This document shows, piece by piece, positions 1 to 33,689 of a stretch of DNA of 33,689 nucleotides. Numbering within the stretch: the stretch's first letter is position 1; each line of letters opens with the position of its first letter. The position numbers and the translations under genes are program-made. Source of the stretch: a virus. The DNA lies in IMG/VR virus record IMGVR_UViG_3300028025_000511, positions 1-33,689 of that record; one strand, 5' to 3'. The notes below the pieces were generated by a model. The model had not been told where the DNA came from and searched no databases. It saw only the letters and a program-made list of their open reading frames with translations.

Positions 1-140
1 CACTTTAGATTTGCATCGTAGTTCTACAGCATACCGACTTGCTAATACAGTAGTTGTTCCTGCTGATGCAACTCTTGATGTTGTTAGTAAATCAATTTAC
101 TTGGAGGAAGGTGACTCTTTGCGTTTAACAGCTAACGCAA
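1..140. repeat. Terminal overlap, left copy (matches 33550-33689)
   Basis: These 140 bases recur at the right end of the window with one difference: C at 14 against T at 33563. A coding frame reads through the join without interruption, so the likeliest meaning is that the contig closes into a circle of about 33,549 bp, from a circularly permuted or terminally redundant genome. A true short terminal repeat of the virion DNA is less likely, because the repeat lies inside a gene and is not identical. Confidence 0.9.
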
Positions 141-184
141 CTGGTGACCTTGAGGCTGTCTGCTCTTATGAGGAAATCTCCTAA
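1..184 (+). CDS. Small virion-type protein, C-terminal part (continues from 33380)
   Basis: This is the 3' part of a gene that starts at 33380 and crosses the circle junction. Joined, it codes for about 117 residues and ends ...CSYEEIS. The frame is open from base 2 and stops with TAA at 182-184, overlapping the next ATG as TAATG. It lies between the long tail fibre gene and two glycine-rich tail proteins, so a role as a small tail or fibre-associated protein is likely by position. I recognise no domain. Codon 5 of this fragment is His (CAT), but the right-end copy has Tyr (TAT), a real or assembly-level variant. Confidence 0.75.
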   Translation, partial: TLDLHRSSTAYRLANTVVVPADATLDVVSKSIYLEEGDSLRLTANATGDLEAVCSYEEIS

Positions 185-1137
185 TGATTAACAACGGAGG
201 CGTTATTGGGCCAAAGAACAGCCCGACATCCTCTGTTGCATCAGGGGTGTGGTCACTGTTTGAACAGGCGACTGCGAAGAAGGGTAGTGCTTGGCCTTCC
301 GTTGTAACAACACCATCAACAATTGAATTATTAGTTGTTGCAGGTGGTGGTGGCGGAGGAGGTGGTAGCGATTCACGAGGAGGTGGTGGTGGAGCAGGGG
401 GCGCACTAACAGCAGCAACTTGGGCTGTAACCGCTGCGACTTCATACACAATCACAATAGGTGGTGGTGGTTCTGGAAGTTCTAACTCTGGTACTACTGG
501 CTCAGACACTACTGCTTTTGGTTTGACTACAAAAGGTGGTGGAGGCGGTGGTGGTGGCCCTCGTGGAGGAATGACCGCTGGCAAAAATGGCGGTTCTGGA
601 GGCGGAGGAACTGGATTTGATTCTTACTTAACAGGCGGAAGCGCAACTCAATCATCTCAAAATTCAGGCGTAAGCGGGATTACTCAATATGGCAATGCTG
701 GTGGTGGAGGCGGTGCTTATGCAACTCCCGCACCAGGTGGTGGCGGTGCAGGTGGCGCAGGCTCTGTTGCTAATGGCTCTGGTATCGGTATTGAGTGGCC
801 TAGTGGTTCATCTACTTATTACGCAGGCGGTGGCGGTGGTGCAGCAACACCTTTAACTGGCAACACTACAGTTAACGCTGGTGTCGCTTATGGTGGTGGT
901 GGGCAACAAAATTCAGAAGCAAACGGAAGTGCTGGAACTGCTAACACTGGTGGAGGTGGCGGTGGTGCTGGCTCAGAAAGTTCTGTGACAGGCGCTGCTG
1001 GTGGTTCTGGTGTAGTCATCATTCGCTATCCAGATAGCTACAGTGCAGCGACATCCACTACAGGCTCACCAACATACACAGTATCTGGTGGATATAGAAC
1101 TTACAAATTCACTGCTACAGGCAGCATCACATTCTGA
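184..1137 (+). CDS. Glycine-rich tail fibre / tail tip protein, copy 1
   Basis: A 317-residue protein with a conserved head (GGVIGPKNSPTSSVASGVWS), a segment ELLVVAGGGGGGGG, then long glycine runs separated by Ser/Thr/Ala-rich stretches (residues about 50-280), and a compact tail beginning SGVVIIRYPDSYSA and ending TATGSITF. Glycine-rich adhesins of this type in tailed phages form polyglycine-II helix bundles at the fibre tip and contact the host receptor. The assignment here rests on this composition and on the position after the tail fibre gene. The ATG overlaps the upstream TAA and has GAGGAAA upstream. It is paralogous to the next gene, with the same head and the same C-terminal domain. 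Long reverse-strand frames across it are only the complement of GGN codons. Confidence 0.85.
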   Translation: MINNGGVIGPKNSPTSSVASGVWSLFEQATAKKGSAWPSVVTTPSTIELLVVAGGGGGGGGSDSRGGGGGAGGALTAATWAVTAATSYTITIGGGGSGSSNSGTTGSDTTAFGLTTKGGGGGGGGPRGGMTAGKNGGSGGGGTGFDSYLTGGSATQSSQNSGVSGITQYGNAGGGGGAYATPAPGGGGAGGAGSVANGSGIGIEWPSGSSTYYAGGGGGAATPLTGNTTVNAGVAYGGGGQQNSEANGSAGTANTGGGGGGAGSESSVTGAAGGSGVVIIRYPDSYSAATSTTGSPTYTVSGGYRTYKFTATGSITF

Positions 1138-1145
1138 GGTGACAC

Positions 1146-2054
1146 ATGGAAAAGAGAAGTAATGGTGGTGTCATCGGAACTGTGAACACGCCAAACACAT
1201 CGGCAGCGTCTGGTATCTGGGCACTGTCCGAGCAAGAAGTGAATAGGGCTAATTGGCCTTCACTTGTAACTAAGACTTCTACAGTTGAATATCTTGTTGT
1301 CGCTGGCGGTGGAGGTGGTGGTAATAGTAATGATAACAGTGGTGGTGCAGGCGCAGGCGGTGCTGGAGGATATAGAACAGCAACAGGATTTTCTGTTTCT
1401 TCTGGTGTTTCTTTAACTGTAACTGTTGGTGGTGGTGGCGCAGGTGCATCATCACAAGGAAATTCGGGCAGTAGTGGCTCTAATTCTGTGTTTAGTTCAA
1501 TTACTTCCACAGGAGGCGGTGGAGGTAGCGCAGGACAAGGCTCTACTGGTGCTAGTGGTGGTTCTGGCGGTGGTGGTGGGTATCAAAGAACTGGCGGTGC
1601 AGGCACTTCTGGTCAAGGCAATGCGGGTGGTACAGGTGCTGGCGGTAGTCCATACTATGGTGGTGGCGGTGGCGGTGCAGGTGGTGCGGCAAGTAATAAT
1701 ACTGCGGGTATAGGATTGCAATCTTCAATCTCTGGTACTGCACTGTATTACGCTGGTGGAGGCGGTGGACAAGGAGCATCTGGAGGCTCTGGTATTGGAG
1801 GTGCTGGTGCGTCTGGAACAAATGTCAATGACGCTCAAAGTGCTTCACCAGCAAATCGTGGCTCTGGTGGCGGTGGCGGTGCAAACACTGATACTGGTTC
1901 AAAAGCTGGAGGAAGTGGAAGTTCTGGTGTTGTAATTATTCGATACTCTGATGCATACGAGGCTGCGGTTTCAACTACAGGTTCACCGACTTACACAGTT
2001 AGTGGTGGATACAGAATCTACACATGGACTTCCTCTGGAAGCATTACATTTTAA
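1146..2054 (+). CDS. Glycine-rich tail fibre / tail tip protein, copy 2
   Basis: A 302-residue paralogue of the preceding gene, 8 bases downstream of it, with a GAGGTG ribosome binding site. Head (NGGVIGTVNTPNTSAASGIW), the EYLVVAGGGGGG segment and tail (SGVVIIRYSDAYEAA to SSGSITF) match copy 1 closely, while the glycine-rich middle differs in length and order. This is the pattern of a tandem duplication whose ends are kept and whose exposed middle drifts. The role is probably receptor contact at the tail tip, either together with copy 1 or as an alternative to it. Function is inferred from composition and position. Confidence 0.85.
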   Translation: MEKRSNGGVIGTVNTPNTSAASGIWALSEQEVNRANWPSLVTKTSTVEYLVVAGGGGGGNSNDNSGGAGAGGAGGYRTATGFSVSSGVSLTVTVGGGGAGASSQGNSGSSGSNSVFSSITSTGGGGGSAGQGSTGASGGSGGGGGYQRTGGAGTSGQGNAGGTGAGGSPYYGGGGGGAGGAASNNTAGIGLQSSISGTALYYAGGGGGQGASGGSGIGGAGASGTNVNDAQSASPANRGSGGGGGANTDTGSKAGGSGSSGVVIIRYSDAYEAAVSTTGSPTYTVSGGYRIYTWTSSGSITF

Positions 2055-2064
2055 GGAGTAACGA

Positions 2065-2430
2065 ATGGCGCACTTTGCCCAACTAGATGATAACAATGTG
2101 GTCACGCAAGTGATTGTGGTTAGCAACAACGATTGTCAAATTGGTGGTGTCGAATCAGAGGAAGCAGGGATTGTATTCTGCAAAACTTTATTTGGTGCGA
2201 CAACCAAGTGGAAGCAGACCAGCTACAACGCAAGCATCCGCAAGAACTACGCTGGCATTGGCTACACCTATGACGCAGGCCGCGATGCATTTATTCCCAT
2301 TAACCCATTCGCAAGCTGGCTGTTGAACGAGGACACCTGTCAATGGGGAGCACCAACTCCGATGCCGACTGATGACAAAAAATATCAATGGGATGAGGCT
2401 ACAACTTCATGGGTTGAAATTACACCATGA
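2065..2430 (+). CDS. Conserved tail-associated protein of unknown function
   Basis: A 121-residue protein starting MAHFAQLDDNNVVTQVIVV, with a centre containing TSYN, then AGIGYTYDAGRDAF and SWLLNEDTCQWGAP. I recognise this as a family common in environmental phages, usually next to tail fibre genes, but know no proven function. The TYD...DAFIP...P..SW pattern is typical of it. A clear AAGGAG site lies 7 bases before the ATG, and the stop overlaps the next start as ATGA. It may be a fibre-tip or fibre-assembly protein; that is inference from position only. Confidence 0.8.
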   Translation: MAHFAQLDDNNVVTQVIVVSNNDCQIGGVESEEAGIVFCKTLFGATTKWKQTSYNASIRKNYAGIGYTYDAGRDAFIPINPFASWLLNEDTCQWGAPTPMPTDDKKYQWDEATTSWVEITP

Positions 2431-2651
2431 GCGATGTAAGCCACGAGCAAATCTACGAGCGTCTAGTTGCTGTTGAAAGCAAGGTTGACCGCATTGATAA
2501 CAACACAAAAGGTCTTGTAGAAGCTATTGATGCTGCCCAAGGTGCGATTAAAGTTCTTGGGTGGATTGCTTCTATTGCCCAACCTATTCTATGGATTGGT
2601 GGTGTTATTGTTGCTGCTGGTGCTGTTTGGCAGACTTGGATTAAAAAATGA
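2427..2651 (+). CDS. XhlA-like small membrane protein (holin-associated?)
   Basis: 74 residues. The N-terminal half is an amphipathic, probably coiled-coil segment (EQIYERLVAVESKVDRIDNN), followed by a single hydrophobic stretch at about 43-68 (GWIASIAQPILWIGGVIVAA) and a Lys-Lys end. This layout resembles XhlA-type haemolysin proteins that work with holins in some phages, and it is the first gene of a membrane-rich lysis region. The start overlaps the upstream stop (ATGA) and the stop overlaps the next start. The function is inferred from topology and place, not from a catalytic motif. Confidence 0.7.
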   Translation: MSDVSHEQIYERLVAVESKVDRIDNNTKGLVEAIDAAQGAIKVLGWIASIAQPILWIGGVIVAAGAVWQTWIKK

Positions 2652-2743
2652 AGGATTGGCTGTTAGCTTTCACTAGCGCAGCCCTTCTTTGTACAACTAT
2701 TGTTTGGTGTGTCTACATAATTCTGTGGACATGGTATTTATAG
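2648..2743 (+). CDS. 31-residue single-span membrane protein
   Basis: A very short gene, MKDWLLAFTSAALL then CTTIVWCVYIILWTWYL, almost entirely one transmembrane helix rich in Trp and Tyr. Its ATG overlaps the previous TGA, and its last bases overlap the next gene, which begins at 2731 in another frame. The coupled starts argue for a real gene. Single-span hydrophobic peptides in lysis regions can act as holins, antiholins or holin helpers; which, if any, applies here cannot be told from the sequence. Confidence 0.65.
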   Translation: MKDWLLAFTSAALLCTTIVWCVYIILWTWYL

Positions 2744-2856
2744 AGTTTTTACTAGCTGTATCTATTGAGTACAGGTGTGTTAAGTGGGCTTGGGTTGGAG
2801 ATGTCTACAACAGGAAAGTCTACTGTATTGAATGGAAAAAGGTAGATAAAAAATGA
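2731..2856 (+). CDS. 41-residue protein with hydrophobic N-terminus
   Basis: Begins MVFIEFLLAVSIEYRCVKWA, then a polar Cys-containing tail ending EWKKVDKK. It overlaps the previous gene by 13 bases and the next start by ATGA, so it is embedded in the same translationally coupled string. It may be a small membrane-anchored protein of the lysis region. I recall similar short proteins in environmental phages but no function. Confidence 0.65.
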   Translation: MVFIEFLLAVSIEYRCVKWAWVGDVYNRKVYCIEWKKVDKK

Positions 2857-3353
2857 TTCCTTTAGACCCGATTGCTGCGCTTGATGGCTTGCAAAAAGCC
2901 ATTGGCATGGTCAAGAAAGCCAGTAAGGTTGCAAATGACCTTGGTGGGCTTGCGCCTATGCTTGGGCAGATGTTTGATGCCAAGAGCCAAGCAACTAAGG
3001 CTATGCTTCAAGCTAAGAGTAAAAAAGGCTCAAACATGGGTGCTGCTCTACAGATTGAGATGGCACTAGAGCAAGCCAGAGCGTTTGAGGAAGAACTCAA
3101 AATGTTGTTTATGCAGACAGGCAAGATTGATGTCTGGAACAAGATTAAGGCTCGTCAGGCTGAGATGGACAGGGACGATGCCAAAGAGATGGCATCCCTA
3201 AAAGCATTGGAAAAAAAACAAAAGAAAGAGGAACAAGAGCAACTGGAGATGGCTATGCTTATTGGAGGGATAGCGTTCGTAATCCTTCTCGTTGGTATCG
3301 GCATCAATGAAATGATTGATTTTTGTGCAACTACCAAGCGGTGTGGTAGGTGA
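2853..3353 (+). CDS. Helical protein with C-terminal membrane segment, unknown
   Basis: 166 residues. The N-terminal part is Ala/Leu/Lys-rich and helical, residues about 85-135 form a charged coiled coil (KALEKKQKKEEQEQLEMAM), and residues about 134-153 are a membrane helix (MLIGGIAFVILLVGIGINEM). It would therefore be tail-anchored. It starts by ATGA coupling and its stop overlaps a GTG start. It lies in the lysis cassette and might shape or tether lysis complexes. No known domain recognised. Confidence 0.75.
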   Translation: MIPLDPIAALDGLQKAIGMVKKASKVANDLGGLAPMLGQMFDAKSQATKAMLQAKSKKGSNMGAALQIEMALEQARAFEEELKMLFMQTGKIDVWNKIKARQAEMDRDDAKEMASLKALEKKQKKEEQEQLEMAMLIGGIAFVILLVGIGINEMIDFCATTKRCGR

Positions 3354-3505
3354 ACCAGTATCAAAAAGACTTTGATTTAGCACTCCGAATCATTGTCTAT
3401 GGTTTGGTGGCTCTCTGGTTTCTTGGGTTTTTGAAGTTTCTCCCTGACGATTTGGCAGACAGAGTTGTTAACCTTTTGCTTGGCAAGATTGGACTTGGCA
3501 AATGA
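3350..3505 (+). CDS. 51-residue single-span membrane protein
   Basis: Starts at GTG inside the upstream stop (GTGA overlap). Reads MNQYQKDFDLALRIIVYGLV then ALWFLGFLKFLPDDLADRVV, giving one membrane helix at about 12-31 and an amphipathic tail ending GKIGLGK. The stop overlaps the next ATG. Translational coupling on both sides supports expression despite the GTG start. A holin-like role is possible but unproven. Confidence 0.65.
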   Translation: MNQYQKDFDLALRIIVYGLVALWFLGFLKFLPDDLADRVVNLLLGKIGLGK

Positions 3506-3678
3506 AAATCACCAGTTATCAACAAAATGCAAAGATGCTTTGGGAGGCTCACAGGGTGATACACAAGCAGAACATGGAACGACTTGCCGAACTAAACCGA
3601 CAAGCTGAGTTGCAAAAGAAAGCCTACGAGATAAAGACCAATTGGGTCAAACCTAATTCTGTGGACACAATGGCATGA
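3502..3678 (+). CDS. 58-residue soluble helical protein, unknown
   Basis: A short polar, helix-forming protein (MKITSYQQNAKMLWEAHRVI, then a Gln/Lys/Glu-rich coiled-coil-like middle). It has no membrane segment, which sets it apart from its neighbours. It is coupled to both flanking genes by 4-base overlaps. No domain recognised. Confidence 0.6.
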   Translation: MKITSYQQNAKMLWEAHRVIHKQNMERLAELNRQAELQKKAYEIKTNWVKPNSVDTMA

Positions 3679-3884
3679 AATATCTACTGATTTTTATAGC
3701 ATTTATGCTATCGGGCTGTGAAGACAGGTATCGATACAAGTGTCAGAATCCTGACTTCTTCCATGCTGAAGAATGTCAAAAGCCTAAGTGCTTATTTACT
3801 CAGCAATGCCCAGAATACTTAGTAGCACCAATTCTTGAGAAAAAGGTTAACGATGTCCAACCCGAAGCCAAACCTAACAACTGA
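3675..3884 (+). CDS. Small Cys-rich lipoprotein
   Basis: 69 residues. The signal peptide MKYLLIFIAFMLSGC ends in a lipobox (LSGC, Cys15), so the product should be a lipidated membrane protein. The mature part starts EDRYRYKCQNPDFF and carries several further Cys residues, followed by a tail ending PEAKPNN. The DRYRY-C-Q-P pattern is one I have seen in other environmental phages near lysis or tail genes. It might be a second outer-membrane spanin-like component, or an exclusion lipoprotein made late. The overlap with the previous gene is ATGA, and its end overlaps the next gene. Confidence 0.8.
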   Translation: MKYLLIFIAFMLSGCEDRYRYKCQNPDFFHAEECQKPKCLFTQQCPEYLVAPILEKKVNDVQPEAKPNN

Positions 3885-4377
3885 AGAATTTGAAGTCCGA
3901 GTGTGGGGCTTTGTGGTCATTGTGGTGACCTGCATCTTGTGCTTTATTGTGATTGCCTTGCTCTACTCTGTAACCTTTGTTACACAGCCTATCAAGAGCA
4001 TGGCCCCGATTGACCAAGCCTACACAAAGATGCTGAACGACATTGTTCTGCTTATCGTAGGTGGTATCGGTGGTGTGATGACTAAGAGAGCAGCAGGTGC
4101 AGCAGCAAAGGCTTTTGGCGCACCACAGCCTCCAATGCAACCGATGTGTCAACCAATGGGTTTTAACAGCTCTATGGGCGGTTTTAATCAATCCTATGCA
4201 CCTACGCAGTCTGCGTATGGTTTGCCTAGTCAACCATTCGGTGCTATGCCAGTTTGGAAGAATCCAGAACTAGATGAATCATGGACTCCTCCTCCTCCTC
4301 CGACTACGCCTCCAGAGCATCTTGAGGATGACAATGAGCGTGAGGAAATTGCACAAGCAAGAAAAGAGGCTGAATGA
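3853..4377 (+). CDS. Putative two-span holin-like membrane protein
   Basis: 174 residues from the ATG at 3853; a TTG at 3835 would add six residues but is less likely. Two membrane segments are visible: FVVIVVTCILCFIVIALLY (about 20-40) and DIVLLIVGGIGGVM (about 63-77). A Gly/Ala segment follows, then a long Met/Pro/Gln-rich tail with PPPPPTTPPEH and an acidic-basic end. Two helices in front of Rz/Rz1 and endolysin genes fit a class II-like holin, although the long Pro-rich C-terminus is unusual for one. The gene overlaps the lipoprotein gene by 32 bases. Function inferred from topology and neighbours. Confidence 0.65.
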   Translation: MSNPKPNLTTEEFEVRVWGFVVIVVTCILCFIVIALLYSVTFVTQPIKSMAPIDQAYTKMLNDIVLLIVGGIGGVMTKRAAGAAAKAFGAPQPPMQPMCQPMGFNSSMGGFNQSYAPTQSAYGLPSQPFGAMPVWKNPELDESWTPPPPPTTPPEHLEDDNEREEIAQARKEAE

Positions 4378-4853
4378 TGTTGCCTATCCCACTACCTTGG
4401 CTAATCGTTGGTGTTTTGGTATCTCTCTTTGGTACATACCGAGTAGGGCATCACTATGGTTGGCTAGAGCGTGATAACGATATGAAAATAGCCATTGCTA
4501 AGAAGAACGAGGAAGCTAGGGAGTTAGAGAAGAACATGACTTCCAAGTTGTCAGACCAAGAGACTAAACTGAGAAAGGCACAAGATGAAATTGCTAAAAA
4601 GAAGTCTGCTATGCACGAGCTTGCTAGGACTGGTAAGTTGCGCCTCCCAACCGCAAGTTGTCCACAAGCCAGCCCAAATCCCTCCCCTGCCTCTGGAGAT
4701 AGCAGACCCGAGCAACCCGATGCAAGCGAACTTGAGCGACAGACTATTGCAACTCTTATCGACATCGCAGCCGAAGGAGACAAAGCAATCACCAAACTCA
4801 ACTCCTGTGTCGCAGCCTACAACGAAGTAAGGAATCTAGTAAATGGTCAATAG
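4374..4853 (+). CDS. Rz: Inner-membrane spanin, Rz-like
   Basis: 159 residues. An N-terminal membrane anchor (PLPWLIVGVLVSLFGTYRVG, about 7-26) is followed by a long periplasmic coiled coil (residues about 30-85), then a Pro/Ser-rich stretch and a C-terminal helix. This is the architecture of Rz i-spanins, which join an outer-membrane lipoprotein to bridge the periplasm and break the outer membrane at lysis. The key support is that a lipoprotein gene lies wholly inside it in the +1 frame. It starts by ATGA overlap and its end overlaps the endolysin start by 11 bases. Confidence 0.9.
   Translation: MMLPIPLPWLIVGVLVSLFGTYRVGHHYGWLERDNDMKIAIAKKNEEARELEKNMTSKLSDQETKLRKAQDEIAKKKSAMHELARTGKLRLPTASCPQASPNPSPASGDSRPEQPDASELERQTIATLIDIAAEGDKAITKLNSCVAAYNEVRNLVNGQ
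4585..4830 (+). CDS. Rz1: Outer-membrane spanin lipoprotein, Rz1-like, nested in Rz
   Basis: 81 residues encoded entirely within the Rz gene in another frame. The signal peptide MKLLKRSLLCTSLLGLVSC ends in a lipobox (LVSC, Cys19). The mature protein is Pro-rich (KPAQIPPLPLEIADPSNP) and polar to the end, as Rz1 proteins usually are. A complete nested Rz1 is the lambda-type arrangement and strongly implies a Gram-negative host with an outer membrane. Confidence 0.9.
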   Translation: MKLLKRSLLCTSLLGLVSCASQPQVVHKPAQIPPLPLEIADPSNPMQANLSDRLLQLLSTSQPKETKQSPNSTPVSQPTTK

Positions 4854-5442
4854 TGAACAACTCAAAAAGATGCACATTGGTGAGCAATGGGTTGACGCAT
4901 TGAACGAGACTTTTCAGCGTTTCAATATCCTTACACCAATCCAACAAGCATCATTCATTGGTCAATGTGGGCATGAGTGTGCAAACTTTAAAATCTTGGA
5001 AGAAAATTTAAATTACAGGGCTGAAACCTTAATGAAGCTGTGGAAGTCTAGGTTTCCAACTATAGAAATAGCAAACGAATACGCTAGGAATCCTAAAAAG
5101 ATTGCTAACAAAGTCTACGCTTCAAGGATGGGAAACAGAGATGAATCGTCTGGAGATGGTTATCGCTTTCGTGGTCGTGGGTGTATTCAACTTACTGGTC
5201 ATGCTAATTATTTTCATGCTGGTCAGGCTTGCGGTGAGGATTTTGTTATGAATCCAGACCTTGTAGCTACGCCTAAGTACGCTGCTATGACCGCAGGATG
5301 GTTCTGGAATACCCACAAGTTAAACCAGTACGCTGACAGAACAGATTTCTTGATGATGACAAAAAAGATTAACGGAGGCACGATAGGATTGGATGACCGA
5401 ATCAAACATATCAATCATGCCTTGGACATATTAAATGGCTAA
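4843..5442 (+). CDS. Endolysin, glycoside hydrolase family 19
   Basis: 199 residues, a complete GH19 chitinase-like muramidase domain that cleaves the peptidoglycan sugar backbone. The catalytic Glu is E45 in IGQCGHECANF. A second acidic pair lies in EENLNY (about 53-54), and the family signature YRFRGRGCIQLTG is at about 107-119, followed by a typical AAMTAGWFWN segment. There is no signal peptide, so export through a holin is expected, in keeping with the membrane genes upstream. It overlaps Rz by 11 bases and the next gene by 8. Confidence 0.95.
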   Translation: MVNSEQLKKMHIGEQWVDALNETFQRFNILTPIQQASFIGQCGHECANFKILEENLNYRAETLMKLWKSRFPTIEIANEYARNPKKIANKVYASRMGNRDESSGDGYRFRGRGCIQLTGHANYFHAGQACGEDFVMNPDLVATPKYAAMTAGWFWNTHKLNQYADRTDFLMMTKKINGGTIGLDDRIKHINHALDILNG

Positions 5443-5809
5443 CATACCAACTCAACAAGATGCAGAACTGTTTTACCAGAGTGTCAAAAAATGGCAACAG
5501 GTGCTGTCTCTTGGTGATTGGAGAATTGAAAAAGGCATAAAGCCAGCCAAGGGTGCAATGGCATCTGTTGAATTTACTGATAACGCTAGACTAGCGGTTT
5601 ATCGGTTAGGTGATTTTGGTGCAGAAAAGATAACACCCGAATCACTTGATAAGACTGCACTTCACGAGTTACTGCATATCTTTTTGCATGACTTGATGTG
5701 TGTAGCCACAGACCCAAAGTCCTCAGATGAGGATATTGAAATGCAAGAGCATAGGGTTATTAACTTGCTAGAAAACCTATTGACCAAGGATTCCAATGGG
5801 CGCACATAA
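5435..5809 (+). CDS. Putative zinc metallopeptidase-like protein (HELLH)
   Basis: 124 residues. The zincin signature HELLH is at 77-81 (ALHELLHIFLHDL) with further possible ligands at H85 and in MQEHRVIN. This motif binds zinc and supplies the general base Glu in metallopeptidases. The protein is small, close to a minimal catalytic core. The target is unknown. It is coupled to the endolysin gene by an 8-base overlap and to the next gene by 14 bases, so it is made late. It could process a virion or lysis protein, or be a SprT-like remnant. The motif is clear; activity is inference. Confidence 0.75.
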   Translation: MANIPTQQDAELFYQSVKKWQQVLSLGDWRIEKGIKPAKGAMASVEFTDNARLAVYRLGDFGAEKITPESLDKTALHELLHIFLHDLMCVATDPKSSDEDIEMQEHRVINLLENLLTKDSNGRT

Positions 5810-6782
5810 CGAAACCTGCACAGACGTTGAGTTTATTAAGCTGTGGGGTGAACTTCAATCGGCAGCAAAAATTGCAGAACACCTTGATATTGCAATCCGA
5901 GCAGTTTATCAACGCAGACGCTGGATAGAAGAACACTACAAAATCAAGTTAGGTTCTGCTGACCATCGTGGTGCTAAATACGACTCTACCAGACAAAAAT
6001 CTTACTCTCCTCTAAAGCAGATAGAACTAGGCATAGAGGACGGAATAGTCTTGGTGTTCTCTGATGCTCACTTCATTCCTAATCAGCGTTCTACAGCCTT
6101 TAAAGGGCTTTTATGGGCTATCCAAGAGTTCAAGCCTAAAGCGGTGATATGTAATGGTGATGCTTTTGATGGTGCTTCTATATCTCGTCACGATGCTTCT
6201 GACCAACCACAAACTTCTGTTATTCAAGAGTTAAAGGCTTGTCAGGCAATGTTGGGTGAGATTGAGGAAGCGGCTAAAGCAGAAAGACACAATGTAAAGC
6301 TAATATTTACATACGGCAATCACGATGCTCGATTTGCTACTCGACTGGCAAACAATGCGCCTCAGTTCAAAGATGTTAAAGGCTTTAAATTACCAGACCA
6401 TATCCCAGATTGGGAGTTCTGTTGGGCTTGTTGGCCTACAGATGAGGTGATTGTGAAGCACCGATATAAAGGTGGTATTCATGCTACTCACAACAATACT
6501 GTGACTGCTGGTGTGTCAATCGTTACTGGACACTTGCACTCATTAAAGGTTACGCCTTTCTCCGACTACAACGGCAACAGGTATGGTGTAGATACAGGGA
6601 CATTAGCTGAGACAGATGGCCCACAGTTTACTTATGGTGAGTTAAATCCATCTAATCACAGGTCAGGCTTTGCGGTGCTGACCTTTTTTAATGGTCAATT
6701 GTTATGGCCTGAGCTAGTCCACAAGTTTGATGAGGGACAAGTGGAGTTTCGTGGTGAAGTTATTGATGTGAGTTTATTTTGA
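5796..6782 (+). CDS. Calcineurin-like metallophosphoesterase with N-terminal HTH
   Basis: 328 residues. Residues about 10-47 look like a helix-turn-helix (SAAKIAEHLDIAIRAVYQRR). From residue 84 the protein shows the metallophosphoesterase motifs in order: D90-x-H92 (VFSDAHF), GD in ICNGDAFD (about 121), GNHD (174-177), H230/H232 (GIHATH) and GHLH (245-248). All metal ligands appear present, so it should hydrolyse phosphoesters using two metal ions. The HTH suggests nucleic acid as substrate. Its late position next to the lysis genes is unusual for a DNA-repair enzyme. Confidence 0.88.
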   Translation: MGAHNETCTDVEFIKLWGELQSAAKIAEHLDIAIRAVYQRRRWIEEHYKIKLGSADHRGAKYDSTRQKSYSPLKQIELGIEDGIVLVFSDAHFIPNQRSTAFKGLLWAIQEFKPKAVICNGDAFDGASISRHDASDQPQTSVIQELKACQAMLGEIEEAAKAERHNVKLIFTYGNHDARFATRLANNAPQFKDVKGFKLPDHIPDWEFCWACWPTDEVIVKHRYKGGIHATHNNTVTAGVSIVTGHLHSLKVTPFSDYNGNRYGVDTGTLAETDGPQFTYGELNPSNHRSGFAVLTFFNGQLLWPELVHKFDEGQVEFRGEVIDVSLF

Positions 6783-6922
6783 GTGCTTGGCTAATTATTC
6801 TCACAGGGGCAATCTACGCTTACATAGCTGGTGAGCAGCTTTGGAAAGATAACCCACACATGGCGATAGTCTATGCTGGCTACGCCTTTTCAAATGTGGG
6901 TCTTTACTTGTTGGCTAAATAG
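6779..6922 (+). CDS. 47-residue two-span membrane protein
   Basis: Starts at TTG overlapping the upstream TGA. Reads MSAWLIILTGAIYAYIAGEQ, then a polar turn LWKDNPHM and a second hydrophobic segment AIVYAGYAFSNVGLYLLAK. Two short helices in 47 residues make a hairpin membrane protein. It is the last gene of the rightward late block and overlaps the end of the opposite-strand MazG-like gene by 8 bases. I recall near-identical small proteins in other environmental phages, without known function. Confidence 0.65.
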   Translation: MSAWLIILTGAIYAYIAGEQLWKDNPHMAIVYAGYAFSNVGLYLLAK

Positions 6923-7223
6923 TTTCTTTAACGAACAATCCATTAGGCAAAAGCGTACCCCTACGATTCTTTATTTGGTCGTATGCAACTTCCATGCAGT
7001 CTACCAGATTGATGTCTTGCAAAGCGCAGTAATTAACAAGGCAGACCATGACATCACCAACAGCGTCCACAATAGCTTCCTTGTCCTTCTTAATGGTTGC
7101 ATCTGCTAGTTCTCCCATTTCTGACATTGCTTTTAGAAGCTGAACTTCTGGTGTACTGTTAGGAATAATCTTACGAGCCTCTGCCCATTGAATTATTTTT
7201 ATTTCTACATTTGCGTATGACAT
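6915..7223 (-). CDS. MazG-like nucleotide pyrophosphohydrolase
   Basis: 102 residues from the ATG at 7223, which has an AAAGGA site just upstream; an upstream in-frame start is less likely. The pattern EMGELADA at about 35-42, then EAIVDAVGDVMVCL (about 49-62), supplies the E-x2-E ... D-x2-D metal ligands of the MazG/all-alpha NTP-PPase fold. Such enzymes hydrolyse NTPs or dNTPs to monophosphates and may alter nucleotide pools or (p)ppGpp signalling during infection. It is the last gene of the leftward block. Confidence 0.8.
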   Translation of the reverse strand: MSYANVEIKIIQWAEARKIIPNSTPEVQLLKAMSEMGELADATIKKDKEAIVDAVGDVMVCLVNYCALQDINLVDCMEVAYDQIKNRRGTLLPNGLFVKETI

Positions 7224-7225
7224 AT

Positions 7226-7609
7226 CTATCCTTTTGAGTTTGCAAATTCGTACCACATCACATAAAAGTCTTTCAAGAAATCAAGACCCTCACCAATCTT
7301 TATGCACCTGCCTAACACTATCTGGAACACACTACCGACTTCTGTTTGTTCTTTGTCTGTGTTTCCAATAATGACCAGTACAGTAAATTTAGGCACTTGA
7401 GCAAAAGCCTGTAGTAACAACTCTTGCCCCTTTGCCATTTTCTCGTTTGGCTTTTTCCATTCACCAATTAAGAAGTGTCCTCTCCTCTCGCAAATCATGT
7501 CTATGTTGCTAGGCAAGAAGTTAGGATTGTTTTGTATCAACCTAGCGAAATCTCGGAAGTCTGTATGACTAGCCAGAGAATTTCGCATTTGATTAGGTGG
7601 GCTACTCAT
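7226..7609 (-). CDS. PD-(D/E)XK-like nuclease, putative
   Basis: 127 residues. The segment from N36 (IDMICERRGHFLIGEWK) gives Asp37, then Glu50-x-Lys52, followed by GQELLL with Gln62. This is the D...(E)-x-K...Q pattern of the PD-(D/E)XK nuclease fold. It sits beside an Erf annealing protein and an SSB-like protein, so a role in recombination or DNA end processing is likely. The start overlaps the stop of the 48-aa gene as ATGA. Assignment rests on the motif pattern only. Confidence 0.6.
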   Translation of the reverse strand: MSSPPNQMRNSLASHTDFRDFARLIQNNPNFLPSNIDMICERRGHFLIGEWKKPNEKMAKGQELLLQAFAQVPKFTVLVIIGNTDKEQTEVGSVFQIVLGRCIKIGEGLDFLKDFYVMWYEFANSKG

Positions 7610-7752
7610 GTTCGTCCGCTATTTCTAGCCACTTTCGCCCATAAATGGTGAAGCCTACTCGCTGCGTCTGTTTGCCACAAGGTGTTCCGAATGGCGAGGG
7701 CTATTACCTCCCTCCAGTATCCGCTTTCGGCTTCGTAATCAGAAAGGCGCAT
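7606..7752 (-). CDS. 48-residue protein of unknown function
   Basis: A short gene on the minus strand: MRLSDYEAESGYWREVIALA then IRNTLWQTDAASRLHHLWAK and VARNSGRT. It begins inside the end of the SSB-like gene (14-base overlap, different frame) and its stop overlaps the nuclease ATG. It fills the only gap between those two genes, which supports it. Helical, Trp-containing, no recognised domain. Confidence 0.6.
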   Translation of the reverse strand: MRLSDYEAESGYWREVIALAIRNTLWQTDAASRLHHLWAKVARNSGRT

Positions 7753-7981
7753 CGTCCTCAAATTCTTCTTGCTTTACCTTTTTCTTAGGTTGCACATCTG
7801 CGTTCTTATTCTTGACAGACAAAGACATGAACTTAGCACCATCTTTGCTGACCTTAATCCATGCAGATAGCCAGTAGTCTGTGCCATCTACGTTAATGCT
7901 TCCCTTGTAATCAGGGAATTTTGCATCGTCCTTGCGGTCATTCTTAAAGAGTGAGCCTCGATTTGTGTTGTCGTATTCCAT
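7739..7981 (-). CDS. Small single-stranded DNA-binding-like protein
   Basis: 80 residues. The N-terminal half MEYDNTNRGSLFKNDRKDD, then YKGSINVDGTDYWLSAWIKV and MSLSVKNKN, looks like a short beta-rich OB-type domain similar to DUF736-like phage proteins. The end is acidic and closes with FEDDAPF, much like the C-terminal tip of bacterial SSB that recruits repair proteins. Lying between Erf and a nuclease, it fits a recombination module. The fold is inferred from pattern. Confidence 0.65.
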   Translation of the reverse strand: MEYDNTNRGSLFKNDRKDDAKFPDYKGSINVDGTDYWLSAWIKVSKDGAKFMSLSVKNKNADVQPKKKVKQEEFEDDAPF

Positions 7982-7982
7982 A

Positions 7983-8585
7983 TTAACCTTTCGCTTTCTT
8001 AATTGCGCTTCTTACGTTACTTGGCATCAGAGTCCAAAGAGCAACCTTTTGGTCAGCCTCTAAGTTCTCTTTCTCCAACCTTACCCAAGCTGCCTTGGGG
8101 TCTTTCTCACAAATAGCAATTAGTTCAACTGCTAATTCGTCAAGATACCTTAATATTTCAATAGGTAATTCATCTTTGATGCCTTGTGCTGGTGTGATGA
8201 TTACAGCTTCCTTAGTAGGGGCAGCAGCATCAAAGCTATCGCTCTCTATAAGGTCACAGGCGCACATATAAAGGTATCTCCGTTGATACGTCTGACAGCC
8301 GCCAAGGGACTGGATAGGAGATGCGCCTTTCATATTTGACTCAACCATTGGGCTTGTAATCACAATGCAAGTGCCATCATCTACATCTGTAATTGTCAGG
8401 CTTGCGTATTCAGAATCAAAAGACACTACGCTGCACAAACCAATGCGATTAAAGATTGCGTTTACTTGAGGTAGAAAGTCTCCCAACTCAAAGTAATTGT
8501 AGCCAGCAAACTTGTTGTGACCAGACTTCTTGAGTGGCATTGATTGTAATTCCACTCGTGCTTGCATTAACTTCTTATGTACCAT
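7983..8585 (-). CDS. erf: Erf-family single-strand annealing protein
   Basis: 200 residues. The N-terminal two thirds match the ERF family: KKSGHNKFAGYNYFELGDFL (about 19-38), a GLCSVVSF strand, MKGASPIQSLGGCQTYQRRY (about 84-103) and LIESDSFD. Erf proteins form rings that anneal complementary single strands and support recombination or circularisation of phage DNA. The C-terminal part is helical and variable. The ATG overlaps the upstream TAA (TAATG). Confidence 0.88.
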   Translation of the reverse strand: MVHKKLMQARVELQSMPLKKSGHNKFAGYNYFELGDFLPQVNAIFNRIGLCSVVSFDSEYASLTITDVDDGTCIVITSPMVESNMKGASPIQSLGGCQTYQRRYLYMCACDLIESDSFDAAAPTKEAVIITPAQGIKDELPIEILRYLDELAVELIAICEKDPKAAWVRLEKENLEADQKVALWTLMPSNVRSAIKKAKG

Positions 8586-8755
8586 TATTCTTCCTTTAAA
8601 TATTCTTCAATCATTGCTTCTTTGTCTTCTTCATAGAGGTCTTCAAACTCTACAAAGTGGTTCTCTGAACAGCAAGAGCCGTAGGTCTTTGGTTCAGTAC
8701 AGTAAACACAATACAGGCCGTGTGATAAGTCCTTGATTGCGTCTTCTCTGGTCAT
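8585..8755 (-). CDS. 56-residue Cys-rich acidic protein, unknown
   Basis: MTREDAIKDLSHGLYCVYCT, then EPKTYGSCCSENHF and an acidic tail ending EEYLKEE. A C-x2-C pair followed by CC could bind one zinc ion. It overlaps the upstream gene by 4 bases and couples to erf by TAATG, so it belongs to the leftward operon. Function unknown; a small zinc-binding regulator or inhibitor is one possibility. Confidence 0.65.
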   Translation of the reverse strand: MTREDAIKDLSHGLYCVYCTEPKTYGSCCSENHFVEFEDLYEEDKEAMIEEYLKEE

Positions 8756-8910
8756 TGGATTCTGCCAATCTGTTTAGCAACTAACCATTTGTCGCCAAGT
8801 TTAAGAACTGCCCTGACCCACTTGCGTTGGTTGTACTGGTTAACTTGTTGTGGAACTAAACTGTTGTTGTACAGTTGACGAGCCTTGCGTCTGAGTTGTT
8901 CTGTTTGCAT
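8752..8910 (-). CDS. 52-residue basic protein, unknown
   Basis: The start chosen is the ATG at 8910, which has GGAGAGG directly upstream. Reads MQTEQLRRKARQLYNNSLVP then QQVNQYNQRKWVRAVLKLGD and ends QIGRIQ. Rich in Arg/Lys/Gln, so possible nucleic-acid or protein binding. Coupled on both sides by 3-4 base overlaps within the leftward operon. No domain recognised. Confidence 0.6.
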   Translation of the reverse strand: MQTEQLRRKARQLYNNSLVPQQVNQYNQRKWVRAVLKLGDKWLVAKQIGRIQ

Positions 8911-8990
8911 TAGCCTCTCCATGCCAACATTACACCGATACCGCCAAAGATGATGACAGCGAGTGTCCATTCAATTAACTTTTCTTTCAT
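8910..8990 (-). CDS. 26-residue membrane peptide, first gene of leftward operon
   Basis: MKEKLIEWTLAVIIFGGIGV then MLAWRG, a single hydrophobic helix with charged ends. It has a good AAGGA site and follows the conserved leader that also precedes the gene at 12554. Its stop overlaps the next ATG (TAATG). As the first translated peptide of the early leftward transcript it could be a small membrane effector, or partly serve to couple translation of the genes behind it. Confidence 0.6.
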   Translation of the reverse strand: MKEKLIEWTLAVIIFGGIGVMLAWRG

Positions 8991-9034
8991 TTGCTTTTCC
9001 TTAAAAGTACCCTCACGATTTGTTTGGGCTGACG
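8991..9034 (-). promoter_or_regulatory. 5' leader of leftward operon, repeated at 12512-12553
   Basis: Read on the minus strand, the segment starts near the expected transcription start, with TCAGCCCAA, and includes AGGGTACTTTTAAGGA (8998-9013) with the ribosome binding site. The same leader occurs on the plus strand before 12554: 31 of 35 positions from TCAGCCC to AAGGA are identical, with no gaps. A weak GCCC/GGGT stem can form. A shared RNA-level control element is the likely meaning. Confidence 0.7.
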
Positions 9035-9036
9035 TT

Positions 9037-9070
9037 AGTATATCAAACTTAACAAGATATTTTCTAGGTG
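9037..9070 (-). promoter_or_regulatory. Leftward early promoter
   Basis: Minus strand -10 TATACT at 9042-9037 preceded by TG (TGATATACT, extended -10). Eighteen bases upstream lies TAGAAA within CACCTAGA (9070-9063). CACCTAGA and the -10 occur at the same offsets from the ATG as in the promoter before 12554. It should drive 8990 to 6915. Confidence 0.65.
9040..9060. promoter_or_regulatory. Dyad, candidate operator
   Basis: ATATC, 11 bases, GATAT: a perfect 5-bp inverted repeat overlapping the leftward -10 and its spacer. A further pair AACTTA (9046) / TAAGTT (9078) lies in the same divergent region. The Cro-like protein encoded at 9116 is the natural candidate to bind here. The sequence evidence is modest. 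Confidence 0.35.
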
Positions 9071-9081
9071 GTTTCCCTAAG

Positions 9082-9109
9082 TTAAACATTTTGTTGATTT
9101 TGCTATACT
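9082..9109 (+). promoter_or_regulatory. Rightward early promoter, extended -10
   Basis: TGCTATACT (extended -10, hexamer 9104-9109) with a weak TTAAAC 16 bases upstream. Transcription would start at about 9116, the A of the ATG of the Cro-like gene. No spaced Shine-Dalgarno exists, so the message is probably leaderless. Confidence 0.6.
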
Positions 9110-9115
9110 CGAAGG

Positions 9116-9268
9116 ATGGATAAACAAACCGCTATCACACTTGCTGGCTCACAGAGTGAGCTTGCCAGAATCCTCGGCATAACTCGGGCTGCTGTCTTCT
9201 TATGGAAGAAAATCCCTCAGTTACGCATTTATCAACTCAAAGAACTCAGACCAGATTGGTTTAAATGA
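9116..9268 (+). CDS. Cro-like DNA-binding regulator
   Basis: 50 residues. The segment GSQSELARILGITRAAVFLW (11-30) is a helix-turn-helix closely patterned like P22 Cro/YdaS-type regulators, and the rest (KKIPQLRIYQLKELRPDWFK) completes a minimal Cro fold. It is the first gene after the divergent control region, where Cro genes sit, so it probably represses the divergent promoters as infection proceeds. The ATG directly follows the promoter without a leader. No CI-type repressor partner is visible. Coupled to the next gene by ATGA. Confidence 0.8.
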   Translation: MDKQTAITLAGSQSELARILGITRAAVFLWKKIPQLRIYQLKELRPDWFK

Positions 9269-9612
9269 CTCAAGCACAAGTAATCAAAGCCCTCCAGAAC
9301 GGCCCATTGACTTCACACGAAGTAGCTAACCTGACTGGTATGCCACAAGCCACAGTCCTGTCAACAGCCAAGAAACTGCGTAGCCTAGGCAAGCTGTCAA
9401 CAGAGCAGGTCAAGGTAGGCAGACATTGGGTTGCTCAATACACCTTGGCTGACAATGAAATAGAAAAGCAAGACAGCAATGTAAAAATCATCTGTGGCAT
9501 CAAGACCTATGGCATCTTTACAAAAGCTGAGTATGCTGTGATGAAACAACAAGCCACTCGATTGCTTGGCAAACAAGGTAAAAAAGAAATCACTAACAAT
9601 CAATTTATTTGA
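9265..9612 (+). CDS. Winged-helix DNA-binding protein
   Basis: 115 residues. The N-terminal 60 residues form a clear winged helix: MTQAQVIKALQNGPLTSHEV, LTGMPQATVLSTAKKLRSLG as the recognition unit, and a wing QVKVGRHWVAQYTL. The C-terminal half is unassigned and includes GIKTYGIFTKAEYAVMKQQ. It may be an early transcription regulator or help load replication proteins, given the Cro-like gene before it and the replication gene after it. Confidence 0.7.
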   Translation: MTQAQVIKALQNGPLTSHEVANLTGMPQATVLSTAKKLRSLGKLSTEQVKVGRHWVAQYTLADNEIEKQDSNVKIICGIKTYGIFTKAEYAVMKQQATRLLGKQGKKEITNNQFI

Positions 9613-9635
9613 TACAATAATTTGAAACACGGCTA

Positions 9636-9657
9636 GGTGGGGGGTAGCTACCCCACC
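9636..9657. promoter_or_regulatory. GC-rich hairpin before the replication gene
   Basis: GGTGGGG and CCCCACC flank an 8-base loop; alternatively GGGGTAGCTACCCC (9641-9654) is a perfect 14-bp palindrome, so two pairings compete. No T-run follows, so it is not a normal intrinsic terminator. It may stabilise the downstream message, pause transcription or bind a dimeric protein. Confidence 0.5.
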
Positions 9658-9721
9658 GAAAAGAGTTCCTCCCTCTCCTGCCGCAGTTTCTTTCAAGGGA
9701 GTGGTTTAAAAGGTGAGTTAT

Positions 9722-10504
9722 ATGCATTACTACCAGCATCATATTGGTGATTTCATCAAGGACACATCGTTCCTAACCAATGAAGAAATCGGAATTTATC
9801 TCAAGTTAATTTGGCTTTACTACGACACAGAAAAGCCATTGCCAAACAATCTATTTGAGCTTGGCATGAAGACAGCAACTAGAGACAACCAAGTTGTTCT
9901 TGAAGGCTTGCTAGAAATGTTTTTTGTTTTAGATGAAGAAAATAATTGCTGGCATCACAACAGGTGCGATAAAGAAATTGAACACTATAAACAGCAATTA
10001 ACTACTGCTTCTAAAGCTGGAAAAGCATCGGCACTTAAACGAGCGATGAACAAGAATTCAACGAGCGTTGAACAGCCGTTAAACGAGTGTTCAACAGAAG
10101 TTCAACCAACCAATAACCAACAACCATTAACCAAGAACCAAGAGAAGAAGACACTCGGCAAACGCCTCGCTAATGATTTGGTTTTGTCAGATGAGTGGAA
10201 AGAATTTTGTGTCAATGAAAGACCAGAGTTAAATCCTGTTCAAACATTCGATAAGTTCAAGGATTACTGGATAGCCCAAGCAGGTCAGAAGGGTGTGAAG
10301 CTAGACTGGTTTGCTACATGGCGTAATTGGGTACGCAACACAAACGCACCTAAACAAAATCCTGCTGACATTGTTAGGCTCACAGTTCCATCAAAGAATG
10401 AGCCTGACCCTGCACTTGAGAAAATCAAAGCTGACGAAAAGAAGGCAGTTCCAATTCCACTAGAGGTTTTGGCAAGAATGGCTCAATTAAGGAGTAAAGC
10501 ATGA
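9722..10504 (+). CDS. DUF1376-type replication initiation protein
   Basis: 260 residues from the ATG at 9722, chosen because AAGGTGAG precedes it at good spacing (a GTG at 9713 lies within that site). The N-terminus MHYYQHHIGDFIKDTSFLTN ... EIGIYLKLIWLYYDTEKPLP is the DUF1376/YdaU pattern found in phage replication proteins. A low-complexity Asn/Gln/Thr linker (about 105-145) follows, then a C-terminal domain with EWKEFCVNERPELNP and DWFATWRNWVRN, typical of replication O-like proteins. The linker DNA carries three 22-bp tandem repeats, a candidate origin. It probably recruits the host helicase. Confidence 0.8.
   Translation: MHYYQHHIGDFIKDTSFLTNEEIGIYLKLIWLYYDTEKPLPNNLFELGMKTATRDNQVVLEGLLEMFFVLDEENNCWHHNRCDKEIEHYKQQLTTASKAGKASALKRAMNKNSTSVEQPLNECSTEVQPTNNQQPLTKNQEKKTLGKRLANDLVLSDEWKEFCVNERPELNPVQTFDKFKDYWIAQAGQKGVKLDWFATWRNWVRNTNAPKQNPADIVRLTVPSKNEPDPALEKIKADEKKAVPIPLEVLARMAQLRSKA
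10038..10103 (+). repeat. Three tandem 22-bp repeats, candidate origin iterons
   Basis: Copies at 10038-10059, 10060-10081 and 10082-10103 share AACGAG.G.T.AACA....TT, with 16-17 of 22 bases identical between pairs. The period of 22 is not a multiple of three, so each copy is read in a different frame and the repeat cannot be kept for the protein sequence. The cores show partial dyad symmetry (AACGAGCGTT). An A/C-rich, AT-leaning stretch follows. The location inside the replication gene parallels the lambda origin inside O. Confidence 0.6.
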
Positions 10505-11409
10505 ATAAGATTGAATTTGGTGATTGCAGAGAAACAATGCGTAAATGGGCTACGCAAGGAATTAAGGCGCAAACTTGTGTAACAAGTCCTCCTTACTATG
10601 GTTTGCGTGACTATGGGCATGAAGGTCAAATTGGTCTTGAAGAAACACCAGAGGAATATATCAAGCAAATGGTAGAAGTTTTCCGATGTGTTTGGGATGT
10701 GCTTGAGGATGATGGAACACTTTGGGTAAACATTGGTGATAGCTATGCTGGTAACAATTCAAGAGCATCAAACAATGGTCGTGCTGGATTTGGTAATGCT
10801 AGAGAAAAAGTAGTTAACAGGACTGGTGAAGGTCTAAAAACTAAAGACTTGATTGGTATTCCTTGGATGCTTGCATTTGCTTTAAGAGCAGATGGCTGGT
10901 TTTTGCGTCAAGACATTATTTGGCATAAACCAAACCCAATGCCTGAGTCTGTGCAGGATAGATGCACAAAAGCCCATGAATATATTTTCTTGTTAAGCAA
11001 ATCACAGAAATATTACTATGACCATGAGGCAATTAAAGACCCTGTTAAAGATGATTGGGGTACAAGAGATAGAGCCAATGGTAAATATCACAATGAAGGA
11101 AGTGGATTACAGCCTCATAGTGGTTTAGAAAAGTCATATGAGATGGCAAACAAAAGAAGTGTTTGGAGTGTTCCTGTAAAACCATATACAGGCGCACACT
11201 TTGCTGTTTTCCCAAGTGAACTTATTGAGCCTTGCATACTTGCTGGCGCACCTGTTGGTGGAATTGTTTTAGACCCTTTTATGGGTTCTGGAACAACAGC
11301 ACAAGTTGCTCAAGACCTTGGCAGGAAATACCTTGGATGCGAGTTAAATACTGAGTATGGAAAACTTCAACAAAAAAGATTGGCACAACAATCATTGGAG
11401 TTGATATGA
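10501..11409 (+). CDS. DNA methyltransferase, beta class (N4-C or N6-A)
   Basis: 302 residues. The catalytic motif TSPPYYGLRDYG is at about 28-39, and the AdoMet-binding motif LDPFMGSGTTAQVA comes near the C-terminus (about 257-270), so the order is catalytic, target recognition, AdoMet-binding (beta class). The SPPY form is often seen in N4-cytosine enzymes, but N6-adenine is also possible. No restriction endonuclease lies beside it, so it is an orphan that probably protects phage DNA or marks it for replication or packaging. ATGA coupled on both sides. Confidence 0.92.
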   Translation: MNKIEFGDCRETMRKWATQGIKAQTCVTSPPYYGLRDYGHEGQIGLEETPEEYIKQMVEVFRCVWDVLEDDGTLWVNIGDSYAGNNSRASNNGRAGFGNAREKVVNRTGEGLKTKDLIGIPWMLAFALRADGWFLRQDIIWHKPNPMPESVQDRCTKAHEYIFLLSKSQKYYYDHEAIKDPVKDDWGTRDRANGKYHNEGSGLQPHSGLEKSYEMANKRSVWSVPVKPYTGAHFAVFPSELIEPCILAGAPVGGIVLDPFMGSGTTAQVAQDLGRKYLGCELNTEYGKLQQKRLAQQSLELI

Positions 11410-11513
11410 ACTACTACGAAGCAATGAGACTTTTGGACAAGGTGCGTGAAGGCGTACCATTTCCGATACACCTGATAAACAAAGCATTGGAACTGACTGG
11501 TGACTTGGAGTAG
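11406..11513 (+). CDS. 35-residue protein of unknown function
   Basis: MNYYEAMRLLDKVREGVPFP then IHLINKALELTGDLE. A compact helical peptide with PFP and ALELTGDL features, translationally coupled to the methyltransferase by ATGA and overlapped at its end by the next gene. It may be a small partner peptide. Function unknown. Confidence 0.6.
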   Translation: MNYYEAMRLLDKVREGVPFPIHLINKALELTGDLE

Positions 11514-11712
11514 AAGAAATATTCAAGGCCCAAGCGATAGGGTAATTCTTGAGCAAGCAGAGGCTCGAGAACTCTATCGTAATTGGGAATGGTCAAAGAA
11601 TCGTGACCTGATTCGTGCAAGGCTTGAAAGAGCAGAACGAATTTATGGGACTGGTGCTAGAGACAGAATTCGTGCGTACATGGCACAAATGAGAGAAGGA
11701 ACACTTGAATGA
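11500..11712 (+). CDS. 70-residue Arg-rich protein, unknown
   Basis: Starts at GTG (11500) inside the end of the 35-aa gene and ends overlapping the RusA-like start (ATGA). Reads MTWSRRNIQGPSDRVILEQA and is rich in Arg and Glu, mostly helical. The charge pattern and the position before a resolvase gene suggest nucleic-acid association, but no domain is recognised. Confidence 0.65.
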   Translation: MTWSRRNIQGPSDRVILEQAEARELYRNWEWSKNRDLIRARLERAERIYGTGARDRIRAYMAQMREGTLE

Positions 11713-12137
11713 CATTCATAGTCACATTTAAGGTTGAAGGCAACCCTGTTGGCAAACAAAGAGCAAGGTATGCCAAACGTGGAAACTTTGTCCAAACTTA
11801 CACACCTGAGAAAACCAGAACATACGAATCTTTGATTAAAGACTCAGCAAAGCAAGCAATGGGGTCTTCCGAGCCTTTAGAGACCCCTGTAAGCCTTTAT
11901 TTATACATCCGAGTGCCAATTCCTGCATCTACTACAAAAAAGCGTTTGGAGGCCATTGCTAAAGGCGATGAAAAGCCAATCAAAAAACCTGATGCTTCCA
12001 ATATTTTGAAAAGCATAGAAGACGGAATGAATGGTGTTGTTTACAAGGATGATTCGCAGATTGTGAATATCCATGTGACTAAGGTTTACTCTAGTCAAGC
12101 TGGTGTGGATATTTGCGTCAAGGAGTGTCTTGAATGA
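11709..12137 (+). CDS. rusA: RusA-family Holliday junction resolvase
   Basis: 142 residues. Starts with a strand containing GNPVGKQRARYAKRG (11-25), the basic N-terminal motif of RusA, and carries KKPDASNILKSIEDGMNGVV (92-111) followed by YKDDSQI. These give the acidic metal ligands D95, D105 and D114/D115 of RusA endonucleases, which cut Holliday junctions symmetrically. In phages RusA debranches recombination and replication intermediates before packaging, which fits the Erf protein in the leftward operon. Confidence 0.92.
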   Translation: MTFIVTFKVEGNPVGKQRARYAKRGNFVQTYTPEKTRTYESLIKDSAKQAMGSSEPLETPVSLYLYIRVPIPASTTKKRLEAIAKGDEKPIKKPDASNILKSIEDGMNGVVYKDDSQIVNIHVTKVYSSQAGVDICVKECLE

Positions 12138-12466
12138 AAGCCCCTTACAAAGCCATTGAATACATCATTGAAAATTCATGCAAATATGCGGAAGCTAAAG
12201 CACAAAGAATCTACCTTGAGGAATTCAGAAAGACTAAAAAAGCCTTGTTGATGAAAGATGCGTTATCCAGAGGTATTGATTCTGCTGTTGCTCAAGAGCG
12301 TGAAGCCTATGCACACCTTGAATACGCTGACCTGCTCAAAGGTTTGATGGTTGCCATTGAGAAAGAAGAAACTTTAAAGTGGATGCTTGTTGCTGCCCAG
12401 ATGAAAGCTGACATTTGGAGAAGTGAGCAAGCTAGTGAGCGTCTTGGCGTAAAAACCACAGAGTAG
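12134..12466 (+). CDS. Helical protein of unknown function next to RusA
   Basis: 110 residues, all-helical: MKAPYKAIEYIIENSCKYAE, a basic stretch, then EREAYAHLEYADLLKGLMVA and a C-terminal helix with MKADIWRSEQASERLG. I have seen such proteins next to rusA in other phages but know no function. ATGA overlap with rusA; the last gene before the promoter at 12474. Confidence 0.7.
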   Translation: MKAPYKAIEYIIENSCKYAEAKAQRIYLEEFRKTKKALLMKDALSRGIDSAVAQEREAYAHLEYADLLKGLMVAIEKEETLKWMLVAAQMKADIWRSEQASERLGVKTTE

Positions 12467-12473
12467 GTATAAA

Positions 12474-12507
12474 CACCTAGACAATTGTGTTGAGAAAACT
12501 ATACAAT
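12474..12507 (+). promoter_or_regulatory. Second rightward early promoter
   Basis: TAGACA (12478-12483, five of six bases of the -35 consensus), 18-base spacer, -10 TACAAT (12502-12507, five of six). It lies in a real gap between genes. CACCTAGA at its upstream edge and the leader behind it repeat the leftward promoter region base for base in spacing. Confidence 0.7.
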
Positions 12508-12511
12508 GCAC

Positions 12512-12553
12512 TCAGCCCAAGCAATTCGCAAGGGTACTTTTAAGGACTAAGCA
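12512..12553 (+). promoter_or_regulatory. 5' leader of 12554 operon, repeat of the leftward leader
   Basis: From TCAGCCCAA to AAGGA (12512-12546), 31 of 35 bases match the minus-strand leader at 9032-8998. The 16-base block AGGGTACTTTTAAGGA (12531-12546) is identical and contains the ribosome binding site. The distance from the -10 and to the ATG is the same in both copies. Confidence 0.7.
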
Positions 12554-12811
12554 ATGAAATACGAATTTGACACAACTGTTGGTGAAGGCTCTGTAGTAGT
12601 TACTGTTGTCATGGAATACGACACAGATTCAGAAGGCATCTATGGCGAGAACATTGAAGACATTATTTACGAGAAGGTAAGTGTGCTTGGCCTGTTCTCT
12701 GCTGAACAATACAAAGAACTTGAGATAGAAGGCTGTATGCGTCTTTCTAAACACATCTTGGATGAAGCAGACCACTCTGTATCTGTTGAATACGATATGA
12801 GGAATGTATGA
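12554..12811 (+). CDS. 85-residue acidic protein, unknown
   Basis: Begins MKYEFDTTVGEGSVVVTVVM, beta-rich and strongly acidic, with IEDIIYEKVSVLGLFSAEQY in the middle. First gene after the repeated promoter-leader, so one of the most directly controlled early products. The acidity could suit a DNA-mimic or inhibitor, but that is a guess. Coupled to the next gene by ATGA. Confidence 0.7.
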   Translation: MKYEFDTTVGEGSVVVTVVMEYDTDSEGIYGENIEDIIYEKVSVLGLFSAEQYKELEIEGCMRLSKHILDEADHSVSVEYDMRNV

Positions 12812-13047
12812 ACATCTTTTTAAGTAAAGAAGATATGTTGCTTCATGTGATTGACCAACTAAGCACTATCTGGATTGTCAGAAAACATCCAAAAATGCCA
12901 TACAAACAATGTGGACACACAGAGGCTTTCACAATACATAAGATTTATCACAATCTTAAAAGTGCAAAACAAGAGGCAGAGGAAAGAAACAAGCGGTCTC
13001 AGTATCTTTTTACTGTCAAACGGATTGAATTGAGGAAAAAACGATGA
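12808..13047 (+). CDS. 79-residue basic protein, unknown
   Basis: MNIFLSKEDMLLHVIDQLST, then WIVRKHPKMPYKQCGHTEAF and a Lys/Arg-rich C-terminal third ending RIELRKKR. Possibly a small nucleic-acid-binding protein. ATGA overlaps on both sides within the early string of small genes. No domain recognised. Confidence 0.65.
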   Translation: MNIFLSKEDMLLHVIDQLSTIWIVRKHPKMPYKQCGHTEAFTIHKIYHNLKSAKQEAEERNKRSQYLFTVKRIELRKKR

Positions 13048-13295
13048 TGGATTCACTTGTTAATAGCGTTGCTGCTGAAATATTCACACCTGAAGGTTCA
13101 CTTCATCCTGCTATGGGTATGCCACACAGCCGAATGGTTGCTCATGCTTATGGATATGCAATTAAACCTTGGGTTGGTTTGACAGAGCAAGAAAAGAAAG
13201 AATGGATTGATGCTTTGCCAGAGGTTTATGAAACAAAGCATCTTATGAACTTGTTGAACATCATGGAAGCAAGATTAAAACAGGCTAACTCATGA
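13044..13295 (+). CDS. 83-residue protein, unknown
   Basis: MMDSLVNSVAAEIFTPEGSL ... WVGLTEQEKKEWIDAL. The WVGLT-x-x-E segment recurs in the gene at 13799 (WVGLTNEEREQV), so the two share a small C-terminal helical module also common in other phage early proteins. ATGA overlap with the next gene. Function unknown. Confidence 0.65.
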   Translation: MMDSLVNSVAAEIFTPEGSLHPAMGMPHSRMVAHAYGYAIKPWVGLTEQEKKEWIDALPEVYETKHLMNLLNIMEARLKQANS

Positions 13296-13471
13296 AGCAA
13301 TTTACAGACTTACTTGAAGACTGGCTTTATGCAAGAGAAGTATTGAATGAAGCTAGAGAAAACTATGATGGCCATTCATTTGGTTATTTTCATGACAGAG
13401 ATATTCAGCGAGAAGTAGATGCACGCAATGCACTAAATGCAGTTTTTCAAAGCTTAAAAGGACAGGCATGA
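13292..13471 (+). CDS. 59-residue helical protein, unknown
   Basis: MKQFTDLLEDWLYAREVLNE, then ENYDGHSFGYFHDRDIQREV and ALNAVFQSLKGQA. It lies between two coupled genes with 4-base overlaps at both ends. Mostly helical with an aromatic centre. No domain recognised. Confidence 0.6.
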   Translation: MKQFTDLLEDWLYAREVLNEARENYDGHSFGYFHDRDIQREVDARNALNAVFQSLKGQA

Positions 13472-13704
13472 ATATCACTATCTACACAAAATCTGGCTGC
13501 CCTAATTGCGTGACAGCCAAGAATCTACTCCAGTCTTTGAATCTTGAATACAAAGAGATAGACATTGAGACTGGTGACAGGTTTGCTAACTTTGTTGCGA
13601 ACTATCCAGAAGCTAGACAAATGCCACAGATATTCATTGGTGACCAAAGAGTAGGTGGTTTGGCAGGGTTACAGGCTGCTTTAAAGAAGTTAGGAATGAC
13701 ATGA
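13468..13704 (+). CDS. Glutaredoxin
   Basis: 78 residues, a complete minimal thioredoxin fold. Active site CPNC at 11-14 (TKSGCPNCVTAKNLL), cis-proline loop QMPQIFIGDQRVGGLAGL near the end. Glutaredoxins reduce disulfides, classically as electron donors to ribonucleotide reductase. No reductase gene is present, so it would serve host reductase or act as a general thiol carrier. ATGA overlaps on both sides. Confidence 0.93.
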   Translation: MNITIYTKSGCPNCVTAKNLLQSLNLEYKEIDIETGDRFANFVANYPEARQMPQIFIGDQRVGGLAGLQAALKKLGMT

Positions 13705-13802
13705 TTGAAGCTATTGGATATATGCTGATTGGTGTATTTTTTGCATTGCTTATTCCTTTTCTTAAAGCATTTGCTGAAGTTAAATTGAAAGATAAAGAAT
13801 GA
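13701..13802 (+). CDS. 33-residue single-span membrane protein
   Basis: MIEAIGYMLIGVFFALLIPF then LKAFAEVKLKDKE: one membrane helix and a charged tail. It exactly fills the space between glutaredoxin and the next gene with 4-base overlaps. A small early membrane protein of unknown role. Confidence 0.6.
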   Translation: MIEAIGYMLIGVFFALLIPFLKAFAEVKLKDKE

Positions 13803-14314
13803 ACAAAAATGAAGCATTATTTCTTTCATTAAAAGAAATCAATCGACTATGCGATACAGGGAAAATTACAGGCGAAACCATCAACACAATCCAAGCCATT
13901 AAAGCCGCACTAGAAGCGAAGGATGAGCCTGTGGCGTGGAAGTGGCATCAAGCCCCTGTTAAAACTCAATGGAGTGACGACATGGTTGTGGCTGATATTG
14001 CCATCGACAAAGACCATACGGTATCCATCTACTGTGAGCGTGACCAGACCGCCAAGGTCGAAGCAATGTTCACCCCACTACAGCAAGAAGCGAAGGATGA
14101 GCCTGTGGCATGGATGCGAGAGGATGGAACTTTACATTTTGCGGATAAAAATATTTTTTATGTCGGACAACCTTTCTACACCACCCCACCACAGCGCACA
14201 TGGGTAGGTCTGACCAATGAGGAGAGAGAACAAGTTATTAACGCAAACACTGCAACTGGTTTATGGCATATGGCAAAAGACATTGAAGCCAAACTCAAGG
14301 AGAAGAACACATGA
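13799..14314 (+). CDS. Protein with repeated EPVAW modules, unknown
   Basis: 171 residues. The motif EAKDEPVAW occurs at about 39-47 and 98-106, encoded by an exact 24-bp direct repeat. The C-terminal part has PFYTTPPQRTWVGLTNEERE, shared in part with the gene at 13044. Proteins with DEPVAW...YT.PP...W.GLT are common in phage early regions but have no known function. ATGA overlap with the next gene. Confidence 0.7.
   Translation: MNKNEALFLSLKEINRLCDTGKITGETINTIQAIKAALEAKDEPVAWKWHQAPVKTQWSDDMVVADIAIDKDHTVSIYCERDQTAKVEAMFTPLQQEAKDEPVAWMREDGTLHFADKNIFYVGQPFYTTPPQRTWVGLTNEEREQVINANTATGLWHMAKDIEAKLKEKNT
13912..14109 (+). repeat. 24-bp direct repeat in the EPVAW gene
   Basis: An identical 24-bp sequence starts at 13912 and 14086. 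The 174-bp period keeps reading frame, so it duplicates the EAKDEPVA module. Recombination between copies would remove or add 58 codons in frame. Confidence 0.85.
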
Positions 14315-14472
14315 ACTTTAATCAAGGAAAACTTGTCGATGGTTTGATTGATGAACTGATGCACACCATTCACAAATACGATGATTCTTTATACATGGCA
14401 ACAGTCATTGGTGCTTTGGAGTTTGTCAAACTACAACTGATTGAGGAGAGCAGGGAGGAAGATGATGAGTAA
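14311..14472 (+). CDS. 53-residue helical protein, unknown
   Basis: MNFNQGKLVDGLIDELMHTI, then HKYDDSLYMATVIGALEFVK and an acidic end ESREEDDE. Four-base overlap with the previous gene; the next gene starts within its last codons. Helical and acidic, no domain recognised. Confidence 0.6.
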   Translation: MNFNQGKLVDGLIDELMHTIHKYDDSLYMATVIGALEFVKLQLIEESREEDDE

Positions 14473-14677
14473 AGGTTCAACTGGTCGTCCATTTTCAGTA
14501 AGCAATGAAGAATACTCTAATCGGTGGGATGCTATTTTTGGTAGAGACAATGAGAAAAAGAACAAAACGCAAGATGTGGAATCTGATAGACCCGATACAA
14601 CACGCCATCGTGGGGGCATCGATAACCCACAGGGAGAAGTTGGACAAGCTCCGAATGATGGAGTATTCCGCACTTGA
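14465..14677 (+). CDS. 70-residue protein (MSKGS...WDAIFG), unknown
   Basis: The ATG at 14465 is chosen over 14462 because GGAGG lies six bases upstream. The N-terminus MSKGSTGRPFSVSNEEYSNR followed by WDAIFGRD is a pattern I recognise from small phage proteins. The last 43 residues are read from DNA that also codes the start of the next gene in another frame and look low-complexity, so the gene was probably extended over its neighbour. Confidence 0.65.
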   Translation: MSKGSTGRPFSVSNEEYSNRWDAIFGRDNEKKNKTQDVESDRPDTTRHRGGIDNPQGEVGQAPNDGVFRT

Positions 14678-15008
14678 GGCGATTACCAAGGGCAGAGGAA
14701 CTATTCATGACTGGCGCACTCTTGTGGACGTACTAAACCTGTCAGAAACGATGGGTAGAGCAGGGGTAGGCCCAGAAGTGCTACCAATCTGCGAGAAGGC
14801 GCAAGCAAGCCTCCACAAAGCATCTGGATACTATCAAAATACTATGCGTGTTATTTTAGATGCGGAGGGAATCCAAGCCTGTCGTGATTTGATTGAATTC
14901 GCAGACTTGCAACAGTCAAGTATTCCTCGAAGTGAGTTTGAGCGATACATTCAGAAAACAAAAGACTACATAAAGTCACGAGGTGATAAGGTGGTAGAAA
15001 TTGAATAA
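14550..15008 (+). CDS. Conserved phage protein, unknown
   Basis: 152 residues from the ATG at 14550. Begins MRKRTKRKMWNLIDPIQHAI, with REKLDKLRMMEYSALEAITK and GTIHDWRTLVDVLNLSETMG (about 51-70), then a helical C-terminus. I recall such proteins in proteobacterial phages; no function known. The first 128 bases overlap the preceding gene in another frame. Its stop overlaps the next start by 8 bases. Confidence 0.7.
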   Translation: MRKRTKRKMWNLIDPIQHAIVGASITHREKLDKLRMMEYSALEAITKGRGTIHDWRTLVDVLNLSETMGRAGVGPEVLPICEKAQASLHKASGYYQNTMRVILDAEGIQACRDLIEFADLQQSSIPRSEFERYIQKTKDYIKSRGDKVVEIE

Positions 15009-15258
15009 CAGTTTTACAAAGCGTGAAAGACTGCACCTAGCAAGGATTAAAGAACTTCCTTGTGGGGTATGTGGTCAGGCAGGGCCAAGCGATGCTCATC
15101 ACATAAAACAGCATCACCAGTACCTGTGTATTCCGCTTTGTAGAGACTGCCATCAAGGGCCACATAACGGAATTCACGGACAAGGCAGGATTTGGTCTGT
15201 GATGAAACATGACGAAATGTCGGTATTAAACGAAACACTTGCAAAACTTATTGGATAA
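15001..15258 (+). CDS. Ref/HNH-like nuclease
   Basis: 85 residues starting at TTG, with no ATG available before the core. Motifs: LPCGVCGQ (C-x2-C), SDAHHIKQH, then IPLCRDCHQGPHNGIHGQG. The Cys pairs would bind zinc and AHH...H the catalytic metal. The PLC-x2-CH-x-G-x-x-x-GIHG arrangement resembles the P1 Ref family of RecA-dependent nucleases. Last gene before the early terminator. It probably takes part in recombination. Confidence 0.78.
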   Translation: MNNSFTKRERLHLARIKELPCGVCGQAGPSDAHHIKQHHQYLCIPLCRDCHQGPHNGIHGQGRIWSVMKHDEMSVLNETLAKLIG

Positions 15259-15297
15259 GGCACAATATTCCTAACCAAGTTGCCATTTGGTTTCCTT

Positions 15298-15324
15298 AGA
15301 GGGACTGTACGTTCCTCTTTTTTT
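15298..15324 (+). terminator. Rho-independent terminator, end of early rightward block
   Basis: An 8-bp stem AGAGGGAC / GTTCCTCT with one G-U pair and a 5-base loop, followed directly by seven T. It ends the early transcript after the Ref-like gene. A weaker AACCAA/TTGGTT hairpin lies just upstream (15273-15292). Confidence 0.88.
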
Positions 15325-15358
15325 GTGCGAAAATGACGCAAACTCCATGAGGACAACC

Positions 15359-15856
15359 ATGTCTGGACTACTTGAGCCATCAGTAAAAATCGAGATTGAG
15401 ATACAAAACCAAGAGAAGATGGGTGAAGCCTGTCCAGTTGCGACAGGTGATGTAGCTGTCAATCTTGAGAATCGGGAGAAGGCGATTGAAAAGGCTAACT
15501 ATGGCCCTATGAATCCCAACGAATCCAACATGGATTACTGGCGTGAAATCTCTCGTGCATGGCGCATTGCCCCTGCACAAGCTAAGAAGTCTCGTTGTGG
15601 TAACTGCGCTGCTTTCATCCAAACACCTAAGATGCTGTCTTGCATTGAATCTGGTCTGGATGACAACGAGATGGACGCATGGGAAGTCATCGATGCAGGT
15701 GACTTAGGATATTGCGAGATGTTTGACTTTAAGTGTGCTTCTAAGCGTACCTGCGAAGCATGGATTAGTGGTGGGCCAATTACTCAGGAGAAAGACAATG
15801 GGAACAACGAATCAACAGGCTCTGGAGATGATGCAGAAGCTGATGAAGAAGCCTAA
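15359..15856 (+). CDS. Cys-rich putative metal-binding protein
   Basis: 165 residues from the ATG at 15359 (GAGGA upstream); earlier in-frame starts would lie inside the terminator. The core includes YGPMNPNESNMDYWREISRA, SRCGNCAAF (C-x2-C), MLSCIE, LGYCEMFDFKC and KRTCEAW. The spaced cysteines suggest a zinc or iron-sulfur site. I recall similar proteins near terminase genes in environmental phages. First gene of the late block; the last 20 residues overlap the next gene. Confidence 0.72.
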   Translation: MSGLLEPSVKIEIEIQNQEKMGEACPVATGDVAVNLENREKAIEKANYGPMNPNESNMDYWREISRAWRIAPAQAKKSRCGNCAAFIQTPKMLSCIESGLDDNEMDAWEVIDAGDLGYCEMFDFKCASKRTCEAWISGGPITQEKDNGNNESTGSGDDAEADEEA

Positions 15857-15917
15857 GCCTATGCCTGTGCGTGGTGAGCGTACTGCAAAGAACAAAGCAA
15901 AGAAGCCTAAAAAATGA
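15798..15917 (+). CDS. 39-residue basic protein, unknown
   Basis: MGTTNQQALEMMQKLMKKPK then PMPVRGERTAKNKAKKPKK. Strongly basic, with GGAG before the ATG. The first 59 bases overlap the Cys-rich gene and the end overlaps the next gene. A nucleic-acid-binding or virion-packaged peptide is plausible. Confidence 0.6.
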   Translation: MGTTNQQALEMMQKLMKKPKPMPVRGERTAKNKAKKPKK

Positions 15918-16072
15918 ACGGCTTGTACGCTAACATTCATGCGAAACAAAAGCGAATTGAAGCGCAAAAGGCTGCTGGGAAAACTCCAGAGCGTATGCGT
16001 AAAGTTGGCTCGAAGGGTGCGCCTACTGCGTCTGCGTTTAAGCAAGCAGCTAAGACTGCTAAAAAGAAATGA
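15914..16072 (+). CDS. 52-residue basic conserved protein
   Basis: MNGLYANIHAKQKRIEAQKA, then MRKVGSKGAPTASAFKQAAK and a Lys-rich end. I recognise this pattern from many environmental phages, always upstream of terminase, without known function. Basic and probably disordered; may bind DNA or be packaged. ATGA coupled on both sides. Confidence 0.7.
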   Translation: MNGLYANIHAKQKRIEAQKAAGKTPERMRKVGSKGAPTASAFKQAAKTAKKK

Positions 16073-16320
16073 TTAAGCGTGGAACAGAGCAGTTTTCTGG
16101 CTACAACAAGCCTAAGAAAACTCCTAACCATCCCACTAAATCTCATGCTGTTTTGGCAAAGAGTGGTGAGGACGTGAAGCTTATTCGCTTTGGTCAACAA
16201 GGCGTAAAAGGCTCACCTGATGGCTCTAAGCGTAACGAAGCATTTAAGGCTCGTCACGCAGAGAATATTGCCAAGGGTAAGATGAGTGCTGCTTATTGGG
16301 CAAACAAAGTTAAGTGGTGA
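16069..16320 (+). CDS. 83-residue conserved basic protein
   Basis: MIKRGTEQFSGYNKPKKTPN, then HAVLAKSGEDVKLIRFGQQG and FKARHAENIAKGKMSAAYWA ending NKVKW. The KLIRFGQQGV and FKARHA...KGKMSAAYWA motifs are a family found upstream of terminase genes. Function unknown; probably DNA- or capsid-related. Followed by a 55-base gap with no clear promoter. Confidence 0.75.
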   Translation: MIKRGTEQFSGYNKPKKTPNHPTKSHAVLAKSGEDVKLIRFGQQGVKGSPDGSKRNEAFKARHAENIAKGKMSAAYWANKVKW

Positions 16321-16375
16321 AAAAACAACACTTAGTAGATTAACTTAACCTTGACCAACCCTAGAGGAGTCAAAC

Positions 16376-16612
16376 ATGGCTGGAAGACCGATAAATAAAT
16401 TACATCAGGAAGATGTACGCAAGAAAATACAGGTAAGTCAATTACTAAATGTCTTGCAAAATCATGCACTTGGTGTAGATGAAGACTTAAGTCCTACTCG
16501 GATGAAGGCAATTGAAATACTATTGCGTAAGTCTATGCCTGATATGGCATCTGTAACAGTAAGCGGAGACTCTGACCAACCACTTCAGCACATAGTTACA
16601 TGGGCGAAGTAA
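16376..16612 (+). CDS. Terminase small subunit, putative
   Basis: 78 residues. MAGRPINKLHQEDVRKKIQV, an N-terminal helical region, then SPTRMKAIEILLRKSMPDMA, typical of small phage DNA-recognition subunits that act with the large terminase. A strong GAGGAG site precedes the ATG. The gene overlaps the large subunit by 13 bases, the usual arrangement. Confidence 0.72.
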   Translation: MAGRPINKLHQEDVRKKIQVSQLLNVLQNHALGVDEDLSPTRMKAIEILLRKSMPDMASVTVSGDSDQPLQHIVTWAK

Positions 16613-17862
16613 TCGAAATCCCTTACAGACCAAGGGAACACCAACTAAAGGTTCACGAATTACTGGAAGGCAAACGCTTTGCAGTAGTAGTGGCACATCG
16701 AAGGTTTGGTAAAACTGTAGCTGCTCTCAATCACCTAATCCGTGATGCGGTGTTAAACCAAAGAGAGACACCAAGATATGCCTATATTGCGCCTACTTAT
16801 GGTCAAGCAAAGAGGGTGGCATGGGATTACTTGGTTAAATACACTACACCGCTAGGCGGTACTAACAACATCTCAGAATTACGAGTTGACTTCTGGGGTA
16901 GGCGAATCCAGCTTTATGGCTCTGACAACCCTGATTCCTTACGAGGACAGTTTTTTGACGGAGTGATTATTGACGAGGTTGGCGACCAAAACCCAAAGAT
17001 TTGGACTGATATTGTTCGACCTGCGCTGACAGACCGCAAAGGGTGGTGCTTATTCATTGGTACACCCAAAGGTCACAACCACTTCAAAGAACTGCGAGAC
17101 AGGGCAGAAACTGAAGAAGGATGGGGTTTGCTAGAGTTCAAAGCCTCTGAAACAGGGGTGGTGGACGATACAGAACTGAAGGCTGCTCGTAATGAGATGG
17201 GTGAGGATAAGTACCGCCAAGAGTTTGAATGTAGCTTTGATGCTGCTGTAGAAGGTTCTTACTATGGACAAATCCTCAATGAACTGGAAGACAAGCACCA
17301 TATGCAAGACATTCCAAGAGAGGAACTGAGCCGTACATTTACTGCTTGGGATTTGGGTATGGGTGATTCAACATCTATTTGGGTGGCTCAGTTAGTAGGT
17401 ACTGAAGTGCGTCTGATTGACTACTACGAGAATCATGGTGTTGGACTAGACCACTATGTGAAGTGGATTAGGGACAATGACTATGCCAAAGCAGAGCATA
17501 TTCTGCCCCATGACGTTAGGGTCAGAGAGTTAGGTTCTGGGAAAAGCCGACTAGAGATGCTTGAGGAAGCAGGACTAGAGATAAAGATTGCCCCGAGAAT
17601 GGGTCTAGATGATGGTATTCAAGCGGTAAGGCGACTATTGCCAAGGTGCTGGTTTAATGTCCCTAAAGTCCAGATAGGGCTGAACTGCCTGAGAAACTAC
17701 CGCAGAGATTACGATGAAAAGCGTAAGATTTTCTATGAGCGTCCATTGCATGACTGGTCATCGCATGGCTCGGACTCATTCCGCTACTTAGCCCTTGGAC
17801 TTGATGAAGGTCACAGTACATGGTCTAAACCGATTAACCAAGCACCGAAATGGATTGTCTGA
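16600..17862 (+). CDS. terL: Terminase large subunit
   Basis: 420 residues, full length for a compact TerL. The ATPase domain has Walker A-like VVAHRRFGKT (about 30-39), Walker B with DE at 125-126 (GVIIDEVGDQ) and the coupling motif FIGTPKG (about 152-158). The C-terminal RNase H-like nuclease has D251 in TAWDLGMGDSTSIW and D305 in LPHDVRV. The enzyme pumps DNA into the prohead and cuts concatemers. Its stop overlaps the next ATG as TGATG. Confidence 0.96.
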   Translation: MGEVIEIPYRPREHQLKVHELLEGKRFAVVVAHRRFGKTVAALNHLIRDAVLNQRETPRYAYIAPTYGQAKRVAWDYLVKYTTPLGGTNNISELRVDFWGRRIQLYGSDNPDSLRGQFFDGVIIDEVGDQNPKIWTDIVRPALTDRKGWCLFIGTPKGHNHFKELRDRAETEEGWGLLEFKASETGVVDDTELKAARNEMGEDKYRQEFECSFDAAVEGSYYGQILNELEDKHHMQDIPREELSRTFTAWDLGMGDSTSIWVAQLVGTEVRLIDYYENHGVGLDHYVKWIRDNDYAKAEHILPHDVRVRELGSGKSRLEMLEEAGLEIKIAPRMGLDDGIQAVRRLLPRCWFNVPKVQIGLNCLRNYRRDYDEKRKIFYERPLHDWSSHGSDSFRYLALGLDEGHSTWSKPINQAPKWIV

Positions 17863-18035
17863 TGTATTTAGAGCGTCAAGGGGTCAATTTAGCCCCAAAA
17901 GTAAAAGAACTTGAAAACCGCATTGAAGTATTGGAAAATGTGGTAAAAGCTTTACAATTGGAAAAACCCCGAATGGGTCGCCCTCCAAAGGACAAAAATG
18001 CAACAGAACGAACTGAAGTCAATCCTCCAAGCTGA
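17862..18035 (+). CDS. 57-residue coiled-coil protein with GRPPK motif
   Basis: MYLERQGVNLAPKVKELENR starts a coiled coil (IEVLENVVKALQLEK), followed by RMGRPPKDKN, an AT-hook-like motif, and a polar tail. Starts in the terminase stop (TGATG) and overlaps the portal gene by 38 bases. Might bind DNA or portal at the packaging vertex; no family recognised. The start at 17850 is a less likely alternative. Confidence 0.6.
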   Translation: MYLERQGVNLAPKVKELENRIEVLENVVKALQLEKPRMGRPPKDKNATERTEVNPPS

Positions 18036-20130
18036 GATTGATGATGCTATTGGCTACATTGAAACTGAAACTGTTGACCAGCGCAAACAGGCTCTGGAAG
18101 CGTATCTACGACAGCCATATGGCAATGAAGTTGAGGGTAAGTCTCAAATCGTTACTGGAGAAGTAGCAGAAGCGATTGATGGTGCGTTACCTAGCTTAGT
18201 TCGTATTTTCACAGGCTCAGATAATATTGTTATCTTTGAGCCACAAGGCCCACAAGACGAAGCGTCTGCAAAGCAAGCTACTGATTATTGCAATTGGGTG
18301 TTCTTGCGTGACAACGAAGGCGTAGCTATTTTGCATGACTGGTTCAAAGATGCTTTGATGCAGAAGAACGGCATCCTAAAAGCATATTGGGAAAATAAAG
18401 AAGACATTACAAAAGAGCGTTACTTTGACTTGTCTGATGACGAGTTAGCAATGCTGATGAGTGATGAAACAATGGAAATTGTCGAGCAAGATACGACAGA
18501 GTTTCCAATCTATGACCCAATGGGACAGCCAGTCATTGACCCAACTGGTATGCCAGTCATGGGTTCTACACACAATGTCGTAGTCCAAAAGCGCAAGAAA
18601 TCAGGCAAAGTAACGATTGAGAATGTTCCTCCAGAGGAGTTCTTGATTAGCAAGAAGGCTCGTACTATTGCTGATTCTCCATTCGTAGCCCATCGTCAGA
18701 TGTTGACTCGTAGTGACTTGATTGCTATGGGGTTCAACAAGAAGCAAGTTGAAGGCTTGCAGATGGATGATGCACTAGCCTACACACCAGAGCGAGTTGC
18801 TCGTTACTCTGCTGGTGAGCAACCTTACCAAGTGCAGACTGATGACCCATCAATGCAAGAGATTGAGGTCTTTGAGTGCTATGTCAAAACTGATATGAAT
18901 GGCAAAGGCATTGCTGCTCTGACTCAGGTTTTCTACGCTTCAAACGAGATTCTACAAGATGCAGATGGTAAGGAAATGGTTGAAGAAGTGGACTATGTTC
19001 CTTTCCATTCAATCTGCCCAATCCCAATTCCACACAAGTTCTTTGGCAACTCACTTGCTGACCGAACAACTGACTTGCAACTGATTAAAACCACTATCAC
19101 TCGTCAAATGTTGGATAACTTATATCTGACAAACAACGCACGAGTGGTTGCTGTTGAAGGTCAGGTAAACCTTGACGATTTGCTTACATCTACCGCAGGT
19201 GGTGTTATTCGTGCCAAGTCACCTAATGCTGTTCAACAACTGGTTGTGCAGAATGTGGCATCTCAGGCTTTCCCAATGCTTCAGTATTTGGATACAGTCC
19301 AGTCTAAGCGTACTGGTGTGTCTGATGCTTCACAAGGTCTTGACCCTGCTATCTTGCAGAATGTCACAGCAGCAGCAGTTGCCTCGATGCAACAAGCTGG
19401 CGCAGGTAAGATTGAACTGATGGCTCGAATCTTTGCTGAGACTGGTGTTAAGTCTTTGTTCCAAGGCATCTTGCATCTGCTTTGCAAATACCAAGACAAA
19501 GCACGAATGGTGCGTATGCGTGGTGAGTTCGTAGAGTTTGACCCTCGTACATGGGCTAACCAATACGATGTGTCTATCAATGTTGGTTTGGGTGCTGGTA
19601 ACCGACAAGAGCAGATGGCTATGTTGTCAATGGTTCTGGCTAAACAAGAGCAGTTGATTGCTCAGTATGGCCCTGCCAATCCATATGTCTCCCCTGCTCA
19701 ATATCGTGCTACTTTGGGACGCATGGTTGAGATTGCTGGCTTTAAGGATTCTGGTGAGTTCTATAAGGCGATTACACCAGAGCAAGACCAGATGCTATCG
19801 AATCCTCCTCCACAACAACAACAAATGCCTCCAGAAGTGCAAGCAATCATGGCTCGGACACAGGCTGAGATTCAAGCTAACCAAGCTAAAGCACAAGCTG
19901 ACATTCAGTTGAAGCAACAGCAACAACAGATTGACATGGAGATGGCACAACAAAAGGCTGCTCTTGAGATGCAATTGATGCGTGAGAAAGAAGCTGCTAA
20001 GTTGATGCTTGAGCGTGAGAAACAACAGGCTTATTTTGCTATGAAGCAACAAGAGTTTGAAGCAGAAGCCCAATTGAAAGCAATGAAAATTGGTGCTGGC
20101 ATTACATCTAACGTAGAGATTAAAGGTTAA
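17998..20130 (+). CDS. Portal protein, P22-like
   Basis: 710 residues. The N-terminal region (LEAYLRQPYGNEVEGKSQIV, EVAEAIDGALPSLVRIFTGS, KQATDYCNWVFLRDN) is typical of P22/SU10-like portals. It forms the dodecameric ring through which DNA enters and leaves. The central portion includes KFFGNSLADRTTDLQ and SDASQGLDPAIL. The C-terminal 110 residues are a Gln/Lys/Glu coiled coil, comparable to the P22 portal barrel. AAAGGA precedes the ATG. It lies directly after terminase, as expected. Confidence 0.93.
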   Translation: MQQNELKSILQAEIDDAIGYIETETVDQRKQALEAYLRQPYGNEVEGKSQIVTGEVAEAIDGALPSLVRIFTGSDNIVIFEPQGPQDEASAKQATDYCNWVFLRDNEGVAILHDWFKDALMQKNGILKAYWENKEDITKERYFDLSDDELAMLMSDETMEIVEQDTTEFPIYDPMGQPVIDPTGMPVMGSTHNVVVQKRKKSGKVTIENVPPEEFLISKKARTIADSPFVAHRQMLTRSDLIAMGFNKKQVEGLQMDDALAYTPERVARYSAGEQPYQVQTDDPSMQEIEVFECYVKTDMNGKGIAALTQVFYASNEILQDADGKEMVEEVDYVPFHSICPIPIPHKFFGNSLADRTTDLQLIKTTITRQMLDNLYLTNNARVVAVEGQVNLDDLLTSTAGGVIRAKSPNAVQQLVVQNVASQAFPMLQYLDTVQSKRTGVSDASQGLDPAILQNVTAAAVASMQQAGAGKIELMARIFAETGVKSLFQGILHLLCKYQDKARMVRMRGEFVEFDPRTWANQYDVSINVGLGAGNRQEQMAMLSMVLAKQEQLIAQYGPANPYVSPAQYRATLGRMVEIAGFKDSGEFYKAITPEQDQMLSNPPPQQQQMPPEVQAIMARTQAEIQANQAKAQADIQLKQQQQQIDMEMAQQKAALEMQLMREKEAAKLMLEREKQQAYFAMKQQEFEAEAQLKAMKIGAGITSNVEIKG

Positions 20131-20132
20131 TC

Positions 20133-22520
20133 ATGGCTATTTCTGATGCTTTGGCTTGGCGTTTAAATAATGGCGGTACTGCCGATGACCTTTATAAAGA
20201 CATTCGCACTTTTTTAGCATCAAGTCCTGATGCTGCAACTACCCAATCATTGATGGCTCAATATGGAGTATCTGGTGAGGATGTGGCTGCTGCAACAGGT
20301 GGTAAGTCTGGTGGTACGCTAACTGGCAACATCATGGCAGGTGCTAGTTGGAATAGCCTTAATGAAACATTGCCAGAACAGTTAACTGCTGCTACTGGTC
20401 AAGCTACAACTAATGTAGCTGTTGGTGGTGCTACTACTGCTGACACTCTTAATCAACTGAATACATTTTTGGCAGGTGGTGGTCAGTTTGACCCTAATGC
20501 AACTGTATTCTTACAAACTGGTGGTGTTGATTTCATTACTGGCGTAGATAAAGATACTGTTAAAAATAACATTAACCAGATTGTTAAGACTTTGGGTGAC
20601 CAAGGTGTTAATGTTGTTTTGACTGGTTCACCTTATGCTGCTTCTTTGCAAGATGTAGTTAACAACAACTTTAATCCAGAAGTTGACCAGATTTTTACTG
20701 ACATTGCTAAAGAAAACAAGAATGTTGCTTTGGTAGGTGTTCAAGGTGAGATTCTGCAAAACAAGAATTTGTTAGTGGACGCTTTGCATACCAATGCTGA
20801 AGGGACAGCAATCTATAACCAAGCTGTTATTGATTCTTTATCTCAGTTTAAGAATGAAGTGCCATCTAGCACTCCACAAGCAATTGAGCAAGTTCAAACA
20901 ACAAACTCAATTGCAGCAACACCTGTTGCAAACACTATTACTGACTATCGTGGCAAACAATACGATAAAGACACATTAGTAAAACTTGCACAGCAAATTG
21001 CACCAACCTTAGATAAAAACAATCTAGCAGGTGGTGTTTACAGTACTAATAACGAAAACATTGGTTTTGCATATGAGGAAGCAACCAATGCTCTTGGTTA
21101 CAAGCCAACAGCAGCAGAACAAGTTGTTTTGGATATGGCTCGTCATTTGATTGATACTGGCGTTACAGACATAAACCAAGTAGATGCTGGAAGTGAAAAT
21201 CAAAGATTTGGTTCTACATATACTGGCGAAGGTGGAACAGTCTATGAAATTAAACGTGACCCAACCACAGGCGAAATAGTTACTTCTACATGGGGTAAGA
21301 CTACTAGCGACAAAGGAAACATTGTTGCTGCACTTTCTATTGGGGCAGGTTTGCTAGGTGTTCCAACTCAAATTGGTACTGCAATTCTTGGTGCTGGTGC
21401 TAGTCCTGTTGCTGCTAGTGCATTGGGTGGTGCTTTGTTGGGAGGAACAACAGCAGCCTTAACTGATAGTAATATTCTTAAAGGTGCATTGTTAGGTGGT
21501 GCAGGTGGTGCTGTAAGTGGTTATCTCCAAAATCCTACAATTGATGCTTCTAACATGACTTCAGAGCAGTTTAATGATGCGCTAGAAGGTCAATTGGTAA
21601 AAGATATGCAATTGTCTGGTTTAACAAAAGACCAGATTTCTGCATTTTTGGATGACATGGGTATTGGTAAAGGAGTTGTTACACCAACAATTACAACACC
21701 AACTGCTATATCTACGCCAGTTTCAGATACTGTTTCTATTACTGCGCCTACTACGCCATCATTGAACAATGTCTTAAATACAATTGCTGCTACTACACCT
21801 GCTGTAACTATTACAGCACCAAGAGAACAACAAAAAATTGACCAGCCAGCATTGAATTTGGGTAAACCAACTATTACGCCAGAACAAGTAATTACTTCTA
21901 ATAGACCTACTACAGCACAAGATGTTATTAGTTCTATTATTTCTTCAAGTCCAACAATTCCAACAACTACTACACCAGAAATTAAAGTAACGTCAACAAA
22001 ACCAACAAACATTGGCGATACTTTAGCTGCTATTACAACAATTCCATCTACGTTAACAACAACTCCTGTAACAACTAATCAAACAACAAATACTGCAACA
22101 AAAGAAACTGACCCTCTTAAGGTTGCTCAGTTAGCTTTGTCTGCTGCTGGTTTGCTTGGTGCAGGTGCTGCTTTGTCAAACACAAATACACCAACAGGCT
22201 TTGAAGTTGTGCCAATCCCAGAGAGTTGGGGTAATCCTCCAAAACCAAGTGTTGCGCCATTTACACAGTTGCCTCCAATTGACTTTGGCAATCGTAATCT
22301 GTTGATTGGCACTCAATGGGAAAAGTTCTTAAATCCTAACTATGGAAAAGTGCCAGAGCCTGTGCAATACTCACAGCCATCAAACCTGAGTTACAACGAT
22401 TTGATGGGAATTTTGGGTAGCAAGCAAGGTATGCCTCCTGCAAGTAGCCTAAGTATCAACGACATTATTTCTGGAATACAAAATCAATATGGACAAACAG
22501 CTTCTCGCACAATGGGCTAA
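20133..22520 (+). CDS. Large virion protein with SGNH-hydrolase-like N-terminal domain
   Basis: 795 residues. Residues about 65-235 follow the SGNH/GDSL order: MAGASWNS (Ser72 in place of GDS), NVAVGGATT, FLQTGGVDF (a G-x-N-D-like block), and DALHTNAEG with D216 and H219 as the Asp/His pair. The middle holds a Gly/Ala-rich hydrophobic zone (about 395-460: IGAGLLGVPTQIGTAILGAG), followed by a Thr/Pro-rich linker and a Pro-rich C-terminus. Between portal and scaffold it is probably a virion protein, perhaps ejected. Hydrolase activity on cell-surface esters is inference. Confidence 0.68.
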   Translation: MAISDALAWRLNNGGTADDLYKDIRTFLASSPDAATTQSLMAQYGVSGEDVAAATGGKSGGTLTGNIMAGASWNSLNETLPEQLTAATGQATTNVAVGGATTADTLNQLNTFLAGGGQFDPNATVFLQTGGVDFITGVDKDTVKNNINQIVKTLGDQGVNVVLTGSPYAASLQDVVNNNFNPEVDQIFTDIAKENKNVALVGVQGEILQNKNLLVDALHTNAEGTAIYNQAVIDSLSQFKNEVPSSTPQAIEQVQTTNSIAATPVANTITDYRGKQYDKDTLVKLAQQIAPTLDKNNLAGGVYSTNNENIGFAYEEATNALGYKPTAAEQVVLDMARHLIDTGVTDINQVDAGSENQRFGSTYTGEGGTVYEIKRDPTTGEIVTSTWGKTTSDKGNIVAALSIGAGLLGVPTQIGTAILGAGASPVAASALGGALLGGTTAALTDSNILKGALLGGAGGAVSGYLQNPTIDASNMTSEQFNDALEGQLVKDMQLSGLTKDQISAFLDDMGIGKGVVTPTITTPTAISTPVSDTVSITAPTTPSLNNVLNTIAATTPAVTITAPREQQKIDQPALNLGKPTITPEQVITSNRPTTAQDVISSIISSSPTIPTTTTPEIKVTSTKPTNIGDTLAAITTIPSTLTTTPVTTNQTTNTATKETDPLKVAQLALSAAGLLGAGAALSNTNTPTGFEVVPIPESWGNPPKPSVAPFTQLPPIDFGNRNLLIGTQWEKFLNPNYGKVPEPVQYSQPSNLSYNDLMGILGSKQGMPPASSLSINDIISGIQNQYGQTASRTMG

Positions 22521-22728
22521 AAACTTACTAAATGATGACTTTTTCAAAGATGTCATAGATAATTTGAAAAAAGAGCAGATTAGTGTAATAATTAACACAA
22601 GTGCAGAAGAATCTGATAGGCGTGAAGACGCTTACAGGCACATTAAGACATTAGAACTAATTACAGGACACCTAGAAGGCTTGGCCTCGGAAACTGTGAT
22701 TAGAGAGAAGAAGTGGAAGATTCTGTAG
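22489..22728 (+). CDS. 79-residue conserved protein before scaffold
   Basis: MDKQLLAQWAKNLLNDDFFK, NLKKEQISVIINTSAEESDR, then RREDAYRHIKTLELITGHLE and ASETVIREKKWKIL. The family is one I recognise between portal and scaffold genes in several phages; the W-x-IL end is typical. It may assist head assembly. Overlaps the previous gene by 32 bases. Confidence 0.72.
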   Translation: MDKQLLAQWAKNLLNDDFFKDVIDNLKKEQISVIINTSAEESDRREDAYRHIKTLELITGHLEGLASETVIREKKWKIL

Positions 22729-22745
22729 CCTAAAAGCTACACCTC

Positions 22746-22771
22746 CGTCCAGAAGGTGTCTGGCGATTTTT
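22746..22771 (+). terminator. Weak terminator or attenuator before scaffold
   Basis: Seven paired bases (CG, then CCAGA with TCTGG, CG) with one bulged T and loop AGGTG, followed by A and five T. It sits in the 53-base gap between genes and could trim transcription into the scaffold and capsid genes. Confidence 0.4.
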
Positions 22772-22781
22772 GAGATGACAA

Positions 22782-23717
22782 ATGGAAAACACCAACCCAC
22801 AAGGGAGTGAAAGCCTAGATGTAAACCAAGCCGCTTCAGCGTTAATGGGACTGATGGGTGATTCAGAGGAAGCCGAACAAGGCCAAACCGAAGAACAGCC
22901 AGAGGAACTACAAGCGTCTGATGAAGCTGATGCCGAGTATTCTGAGGAAGAAGAAGTCGAGCAACCAAAGCCTAGATATAAAGTCAAAGCTGCTGGTGAG
23001 GAGATTGAAGTTGACGAAGAAGAACTCATTAAAGGTTATCAGCAAGGTGTAGATTACACGAAAAAGTCTCAGGCTTTAGCTGAACAACGCAAAGCTGTAG
23101 AAGCAGAGCGTATTCACTTAGAGCAGGTGAAACAAGAACGACAGGCATATGCCCAGAAGTTGCAAGCATTGGATAGCTTCCTATCGCAGCAAAATAAGGG
23201 TGTGGACTTAGATGTTCTAAAGGAAACAGACCCTATTGGTTATGCGGTAGCGGTAGCTGAACAGAATCAGCGTGAGAAGCAGTTAGCAGTAGTAAGGCAA
23301 GAACAGCAACGCATTGCACAACAGCAACAAGCCGAGCAACAAGCCTCTTTGCAAAACCATCTCCGTCAAGAATCTGAGAAGCTAGTTGGTCTGATTCCTG
23401 AGTTGGCTACGCCACAGGGTGATGCGATTCGGAAACAAATCCGTGATTATGCGAAGTCTGTTGGGTGGACTGACCAAGAACTCAGTTCCGTTTATGACTC
23501 TCGGGCTGTGGTGAGTTTGTATAAAGCAATGAAGTATGAGCAACTTCAAAAGAGTAAGCCTGAAGTAACCAAGAAACTTCAAGCTGCTCCTAAGATGATG
23601 CGTTCTGGGACTTCTGCGCCTCCTACAAAGTCATCACAAGATAAACAGGTTATGCAAAGGTTGCGTGAAACTGGAAAAGTCCAAGACGCTGCTCGAGCAT
23701 TTGAACGATTCTTTTAA
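22782..23717 (+). CDS. Scaffolding protein
   Basis: 311 residues. Very acidic N-terminus (about 1-65), short segment KPRYKVKAAGEEIEVDEEEL, then long Gln/Glu/Lys coiled coils (about 95-210), and a basic C-terminus ending DAARAFERFF. Composition and the position immediately before the major capsid gene are those of a scaffolding protein, which guides prohead assembly through its C-terminal end and is then released. Confidence 0.88.
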   Translation: MENTNPQGSESLDVNQAASALMGLMGDSEEAEQGQTEEQPEELQASDEADAEYSEEEEVEQPKPRYKVKAAGEEIEVDEEELIKGYQQGVDYTKKSQALAEQRKAVEAERIHLEQVKQERQAYAQKLQALDSFLSQQNKGVDLDVLKETDPIGYAVAVAEQNQREKQLAVVRQEQQRIAQQQQAEQQASLQNHLRQESEKLVGLIPELATPQGDAIRKQIRDYAKSVGWTDQELSSVYDSRAVVSLYKAMKYEQLQKSKPEVTKKLQAAPKMMRSGTSAPPTKSSQDKQVMQRLRETGKVQDAARAFERFF

Positions 23718-23732
23718 ATTTGGAGTATTAAC

Positions 23733-24683
23733 ATGGCTACATATCAAACATATACCGCTATCGGTATGCGCGAAGACCTCTCTGATGTAATCTATAACAT
23801 CAGCCCCACAGACACACCTTTCATGTCTTCCATTGGCAAGACAAAGGCTACTGCTGTTCTGCACGAGTGGCAGACTGACAGCTTGGCTGCTGCTACTTTG
23901 TCAAACTTTGCAGTTGAGGGTGCAACAGCTTCTGACGCTACTATGTCTCCAACAACTCGTGTTGGTAACCGCACTCAAATCGCTCAGAAAACTGTCAAGA
24001 TTTCTGGCACTTTGCAGTCTGTTGACAAAGCTGGTCGTAAGTCTGAAAAGGCTTATCAGTTGGCTAAAGCCTCTGCTGAAATCAAGCGTGACATGGAAAC
24101 ATCATTGTTGAGCAACCAGATTGCTGCCAATGGTGACTCCACTACTGCTCGTAAATTGGGTGGTCTGCAAGCATGGCTGAACAGCAACTACTCTGGTGGT
24201 ACTGATGGTGTTGCTGGTTCTTTGGGTACAACTGCTCGTGTAAACGGCACAAACCGCACTTTCACAGAAGCCTTGTTGCAATCTGTTGTTAAGAGCGTTT
24301 ACGCTTCTGGTGGCAACCCCAAAGTGTTGATGGTCAACCCTGCGCACAAGCAAGTGGTTTCAGCTTTTGCTGGTATTGCTGCTCAGCGTTTCATGGCCCC
24401 ATCTAACAGCCCAACCACAATCGTGGCTGCTGCCGATGTGTACATGAGCGATTTCGGTACAATTTCTGTTGTTCCTAACCGCTTCATGACTTCTACCAAC
24501 TCATGCGATGAGACAGCATTTGTGCTTGACCCCGACATGGCTGCTGTTGCTTACTTGCGTCCTTTCCAGACCAACGAGTTGGCTGTGACTGGTGACAACG
24601 AAAGCACACAGTTGTTGGCTGAGTACACCTTGGAAGTTAAAAACCAAGCTGCACACGGCATTATTGCTGACTTGACACCTTAA
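23733..24683 (+). CDS. Major capsid protein, SU10-type (DUF5309)
   Basis: 316 residues. The N-terminus MATYQTYTAIGMREDLSDVI then YNISPTDTPFMSSIGKTKAT, the middle ISGTLQSVDKAGRKSEKAYQ and the C-terminal FVLDPDMAAVAYLRPFQT match the SU10-like major head protein family (HK97 fold). It follows scaffold, and a strong terminator follows it, as usual for the most expressed gene. The codons are dominated by a few preferred choices. Confidence 0.92.
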   Translation: MATYQTYTAIGMREDLSDVIYNISPTDTPFMSSIGKTKATAVLHEWQTDSLAAATLSNFAVEGATASDATMSPTTRVGNRTQIAQKTVKISGTLQSVDKAGRKSEKAYQLAKASAEIKRDMETSLLSNQIAANGDSTTARKLGGLQAWLNSNYSGGTDGVAGSLGTTARVNGTNRTFTEALLQSVVKSVYASGGNPKVLMVNPAHKQVVSAFAGIAAQRFMAPSNSPTTIVAAADVYMSDFGTISVVPNRFMTSTNSCDETAFVLDPDMAAVAYLRPFQTNELAVTGDNESTQLLAEYTLEVKNQAAHGIIADLTP

Positions 24684-24699
24684 TCTAAGGTAACCCCGA

Positions 24700-24740
24700 A
24701 AAATGCCTCAGACTTAACCCTCTGGGGCATTTTCTTTTCT
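24700..24740 (+). terminator. Strong intrinsic terminator after capsid gene
   Basis: A 12-bp stem AAAATGCCTCAG / CTGGGGCATTTT with one T-G pair and a 10-base loop, followed by CTTTTCT. It can work in both directions because of the A- and T-rich flanks. It separates the capsid gene from the connector genes. Confidence 0.9.
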
Positions 24741-24748
24741 ACCCAAAC

Positions 24749-24757
24749 TGATAGAAT
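24749..24757 (+). promoter_or_regulatory. Extended -10 promoter before connector genes
   Basis: TGATAGAAT, an extended -10, ends six bases before the ATG at 24764. Position and spacing equal those of the promoter before the Cro-like gene. There is no Shine-Dalgarno, so a leaderless message is likely. It would restart transcription after the capsid terminator. Confidence 0.5.
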
Positions 24758-24763
24758 TAGTGT

Positions 24764-25069
24764 ATGGAAAAGATTAGAGAAACTGCTGTTCATGCCGATG
24801 GTGAAGGTGGCATCATCATTCAAACTCGTCAAGATGTTTCTGCCATTGTTGAGCAGAACAAAAAGGAATATAACTCCTTTGATGAACGAGCAAGATGGTC
24901 TGACAACTTGTTTGGCAACAAGGTTGCATCTATCCCATTGACAGTTATTGATGACCTTAACAAACAAGGCATCATGCGTGGTTATGCTGTTGTTGATGAT
25001 AAGCGTTTTGCCGCTTTCCTAAATGACCCATTGAATCGTGCATGGCGCACTAGAACAGGAGTTGTATGA
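24764..25069 (+). CDS. Conserved protein after capsid, putative head completion
   Basis: 101 residues. MEKIRETAVHADGEGGIIIQ, then FDERARWSDNLFGNKVASIP, LTVIDDLNKQGIMRGYAVVD and a C-terminal RAWRTRTGVV. A family I recognise after SU10-like capsid genes; function not established, probably in head maturation or closure. Overlaps the next start by ATGA. Confidence 0.75.
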   Translation: MEKIRETAVHADGEGGIIIQTRQDVSAIVEQNKKEYNSFDERARWSDNLFGNKVASIPLTVIDDLNKQGIMRGYAVVDDKRFAAFLNDPLNRAWRTRTGVV

Positions 25070-25686
25070 GTTTTACTACCTATGCTGAACTACAGACAAC
25101 TATCGCAGGATACTTGGCTCGTTCAGACCTAACAACTCAAATCCCAGACTTTATTCGTTTGGCAGAGATTCGCTTGCGTAGAGATTTGCGTATTCGCCAG
25201 ATGTTGAATTCAACTACGCTGACCTGCACATCAGGAACAGCGACAGTTAGTATTCCTAGTGACTTCTTGGAAGTAAAAGATTTTGTAGTTAATGTCAATC
25301 CTGTGATGCCATTGAACTACCAATCACCATCTTTGTTTTCTCGTAACTCACGAACAACAGATGTAGGTAAGCCATTGGATTACACAGTCCTAGCTTCTAC
25401 ATTTAAGTTAGCACCAGTACCTGATACTGCCTACACATTGACATTGATTTACTCTGCTGCGCCTCCTTATTTGAGTGATTCAAATACGAGCAACACATTC
25501 ATGACTGTGTGTCCTGATTTGCTTCTGTATGCGTCTTTGCTTGAAGCAGAGCCATATTTGATGAATGATGCTCGAATCAACACATGGGGAACTATGTTTG
25601 ACAGAGCTATGAATTCGTTGACTCGTTCTGATGAGAAGGGTCAATTCTCTGGCGTTCCTTTGGCAATGCAAACAACATATATCTGA
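25066..25686 (+). CDS. Head-tail adaptor protein (SU10-like)
   Basis: 206 residues. MSFTTYAELQTTIAGYLARS, IPDFIRLAEIRLRRDLRIRQ (helical N-terminus), a beta domain (SGTATVSIPSDFLEVKDFVV), and a helical C-terminus (CPDLLLYASLLEAEPYL). This is the adaptor type that forms a ring below the portal in SU10/P22-like phages. ATGA coupling to the previous gene; the nozzle-like gene follows directly. Confidence 0.85.
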   Translation: MSFTTYAELQTTIAGYLARSDLTTQIPDFIRLAEIRLRRDLRIRQMLNSTTLTCTSGTATVSIPSDFLEVKDFVVNVNPVMPLNYQSPSLFSRNSRTTDVGKPLDYTVLASTFKLAPVPDTAYTLTLIYSAAPPYLSDSNTSNTFMTVCPDLLLYASLLEAEPYLMNDARINTWGTMFDRAMNSLTRSDEKGQFSGVPLAMQTTYI

Positions 25687-25687
25687 T

Positions 25688-27127
25688 ATGCCTACACAAC
25701 GAATCACTCTTGGCGAATGGATGCCTGACCAGTCTGGTATTTCTGGTGCGTTAACAGACGCTAAGAATGTCGTTTCTCAGGCTATCGGGTACGGCCCTTT
25801 CCCTAGTGCTGTAGCCTTTTCTGGTACTGCTGCCGAAGAACTTGTTACTCTGTACGCTGCCAAGAATCCAGACTCCACAACTCAATTGTTTACATCTGGT
25901 AACACTAAGATTTATACAGTTGATGGTGTTGGCGCATTGACTCTGGTTAAGTCAGGAATGACTACTGGCATTAGCGACAAGGTTCGTTTTACTCAGTTTG
26001 GCAAGACTGTCATCACGACAAACAATGCTGACAAGTTGCAAGCATGGACACTAGGCTCATCCACTTCATTTGCTGACTTGGACGCTTCTGCGCCTATCGC
26101 TAAGTACATTACTGTTGTGCGTGACTTTGTGGTTGTGGCTAATACTTATGAGAGTGCTGCACAACAACAATATCGTGTTCGCTGGTCTGCAATCAATGAT
26201 GAAACAGATTGGACAGAGGATGTAAACACTCAGTCTGATTACCAAGATATTCCTGATGGTGGTCAAATTGTTGGTATTCGTGGTGGTGAGTTTGGCTTGG
26301 TATTCTTAGAGAGAGCCATTAGCCGAATGACTTATGTTGGTACGCCATTCATTTTCCAGTTTGACAATATATCTCGTAACAAGGGATGTATGGTTGCTGG
26401 CTCAATTGCTCAGTACCAAGGAATCACATTCTTCTTATCTGACGATGGTTTCTATTTATGCGATGGTCAAACGATTCAGCCAATTGGAAGTGAGAAGGTT
26501 GACCGATTCTTTATTGAGGACGCTTCAGAATCTGATTATGGTTCTATGTCTGCTGCTGTTGACCCTGTGCGCAAGTTGGTTATATGGAACTATGTTGCTA
26601 TCGATGGAAATCGTAAACTGATTATTTACAACTTTGCAACGAAGAAGTGGACATATGCAGATGCAGGTACAGACTACTTGTCTGAAGCATCTACAGCGTC
26701 TGTAACGCTTGAACAGTTGGATAGCATCAATGGTTCTATTGACGCATTGACAACAAGCCTTGACTCTCGTTTGTATGTTGGTGGTAAATACTTCCTTGGC
26801 GGTACGCTAGGCGCAAAGGTTTACACATATACAGGCGCAAACCTTACAGGTCAGATTGCTACTGGAGACATTGACTTAGGTGGTGTTTCTGTAGTTACTT
26901 TGGCTCGTCCACAAGTTGACAATGGTTCAGCGACTATTGCTGTAGCTTCTCGTGCATTGTTAAGCCAAAGTGTGAACTATGGAACAGCCGTAGCAGCAGA
27001 CTCTGAAAACAGGGTTTCTTTGCGTAGTTCTGGCAGATACCACAGACTCCAGTTAGTGCCTACTGGTGCAGACTGGAAAAACGCTGTGGCTATTGATGTT
27101 GATGTTGTTGGTCAAGGGGTTCGTTGA
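25688..27127 (+). CDS. Tail nozzle / DNA stabilisation protein, P22 gp10-like
   Basis: 479 residues from the ATG at 25688. All-beta, with blade-like repeats such as GNTKIYTVDGVGALTLV, FTQFGKTVITTNNADKLQAW, FVVVANTYESAAQQQYRVRW and ITFFLSDDGFYLCDGQTIQP, in keeping with the beta-propeller nozzle proteins that seal DNA in short-tailed phages. Located after the adaptor gene, as expected. The stop overlaps the next ATG as TGATG. Confidence 0.85.
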   Translation: MPTQRITLGEWMPDQSGISGALTDAKNVVSQAIGYGPFPSAVAFSGTAAEELVTLYAAKNPDSTTQLFTSGNTKIYTVDGVGALTLVKSGMTTGISDKVRFTQFGKTVITTNNADKLQAWTLGSSTSFADLDASAPIAKYITVVRDFVVVANTYESAAQQQYRVRWSAINDETDWTEDVNTQSDYQDIPDGGQIVGIRGGEFGLVFLERAISRMTYVGTPFIFQFDNISRNKGCMVAGSIAQYQGITFFLSDDGFYLCDGQTIQPIGSEKVDRFFIEDASESDYGSMSAAVDPVRKLVIWNYVAIDGNRKLIIYNFATKKWTYADAGTDYLSEASTASVTLEQLDSINGSIDALTTSLDSRLYVGGKYFLGGTLGAKVYTYTGANLTGQIATGDIDLGGVSVVTLARPQVDNGSATIAVASRALLSQSVNYGTAVAADSENRVSLRSSGRYHRLQLVPTGADWKNAVAIDVDVVGQGVR

Positions 27128-27906
27128 TGTTTAGAAGCCTACCTGCTTTCGGTGGTGACCAACGAGCCGTTGCAGAGGTGGTTCGTGGCATCATGGATGG
27201 CAAGACCAATAACACAGGCACGATTACTCTAGCGACTGGTGGTGCAACTACTACCACTTTGACAGACCGAAGGATAGGCCCAGACAGCGTGATTCTGTTT
27301 ACTGCTGCCTCTGCTGCTGCATACGCCGATGTGATGCCTTATGGTGCTTTTCAGAGTTTGGTTGACCAAACAATTGCTACAGCCAATACTGCCTATGCAA
27401 TGACACTAGACACCACAGATTACTCCAATGGGGTAACTCTTAGCAACAGTTCTAGGATGAATGTCAAAAACGCAGGTACATACAATTTCCAATGGTCTGG
27501 TCAGTTTAATAATACTGATACACAAATCCATGATGTGAGTGTTTGGTTGCGTAAGAATGGTACTGATGTTGCTGGTTCTACGGGATTTATCTCTGTTCCT
27601 AACTCGCATGGTGGAGTAGATGGTCACTCTATTATTGGGTGGAACTACTTTCTTGAGTTAGCTGCTAACGATTACATTGAATTGTGGTGGTCAGCTACTA
27701 GCACAACCATTTCATTAGAGCATCTGCCTACTCAGACAAGCCCAACAAGACCCTCTACAGCGTCTTTGATTACTACATTGAACTTTGTCACTCCCAATGC
27801 GCTGACAAACATCTATGCTAGTAGCCAAGGACAAGGTACTGCAACGATTACCCACTTTGCAAATTCAACGGCAAATAAGACCTACAGATATGCAATTATT
27901 GGTTGA
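27127..27906 (+). CDS. Tail fibre protein with C1q-like C-terminal domain
   Basis: 259 residues from the ATG at 27127. The N-terminus MFRSLPAFGGDQRAVAEVVR then GTITLATGGATTTTLTDRRI is a virion-attachment region. The C-terminal half (NAGTYNFQWSGQFNNTDTQI, VSVWLRKNGTDVAGS, NDYIELWWSA) has the pattern of a C1q/TNF-like jelly roll, often trimeric and receptor-binding. Probably a short spike or fibre. A promoter-like region follows. Confidence 0.75.
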   Translation: MFRSLPAFGGDQRAVAEVVRGIMDGKTNNTGTITLATGGATTTTLTDRRIGPDSVILFTAASAAAYADVMPYGAFQSLVDQTIATANTAYAMTLDTTDYSNGVTLSNSSRMNVKNAGTYNFQWSGQFNNTDTQIHDVSVWLRKNGTDVAGSTGFISVPNSHGGVDGHSIIGWNYFLELAANDYIELWWSATSTTISLEHLPTQTSPTRPSTASLITTLNFVTPNALTNIYASSQGQGTATITHFANSTANKTYRYAIIG

Positions 27907-27930
27907 TTTCTAACAAAATTTGATTAAAAT
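27903..27930 (+). promoter_or_regulatory. Promoter before ejection-protein genes
   Basis: TTGATT (27903-27908), a 16-base spacer, TAAAAT (27925-27930), followed by about 45 bases of leader with AGGAG before the ATG at 27980. It lies in a 73-base gap, the largest in this part of the late block. Confidence 0.5.
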
Positions 27931-27979
27931 GGATTCTGTGGATGACCCGCTATGGAATCCGAAACTCTAGGAGTAAAAC

Positions 27980-28876
27980 ATGGCGACTACTACCACATCA
28001 CAAATTGACCAAACAATCCAACCATATTTAGGTTATGGATTGCAACAAGCACAGCAGTTGTATCAGGGCGGTGGGCCTCAGTACTATGGTGGTCAGACTT
28101 ATGTAAGTCCATCGACTACCACTCAGACAGGTTTACAGGCTCTTGAGGCTCGTGCTTCTTTGGGTAACCCATTACTCCAGTCTGCTCAGAATCAACTCCA
28201 GAACACAGTTTCTGGTGGTTTCTTGGGTGGCAATCCTTTCTTCCAAGGTGCGTTCCAACCTGCTGCACAAGCTGCTGAGACTCAGTTCAAGCAGACTTTA
28301 GGTGACATTTCATCTAAGGCTAGTTTGGCAGGGCGTTATGGCTCTGGTGCTATGGGTCAGTTGCAAGACCGAGCCACAGGCGCATTTGGTCAACAGTTGG
28401 CTAATACTGCTGGACAGTTGGCTTACCAGAACTATGCAGATGAGCGTAATCGTCAGCAACAAGCTACATTGGCTGCCCCTGCGATGTCACAAGCTGACTA
28501 CCAAGACATTCAGAATATGTTGCAAGCTGGTCAGATTCGTGAAGGTTACACAGGTCAACAACAAGCAGCAGATATTGCTAAATTCAACTTCTTGCAAAAC
28601 CAACCACAACAGAACTTGCAGAACTATCTGTCATTGGTCTATGGCAACCCACTAGGACGAGTAGCTTCATCTACCACTAGCGGTGCAGCAGATACATCTA
28701 CATTGCAGAATGTTCTTGGTTTAGCTGCTGTTGGTGGTGGCTTGTACAAGAATCTTGGTTCACCTAATTTGGGTAGCTGGTTAAGTAACTGGGGTTCAAC
28801 TCCTAGTAACTTTGTAGATGTTGGTAATTTAGGTGCTGCATCTAACGCTACTTTAGCTCAGTATGGGATTATCTAA
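27980..28876 (+). CDS. Internal virion / DNA ejection protein 1
   Basis: 298 residues. MATTTTSQIDQTIQPYLGYG, LQQAQQLYQGGGPQYYGGQT, then Gln/Ala-rich helices (GAMGQLQDRATGAFGQQLAN, YQNYADERNRQQQA) and a Gly-rich end. This Q/Y/G-rich pattern is known from short-tailed phages, in genes placed before other internal proteins. It is probably stored in the head or at the portal and ejected to form the channel across the cell envelope. AGGAG precedes the ATG. Confidence 0.72.
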   Translation: MATTTTSQIDQTIQPYLGYGLQQAQQLYQGGGPQYYGGQTYVSPSTTTQTGLQALEARASLGNPLLQSAQNQLQNTVSGGFLGGNPFFQGAFQPAAQAAETQFKQTLGDISSKASLAGRYGSGAMGQLQDRATGAFGQQLANTAGQLAYQNYADERNRQQQATLAAPAMSQADYQDIQNMLQAGQIREGYTGQQQAADIAKFNFLQNQPQQNLQNYLSLVYGNPLGRVASSTTSGAADTSTLQNVLGLAAVGGGLYKNLGSPNLGSWLSNWGSTPSNFVDVGNLGAASNATLAQYGII

Positions 28877-28878
28877 TC

Positions 28879-30153
28879 ATGGCTGGACTATTAGACATTT
28901 TTGGTACTAGCGGTGCAGACACAATGGGTCTGCTCGGTATGTCACCTGCTGACATTCAGCGTAATCGTGACGATGCACAAGCACAAGCTTTGTATGCCCT
29001 AGCAGGACGATTGTTCCAAGGTGGAAATACAGGTGCTTCTATTGCTGAAGGTTTGCAAGCTGGTCAGAAGGCATATCGTGGTGGTATGCAAGAGACATTG
29101 CAAGGTCAATTGCAGAATGTCCAGTTAGCTGACATGATTCGTAAGCGTAAGTTAGAGCAAGAAGCATTGGCTGAACAAAAGCGTATTCAAACTGTATTGG
29201 CTCAAGGTGCTACTCCTGAAGTCATGGCAAGACCTGCTCAGATGGTTGAGGAAGAAGGCAGATACATTGGCGAGACACCTGCTGTAGAAGGTAGGGCTGC
29301 TGGCTTTGACTTGGCTCGTATTGCGCCTCAATTGATGACAAGCGCAGAAGGTCGTAAAGCACTTAAAGATTTGCAACCAGAGTACAAAGAAGTCAATGGT
29401 GCGCTTTATGAGATTTCTGCTGGTATGCCCCCAAGATTGGTTGCTGGCTCTAAAAAACGTGATACTGTAACAGTAGGAAATGTGGTTCTCGATAAAGACA
29501 ACATGAGTGTTCTTTATACAGCACCAGAAGCACCTGCTGCATCTATCAAAGAATTCCAAGACTTTAGCAAACTAACTCCAGCACAACAAAAAGCATATTT
29601 GCTGTTACAAGAACAAAAGCGTCCAAGCACAACAATCAATATGCCATCAGAAGGTGAGCGTAAATCAGCCGTTCTTGCAAGCCGATTGAACTTCAGCGTA
29701 GGTCAAATGAATGAAGCAATTGGTTTAGACCCTAAAGCGGCTTTGCCAAATACTGCTGCCGAAGTTGCTCGTTTTGTTTCACGAACAGATTTCTTGCCAA
29801 ACAAGATTAACACCGAACAGCGTCAGATTGTTGAGGCAGCACAAGAGGATATTCTTGATGCGGCTTTGACATTGGGAACTGGTGCAGCATATAGCCGTGA
29901 GCAGTTGGCTGGTTACAAAAAGTCTTTCTTCCCACAAATGGGCGACAGTACTGCGACAGTTAAAACAAAGCAAGAGCGTCTTACAAACTTGCTTAAATCT
30001 GCTGAAGTTGCATCTGGTCGTGCGGCAAAAGAAATTACTGTCCCAATCCCTGCACCTGCATCAGCACAACAAACTCCTACAATTGGTGGTTTGCCAAGTC
30101 AAAACGCTATTCAAGCAGAGATTGAAAGACGCAAAAAGGCTGGTGGTGGATAA
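28879..30153 (+). CDS. Internal virion / DNA ejection protein 2
   Basis: 424 residues. MAGLLDIFGTSGADTMGLLG, an Ala/Gln-rich helical N-terminal third (ALYALAGRLFQGGNTGASIA), a small beta insert, then a helical C-terminal domain with LTLGTGAAYSREQLAGYKKS and PQMGDSTATVKTKQERLTNL. Positioned between two other internal proteins, 2 bases after the first. The end overlaps the next start (TAATG). Confidence 0.72.
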   Translation: MAGLLDIFGTSGADTMGLLGMSPADIQRNRDDAQAQALYALAGRLFQGGNTGASIAEGLQAGQKAYRGGMQETLQGQLQNVQLADMIRKRKLEQEALAEQKRIQTVLAQGATPEVMARPAQMVEEEGRYIGETPAVEGRAAGFDLARIAPQLMTSAEGRKALKDLQPEYKEVNGALYEISAGMPPRLVAGSKKRDTVTVGNVVLDKDNMSVLYTAPEAPAASIKEFQDFSKLTPAQQKAYLLLQEQKRPSTTINMPSEGERKSAVLASRLNFSVGQMNEAIGLDPKAALPNTAAEVARFVSRTDFLPNKINTEQRQIVEAAQEDILDAALTLGTGAAYSREQLAGYKKSFFPQMGDSTATVKTKQERLTNLLKSAEVASGRAAKEITVPIPAPASAQQTPTIGGLPSQNAIQAEIERRKKAGGG

Positions 30154-31715
30154 TGGATTTAACTAAATTATCAGATAGTGATTTGCTTGCTTTACAAGCT
30201 GGAGATTTAACTAAAGTCTCTGATGCAGGTTTAGCAATTCTGAATCAAGGTCAACCTAAAGAGCCAACACTTAGAGAATCATTTGAGCGTGGCGCAGGTT
30301 TGGCTTATCGTGCTATGGCCCCTACATTAGCTGGCGCACAGATTGGCTCATATGGTGGCCCACTAGGTGCGGTTGTTGGCTCAATGGCTGTTCCTGCTGC
30401 TGATGCTGTTAACTCTTTAATTAACTTAATTGCTTCTCCATTTACTGACAAGCGATTGATGCCAGCATCTCAAGCTATTCAAAACTTGATGACTCGTGCT
30501 GGTGTTCCTGCTGCACCTGAGACACAAACTCCAACAGAGCGAGTTGTTGGCGCAGGTCTTGAATCCATGACTGGTGTAGCTAGAACTATTCCTTCATTGA
30601 TAAAAGCATCTACAACAGCAGCATCTCCAGTTACTCGTGGTGTTACAGAGCAATTAGCTGTTGCGCCTAAGACTCAAGCAATTGTTTCTCCAACAGCCGT
30701 TATGACTGGTCAAACAGTTACAGAGACTACTGATAATCCTTTGGCTGGTGCTGCTGCAACATTGGCAACAGGAATGGCTGGTGGCGTTAAGCGTCCTCAA
30801 AAAGAGCAAGCGTTATCTACACAAGCATTGGACAGAATTGCTACTGACAGATATAACCAATTGCAACAATCTGGTGTCCAGTTAAAAACTGATGAGTTTG
30901 TTAACTCAATGGATAAGATTGCAAAAGGTTTGAGAGATGAAGGATATACGCCTAAAGCATATCCAAAAATCTCTGGTGCTATTGAGGAACTTACATCTAC
31001 TACGCAACCAAAAGATTGGACTGAACTTCAGGCTTTGCGTAAGATGATTCGTGGTGGTCAAAAGAGTGTTGACCCAGAAGAAAGACGAATTGCATCAATC
31101 CTTTTGGATGACTACGACAATTACTTGATGACTGTCCCTAAAGAAGCAATTGCTGCTGGTGACATGAAAAACGCAGGTCAGTTGTGGTCAGAGGCTCGTA
31201 ATGCTTATTCAAAGATGAAGAAGTCTGAAGTCTTTGAGGATATGCTTAACGAGGCAAAGCTAGATAAGAGTAAGTTCACACAATCTGGTGAGGAAAACTC
31301 TCTTGCAAAACAGTTGCGTCAGTTAGCAAAGAATGACAAGAAAATGCGTTTGTTCACTAAAGATGAACAAGCTGCTATCGAGCAAGCCGCTAAAGGTGGT
31401 AATGTTCAGAATATGCTGAAGTTCTTTGGTCGCTTTGCACCGACTGGCCCTGTTAGTGGATTGTTTACTGGTGGCGCAACTGTGATGGCCCCTGCTGTCG
31501 GTATTCCAATGGCTCTAGGTGCTGCTGGTTCTCGTGTCGGTGCTACTAATATGCGTAGGACTAGCGTAGAGGATTTAGCTAATATGATGCGTTATGGTGG
31601 AGTTCCACAAACAACAGGTGGCGCATTTAGGGCGGTAACGCCAATAACAGCTAGAGGTCTTTTGTCTATTGAAGACTTAGACCAAGAACAGCGTAATCTT
31701 TTGGGTATCCAATAA
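30153..31715 (+). CDS. Internal virion / DNA ejection protein 3
   Basis: 520 residues. The N-terminus carries two short repeats, LSDSDLLALQAGDLTKVSD then AGLAILNQG. Next come an Ala/Gly-rich membrane-active-looking zone (IGSYGGPLGAVVGSMAVPAA, about 65-90), a helical middle with DRIATDRYNQLQQSGVQLKT and a Gly/Ala-rich segment near the C-terminus (about 440-475: TGGATVMAPAVGIPMALGAA). Such amphiphilic large proteins in this place act as ejection proteins. No lytic transglycosylase motif seen. Confidence 0.72.
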   Translation: MDLTKLSDSDLLALQAGDLTKVSDAGLAILNQGQPKEPTLRESFERGAGLAYRAMAPTLAGAQIGSYGGPLGAVVGSMAVPAADAVNSLINLIASPFTDKRLMPASQAIQNLMTRAGVPAAPETQTPTERVVGAGLESMTGVARTIPSLIKASTTAASPVTRGVTEQLAVAPKTQAIVSPTAVMTGQTVTETTDNPLAGAAATLATGMAGGVKRPQKEQALSTQALDRIATDRYNQLQQSGVQLKTDEFVNSMDKIAKGLRDEGYTPKAYPKISGAIEELTSTTQPKDWTELQALRKMIRGGQKSVDPEERRIASILLDDYDNYLMTVPKEAIAAGDMKNAGQLWSEARNAYSKMKKSEVFEDMLNEAKLDKSKFTQSGEENSLAKQLRQLAKNDKKMRLFTKDEQAAIEQAAKGGNVQNMLKFFGRFAPTGPVSGLFTGGATVMAPAVGIPMALGAAGSRVGATNMRRTSVEDLANMMRYGGVPQTTGGAFRAVTPITARGLLSIEDLDQEQRNLLGIQ

Positions 31716-31723
31716 GGACTAAC

Positions 31724-33364
31724 ATGGCAAAGACCAAGATTTCAGAATACAGCAGTACCGCAGGAAACAATACTGACATTAACAGTATTAACTTAGCGGA
31801 GGGTATGGCCCCATCTTTAGTCAACAATGCCATTCGTCAATTGATGGCTCAGTTGAAGAACTTTCAAGATGGTTCTGCTGGTGACAATGTAACTGTTGGT
31901 GGTAACTTGTATGTGACTGGCACATCTACCATGACAGGTGCAATTACTGCCTCTGGTGGTATCAACGGCAATCTAACATCGTCTTCTGCAACGATTACTG
32001 GCGGTACTATCAATGGTGCTGTTATTGGTGGTTCATCTGCACAAGCAATCACAGGAACGAATGTAACGGCTACTGTGGGGTTTACTGGCCCTCTGACAGG
32101 CGCAGTGACAGGCAATGTAACTGGTAATGTCACAGGTGCTGTAACAGGTAATGTGACTGGTAACTTGACAGGTAATGTTACAGGCAATGTAACTGCTGCT
32201 TCTGGTACTTCAACATTCAACAATGTGACCATCTCTGGCTCATTGGACATGGATGCAGGTACATCAGCAACCATTACTGGCTTGGCTAACCCTGTAAACG
32301 ATTCTGACGCTGCTAACAAGGGTTATGTTGATGCACTAGCCCAAGGTATCGATGCTAAAGCATCTTGTGTTGTAGCTACAACGGCTAACATCACTTTGTC
32401 TGGTACACAAACAATTGATGGCATTGCAGTATCTGTTGGTGACCGAGTTCTGGTTAAAGACCAATCTACTGCTTCACAGAATGGTATCTATCTGTGCGCA
32501 TCTAGTACATGGACTAGAACAACAGATGCAAACACATGGGATGAGTTGGTTGCTGCATTTACCTTTATCGAGAAGGGTACGACACAAGCAAACAATGGTT
32601 ACATCTCAACGATTACTGCTGGCGGTACTTTAGGCACTACAGCAGTTACCTTTGCTCAATTCTCTGGTGCGGGTCAGATTACTGCTGGCGCAGGTTTGAC
32701 AAAGACTGGTAACACCATTGATGTTGGCACAGCGTCTTCTAGCCGTATTGTTGTTAACTCAGACAATATCGACTTGGCGACTTCTGGCGTAACAGCAGGA
32801 ACATACAAGTCTGTCACAACAGATGTTTATGGCCGAATTACAGCAGGTACTAACCCAACTACTCTGAGTGGTTTTGGCATTACAGATACTTACACATCTG
32901 CCCAGATTGATACCTTGTTTGGTTCAACAGAATCTGCTGCAACAAGTGCGGCTGCTGCTGCGACTTCAGCATCTAACGCTGCTACGAGTGCCACAAATGC
33001 CTCTACAAGCGCAGGAAATGCCTCTACAAGCGCAACGGCTGCTGCTGCTAGTGCTACGGCTGCTGCCGCCTCATACGACTCGTTTGATGACCGCTATTTA
33101 GGTGCTAAGTCAACTGCACCATCTGTTGACAATGATGGTAACGCTTTGTTGACTGGTGCTTTGTACTGGAATACATCCACTAATAACTTGTTCGTTTGGA
33201 CAGGTTCAACATGGTCTAGTGCAGCGTTTACAGCAGGTTCATTTGTTACTTTAACTGGTACTGAGACCCTGACAAACAAAACAATTTCTGCTGCAAACAA
33301 CACTCTTGTTGGTGTGGCTTCAACTGGTAAAGCCATAGCAATGGCAATCGTTTTTGGCGGTTAA
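31724..33364 (+). CDS. Long tail fibre protein
   Basis: 546 residues. The N-terminus MAKTKISEYSSTAGNNTDIN then LAEGMAPSLVNNAIRQLMAQ is the common virion-anchoring end of podovirus fibres. Then come tandem (V/L)-T-G-(N/A) repeats (about 124-156), a beta domain with GYVDALAQGIDAKASCVVAT and VGDRVLVKDQST, an Ala/Ser/Thr-rich coil (about 403-445), and an end with ALYWNTSTNNLFVWTGSTW. It is a trimeric, mostly beta fibre. Reverse-strand frames across it are shadows of the repeats. Confidence 0.88.
   Translation: MAKTKISEYSSTAGNNTDINSINLAEGMAPSLVNNAIRQLMAQLKNFQDGSAGDNVTVGGNLYVTGTSTMTGAITASGGINGNLTSSSATITGGTINGAVIGGSSAQAITGTNVTATVGFTGPLTGAVTGNVTGNVTGAVTGNVTGNLTGNVTGNVTAASGTSTFNNVTISGSLDMDAGTSATITGLANPVNDSDAANKGYVDALAQGIDAKASCVVATTANITLSGTQTIDGIAVSVGDRVLVKDQSTASQNGIYLCASSTWTRTTDANTWDELVAAFTFIEKGTTQANNGYISTITAGGTLGTTAVTFAQFSGAGQITAGAGLTKTGNTIDVGTASSSRIVVNSDNIDLATSGVTAGTYKSVTTDVYGRITAGTNPTTLSGFGITDTYTSAQIDTLFGSTESAATSAAAAATSASNAATSATNASTSAGNASTSATAAAASATAAAASYDSFDDRYLGAKSTAPSVDNDGNALLTGALYWNTSTNNLFVWTGSTWSSAAFTAGSFVTLTGTETLTNKTISAANNTLVGVASTGKAIAMAIVFGG
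32093..32191 (+). repeat. 12-bp-unit tandem repeats in tail fibre gene
   Basis: About eight copies of a 12-bp unit coding (V/L)TG(N/A), differing mostly at third codon positions. Slippage or recombination between units would change the fibre length in frame. Confidence 0.85.
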
Positions 33365-33379
33365 TCTTAGGAGAAAATA

Positions 33380-33689
33380 ATGGCTGCACCCAATATCGTA
33401 AATGTATCAACAATCATAGGCAAAACTGCTGTTCAAGCTATTGGAACTTCTGCGACAGCAATTGTCACAAATGCAGGGTCAAGTGGTAAAGTTCTAAAAG
33501 TTAATGCACTCTATGTTTCTAATGTAGATGGCACTAACAATGCTGAACTCACTTTAGATTTGTATCGTAGTTCTACAGCATACCGACTTGCTAATACAGT
33601 AGTTGTTCCTGCTGATGCAACTCTTGATGTTGTTAGTAAATCAATTTACTTGGAGGAAGGTGACTCTTTGCGTTTAACAGCTAACGCAA
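33380..33689 (+). CDS. Small virion-type protein, N-terminal part (continues at 141-184)
   Basis: Starts MAAPNIVNVSTIIGKTAVQA with a GGAG site and runs off the right edge; the frame continues at 141-184 once the 140-bp overlap is merged, giving about 117 residues. The mid-part SSGKVLKVNALYVSNVDGTN then AELTLDLYRSST suggests a beta-sandwich. It lies between the tail fibre and the glycine-rich tip proteins, so a fibre or tail accessory role is likely. Confidence 0.78.
   Translation, partial: MAAPNIVNVSTIIGKTAVQAIGTSATAIVTNAGSSGKVLKVNALYVSNVDGTNNAELTLDLYRSSTAYRLANTVVVPADATLDVVSKSIYLEEGDSLRLTANA
33550..33689. repeat. Terminal overlap, right copy (matches 1-140)
   Basis: Same 140 bases as the left end except T at 33563. 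The last 126 bases are identical in both. This copy codes Tyr (TAT) where the left copy codes His. Confidence 0.9.

Follow-up and report, generated by a model that had tools for sequence, protein, structure and literature searches.

In phage lambda, nutL and nutR place the same RNA tag, boxA plus boxB, on both opposed operons; in E. coli, a stem at the 5' end of the ompA and papA messages stabilises these host-gene mRNAs. In phage HK022, related put RNAs occupy both opposed early operons, with putL just after PL, and the available text describes the put RNA as about 70 nt long with two stem-loops (PMC9378689). Cluster K mycobacteriophages carry conserved repeats (SAS/ESAS) at the ribosome sites of different genes: there are 11-19 SAS per genome, about half have upstream inverted repeats and, as the authors put it in the text available, changes in the repeats generally do not back RNA pairing (PMC3203893). 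The mRNA-stabilising 5'-terminal stem-loops of ompA and papA are the subject of titles cited in PMC3997798.

The window analysed here is a 33,689-nucleotide stretch of viral DNA in which two units of opposite direction begin with matching promoters and leaders. We found no published description of such a leader in the open papers searched. The claim of the sequence-only reading that there is no described equivalent is nevertheless too strong: lambda nutL/nutR tag both opposed units, and so do putL/putR in the accessible account of HK022 (PMC9378689 for the latter). As in that account of HK022, one type of RNA element lies on both opposed units, but in the window it is a single hairpin of 22-25 nt, and the ribosome site ends at most 11 nt after it. 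As in lambda, Cro and Erf-type genes are present and each of the two opposed operons has a short hairpin whose loop is 5 nt long; the locus differs in that the leaders have no constant boxA, the hairpin runs from +2, and no N-like protein was found among the window proteins scanned. Unlike SAS/ESAS, there are two copies per record, and RNA pairing is supported. The likeness to ompA and papA, a stem at the 5' end, holds for the predicted +1 only (+3 is paired in 36/36 cores); those are host genes, whereas here one motif with a putative function is reused on two phage units. Finally, as in P22 and lambda, a P22_Cro-family gene and the recombination unit are divergent and flank an operator-like palindrome, but this cro is predicted to be leaderless, and a second palindrome-bearing promoter lies 3.4 kb away.

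Two matching promoter-leader copies

The features of the two units are as follows.

9064..9081, minus strand: operator-like palindrome CTTAGGGAAACCACCTAG over the minus -35 (sequence)
9037..9066, minus strand: promoter TAGAAA-18-TATACT, -35 at 9066-9061 and -10 at 9042-9037 (sequence, promoter scan)
9009..9030, minus strand: leader hairpin AGCCC AA AC AAAUC GU GA GGGU, predicted +1 at A9030, fold -6.0 kcal/mol
8998..9008, minus strand: tail ACTTTT and Shine-Dalgarno AAGGA (sequence; relatives' leaders)
8910..8990, minus strand: first-slot gene, 26-aa membrane-like peptide MKEKLIEWTLAVIIFGGIGVMLAWRG (sequence; first-gene comparison)
6915..8910, minus strand: rest of the unit (52-aa, 56-aa, ERF, SSB-like, 51-aa, 127-aa and MazG-like)
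8752-8910, minus strand: gene of the 52-aa protein
7983-8585, minus strand: gene of the ERF annealing protein
9104..9268, plus strand: cro, with P22_Cro domain; -10 TATACT at 9104-9109, then 6 nt, ATG at 9116
12464..12479, plus strand: operator-like palindrome TAGGTATAAACACCTA over the plus -35 (sequence)
12478..12507, plus strand: promoter TAGACA-18-TACAAT, -35 at 12478-12483 and -10 at 12502-12507 (sequence, promoter scan)
12514..12535, plus strand: leader hairpin AGCCC AA GC AAUUC GC AA GGGU, predicted +1 at A12514, fold -6.9 kcal/mol
12536..12546, plus strand: tail ACTTTT and Shine-Dalgarno AAGGA (sequence; relatives' leaders)
12554..12811, plus strand: first-slot gene, acidic 85-aa protein MKYEFDTTVGEG...

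The minus copy (9070-8988) and the plus copy (12474-12556) align without gaps over 83 bases, as had already been seen in the sequence: from TCAGCCC to AAGGA the leaders are identical at 31 of 35 positions, and all offsets from the -35 to the ATG (8990-8988 and 12554-12556) are equal, including the -10 and the 18-base spacers. The pair is the longest of 116 inverted-repeat pairs in the window (I1, 48 nt, 81%). A covariance model (R1), trained on 27 leaders from other records and run on the window, scored the plus leader at 33.1 bits (E 2e-6) and the minus leader at 28.5 bits (E 3e-5). The match is not chance. A third copy was rejected (next-best match, 10.6 bits), and the same scan left the cro and replication genes of the window without a leader tag. 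Predicted sigma70-type promoters head both units. Promoter consensus by itself is no evidence, because 6700-17000 holds fewer promoter-like sites than its shuffles (5 versus 19.9, promoter scan).

The alignment was originally said to open with CACCTAGA; this motif is indeed present in both copies, but as the right half of a palindrome that extends further. On inspection by eye, promoters of relatives that have this Cro type show the same palindrome class, and the palindromes at both promoters probably serve as operators of the P22-like Cro, whose gene adjoins one of the two promoters. Since they lie over the -35 in both cases, the two units are linked at the DNA level too, and the link is not purely RNA-level as first proposed; Cro would lower expression of both units together. 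The window's own cro looks leaderless, with its predicted ATG 6 nt past the -10, a distance found in 20/20 cases in which the cro start was located (window included). The distance from -10 to leader A is the same, which supports the predicted +1 of the leaders.

The hairpin and its spread among related viruses

In an end-to-end search, 39/40 other virus records (16-37 kb) proved to have two strong copies and no more, one on each strand; on three records the outward layout of the two units holds only with the record ends joined. Among 80 ERF-based relatives, 74 have the leader, five are cut too short to tell and one is without it. In relatives that retain both units, leader conservation extends past the ribosome site; the sequence-only reading had named its absence as a refutation. 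One exact leader form recurs in 116 stretches of the virus collection, in which the leader-bearing viruses are a common, uncultured phage group. No credible match was obtained in Venkman, three Manatee Spring phages, the PinkBerry phage, HTVC010P or L271 (best E 3.5), nor did we find a paired leader repeat in MW202484, which shares Cro, ERF, MazG-like, RusA and 110-aa genes with the window. The genome contig collection searched for the host gave neither the leader pattern nor a terminase relative, and an Rfam scan covering the entire window (threshold E 5) matched no family at the leaders.

Across records, the hairpin is 22-25 nt long and starts at the predicted +1; 4-6 nt separate it from AAGGA, after which comes the start codon. 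Stem end and start codon are 17-19 nt apart in 106/115 distinct leaders. This hairpin is predicted for each of the 36 distinct cores, with +3 paired in all and +2 in 30. Of the distinct matches to hairpin-only patterns, 87/87 with upstream DNA are preceded at 5-8 nt by a -10-like site (about 4% expected in AT-rich random DNA), and 87/88 have the listed Shine-Dalgarno. The 22-nt cores of the window are more stable than shuffles (z -2.5 and -2.3), whereas leader plus gene start (61 nt) is not (z -0.23 and -0.51).

Evidence that the stem is maintained as RNA was derived from an alignment (A3) of the best 150 of 156 matches, 48 of them distinct, fitted to the structure by the model. Its cells are paired at 96.4%, against 93.3 in shuffles (0/500 as high); 29 cells show two-sided change against 10.5 (0/500), as do four pairs against 2.4 (4/500), and only 20-34% of cells pair when the structure is slid along the alignment. 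Extra pair types fall below the shuffles (6 versus 7.8), and the 27 long-stem leaders taken alone exceed shuffles in neither percent paired nor covariation score. In 32 distinct cores the inner pair is A-U 17 times, G-C 12 times, G-U three times and never A-C (Fisher 2e-6, kinship ignored). For the closing pair, G.U is seen in 26 cores and A.C in six, a class that may be a single lineage; Watson-Crick pairing never occurs there, which perhaps reflects a fixed wobble geometry.

With the five loop positions left free in the collecting pattern, and the pattern-fixed letters not counted, loop entropy is 0.24-0.93 bits for the minus leader (103 contexts) and 0-0.17 bits for the plus leader (121 distinct contexts), compared with 1.4-1.8 and 1.0-1.7 bits, respectively, at the four bases after the -10. 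The plus loop is thus almost invariant while the minus loop varies, and 44 minus variants retain the fold. Stem covariation, conserved loop and narrow start-codon spacing together back two earlier proposals: that selection acts on the leader as transcribed, and that both units share a control element at the RNA level. By hairpin type we saw no coupling between plus and minus leaders within genomes (by eye, one table).

Candidate roles for the hairpin

Comparison between records establishes the module as a sequence arrangement, along with its two-per-record layout, the hairpin pairing and the narrow spacing; it is a duplicated expression module of operator-like palindrome, predicted promoter, 5' hairpin, AAGGA and start codon. 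We infer that the hairpin works post-initiation, at the level of the mRNAs of both units. The most likely mechanism, to which we give slightly less than an even chance, is that of a 5' cap that protects the mRNA and holds the ribosome site open. Pairing would begin at +2 or +3 and, as placed by the ribosome footprint, the 3' end of the hairpin would fall near the upstream edge of a bound ribosome. As little RNA would then be left free outside the ribosome, decay that depends on the 5' end (RppH, then RNase E) would be hindered, and the ribosome site would stay accessible whichever gene comes next. Predicted accessibility of that site in 197 contexts is 0.70 in the natural leaders, 0.63 with the hairpin shuffled and 0.72 with it deleted; insulation by the hairpin is therefore weak in silico. 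The pairing, spacing and -10-distance results above count in favour of the proposed module and its action on the mRNA, and so does the change of promoter types and first genes around the leader. Against a pure cap, it should require no fixed loop, yet the plus loop is almost invariant, and the same short hairpin could also serve the rival mechanisms. Conservation of the loop hints at a protein that may read the hairpin as well.

A close rival makes such reading the main function: a phage or host RNA-binding protein would bind the loop and the A-rich internal loop and switch translation or stability of both units. We regard this as possible, if rather unlikely. It would account for loop positions that are more constant than free bases nearby and for a closing pair that is never Watson-Crick in the 32 cores. 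It also has a candidate in the 85-aa protein, homologs of which are encoded, as first or later gene, in the plus unit of 23/23 fetched leader-bearing records and in 0/7 leaderless ones (G022 and six named phages), the comparison covering stretches around the leaders. That protein is, however, very acidic (pI 4.1) and matches nothing in Pfam or PHROG, which makes it on its face a poor RNA binder, and co-inheritance within one lineage explains its distribution equally well. Other candidates also occur in leaderless records: the SSB-like protein (named by position and size, with no Pfam match) in 2/7 as well as in 23/23 with the leader, and the ERF, 52-aa and 189-aa proteins in G022. The variable minus loop and the possible single origin of the A.C closing class also count against a reader.

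Antitermination, in which the nascent hairpin loads onto RNA polymerase in the manner of nut or put so that terminators are passed in both units, strikes us as improbable. Its logic and layout do resemble lambda nutL/nutR and, as far as the source text available goes, HK022 putL/putR (PMC9378689 for HK022); the tag is operon-level rather than tied to a specific gene, and the context of ERF, P22-type Cro and a long co-directional plus unit would suit it. There is nevertheless no constant boxA, the stretch between stem and AAGGA being ACUUUU, CUUUUU, AUUUUU, CUUU, AAUU, CAUU or CAUA, and one short hairpin stands in place of two stems of about 70 nt. Nor did the window proteins scanned give an N- or Q-like match: the 52-aa protein has an arginine-rich start in one subtype only, and the 110-aa protein matched neither of the antiterminators annotated in two relatives. 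Terminator-like sites in 6700-17000 are as frequent as expected (9 versus 8.8), and the tag is missing from cro and the replication genes.

We think it very unlikely that the leader is a boundary sequence maintained by homologous exchange, at which first genes and promoters are shuffled and the hairpin is otherwise without a role. Promoter types and first genes do reassort around a near-constant plus leader, and of 22 small-gene families in the first-gene slots, seven are found behind both leaders; exchange leaves unexplained the stem covariation, the narrow ATG spacing and the 44 fold-keeping minus variants. A DNA-level palindrome for a dimeric regulator just past +1 would likewise predict paired changes in both halves, but is the least probable reading by our estimate, given a CCC-to-GGG distance of 13, 15 or 16 nt among variants, one-sided inner-pair changes that yield G-U and never A-C, and a closing pair that is never symmetric.

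Swapped first genes and a second RNA

Judged by family membership, the gene right after each leader is exchanged between viruses, even between both units. The plus unit was first called early, though its co-directional genes extend to the terminase. With low confidence, we propose an RNA-headed regulon: the hairpin starts both outward units, cro is leaderless and an int-alpA RNA precedes the replication gene, while a factor would read the hairpin as a phage-specific 5' tag that gives first-slot genes priority, the slots being interchangeable docking sites for fast-swapped host-takeover or counter-defence genes. A reading factor, if there is one, would make the hairpin a compact device by which a phage labels its mRNAs; as a plain 5' cap, the hairpin would be a natural design for gene-independent expression. 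In either case it is an RNA motif of an uncultured phage group, two per genome, covarying and unmatched by Rfam, from which promoters, transcription starts and first-slot genes can be placed from sequence alone, and the first-slot genes that are swapped offer candidates for a role in early host takeover.

Two window proteins were considered as antiterminators and set aside. In the 52-aa protein (as N-like), it is the C-terminal half that is conserved, and the arginine-rich motif is missing from the other subtype; the 110-aa protein (as Q-like), whose gene precedes the plus promoter, was compared by BLASTP with the annotated antiterminators of Venkman and MW202481 and matched neither. In Pfam, one of these two antiterminators is itself a sub-threshold Q match and the other gives none.

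The only family found in the Rfam scan of the whole window was int-alpA, at 9626-9699. Pairing of its loop with the leaders seems unlikely: the loop classes change and the leader does not follow (by eye). This int-alpA-family RNA is a covarying pseudoknot with a putative promoter of its own, upstream of the replication gene.

Distribution of the paired leader

Two opposed promoter-leader segments (minus strand 9070-8988, plus strand 12474-12556) had been described in the sequence-only reading; both are present as described, and as a pair they are the window's longest inverted repeat. A covariance model of the leader (R1), trained on 27 leaders from other records, scores them at 33.1 and 28.5 bits, the third-best place reaching 10.6.

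Relatives were picked by their proteins, so that the leader itself did not select them. Among the best 80 of 89 relatives of ERF, the recombination gene of the minus-strand unit, the leader lies upstream in 74: 73 by pattern, plus L262, a locus that starts with the leader. Four contigs with 250 nt or less upstream, and L247 with 848 nt, were counted neither way; L271 (55% identity) has no leader in the 3.7 kb upstream of ERF. From the best 80 terminase matches came 74 new loci, and the plus leader occurs in 15/15 of the newly fetched ones extending 10 kb upstream; a leader of either kind was found by pattern in 22 of the 74, many of the remaining loci being short. Whole records were obtained for 31 and 20 chosen loci, which gave 24 and 17 records with one in common. 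The resulting 40 records, some of which are fragments, are 16-37 kb long, and 39/40 carry two and only two strong matches (E < 0.003), one per strand; the pair points apart in 36 records as they stand, and in G008, G016 and G020 only when the record ends are joined. G022, the record of L271, has no strong match, and four of the 40 records each hold one additional weak match (E 0.37 to 0.92).

A 35-mer of the leader, with five two-fold positions allowed, matched 116 IMG/VR stretches. Two patterns for the long-stem hairpin only, requiring neither promoter nor ribosome site, matched 82 and 12 stretches; pooled with the copies in earlier loci and deduplicated, these gave 88. A -10-like site precedes all 87 copies that have upstream DNA, a listed ribosome site follows 87/88 (the remaining copy reads AAGGGA), and ERF-side genes lie downstream of 79; in the other nine the sequence stops within 700 nt.

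The leader hairpin and how it may act

The first 53 variants were gathered by pattern (-10, CCC..GGG, and AAGGA or AAGAA). Counted from the end of the -10, the A of TCAGCCC stands 7th, or 8th in some TACAAT cases, and two inner pairs around a 5-base loop are present in 53/53. Because MAFFT sets the outer stem wrongly when both length classes are aligned together, counts were taken from a model-fitted alignment (A3), which is biased towards the structure: in it three outer pairs show no variation, column pair 7-20 is broken in 5/27, and pair 2-25 is non-standard (A.C) in 7/48. For the 27 long-stem leaders alone, two-sided changes number 7 vs 3.0 in shuffles (4/500), and the percentage paired does not set the leaders apart from the shuffles (94.0 vs 94.3). 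The mean free energy of 36 distinct cores is -6.7 kcal/mol, against -5.6 for chimeras of core halves, a crude control in which length classes are mixed.

Distinct contexts numbered 103 for the minus and 121 for the plus leader, after removal of four whose arm was unassigned and of copies lying 45 nt or less from a contig start. In these, the loop varies less than either the bases that follow the -10 or the spacer before the ATG. The collecting pattern had fixed +1, +3, +4, the base ahead of the inner stem, and the classes of stem, which are therefore not counted as results. Before deduplication, the minus leader is variable (44 variants among 176 instances) and the plus leader nearly fixed (9 variants, 179/208 instances identical), the latter count being biased by the 35-mer search, which had looked for that form; the 33.1-bit form also prevails on the plus side of the whole records.

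RppH of E. coli requires unpaired 5' bases. The same requirement is given for B. subtilis RppH in PMC3997798. Because of this need, and of where the stem and the ribosome site lie, we favor a role of the hairpin as a 5'-terminal cap. In silico, its effect on ribosome-site accessibility is small. A reader protein for the hairpin is the close rival: the loop is constant, which points to a possible function besides capping. Antitermination fits the layout of the leaders; however, tests for a boxA and for two stems were negative. The leaders have no Rfam match. Structured leaders at both opposed units of a phage are known as a kind; in the open papers searched, we found no description of the motif, of its placement at +1, or of its coupling to swapped first genes.

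Genes behind the leaders

Small proteins near the window leaders
12554-12811, plus strand: acidic 85-aa protein (MKYEFDTTVGEG..., pI 4.1), with the same distribution as the leader
8752-8910, minus strand: basic 52-aa protein, pI 11.4, ending in WVRAVLKLGDKWLVAKQIGRIQ

The genes directly behind either leader, where complete, fall into 22 families with representatives of 26-94 aa (388 leader instances, overlapping loci counted). Seven families occur behind both leaders, and the 10 searched had no PHROG or Pfam match. Of the fetched leader-bearing records, 23/23 hold in the plus unit a homolog of the 85-aa gene, which in the window is the first gene of that unit. The homolog follows the leader immediately in 16 of them and lies 206-477 nt past +1 in seven, which suggests that a swapped first gene can be an insertion ahead of the 85-aa gene. 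This homolog is missing from G022 and from six named phages without the leader (0/7). The 52-aa protein, in two N-terminal subtypes, is present in 24/24 fetched records, leader-free G022 included.

Neighboring control elements

Elements beyond the minus promoter
start 9116, plus strand: cro, 50 aa, P22_Cro match
9613-9717, plus strand: int-alpA-type RNA (RF02996), 29.1 bits, below the cut-off of 35.8

A Cro homolog is found in 21/24 fetched records. In the records that carry this Cro, inspection by eye shows a palindrome resembling TAGGGAAAGTACCTA or TAGGTATAAACACCTA, or a looser form of these, that overlaps the -35 of each promoter (in G020 the plus side is truncated). Also by eye, the palindrome is missing at both promoters of G017, which has another gene at the cro place, and at the minus promoter only of G011, two cases that are too few as a test. 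A script for the cro start, run on the window and 23 records (24 cases), called another start in G004, G010, G011 and G021; in the 20/20 cases with the start found, a -10-like site lies 6 nt ahead of it. The window cro is predicted to be leaderless (-10, six bases, ATG; 9104-9118, plus strand).

The int-alpA-type RNA, found by pattern in 19/25 records (window counted), exceeds the cut-off in the relative L285 (37.6 bits). A TACAAT -10 (9613-9618) lies just upstream and a primosomal gene downstream. In 55/57 distinct copies, at least 5 Watson-Crick pairs join the hairpin 2 loop to the 3' tail, and 0/2000 shuffles were as high; this RNA is a covarying pseudoknot. Its classes are reminiscent of specificity or immunity types, as known from P4 CI RNA or P1 C4 RNA. 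A weak isrG-like Rfam match in L285 (17545-17768, minus strand; 31 bits vs a cut-off of 100) is probably due to chance.

Elsewhere in the window, two adjoining, similar glycine-rich proteins (184-2054, plus strand) contain a 141-nt repeat (999-1139 and 1916-2056, 72%). A 140-base end repeat (1-140 and 33550-33689) is 99% identical; judged from this repeat, the record is circular or terminally redundant.

Follow-up and report, generated by a model that had tools for sequence, protein, structure and literature searches.

A predicted, exchangeable SGNH-fold cassette in a modular protein encoded between the portal and scaffold genes of an SU10-type morphogenesis module

Gene neighbourhood and layout of the protein

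The window, i.e. the whole stretch of viral DNA analysed here (33,689 nucleotides; IMG/VR record IMGVR_UViG_3300028025_000511), derives from a short-tailed freshwater phage and contains a morphogenesis module of the SU10 type (Kuravirus-like), in which the portal, major capsid and adaptor families are all present in an order matching that of SU10. Hereby, the large terminase gene (16600-17862) and the SU10-type portal gene (17998-20130; PF23899, E 1.4e-216) lie upstream of an open reading frame (ORF) of 795 aa on the plus strand (20133-22520), which starts 2 bases past the portal stop codon. Downstream follow the genes for the head scaffolding protein (22782-23717; phrog_3927), the SU10-type major capsid protein (23733-24683; PF17236, E 7e-103) and the SU10-type adaptor (25066-25686; PF24175). 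With PF23899 before the gene and phrog_3927 and PF17236 after it, the position between portal and scaffold that an earlier note on this DNA had given for a large protein is borne out. We define the gene for this modular protein by the ORF itself and by the equal place that it takes in related loci: in loci of SU10 context, portal, large gene and scaffold follow one another wherever the contig extends far enough, and the same order is found in 48 more distant loci. PHROG searches with the protein and its relatives returned no consistent family.

SU10, Methylophilales phage Venkman, phage ctXG6705 and pelagiphage HTVC106P possess only a small gene at this place (78 aa in SU10), and the large gene thus represents an extra gene of the window's lineage. 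An ORF of 79 aa (22489-22728), which overlaps the final 32 bases of the large gene, is likely the window's counterpart of SU10 gp7 (78 aa), judged by its position and a common REDxYxxxK stretch. The nearest isolate by portal for which a host is named has a Methylophilales bacterium as host (57% identity). In two related loci, L046 (4815-9609) and L076 (1-7792), the structural genes are inverted relative to the large gene and, in L046, partly duplicated; this order may be an assembly artefact, either chimeric or inverted. Elsewhere in the window, positions 184-1137 encode a protein with a glycine-rich domain (PF21722, E 4e-17). The adaptor of the window and the related loci occurs in two types, which are about 63-68% or 84-100% identical to that of the window although the portals are all above 90% identical, and the adaptor gene is thus a second mosaic gene.

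All parts of the large protein are encoded on the plus strand. It begins with a small helical domain (residues 1-60; 20133-20312), whose helices are modelled with pLDDT values of mostly 78-94, and continues with the SGNH-fold domain described below and a middle domain (residues about 270-395; 20940-21317), which is one of several exchangeable types. A Gly/Ala-rich hydrophobic zone (residues about 396-470; 21318-21542) and a Thr/Pro-rich linker (residues about 475-655; 21555-22097), the latter mostly modelled at low confidence, had been described in the earlier note and are confirmed by hydropathy and composition. A hydrophobic helix (residues about 660-683; 22110-22181) precedes the conserved C-terminal block (residues 690-795; 22200-22517), the proposed docking part, which is present in every SU10-context member and shows many invariant columns in 55 sequences. 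A fold search with the low-confidence model of residues 265-795 (pLDDT 53) gave no meaningful match. Distant family members of down to 302-318 aa have the hydrophobic zone at their very start, with the linker and the C-terminal block behind it, so that the parts ahead of this zone look like additions. In the 1396 aa homologue of locus L015, the linker contains 2.7 copies of a 282-base tandem repeat (3484-4263), which is likely a route by which linker length changes.

SGNH-fold domain and active-site positions

Residues 62-245 (20316-20867) were assigned to the SGNH fold, GAS type, on the basis of Pfam, the solved structure of CrmE10, a structural model and a fold search. The Pfam family Lipase_GDSL (PF00657; curated cut-off 23.6 bits) matches residues 71-227 with 30 bits (E 7.4e-7), and this match recurs in 28 of 28 relatives with E values up to 0.001. 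The closest solved structure found by sequence search is that of the SGNH carboxylesterase CrmE10 (7c23), with an E value of 2.2e-5. Sequence homology thus indicates that the resemblance to the SGNH fold is not due to chance. The blocks proposed in the earlier note are found in order and as placed (G70-A71-S72, N94...G98-G99, G130-G131-V132-D133 and D216-A-L-H219). Structure prediction supports the proposal in part: the model of residues 1-261, calculated from 28 sequences (pLDDT 64.5, pTM 0.68), shows the strand/helix order of the SGNH fold, and a fold search with it yields mostly SGNH esterases as top matches, with weak but consistent scores (best E 0.014, probability 0.94); the stretch containing Asp216 and His219 (block V) is modelled at low confidence, and the predicted triad geometry is thus tentative.

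The conservation of the active-site positions was analysed in 107-108 sequences from IMG/VR loci, a number that includes contigs fetched twice, whereas codon usage and dN/dS were evaluated for 65 distinct proteins and 68 distinct DNA sequences. The presumed nucleophile Ser72 (20346-20348) is invariant in 107 sequences, is encoded by AGT or AGC codons, and terminates the first strand of the model. Likewise, Asp216 and His219 of the block V motif Asp216-x-x-His219 (20778-20789) are invariant in 108 sequences, so that all three residues whose presence the earlier note had reported are strictly conserved. The codons of all three vary synonymously, and the median pairwise dN/dS of 0.12 indicates purifying selection. 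In block II (Gly98-Gly99; 20424-20429), Gly99 is invariant and Gly98 is replaced by Ala in 23 of 108 sequences. Automatic alignments shift block I by 1-3 columns even when the domain is re-aligned alone, and Ser72 is therefore assigned from its G-x-S pattern, its conservation and its location in the model. A first alignment that mixed GAS- and GDS-type SGNH domains misplaced block I and was left out of structure prediction.

The domain deviates from canonical SGNH hydrolases at two positions. The Ser block reads GAS instead of GDS (Ala71), as the earlier note had remarked, and this motif is found invariantly in every member. The second deviation goes beyond that note: the block III position expected to hold the oxyanion-hole Asn is occupied by Val132 (20526-20528), GGVD being aligned with GAND of CrmE10 and in the same way with GDS-type phage domains. 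Val132 is present in 108 of 108 sequences, so the block III Asn of canonical SGNH domains is absent throughout. This Asn is usual in SGNH enzymes and its replacement abolishes activity where it is used, yet the SASA, PatB1 and XOAT1 families are active without it (PMC9487903). Judged by its residues, the window domain is thus an SGNH-fold domain that is non-canonical as an SGNH hydrolase, and probably, though not certainly, catalytic.

Exchange of the cassette within and between phage lineages

To describe the modular build of the family, we sorted its members by N-terminal type (GAS-type SGNH, GDS-type SGNH or none), middle type (A, B or C) and type of C-terminus, and found these joined in many ways. 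For example, among full-length proteins, GAS-type SGNH with middle type B is joined to the C-terminal type CT100 in 19 cases and to CT2 in 17; members lacking an SGNH domain combine middle type A with CT100 (22 cases), and GDS-type SGNH with middle type A is found with CT2 in four cases and with CT100 in one (the L052/L082 contig). In the first scan, the SGNH domain was absent from about half of the close relatives and is thus not essential. On a tree built quickly from an outgroup and 67 portals, which gives approximate numbers of changes, the presence of the GAS-type domain requires at least 18 changes, at least 7 of which are forced by well-supported branches.

The closest relative by portal (L043; 98% identity) lacks the SGNH domain. 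Its DNA is about 95-96% identical to that of the window through residue 4, and continuous similarity returns at residue ~659 or 696, depending on alignment settings; the breakpoints thus fall at the start codon (residues 2-4) and at about residues 656-715. Loci L005 and L038 retain the SGNH domain (64 to about 255) behind another N-terminus, which replaces the first 63 residues. Compared across these loci, the SGNH domain is an N-terminal cassette that can be missing or exchanged, with many gains and losses among close relatives, a property absent from the interpretation given in the earlier note.

Other N-termini occur at the same place. In L052 (2174-4837), the homologue carries a different, canonical GDS-type SGNH domain preceded by a weak DUF4214 match. 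GDS-type domains have canonical motifs (GDS, GMNE and DxxH), and their relatives in cultured phages include the tail spike of Pectobacterium phage PP99 and the tail fibre of phage HHU8. GDS- and GAS-type domains are only about 20% identical in alignment, so that this fold was acquired twice, independently, at one and the same gene position. The N-terminal part encoded in L068 (3000-5000) matches Dockerin_1 above the cut-off; the N-termini of L034, L047 and L080 match an AsnC-type helix-turn-helix, above the cut-off in L080 only.

The same GAS-type cassette is also joined to two further, unrelated C-termini in phages of other lineages. The gene with the second C-terminus (CT2) follows genes for an SU10-type adaptor, a virion structural protein and a tail fibre, and the gene with the third (CT3) follows the major capsid gene, so that all three contexts are blocks of structural genes. 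At the DNA level, cassettes joined to CT100 are up to 92.7% identical to those joined to CT2 and up to 86.4% identical to those joined to CT3, which points to transfer between phage lineages. Relatives of the GAS-type domain were not found in cultured phages at E values up to 0.1, and none was confirmed in a collection of 84,980 prokaryote species searched with two peptide patterns, a search that distant relatives may escape. An unannotated protein of an uncultured phage (BFVD A0A6J5LR05) is 80% identical to the N-terminal 261 residues.

It is possible, though on balance rather unlikely, that these contexts reflect a shared particle cargo system, in which a lineage-specific C-terminal docking block is combined with a pool of N-termini that recombines across lineages, and the window's SGNH type, working with an oxyanion hole devoid of the Asn, is delivered from a portal-linked site rather than by a tail fibre. 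Hereby, the pool would comprise two SGNH types, dockerin-like or DUF4214-like domains, or no such domain at all.

Proposed function and comparison with known systems

We infer that the large protein is present in the virion, and our preferred interpretation, held tentatively and at slightly less than an even chance, is that of a modular, probably virion-borne protein whose exchangeable N-terminal SGNH cargo hydrolyses an ester, likely an O-acetyl group, of the host envelope. The conserved C-terminal block would anchor the protein inside the particle or on its surface, presumably close to the portal, and the Gly-rich hydrophobic zone together with the Thr/Pro linker could form a flexible, possibly membrane-active stalk. 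At adsorption or entry, Ser72, His219 and Asp216 would strip an ester group from a glycan of the host envelope, O-acetyl being the likeliest. The lipopolysaccharide or capsule suggested in the earlier note would be a hypothetical substrate. With Val in place of the block III Asn, the backbone amides of Ser72 and Gly98/99 would have to stabilise the oxyanion, perhaps aided by a further side chain, for instance that of Asn74 or Asn94. Sequence comparison shows that the cargo is swapped among phages by recombination in the interval from the conserved start of the gene to the conserved C-terminal block, so that phages with near-identical heads differ in their SGNH tool. This pattern suggests a fast-changing tool for the host surface.

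The altered active site would also agree with a domain that has kept the SGNH fold without normal catalysis and, as a receptor-recognition domain of the virion, recognises a (possibly acetylated) host glycan. No member has either the Asp of GDS or the Asn of the oxyanion hole, and the frequency with which close relatives exchange the domain suits host recognition. However, a pure binder needs no intact triad, whereas here the three triad residues are invariant and the domain is under purifying selection, and families lacking the Asn such as SASA, PatB1 and XOAT1 are active (PMC9487903). We therefore regard a binding module as unlikely. We likewise see little chance that the protein is packed inside the head and leaves it with the DNA, in which case the periplasmic target of the SGNH domain would be membrane lipids or the O-acetyl groups of peptidoglycan, and the hydrophobic zone would enter a membrane. 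The Gly/Ala-rich zone, the hydrophobic helix and the make-up of the short members (hydrophobic zone, linker and C-terminal block) would fit such a role, and SU10 ejects five proteins, one of them with a transglycosylase (PMC9509320). The SU10 ejection proteins gp20-24, assigned by proteomics of full versus emptied particles, are, however, encoded elsewhere in the SU10 genome (PMC9509320); a search for homology to known ejection proteins found none, and PHROG matches to internal virion proteins are weak and confined to 2 of 56 members.

A probable DNA ejection protein of the window is encoded at 27980-28876 (phrog_4287, E 1e-8) and is conserved in related loci. An apparent similarity of CT2 to this candidate (uncorrected BLAST E about 6e-6) was rejected as a composition effect, since the composition-adjusted E value is 4.4 and the profile-profile probability 0.9%; a link of CT2 via the neighbouring gene pair fails too. 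With gp20-24 encoded elsewhere and the CT2 link lost, ejection stays among the explanations without being favoured. Finally, the protein could act outside the virion, by aiding assembly or as an enzyme inside the cell, and its gene would lie between portal and scaffold by coincidence. No gene of such size is present there in SU10, Venkman or HTVC106P, so that the particle core can do without it. Against this, three different C-termini carry the cassette, each within a block of structural genes, and long Thr/Pro linkers and hydrophobic zones, as present here, are seldom borne by free enzymes and would be unusual in one. We thus consider a role outside the particle quite improbable, and retain a virion-borne protein with an SGNH esterase cargo as the preferred interpretation.

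Compared to canonical SGNH/GDSL esterases (CrmE10 7c23, TesA, PF00657, PF13472), the window domain shares the block order, the presumed block I Ser, the block II Gly and DxxH; it differs by GAS, by Val in block III and by its N-terminal and long C-terminal fusions. It resembles SASA, PatB1/DHHW and XOAT1/PC-esterase in that the usual Asn cannot be used, the position being hydrophobic in XOAT1 (PMC9487903), and on sequence reading it lacks both the Gln/HQGE signature of SASA and the block II Arg of PatB1. The invariant Ser/Asp/His alongside Val in place of the oxyanion Asn poses a question of enzyme mechanism.

Among the related loci, L052 and, more distantly, L101 and L102 also encode an SGNH domain at or near the N-terminus in the portal/scaffold interval; L052 has the same C-terminal block, but its SGNH domain is of the canonical GDS type and that of the window of the GAS type. 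The unannotated protein UOF80803.1 of phage ctnlZ23 (MW202710.1) shares the C-terminal block and gene position and is devoid of an SGNH domain. The window and L043 represent a natural near-isogenic pair.

SGNH receptor-binding proteins are tail fibres or spikes that are attached to the virion by their N-terminus; among them is the O-antigen deacetylase gp63.1 of coliphage G7C. The window ORF matches no tail-fibre family in PHROGs or Pfam, and the predicted tail fibre of the window is a separate gene (31724-33364). Virion SGNH esterases, mainly in tail fibres, are increasingly recognised as host-range determinants, and SGNH tail fibres of phages can have esterase activity (PMC13123978). Like G7C gp63.1 and the SGNH fibres of Klebsiella prophages (PMC13123978), the window protein has an exchanged SGNH domain with a proposed action on host-glycan esters. 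Unlike such fibres and spikes, it is encoded next to the portal, carries its SGNH domain at the N-terminus and the conserved block at the C-terminus, and has Val at the position of the block III Asn. The window protein is thus set apart by its portal-adjacent gene, the N-terminal cargo on a conserved C-terminal block, an oxyanion hole of altered make-up and an exchange that crosses phage lineages; should the protein be part of the particle, it would provide phages with a second route to change their enzymatic tools.
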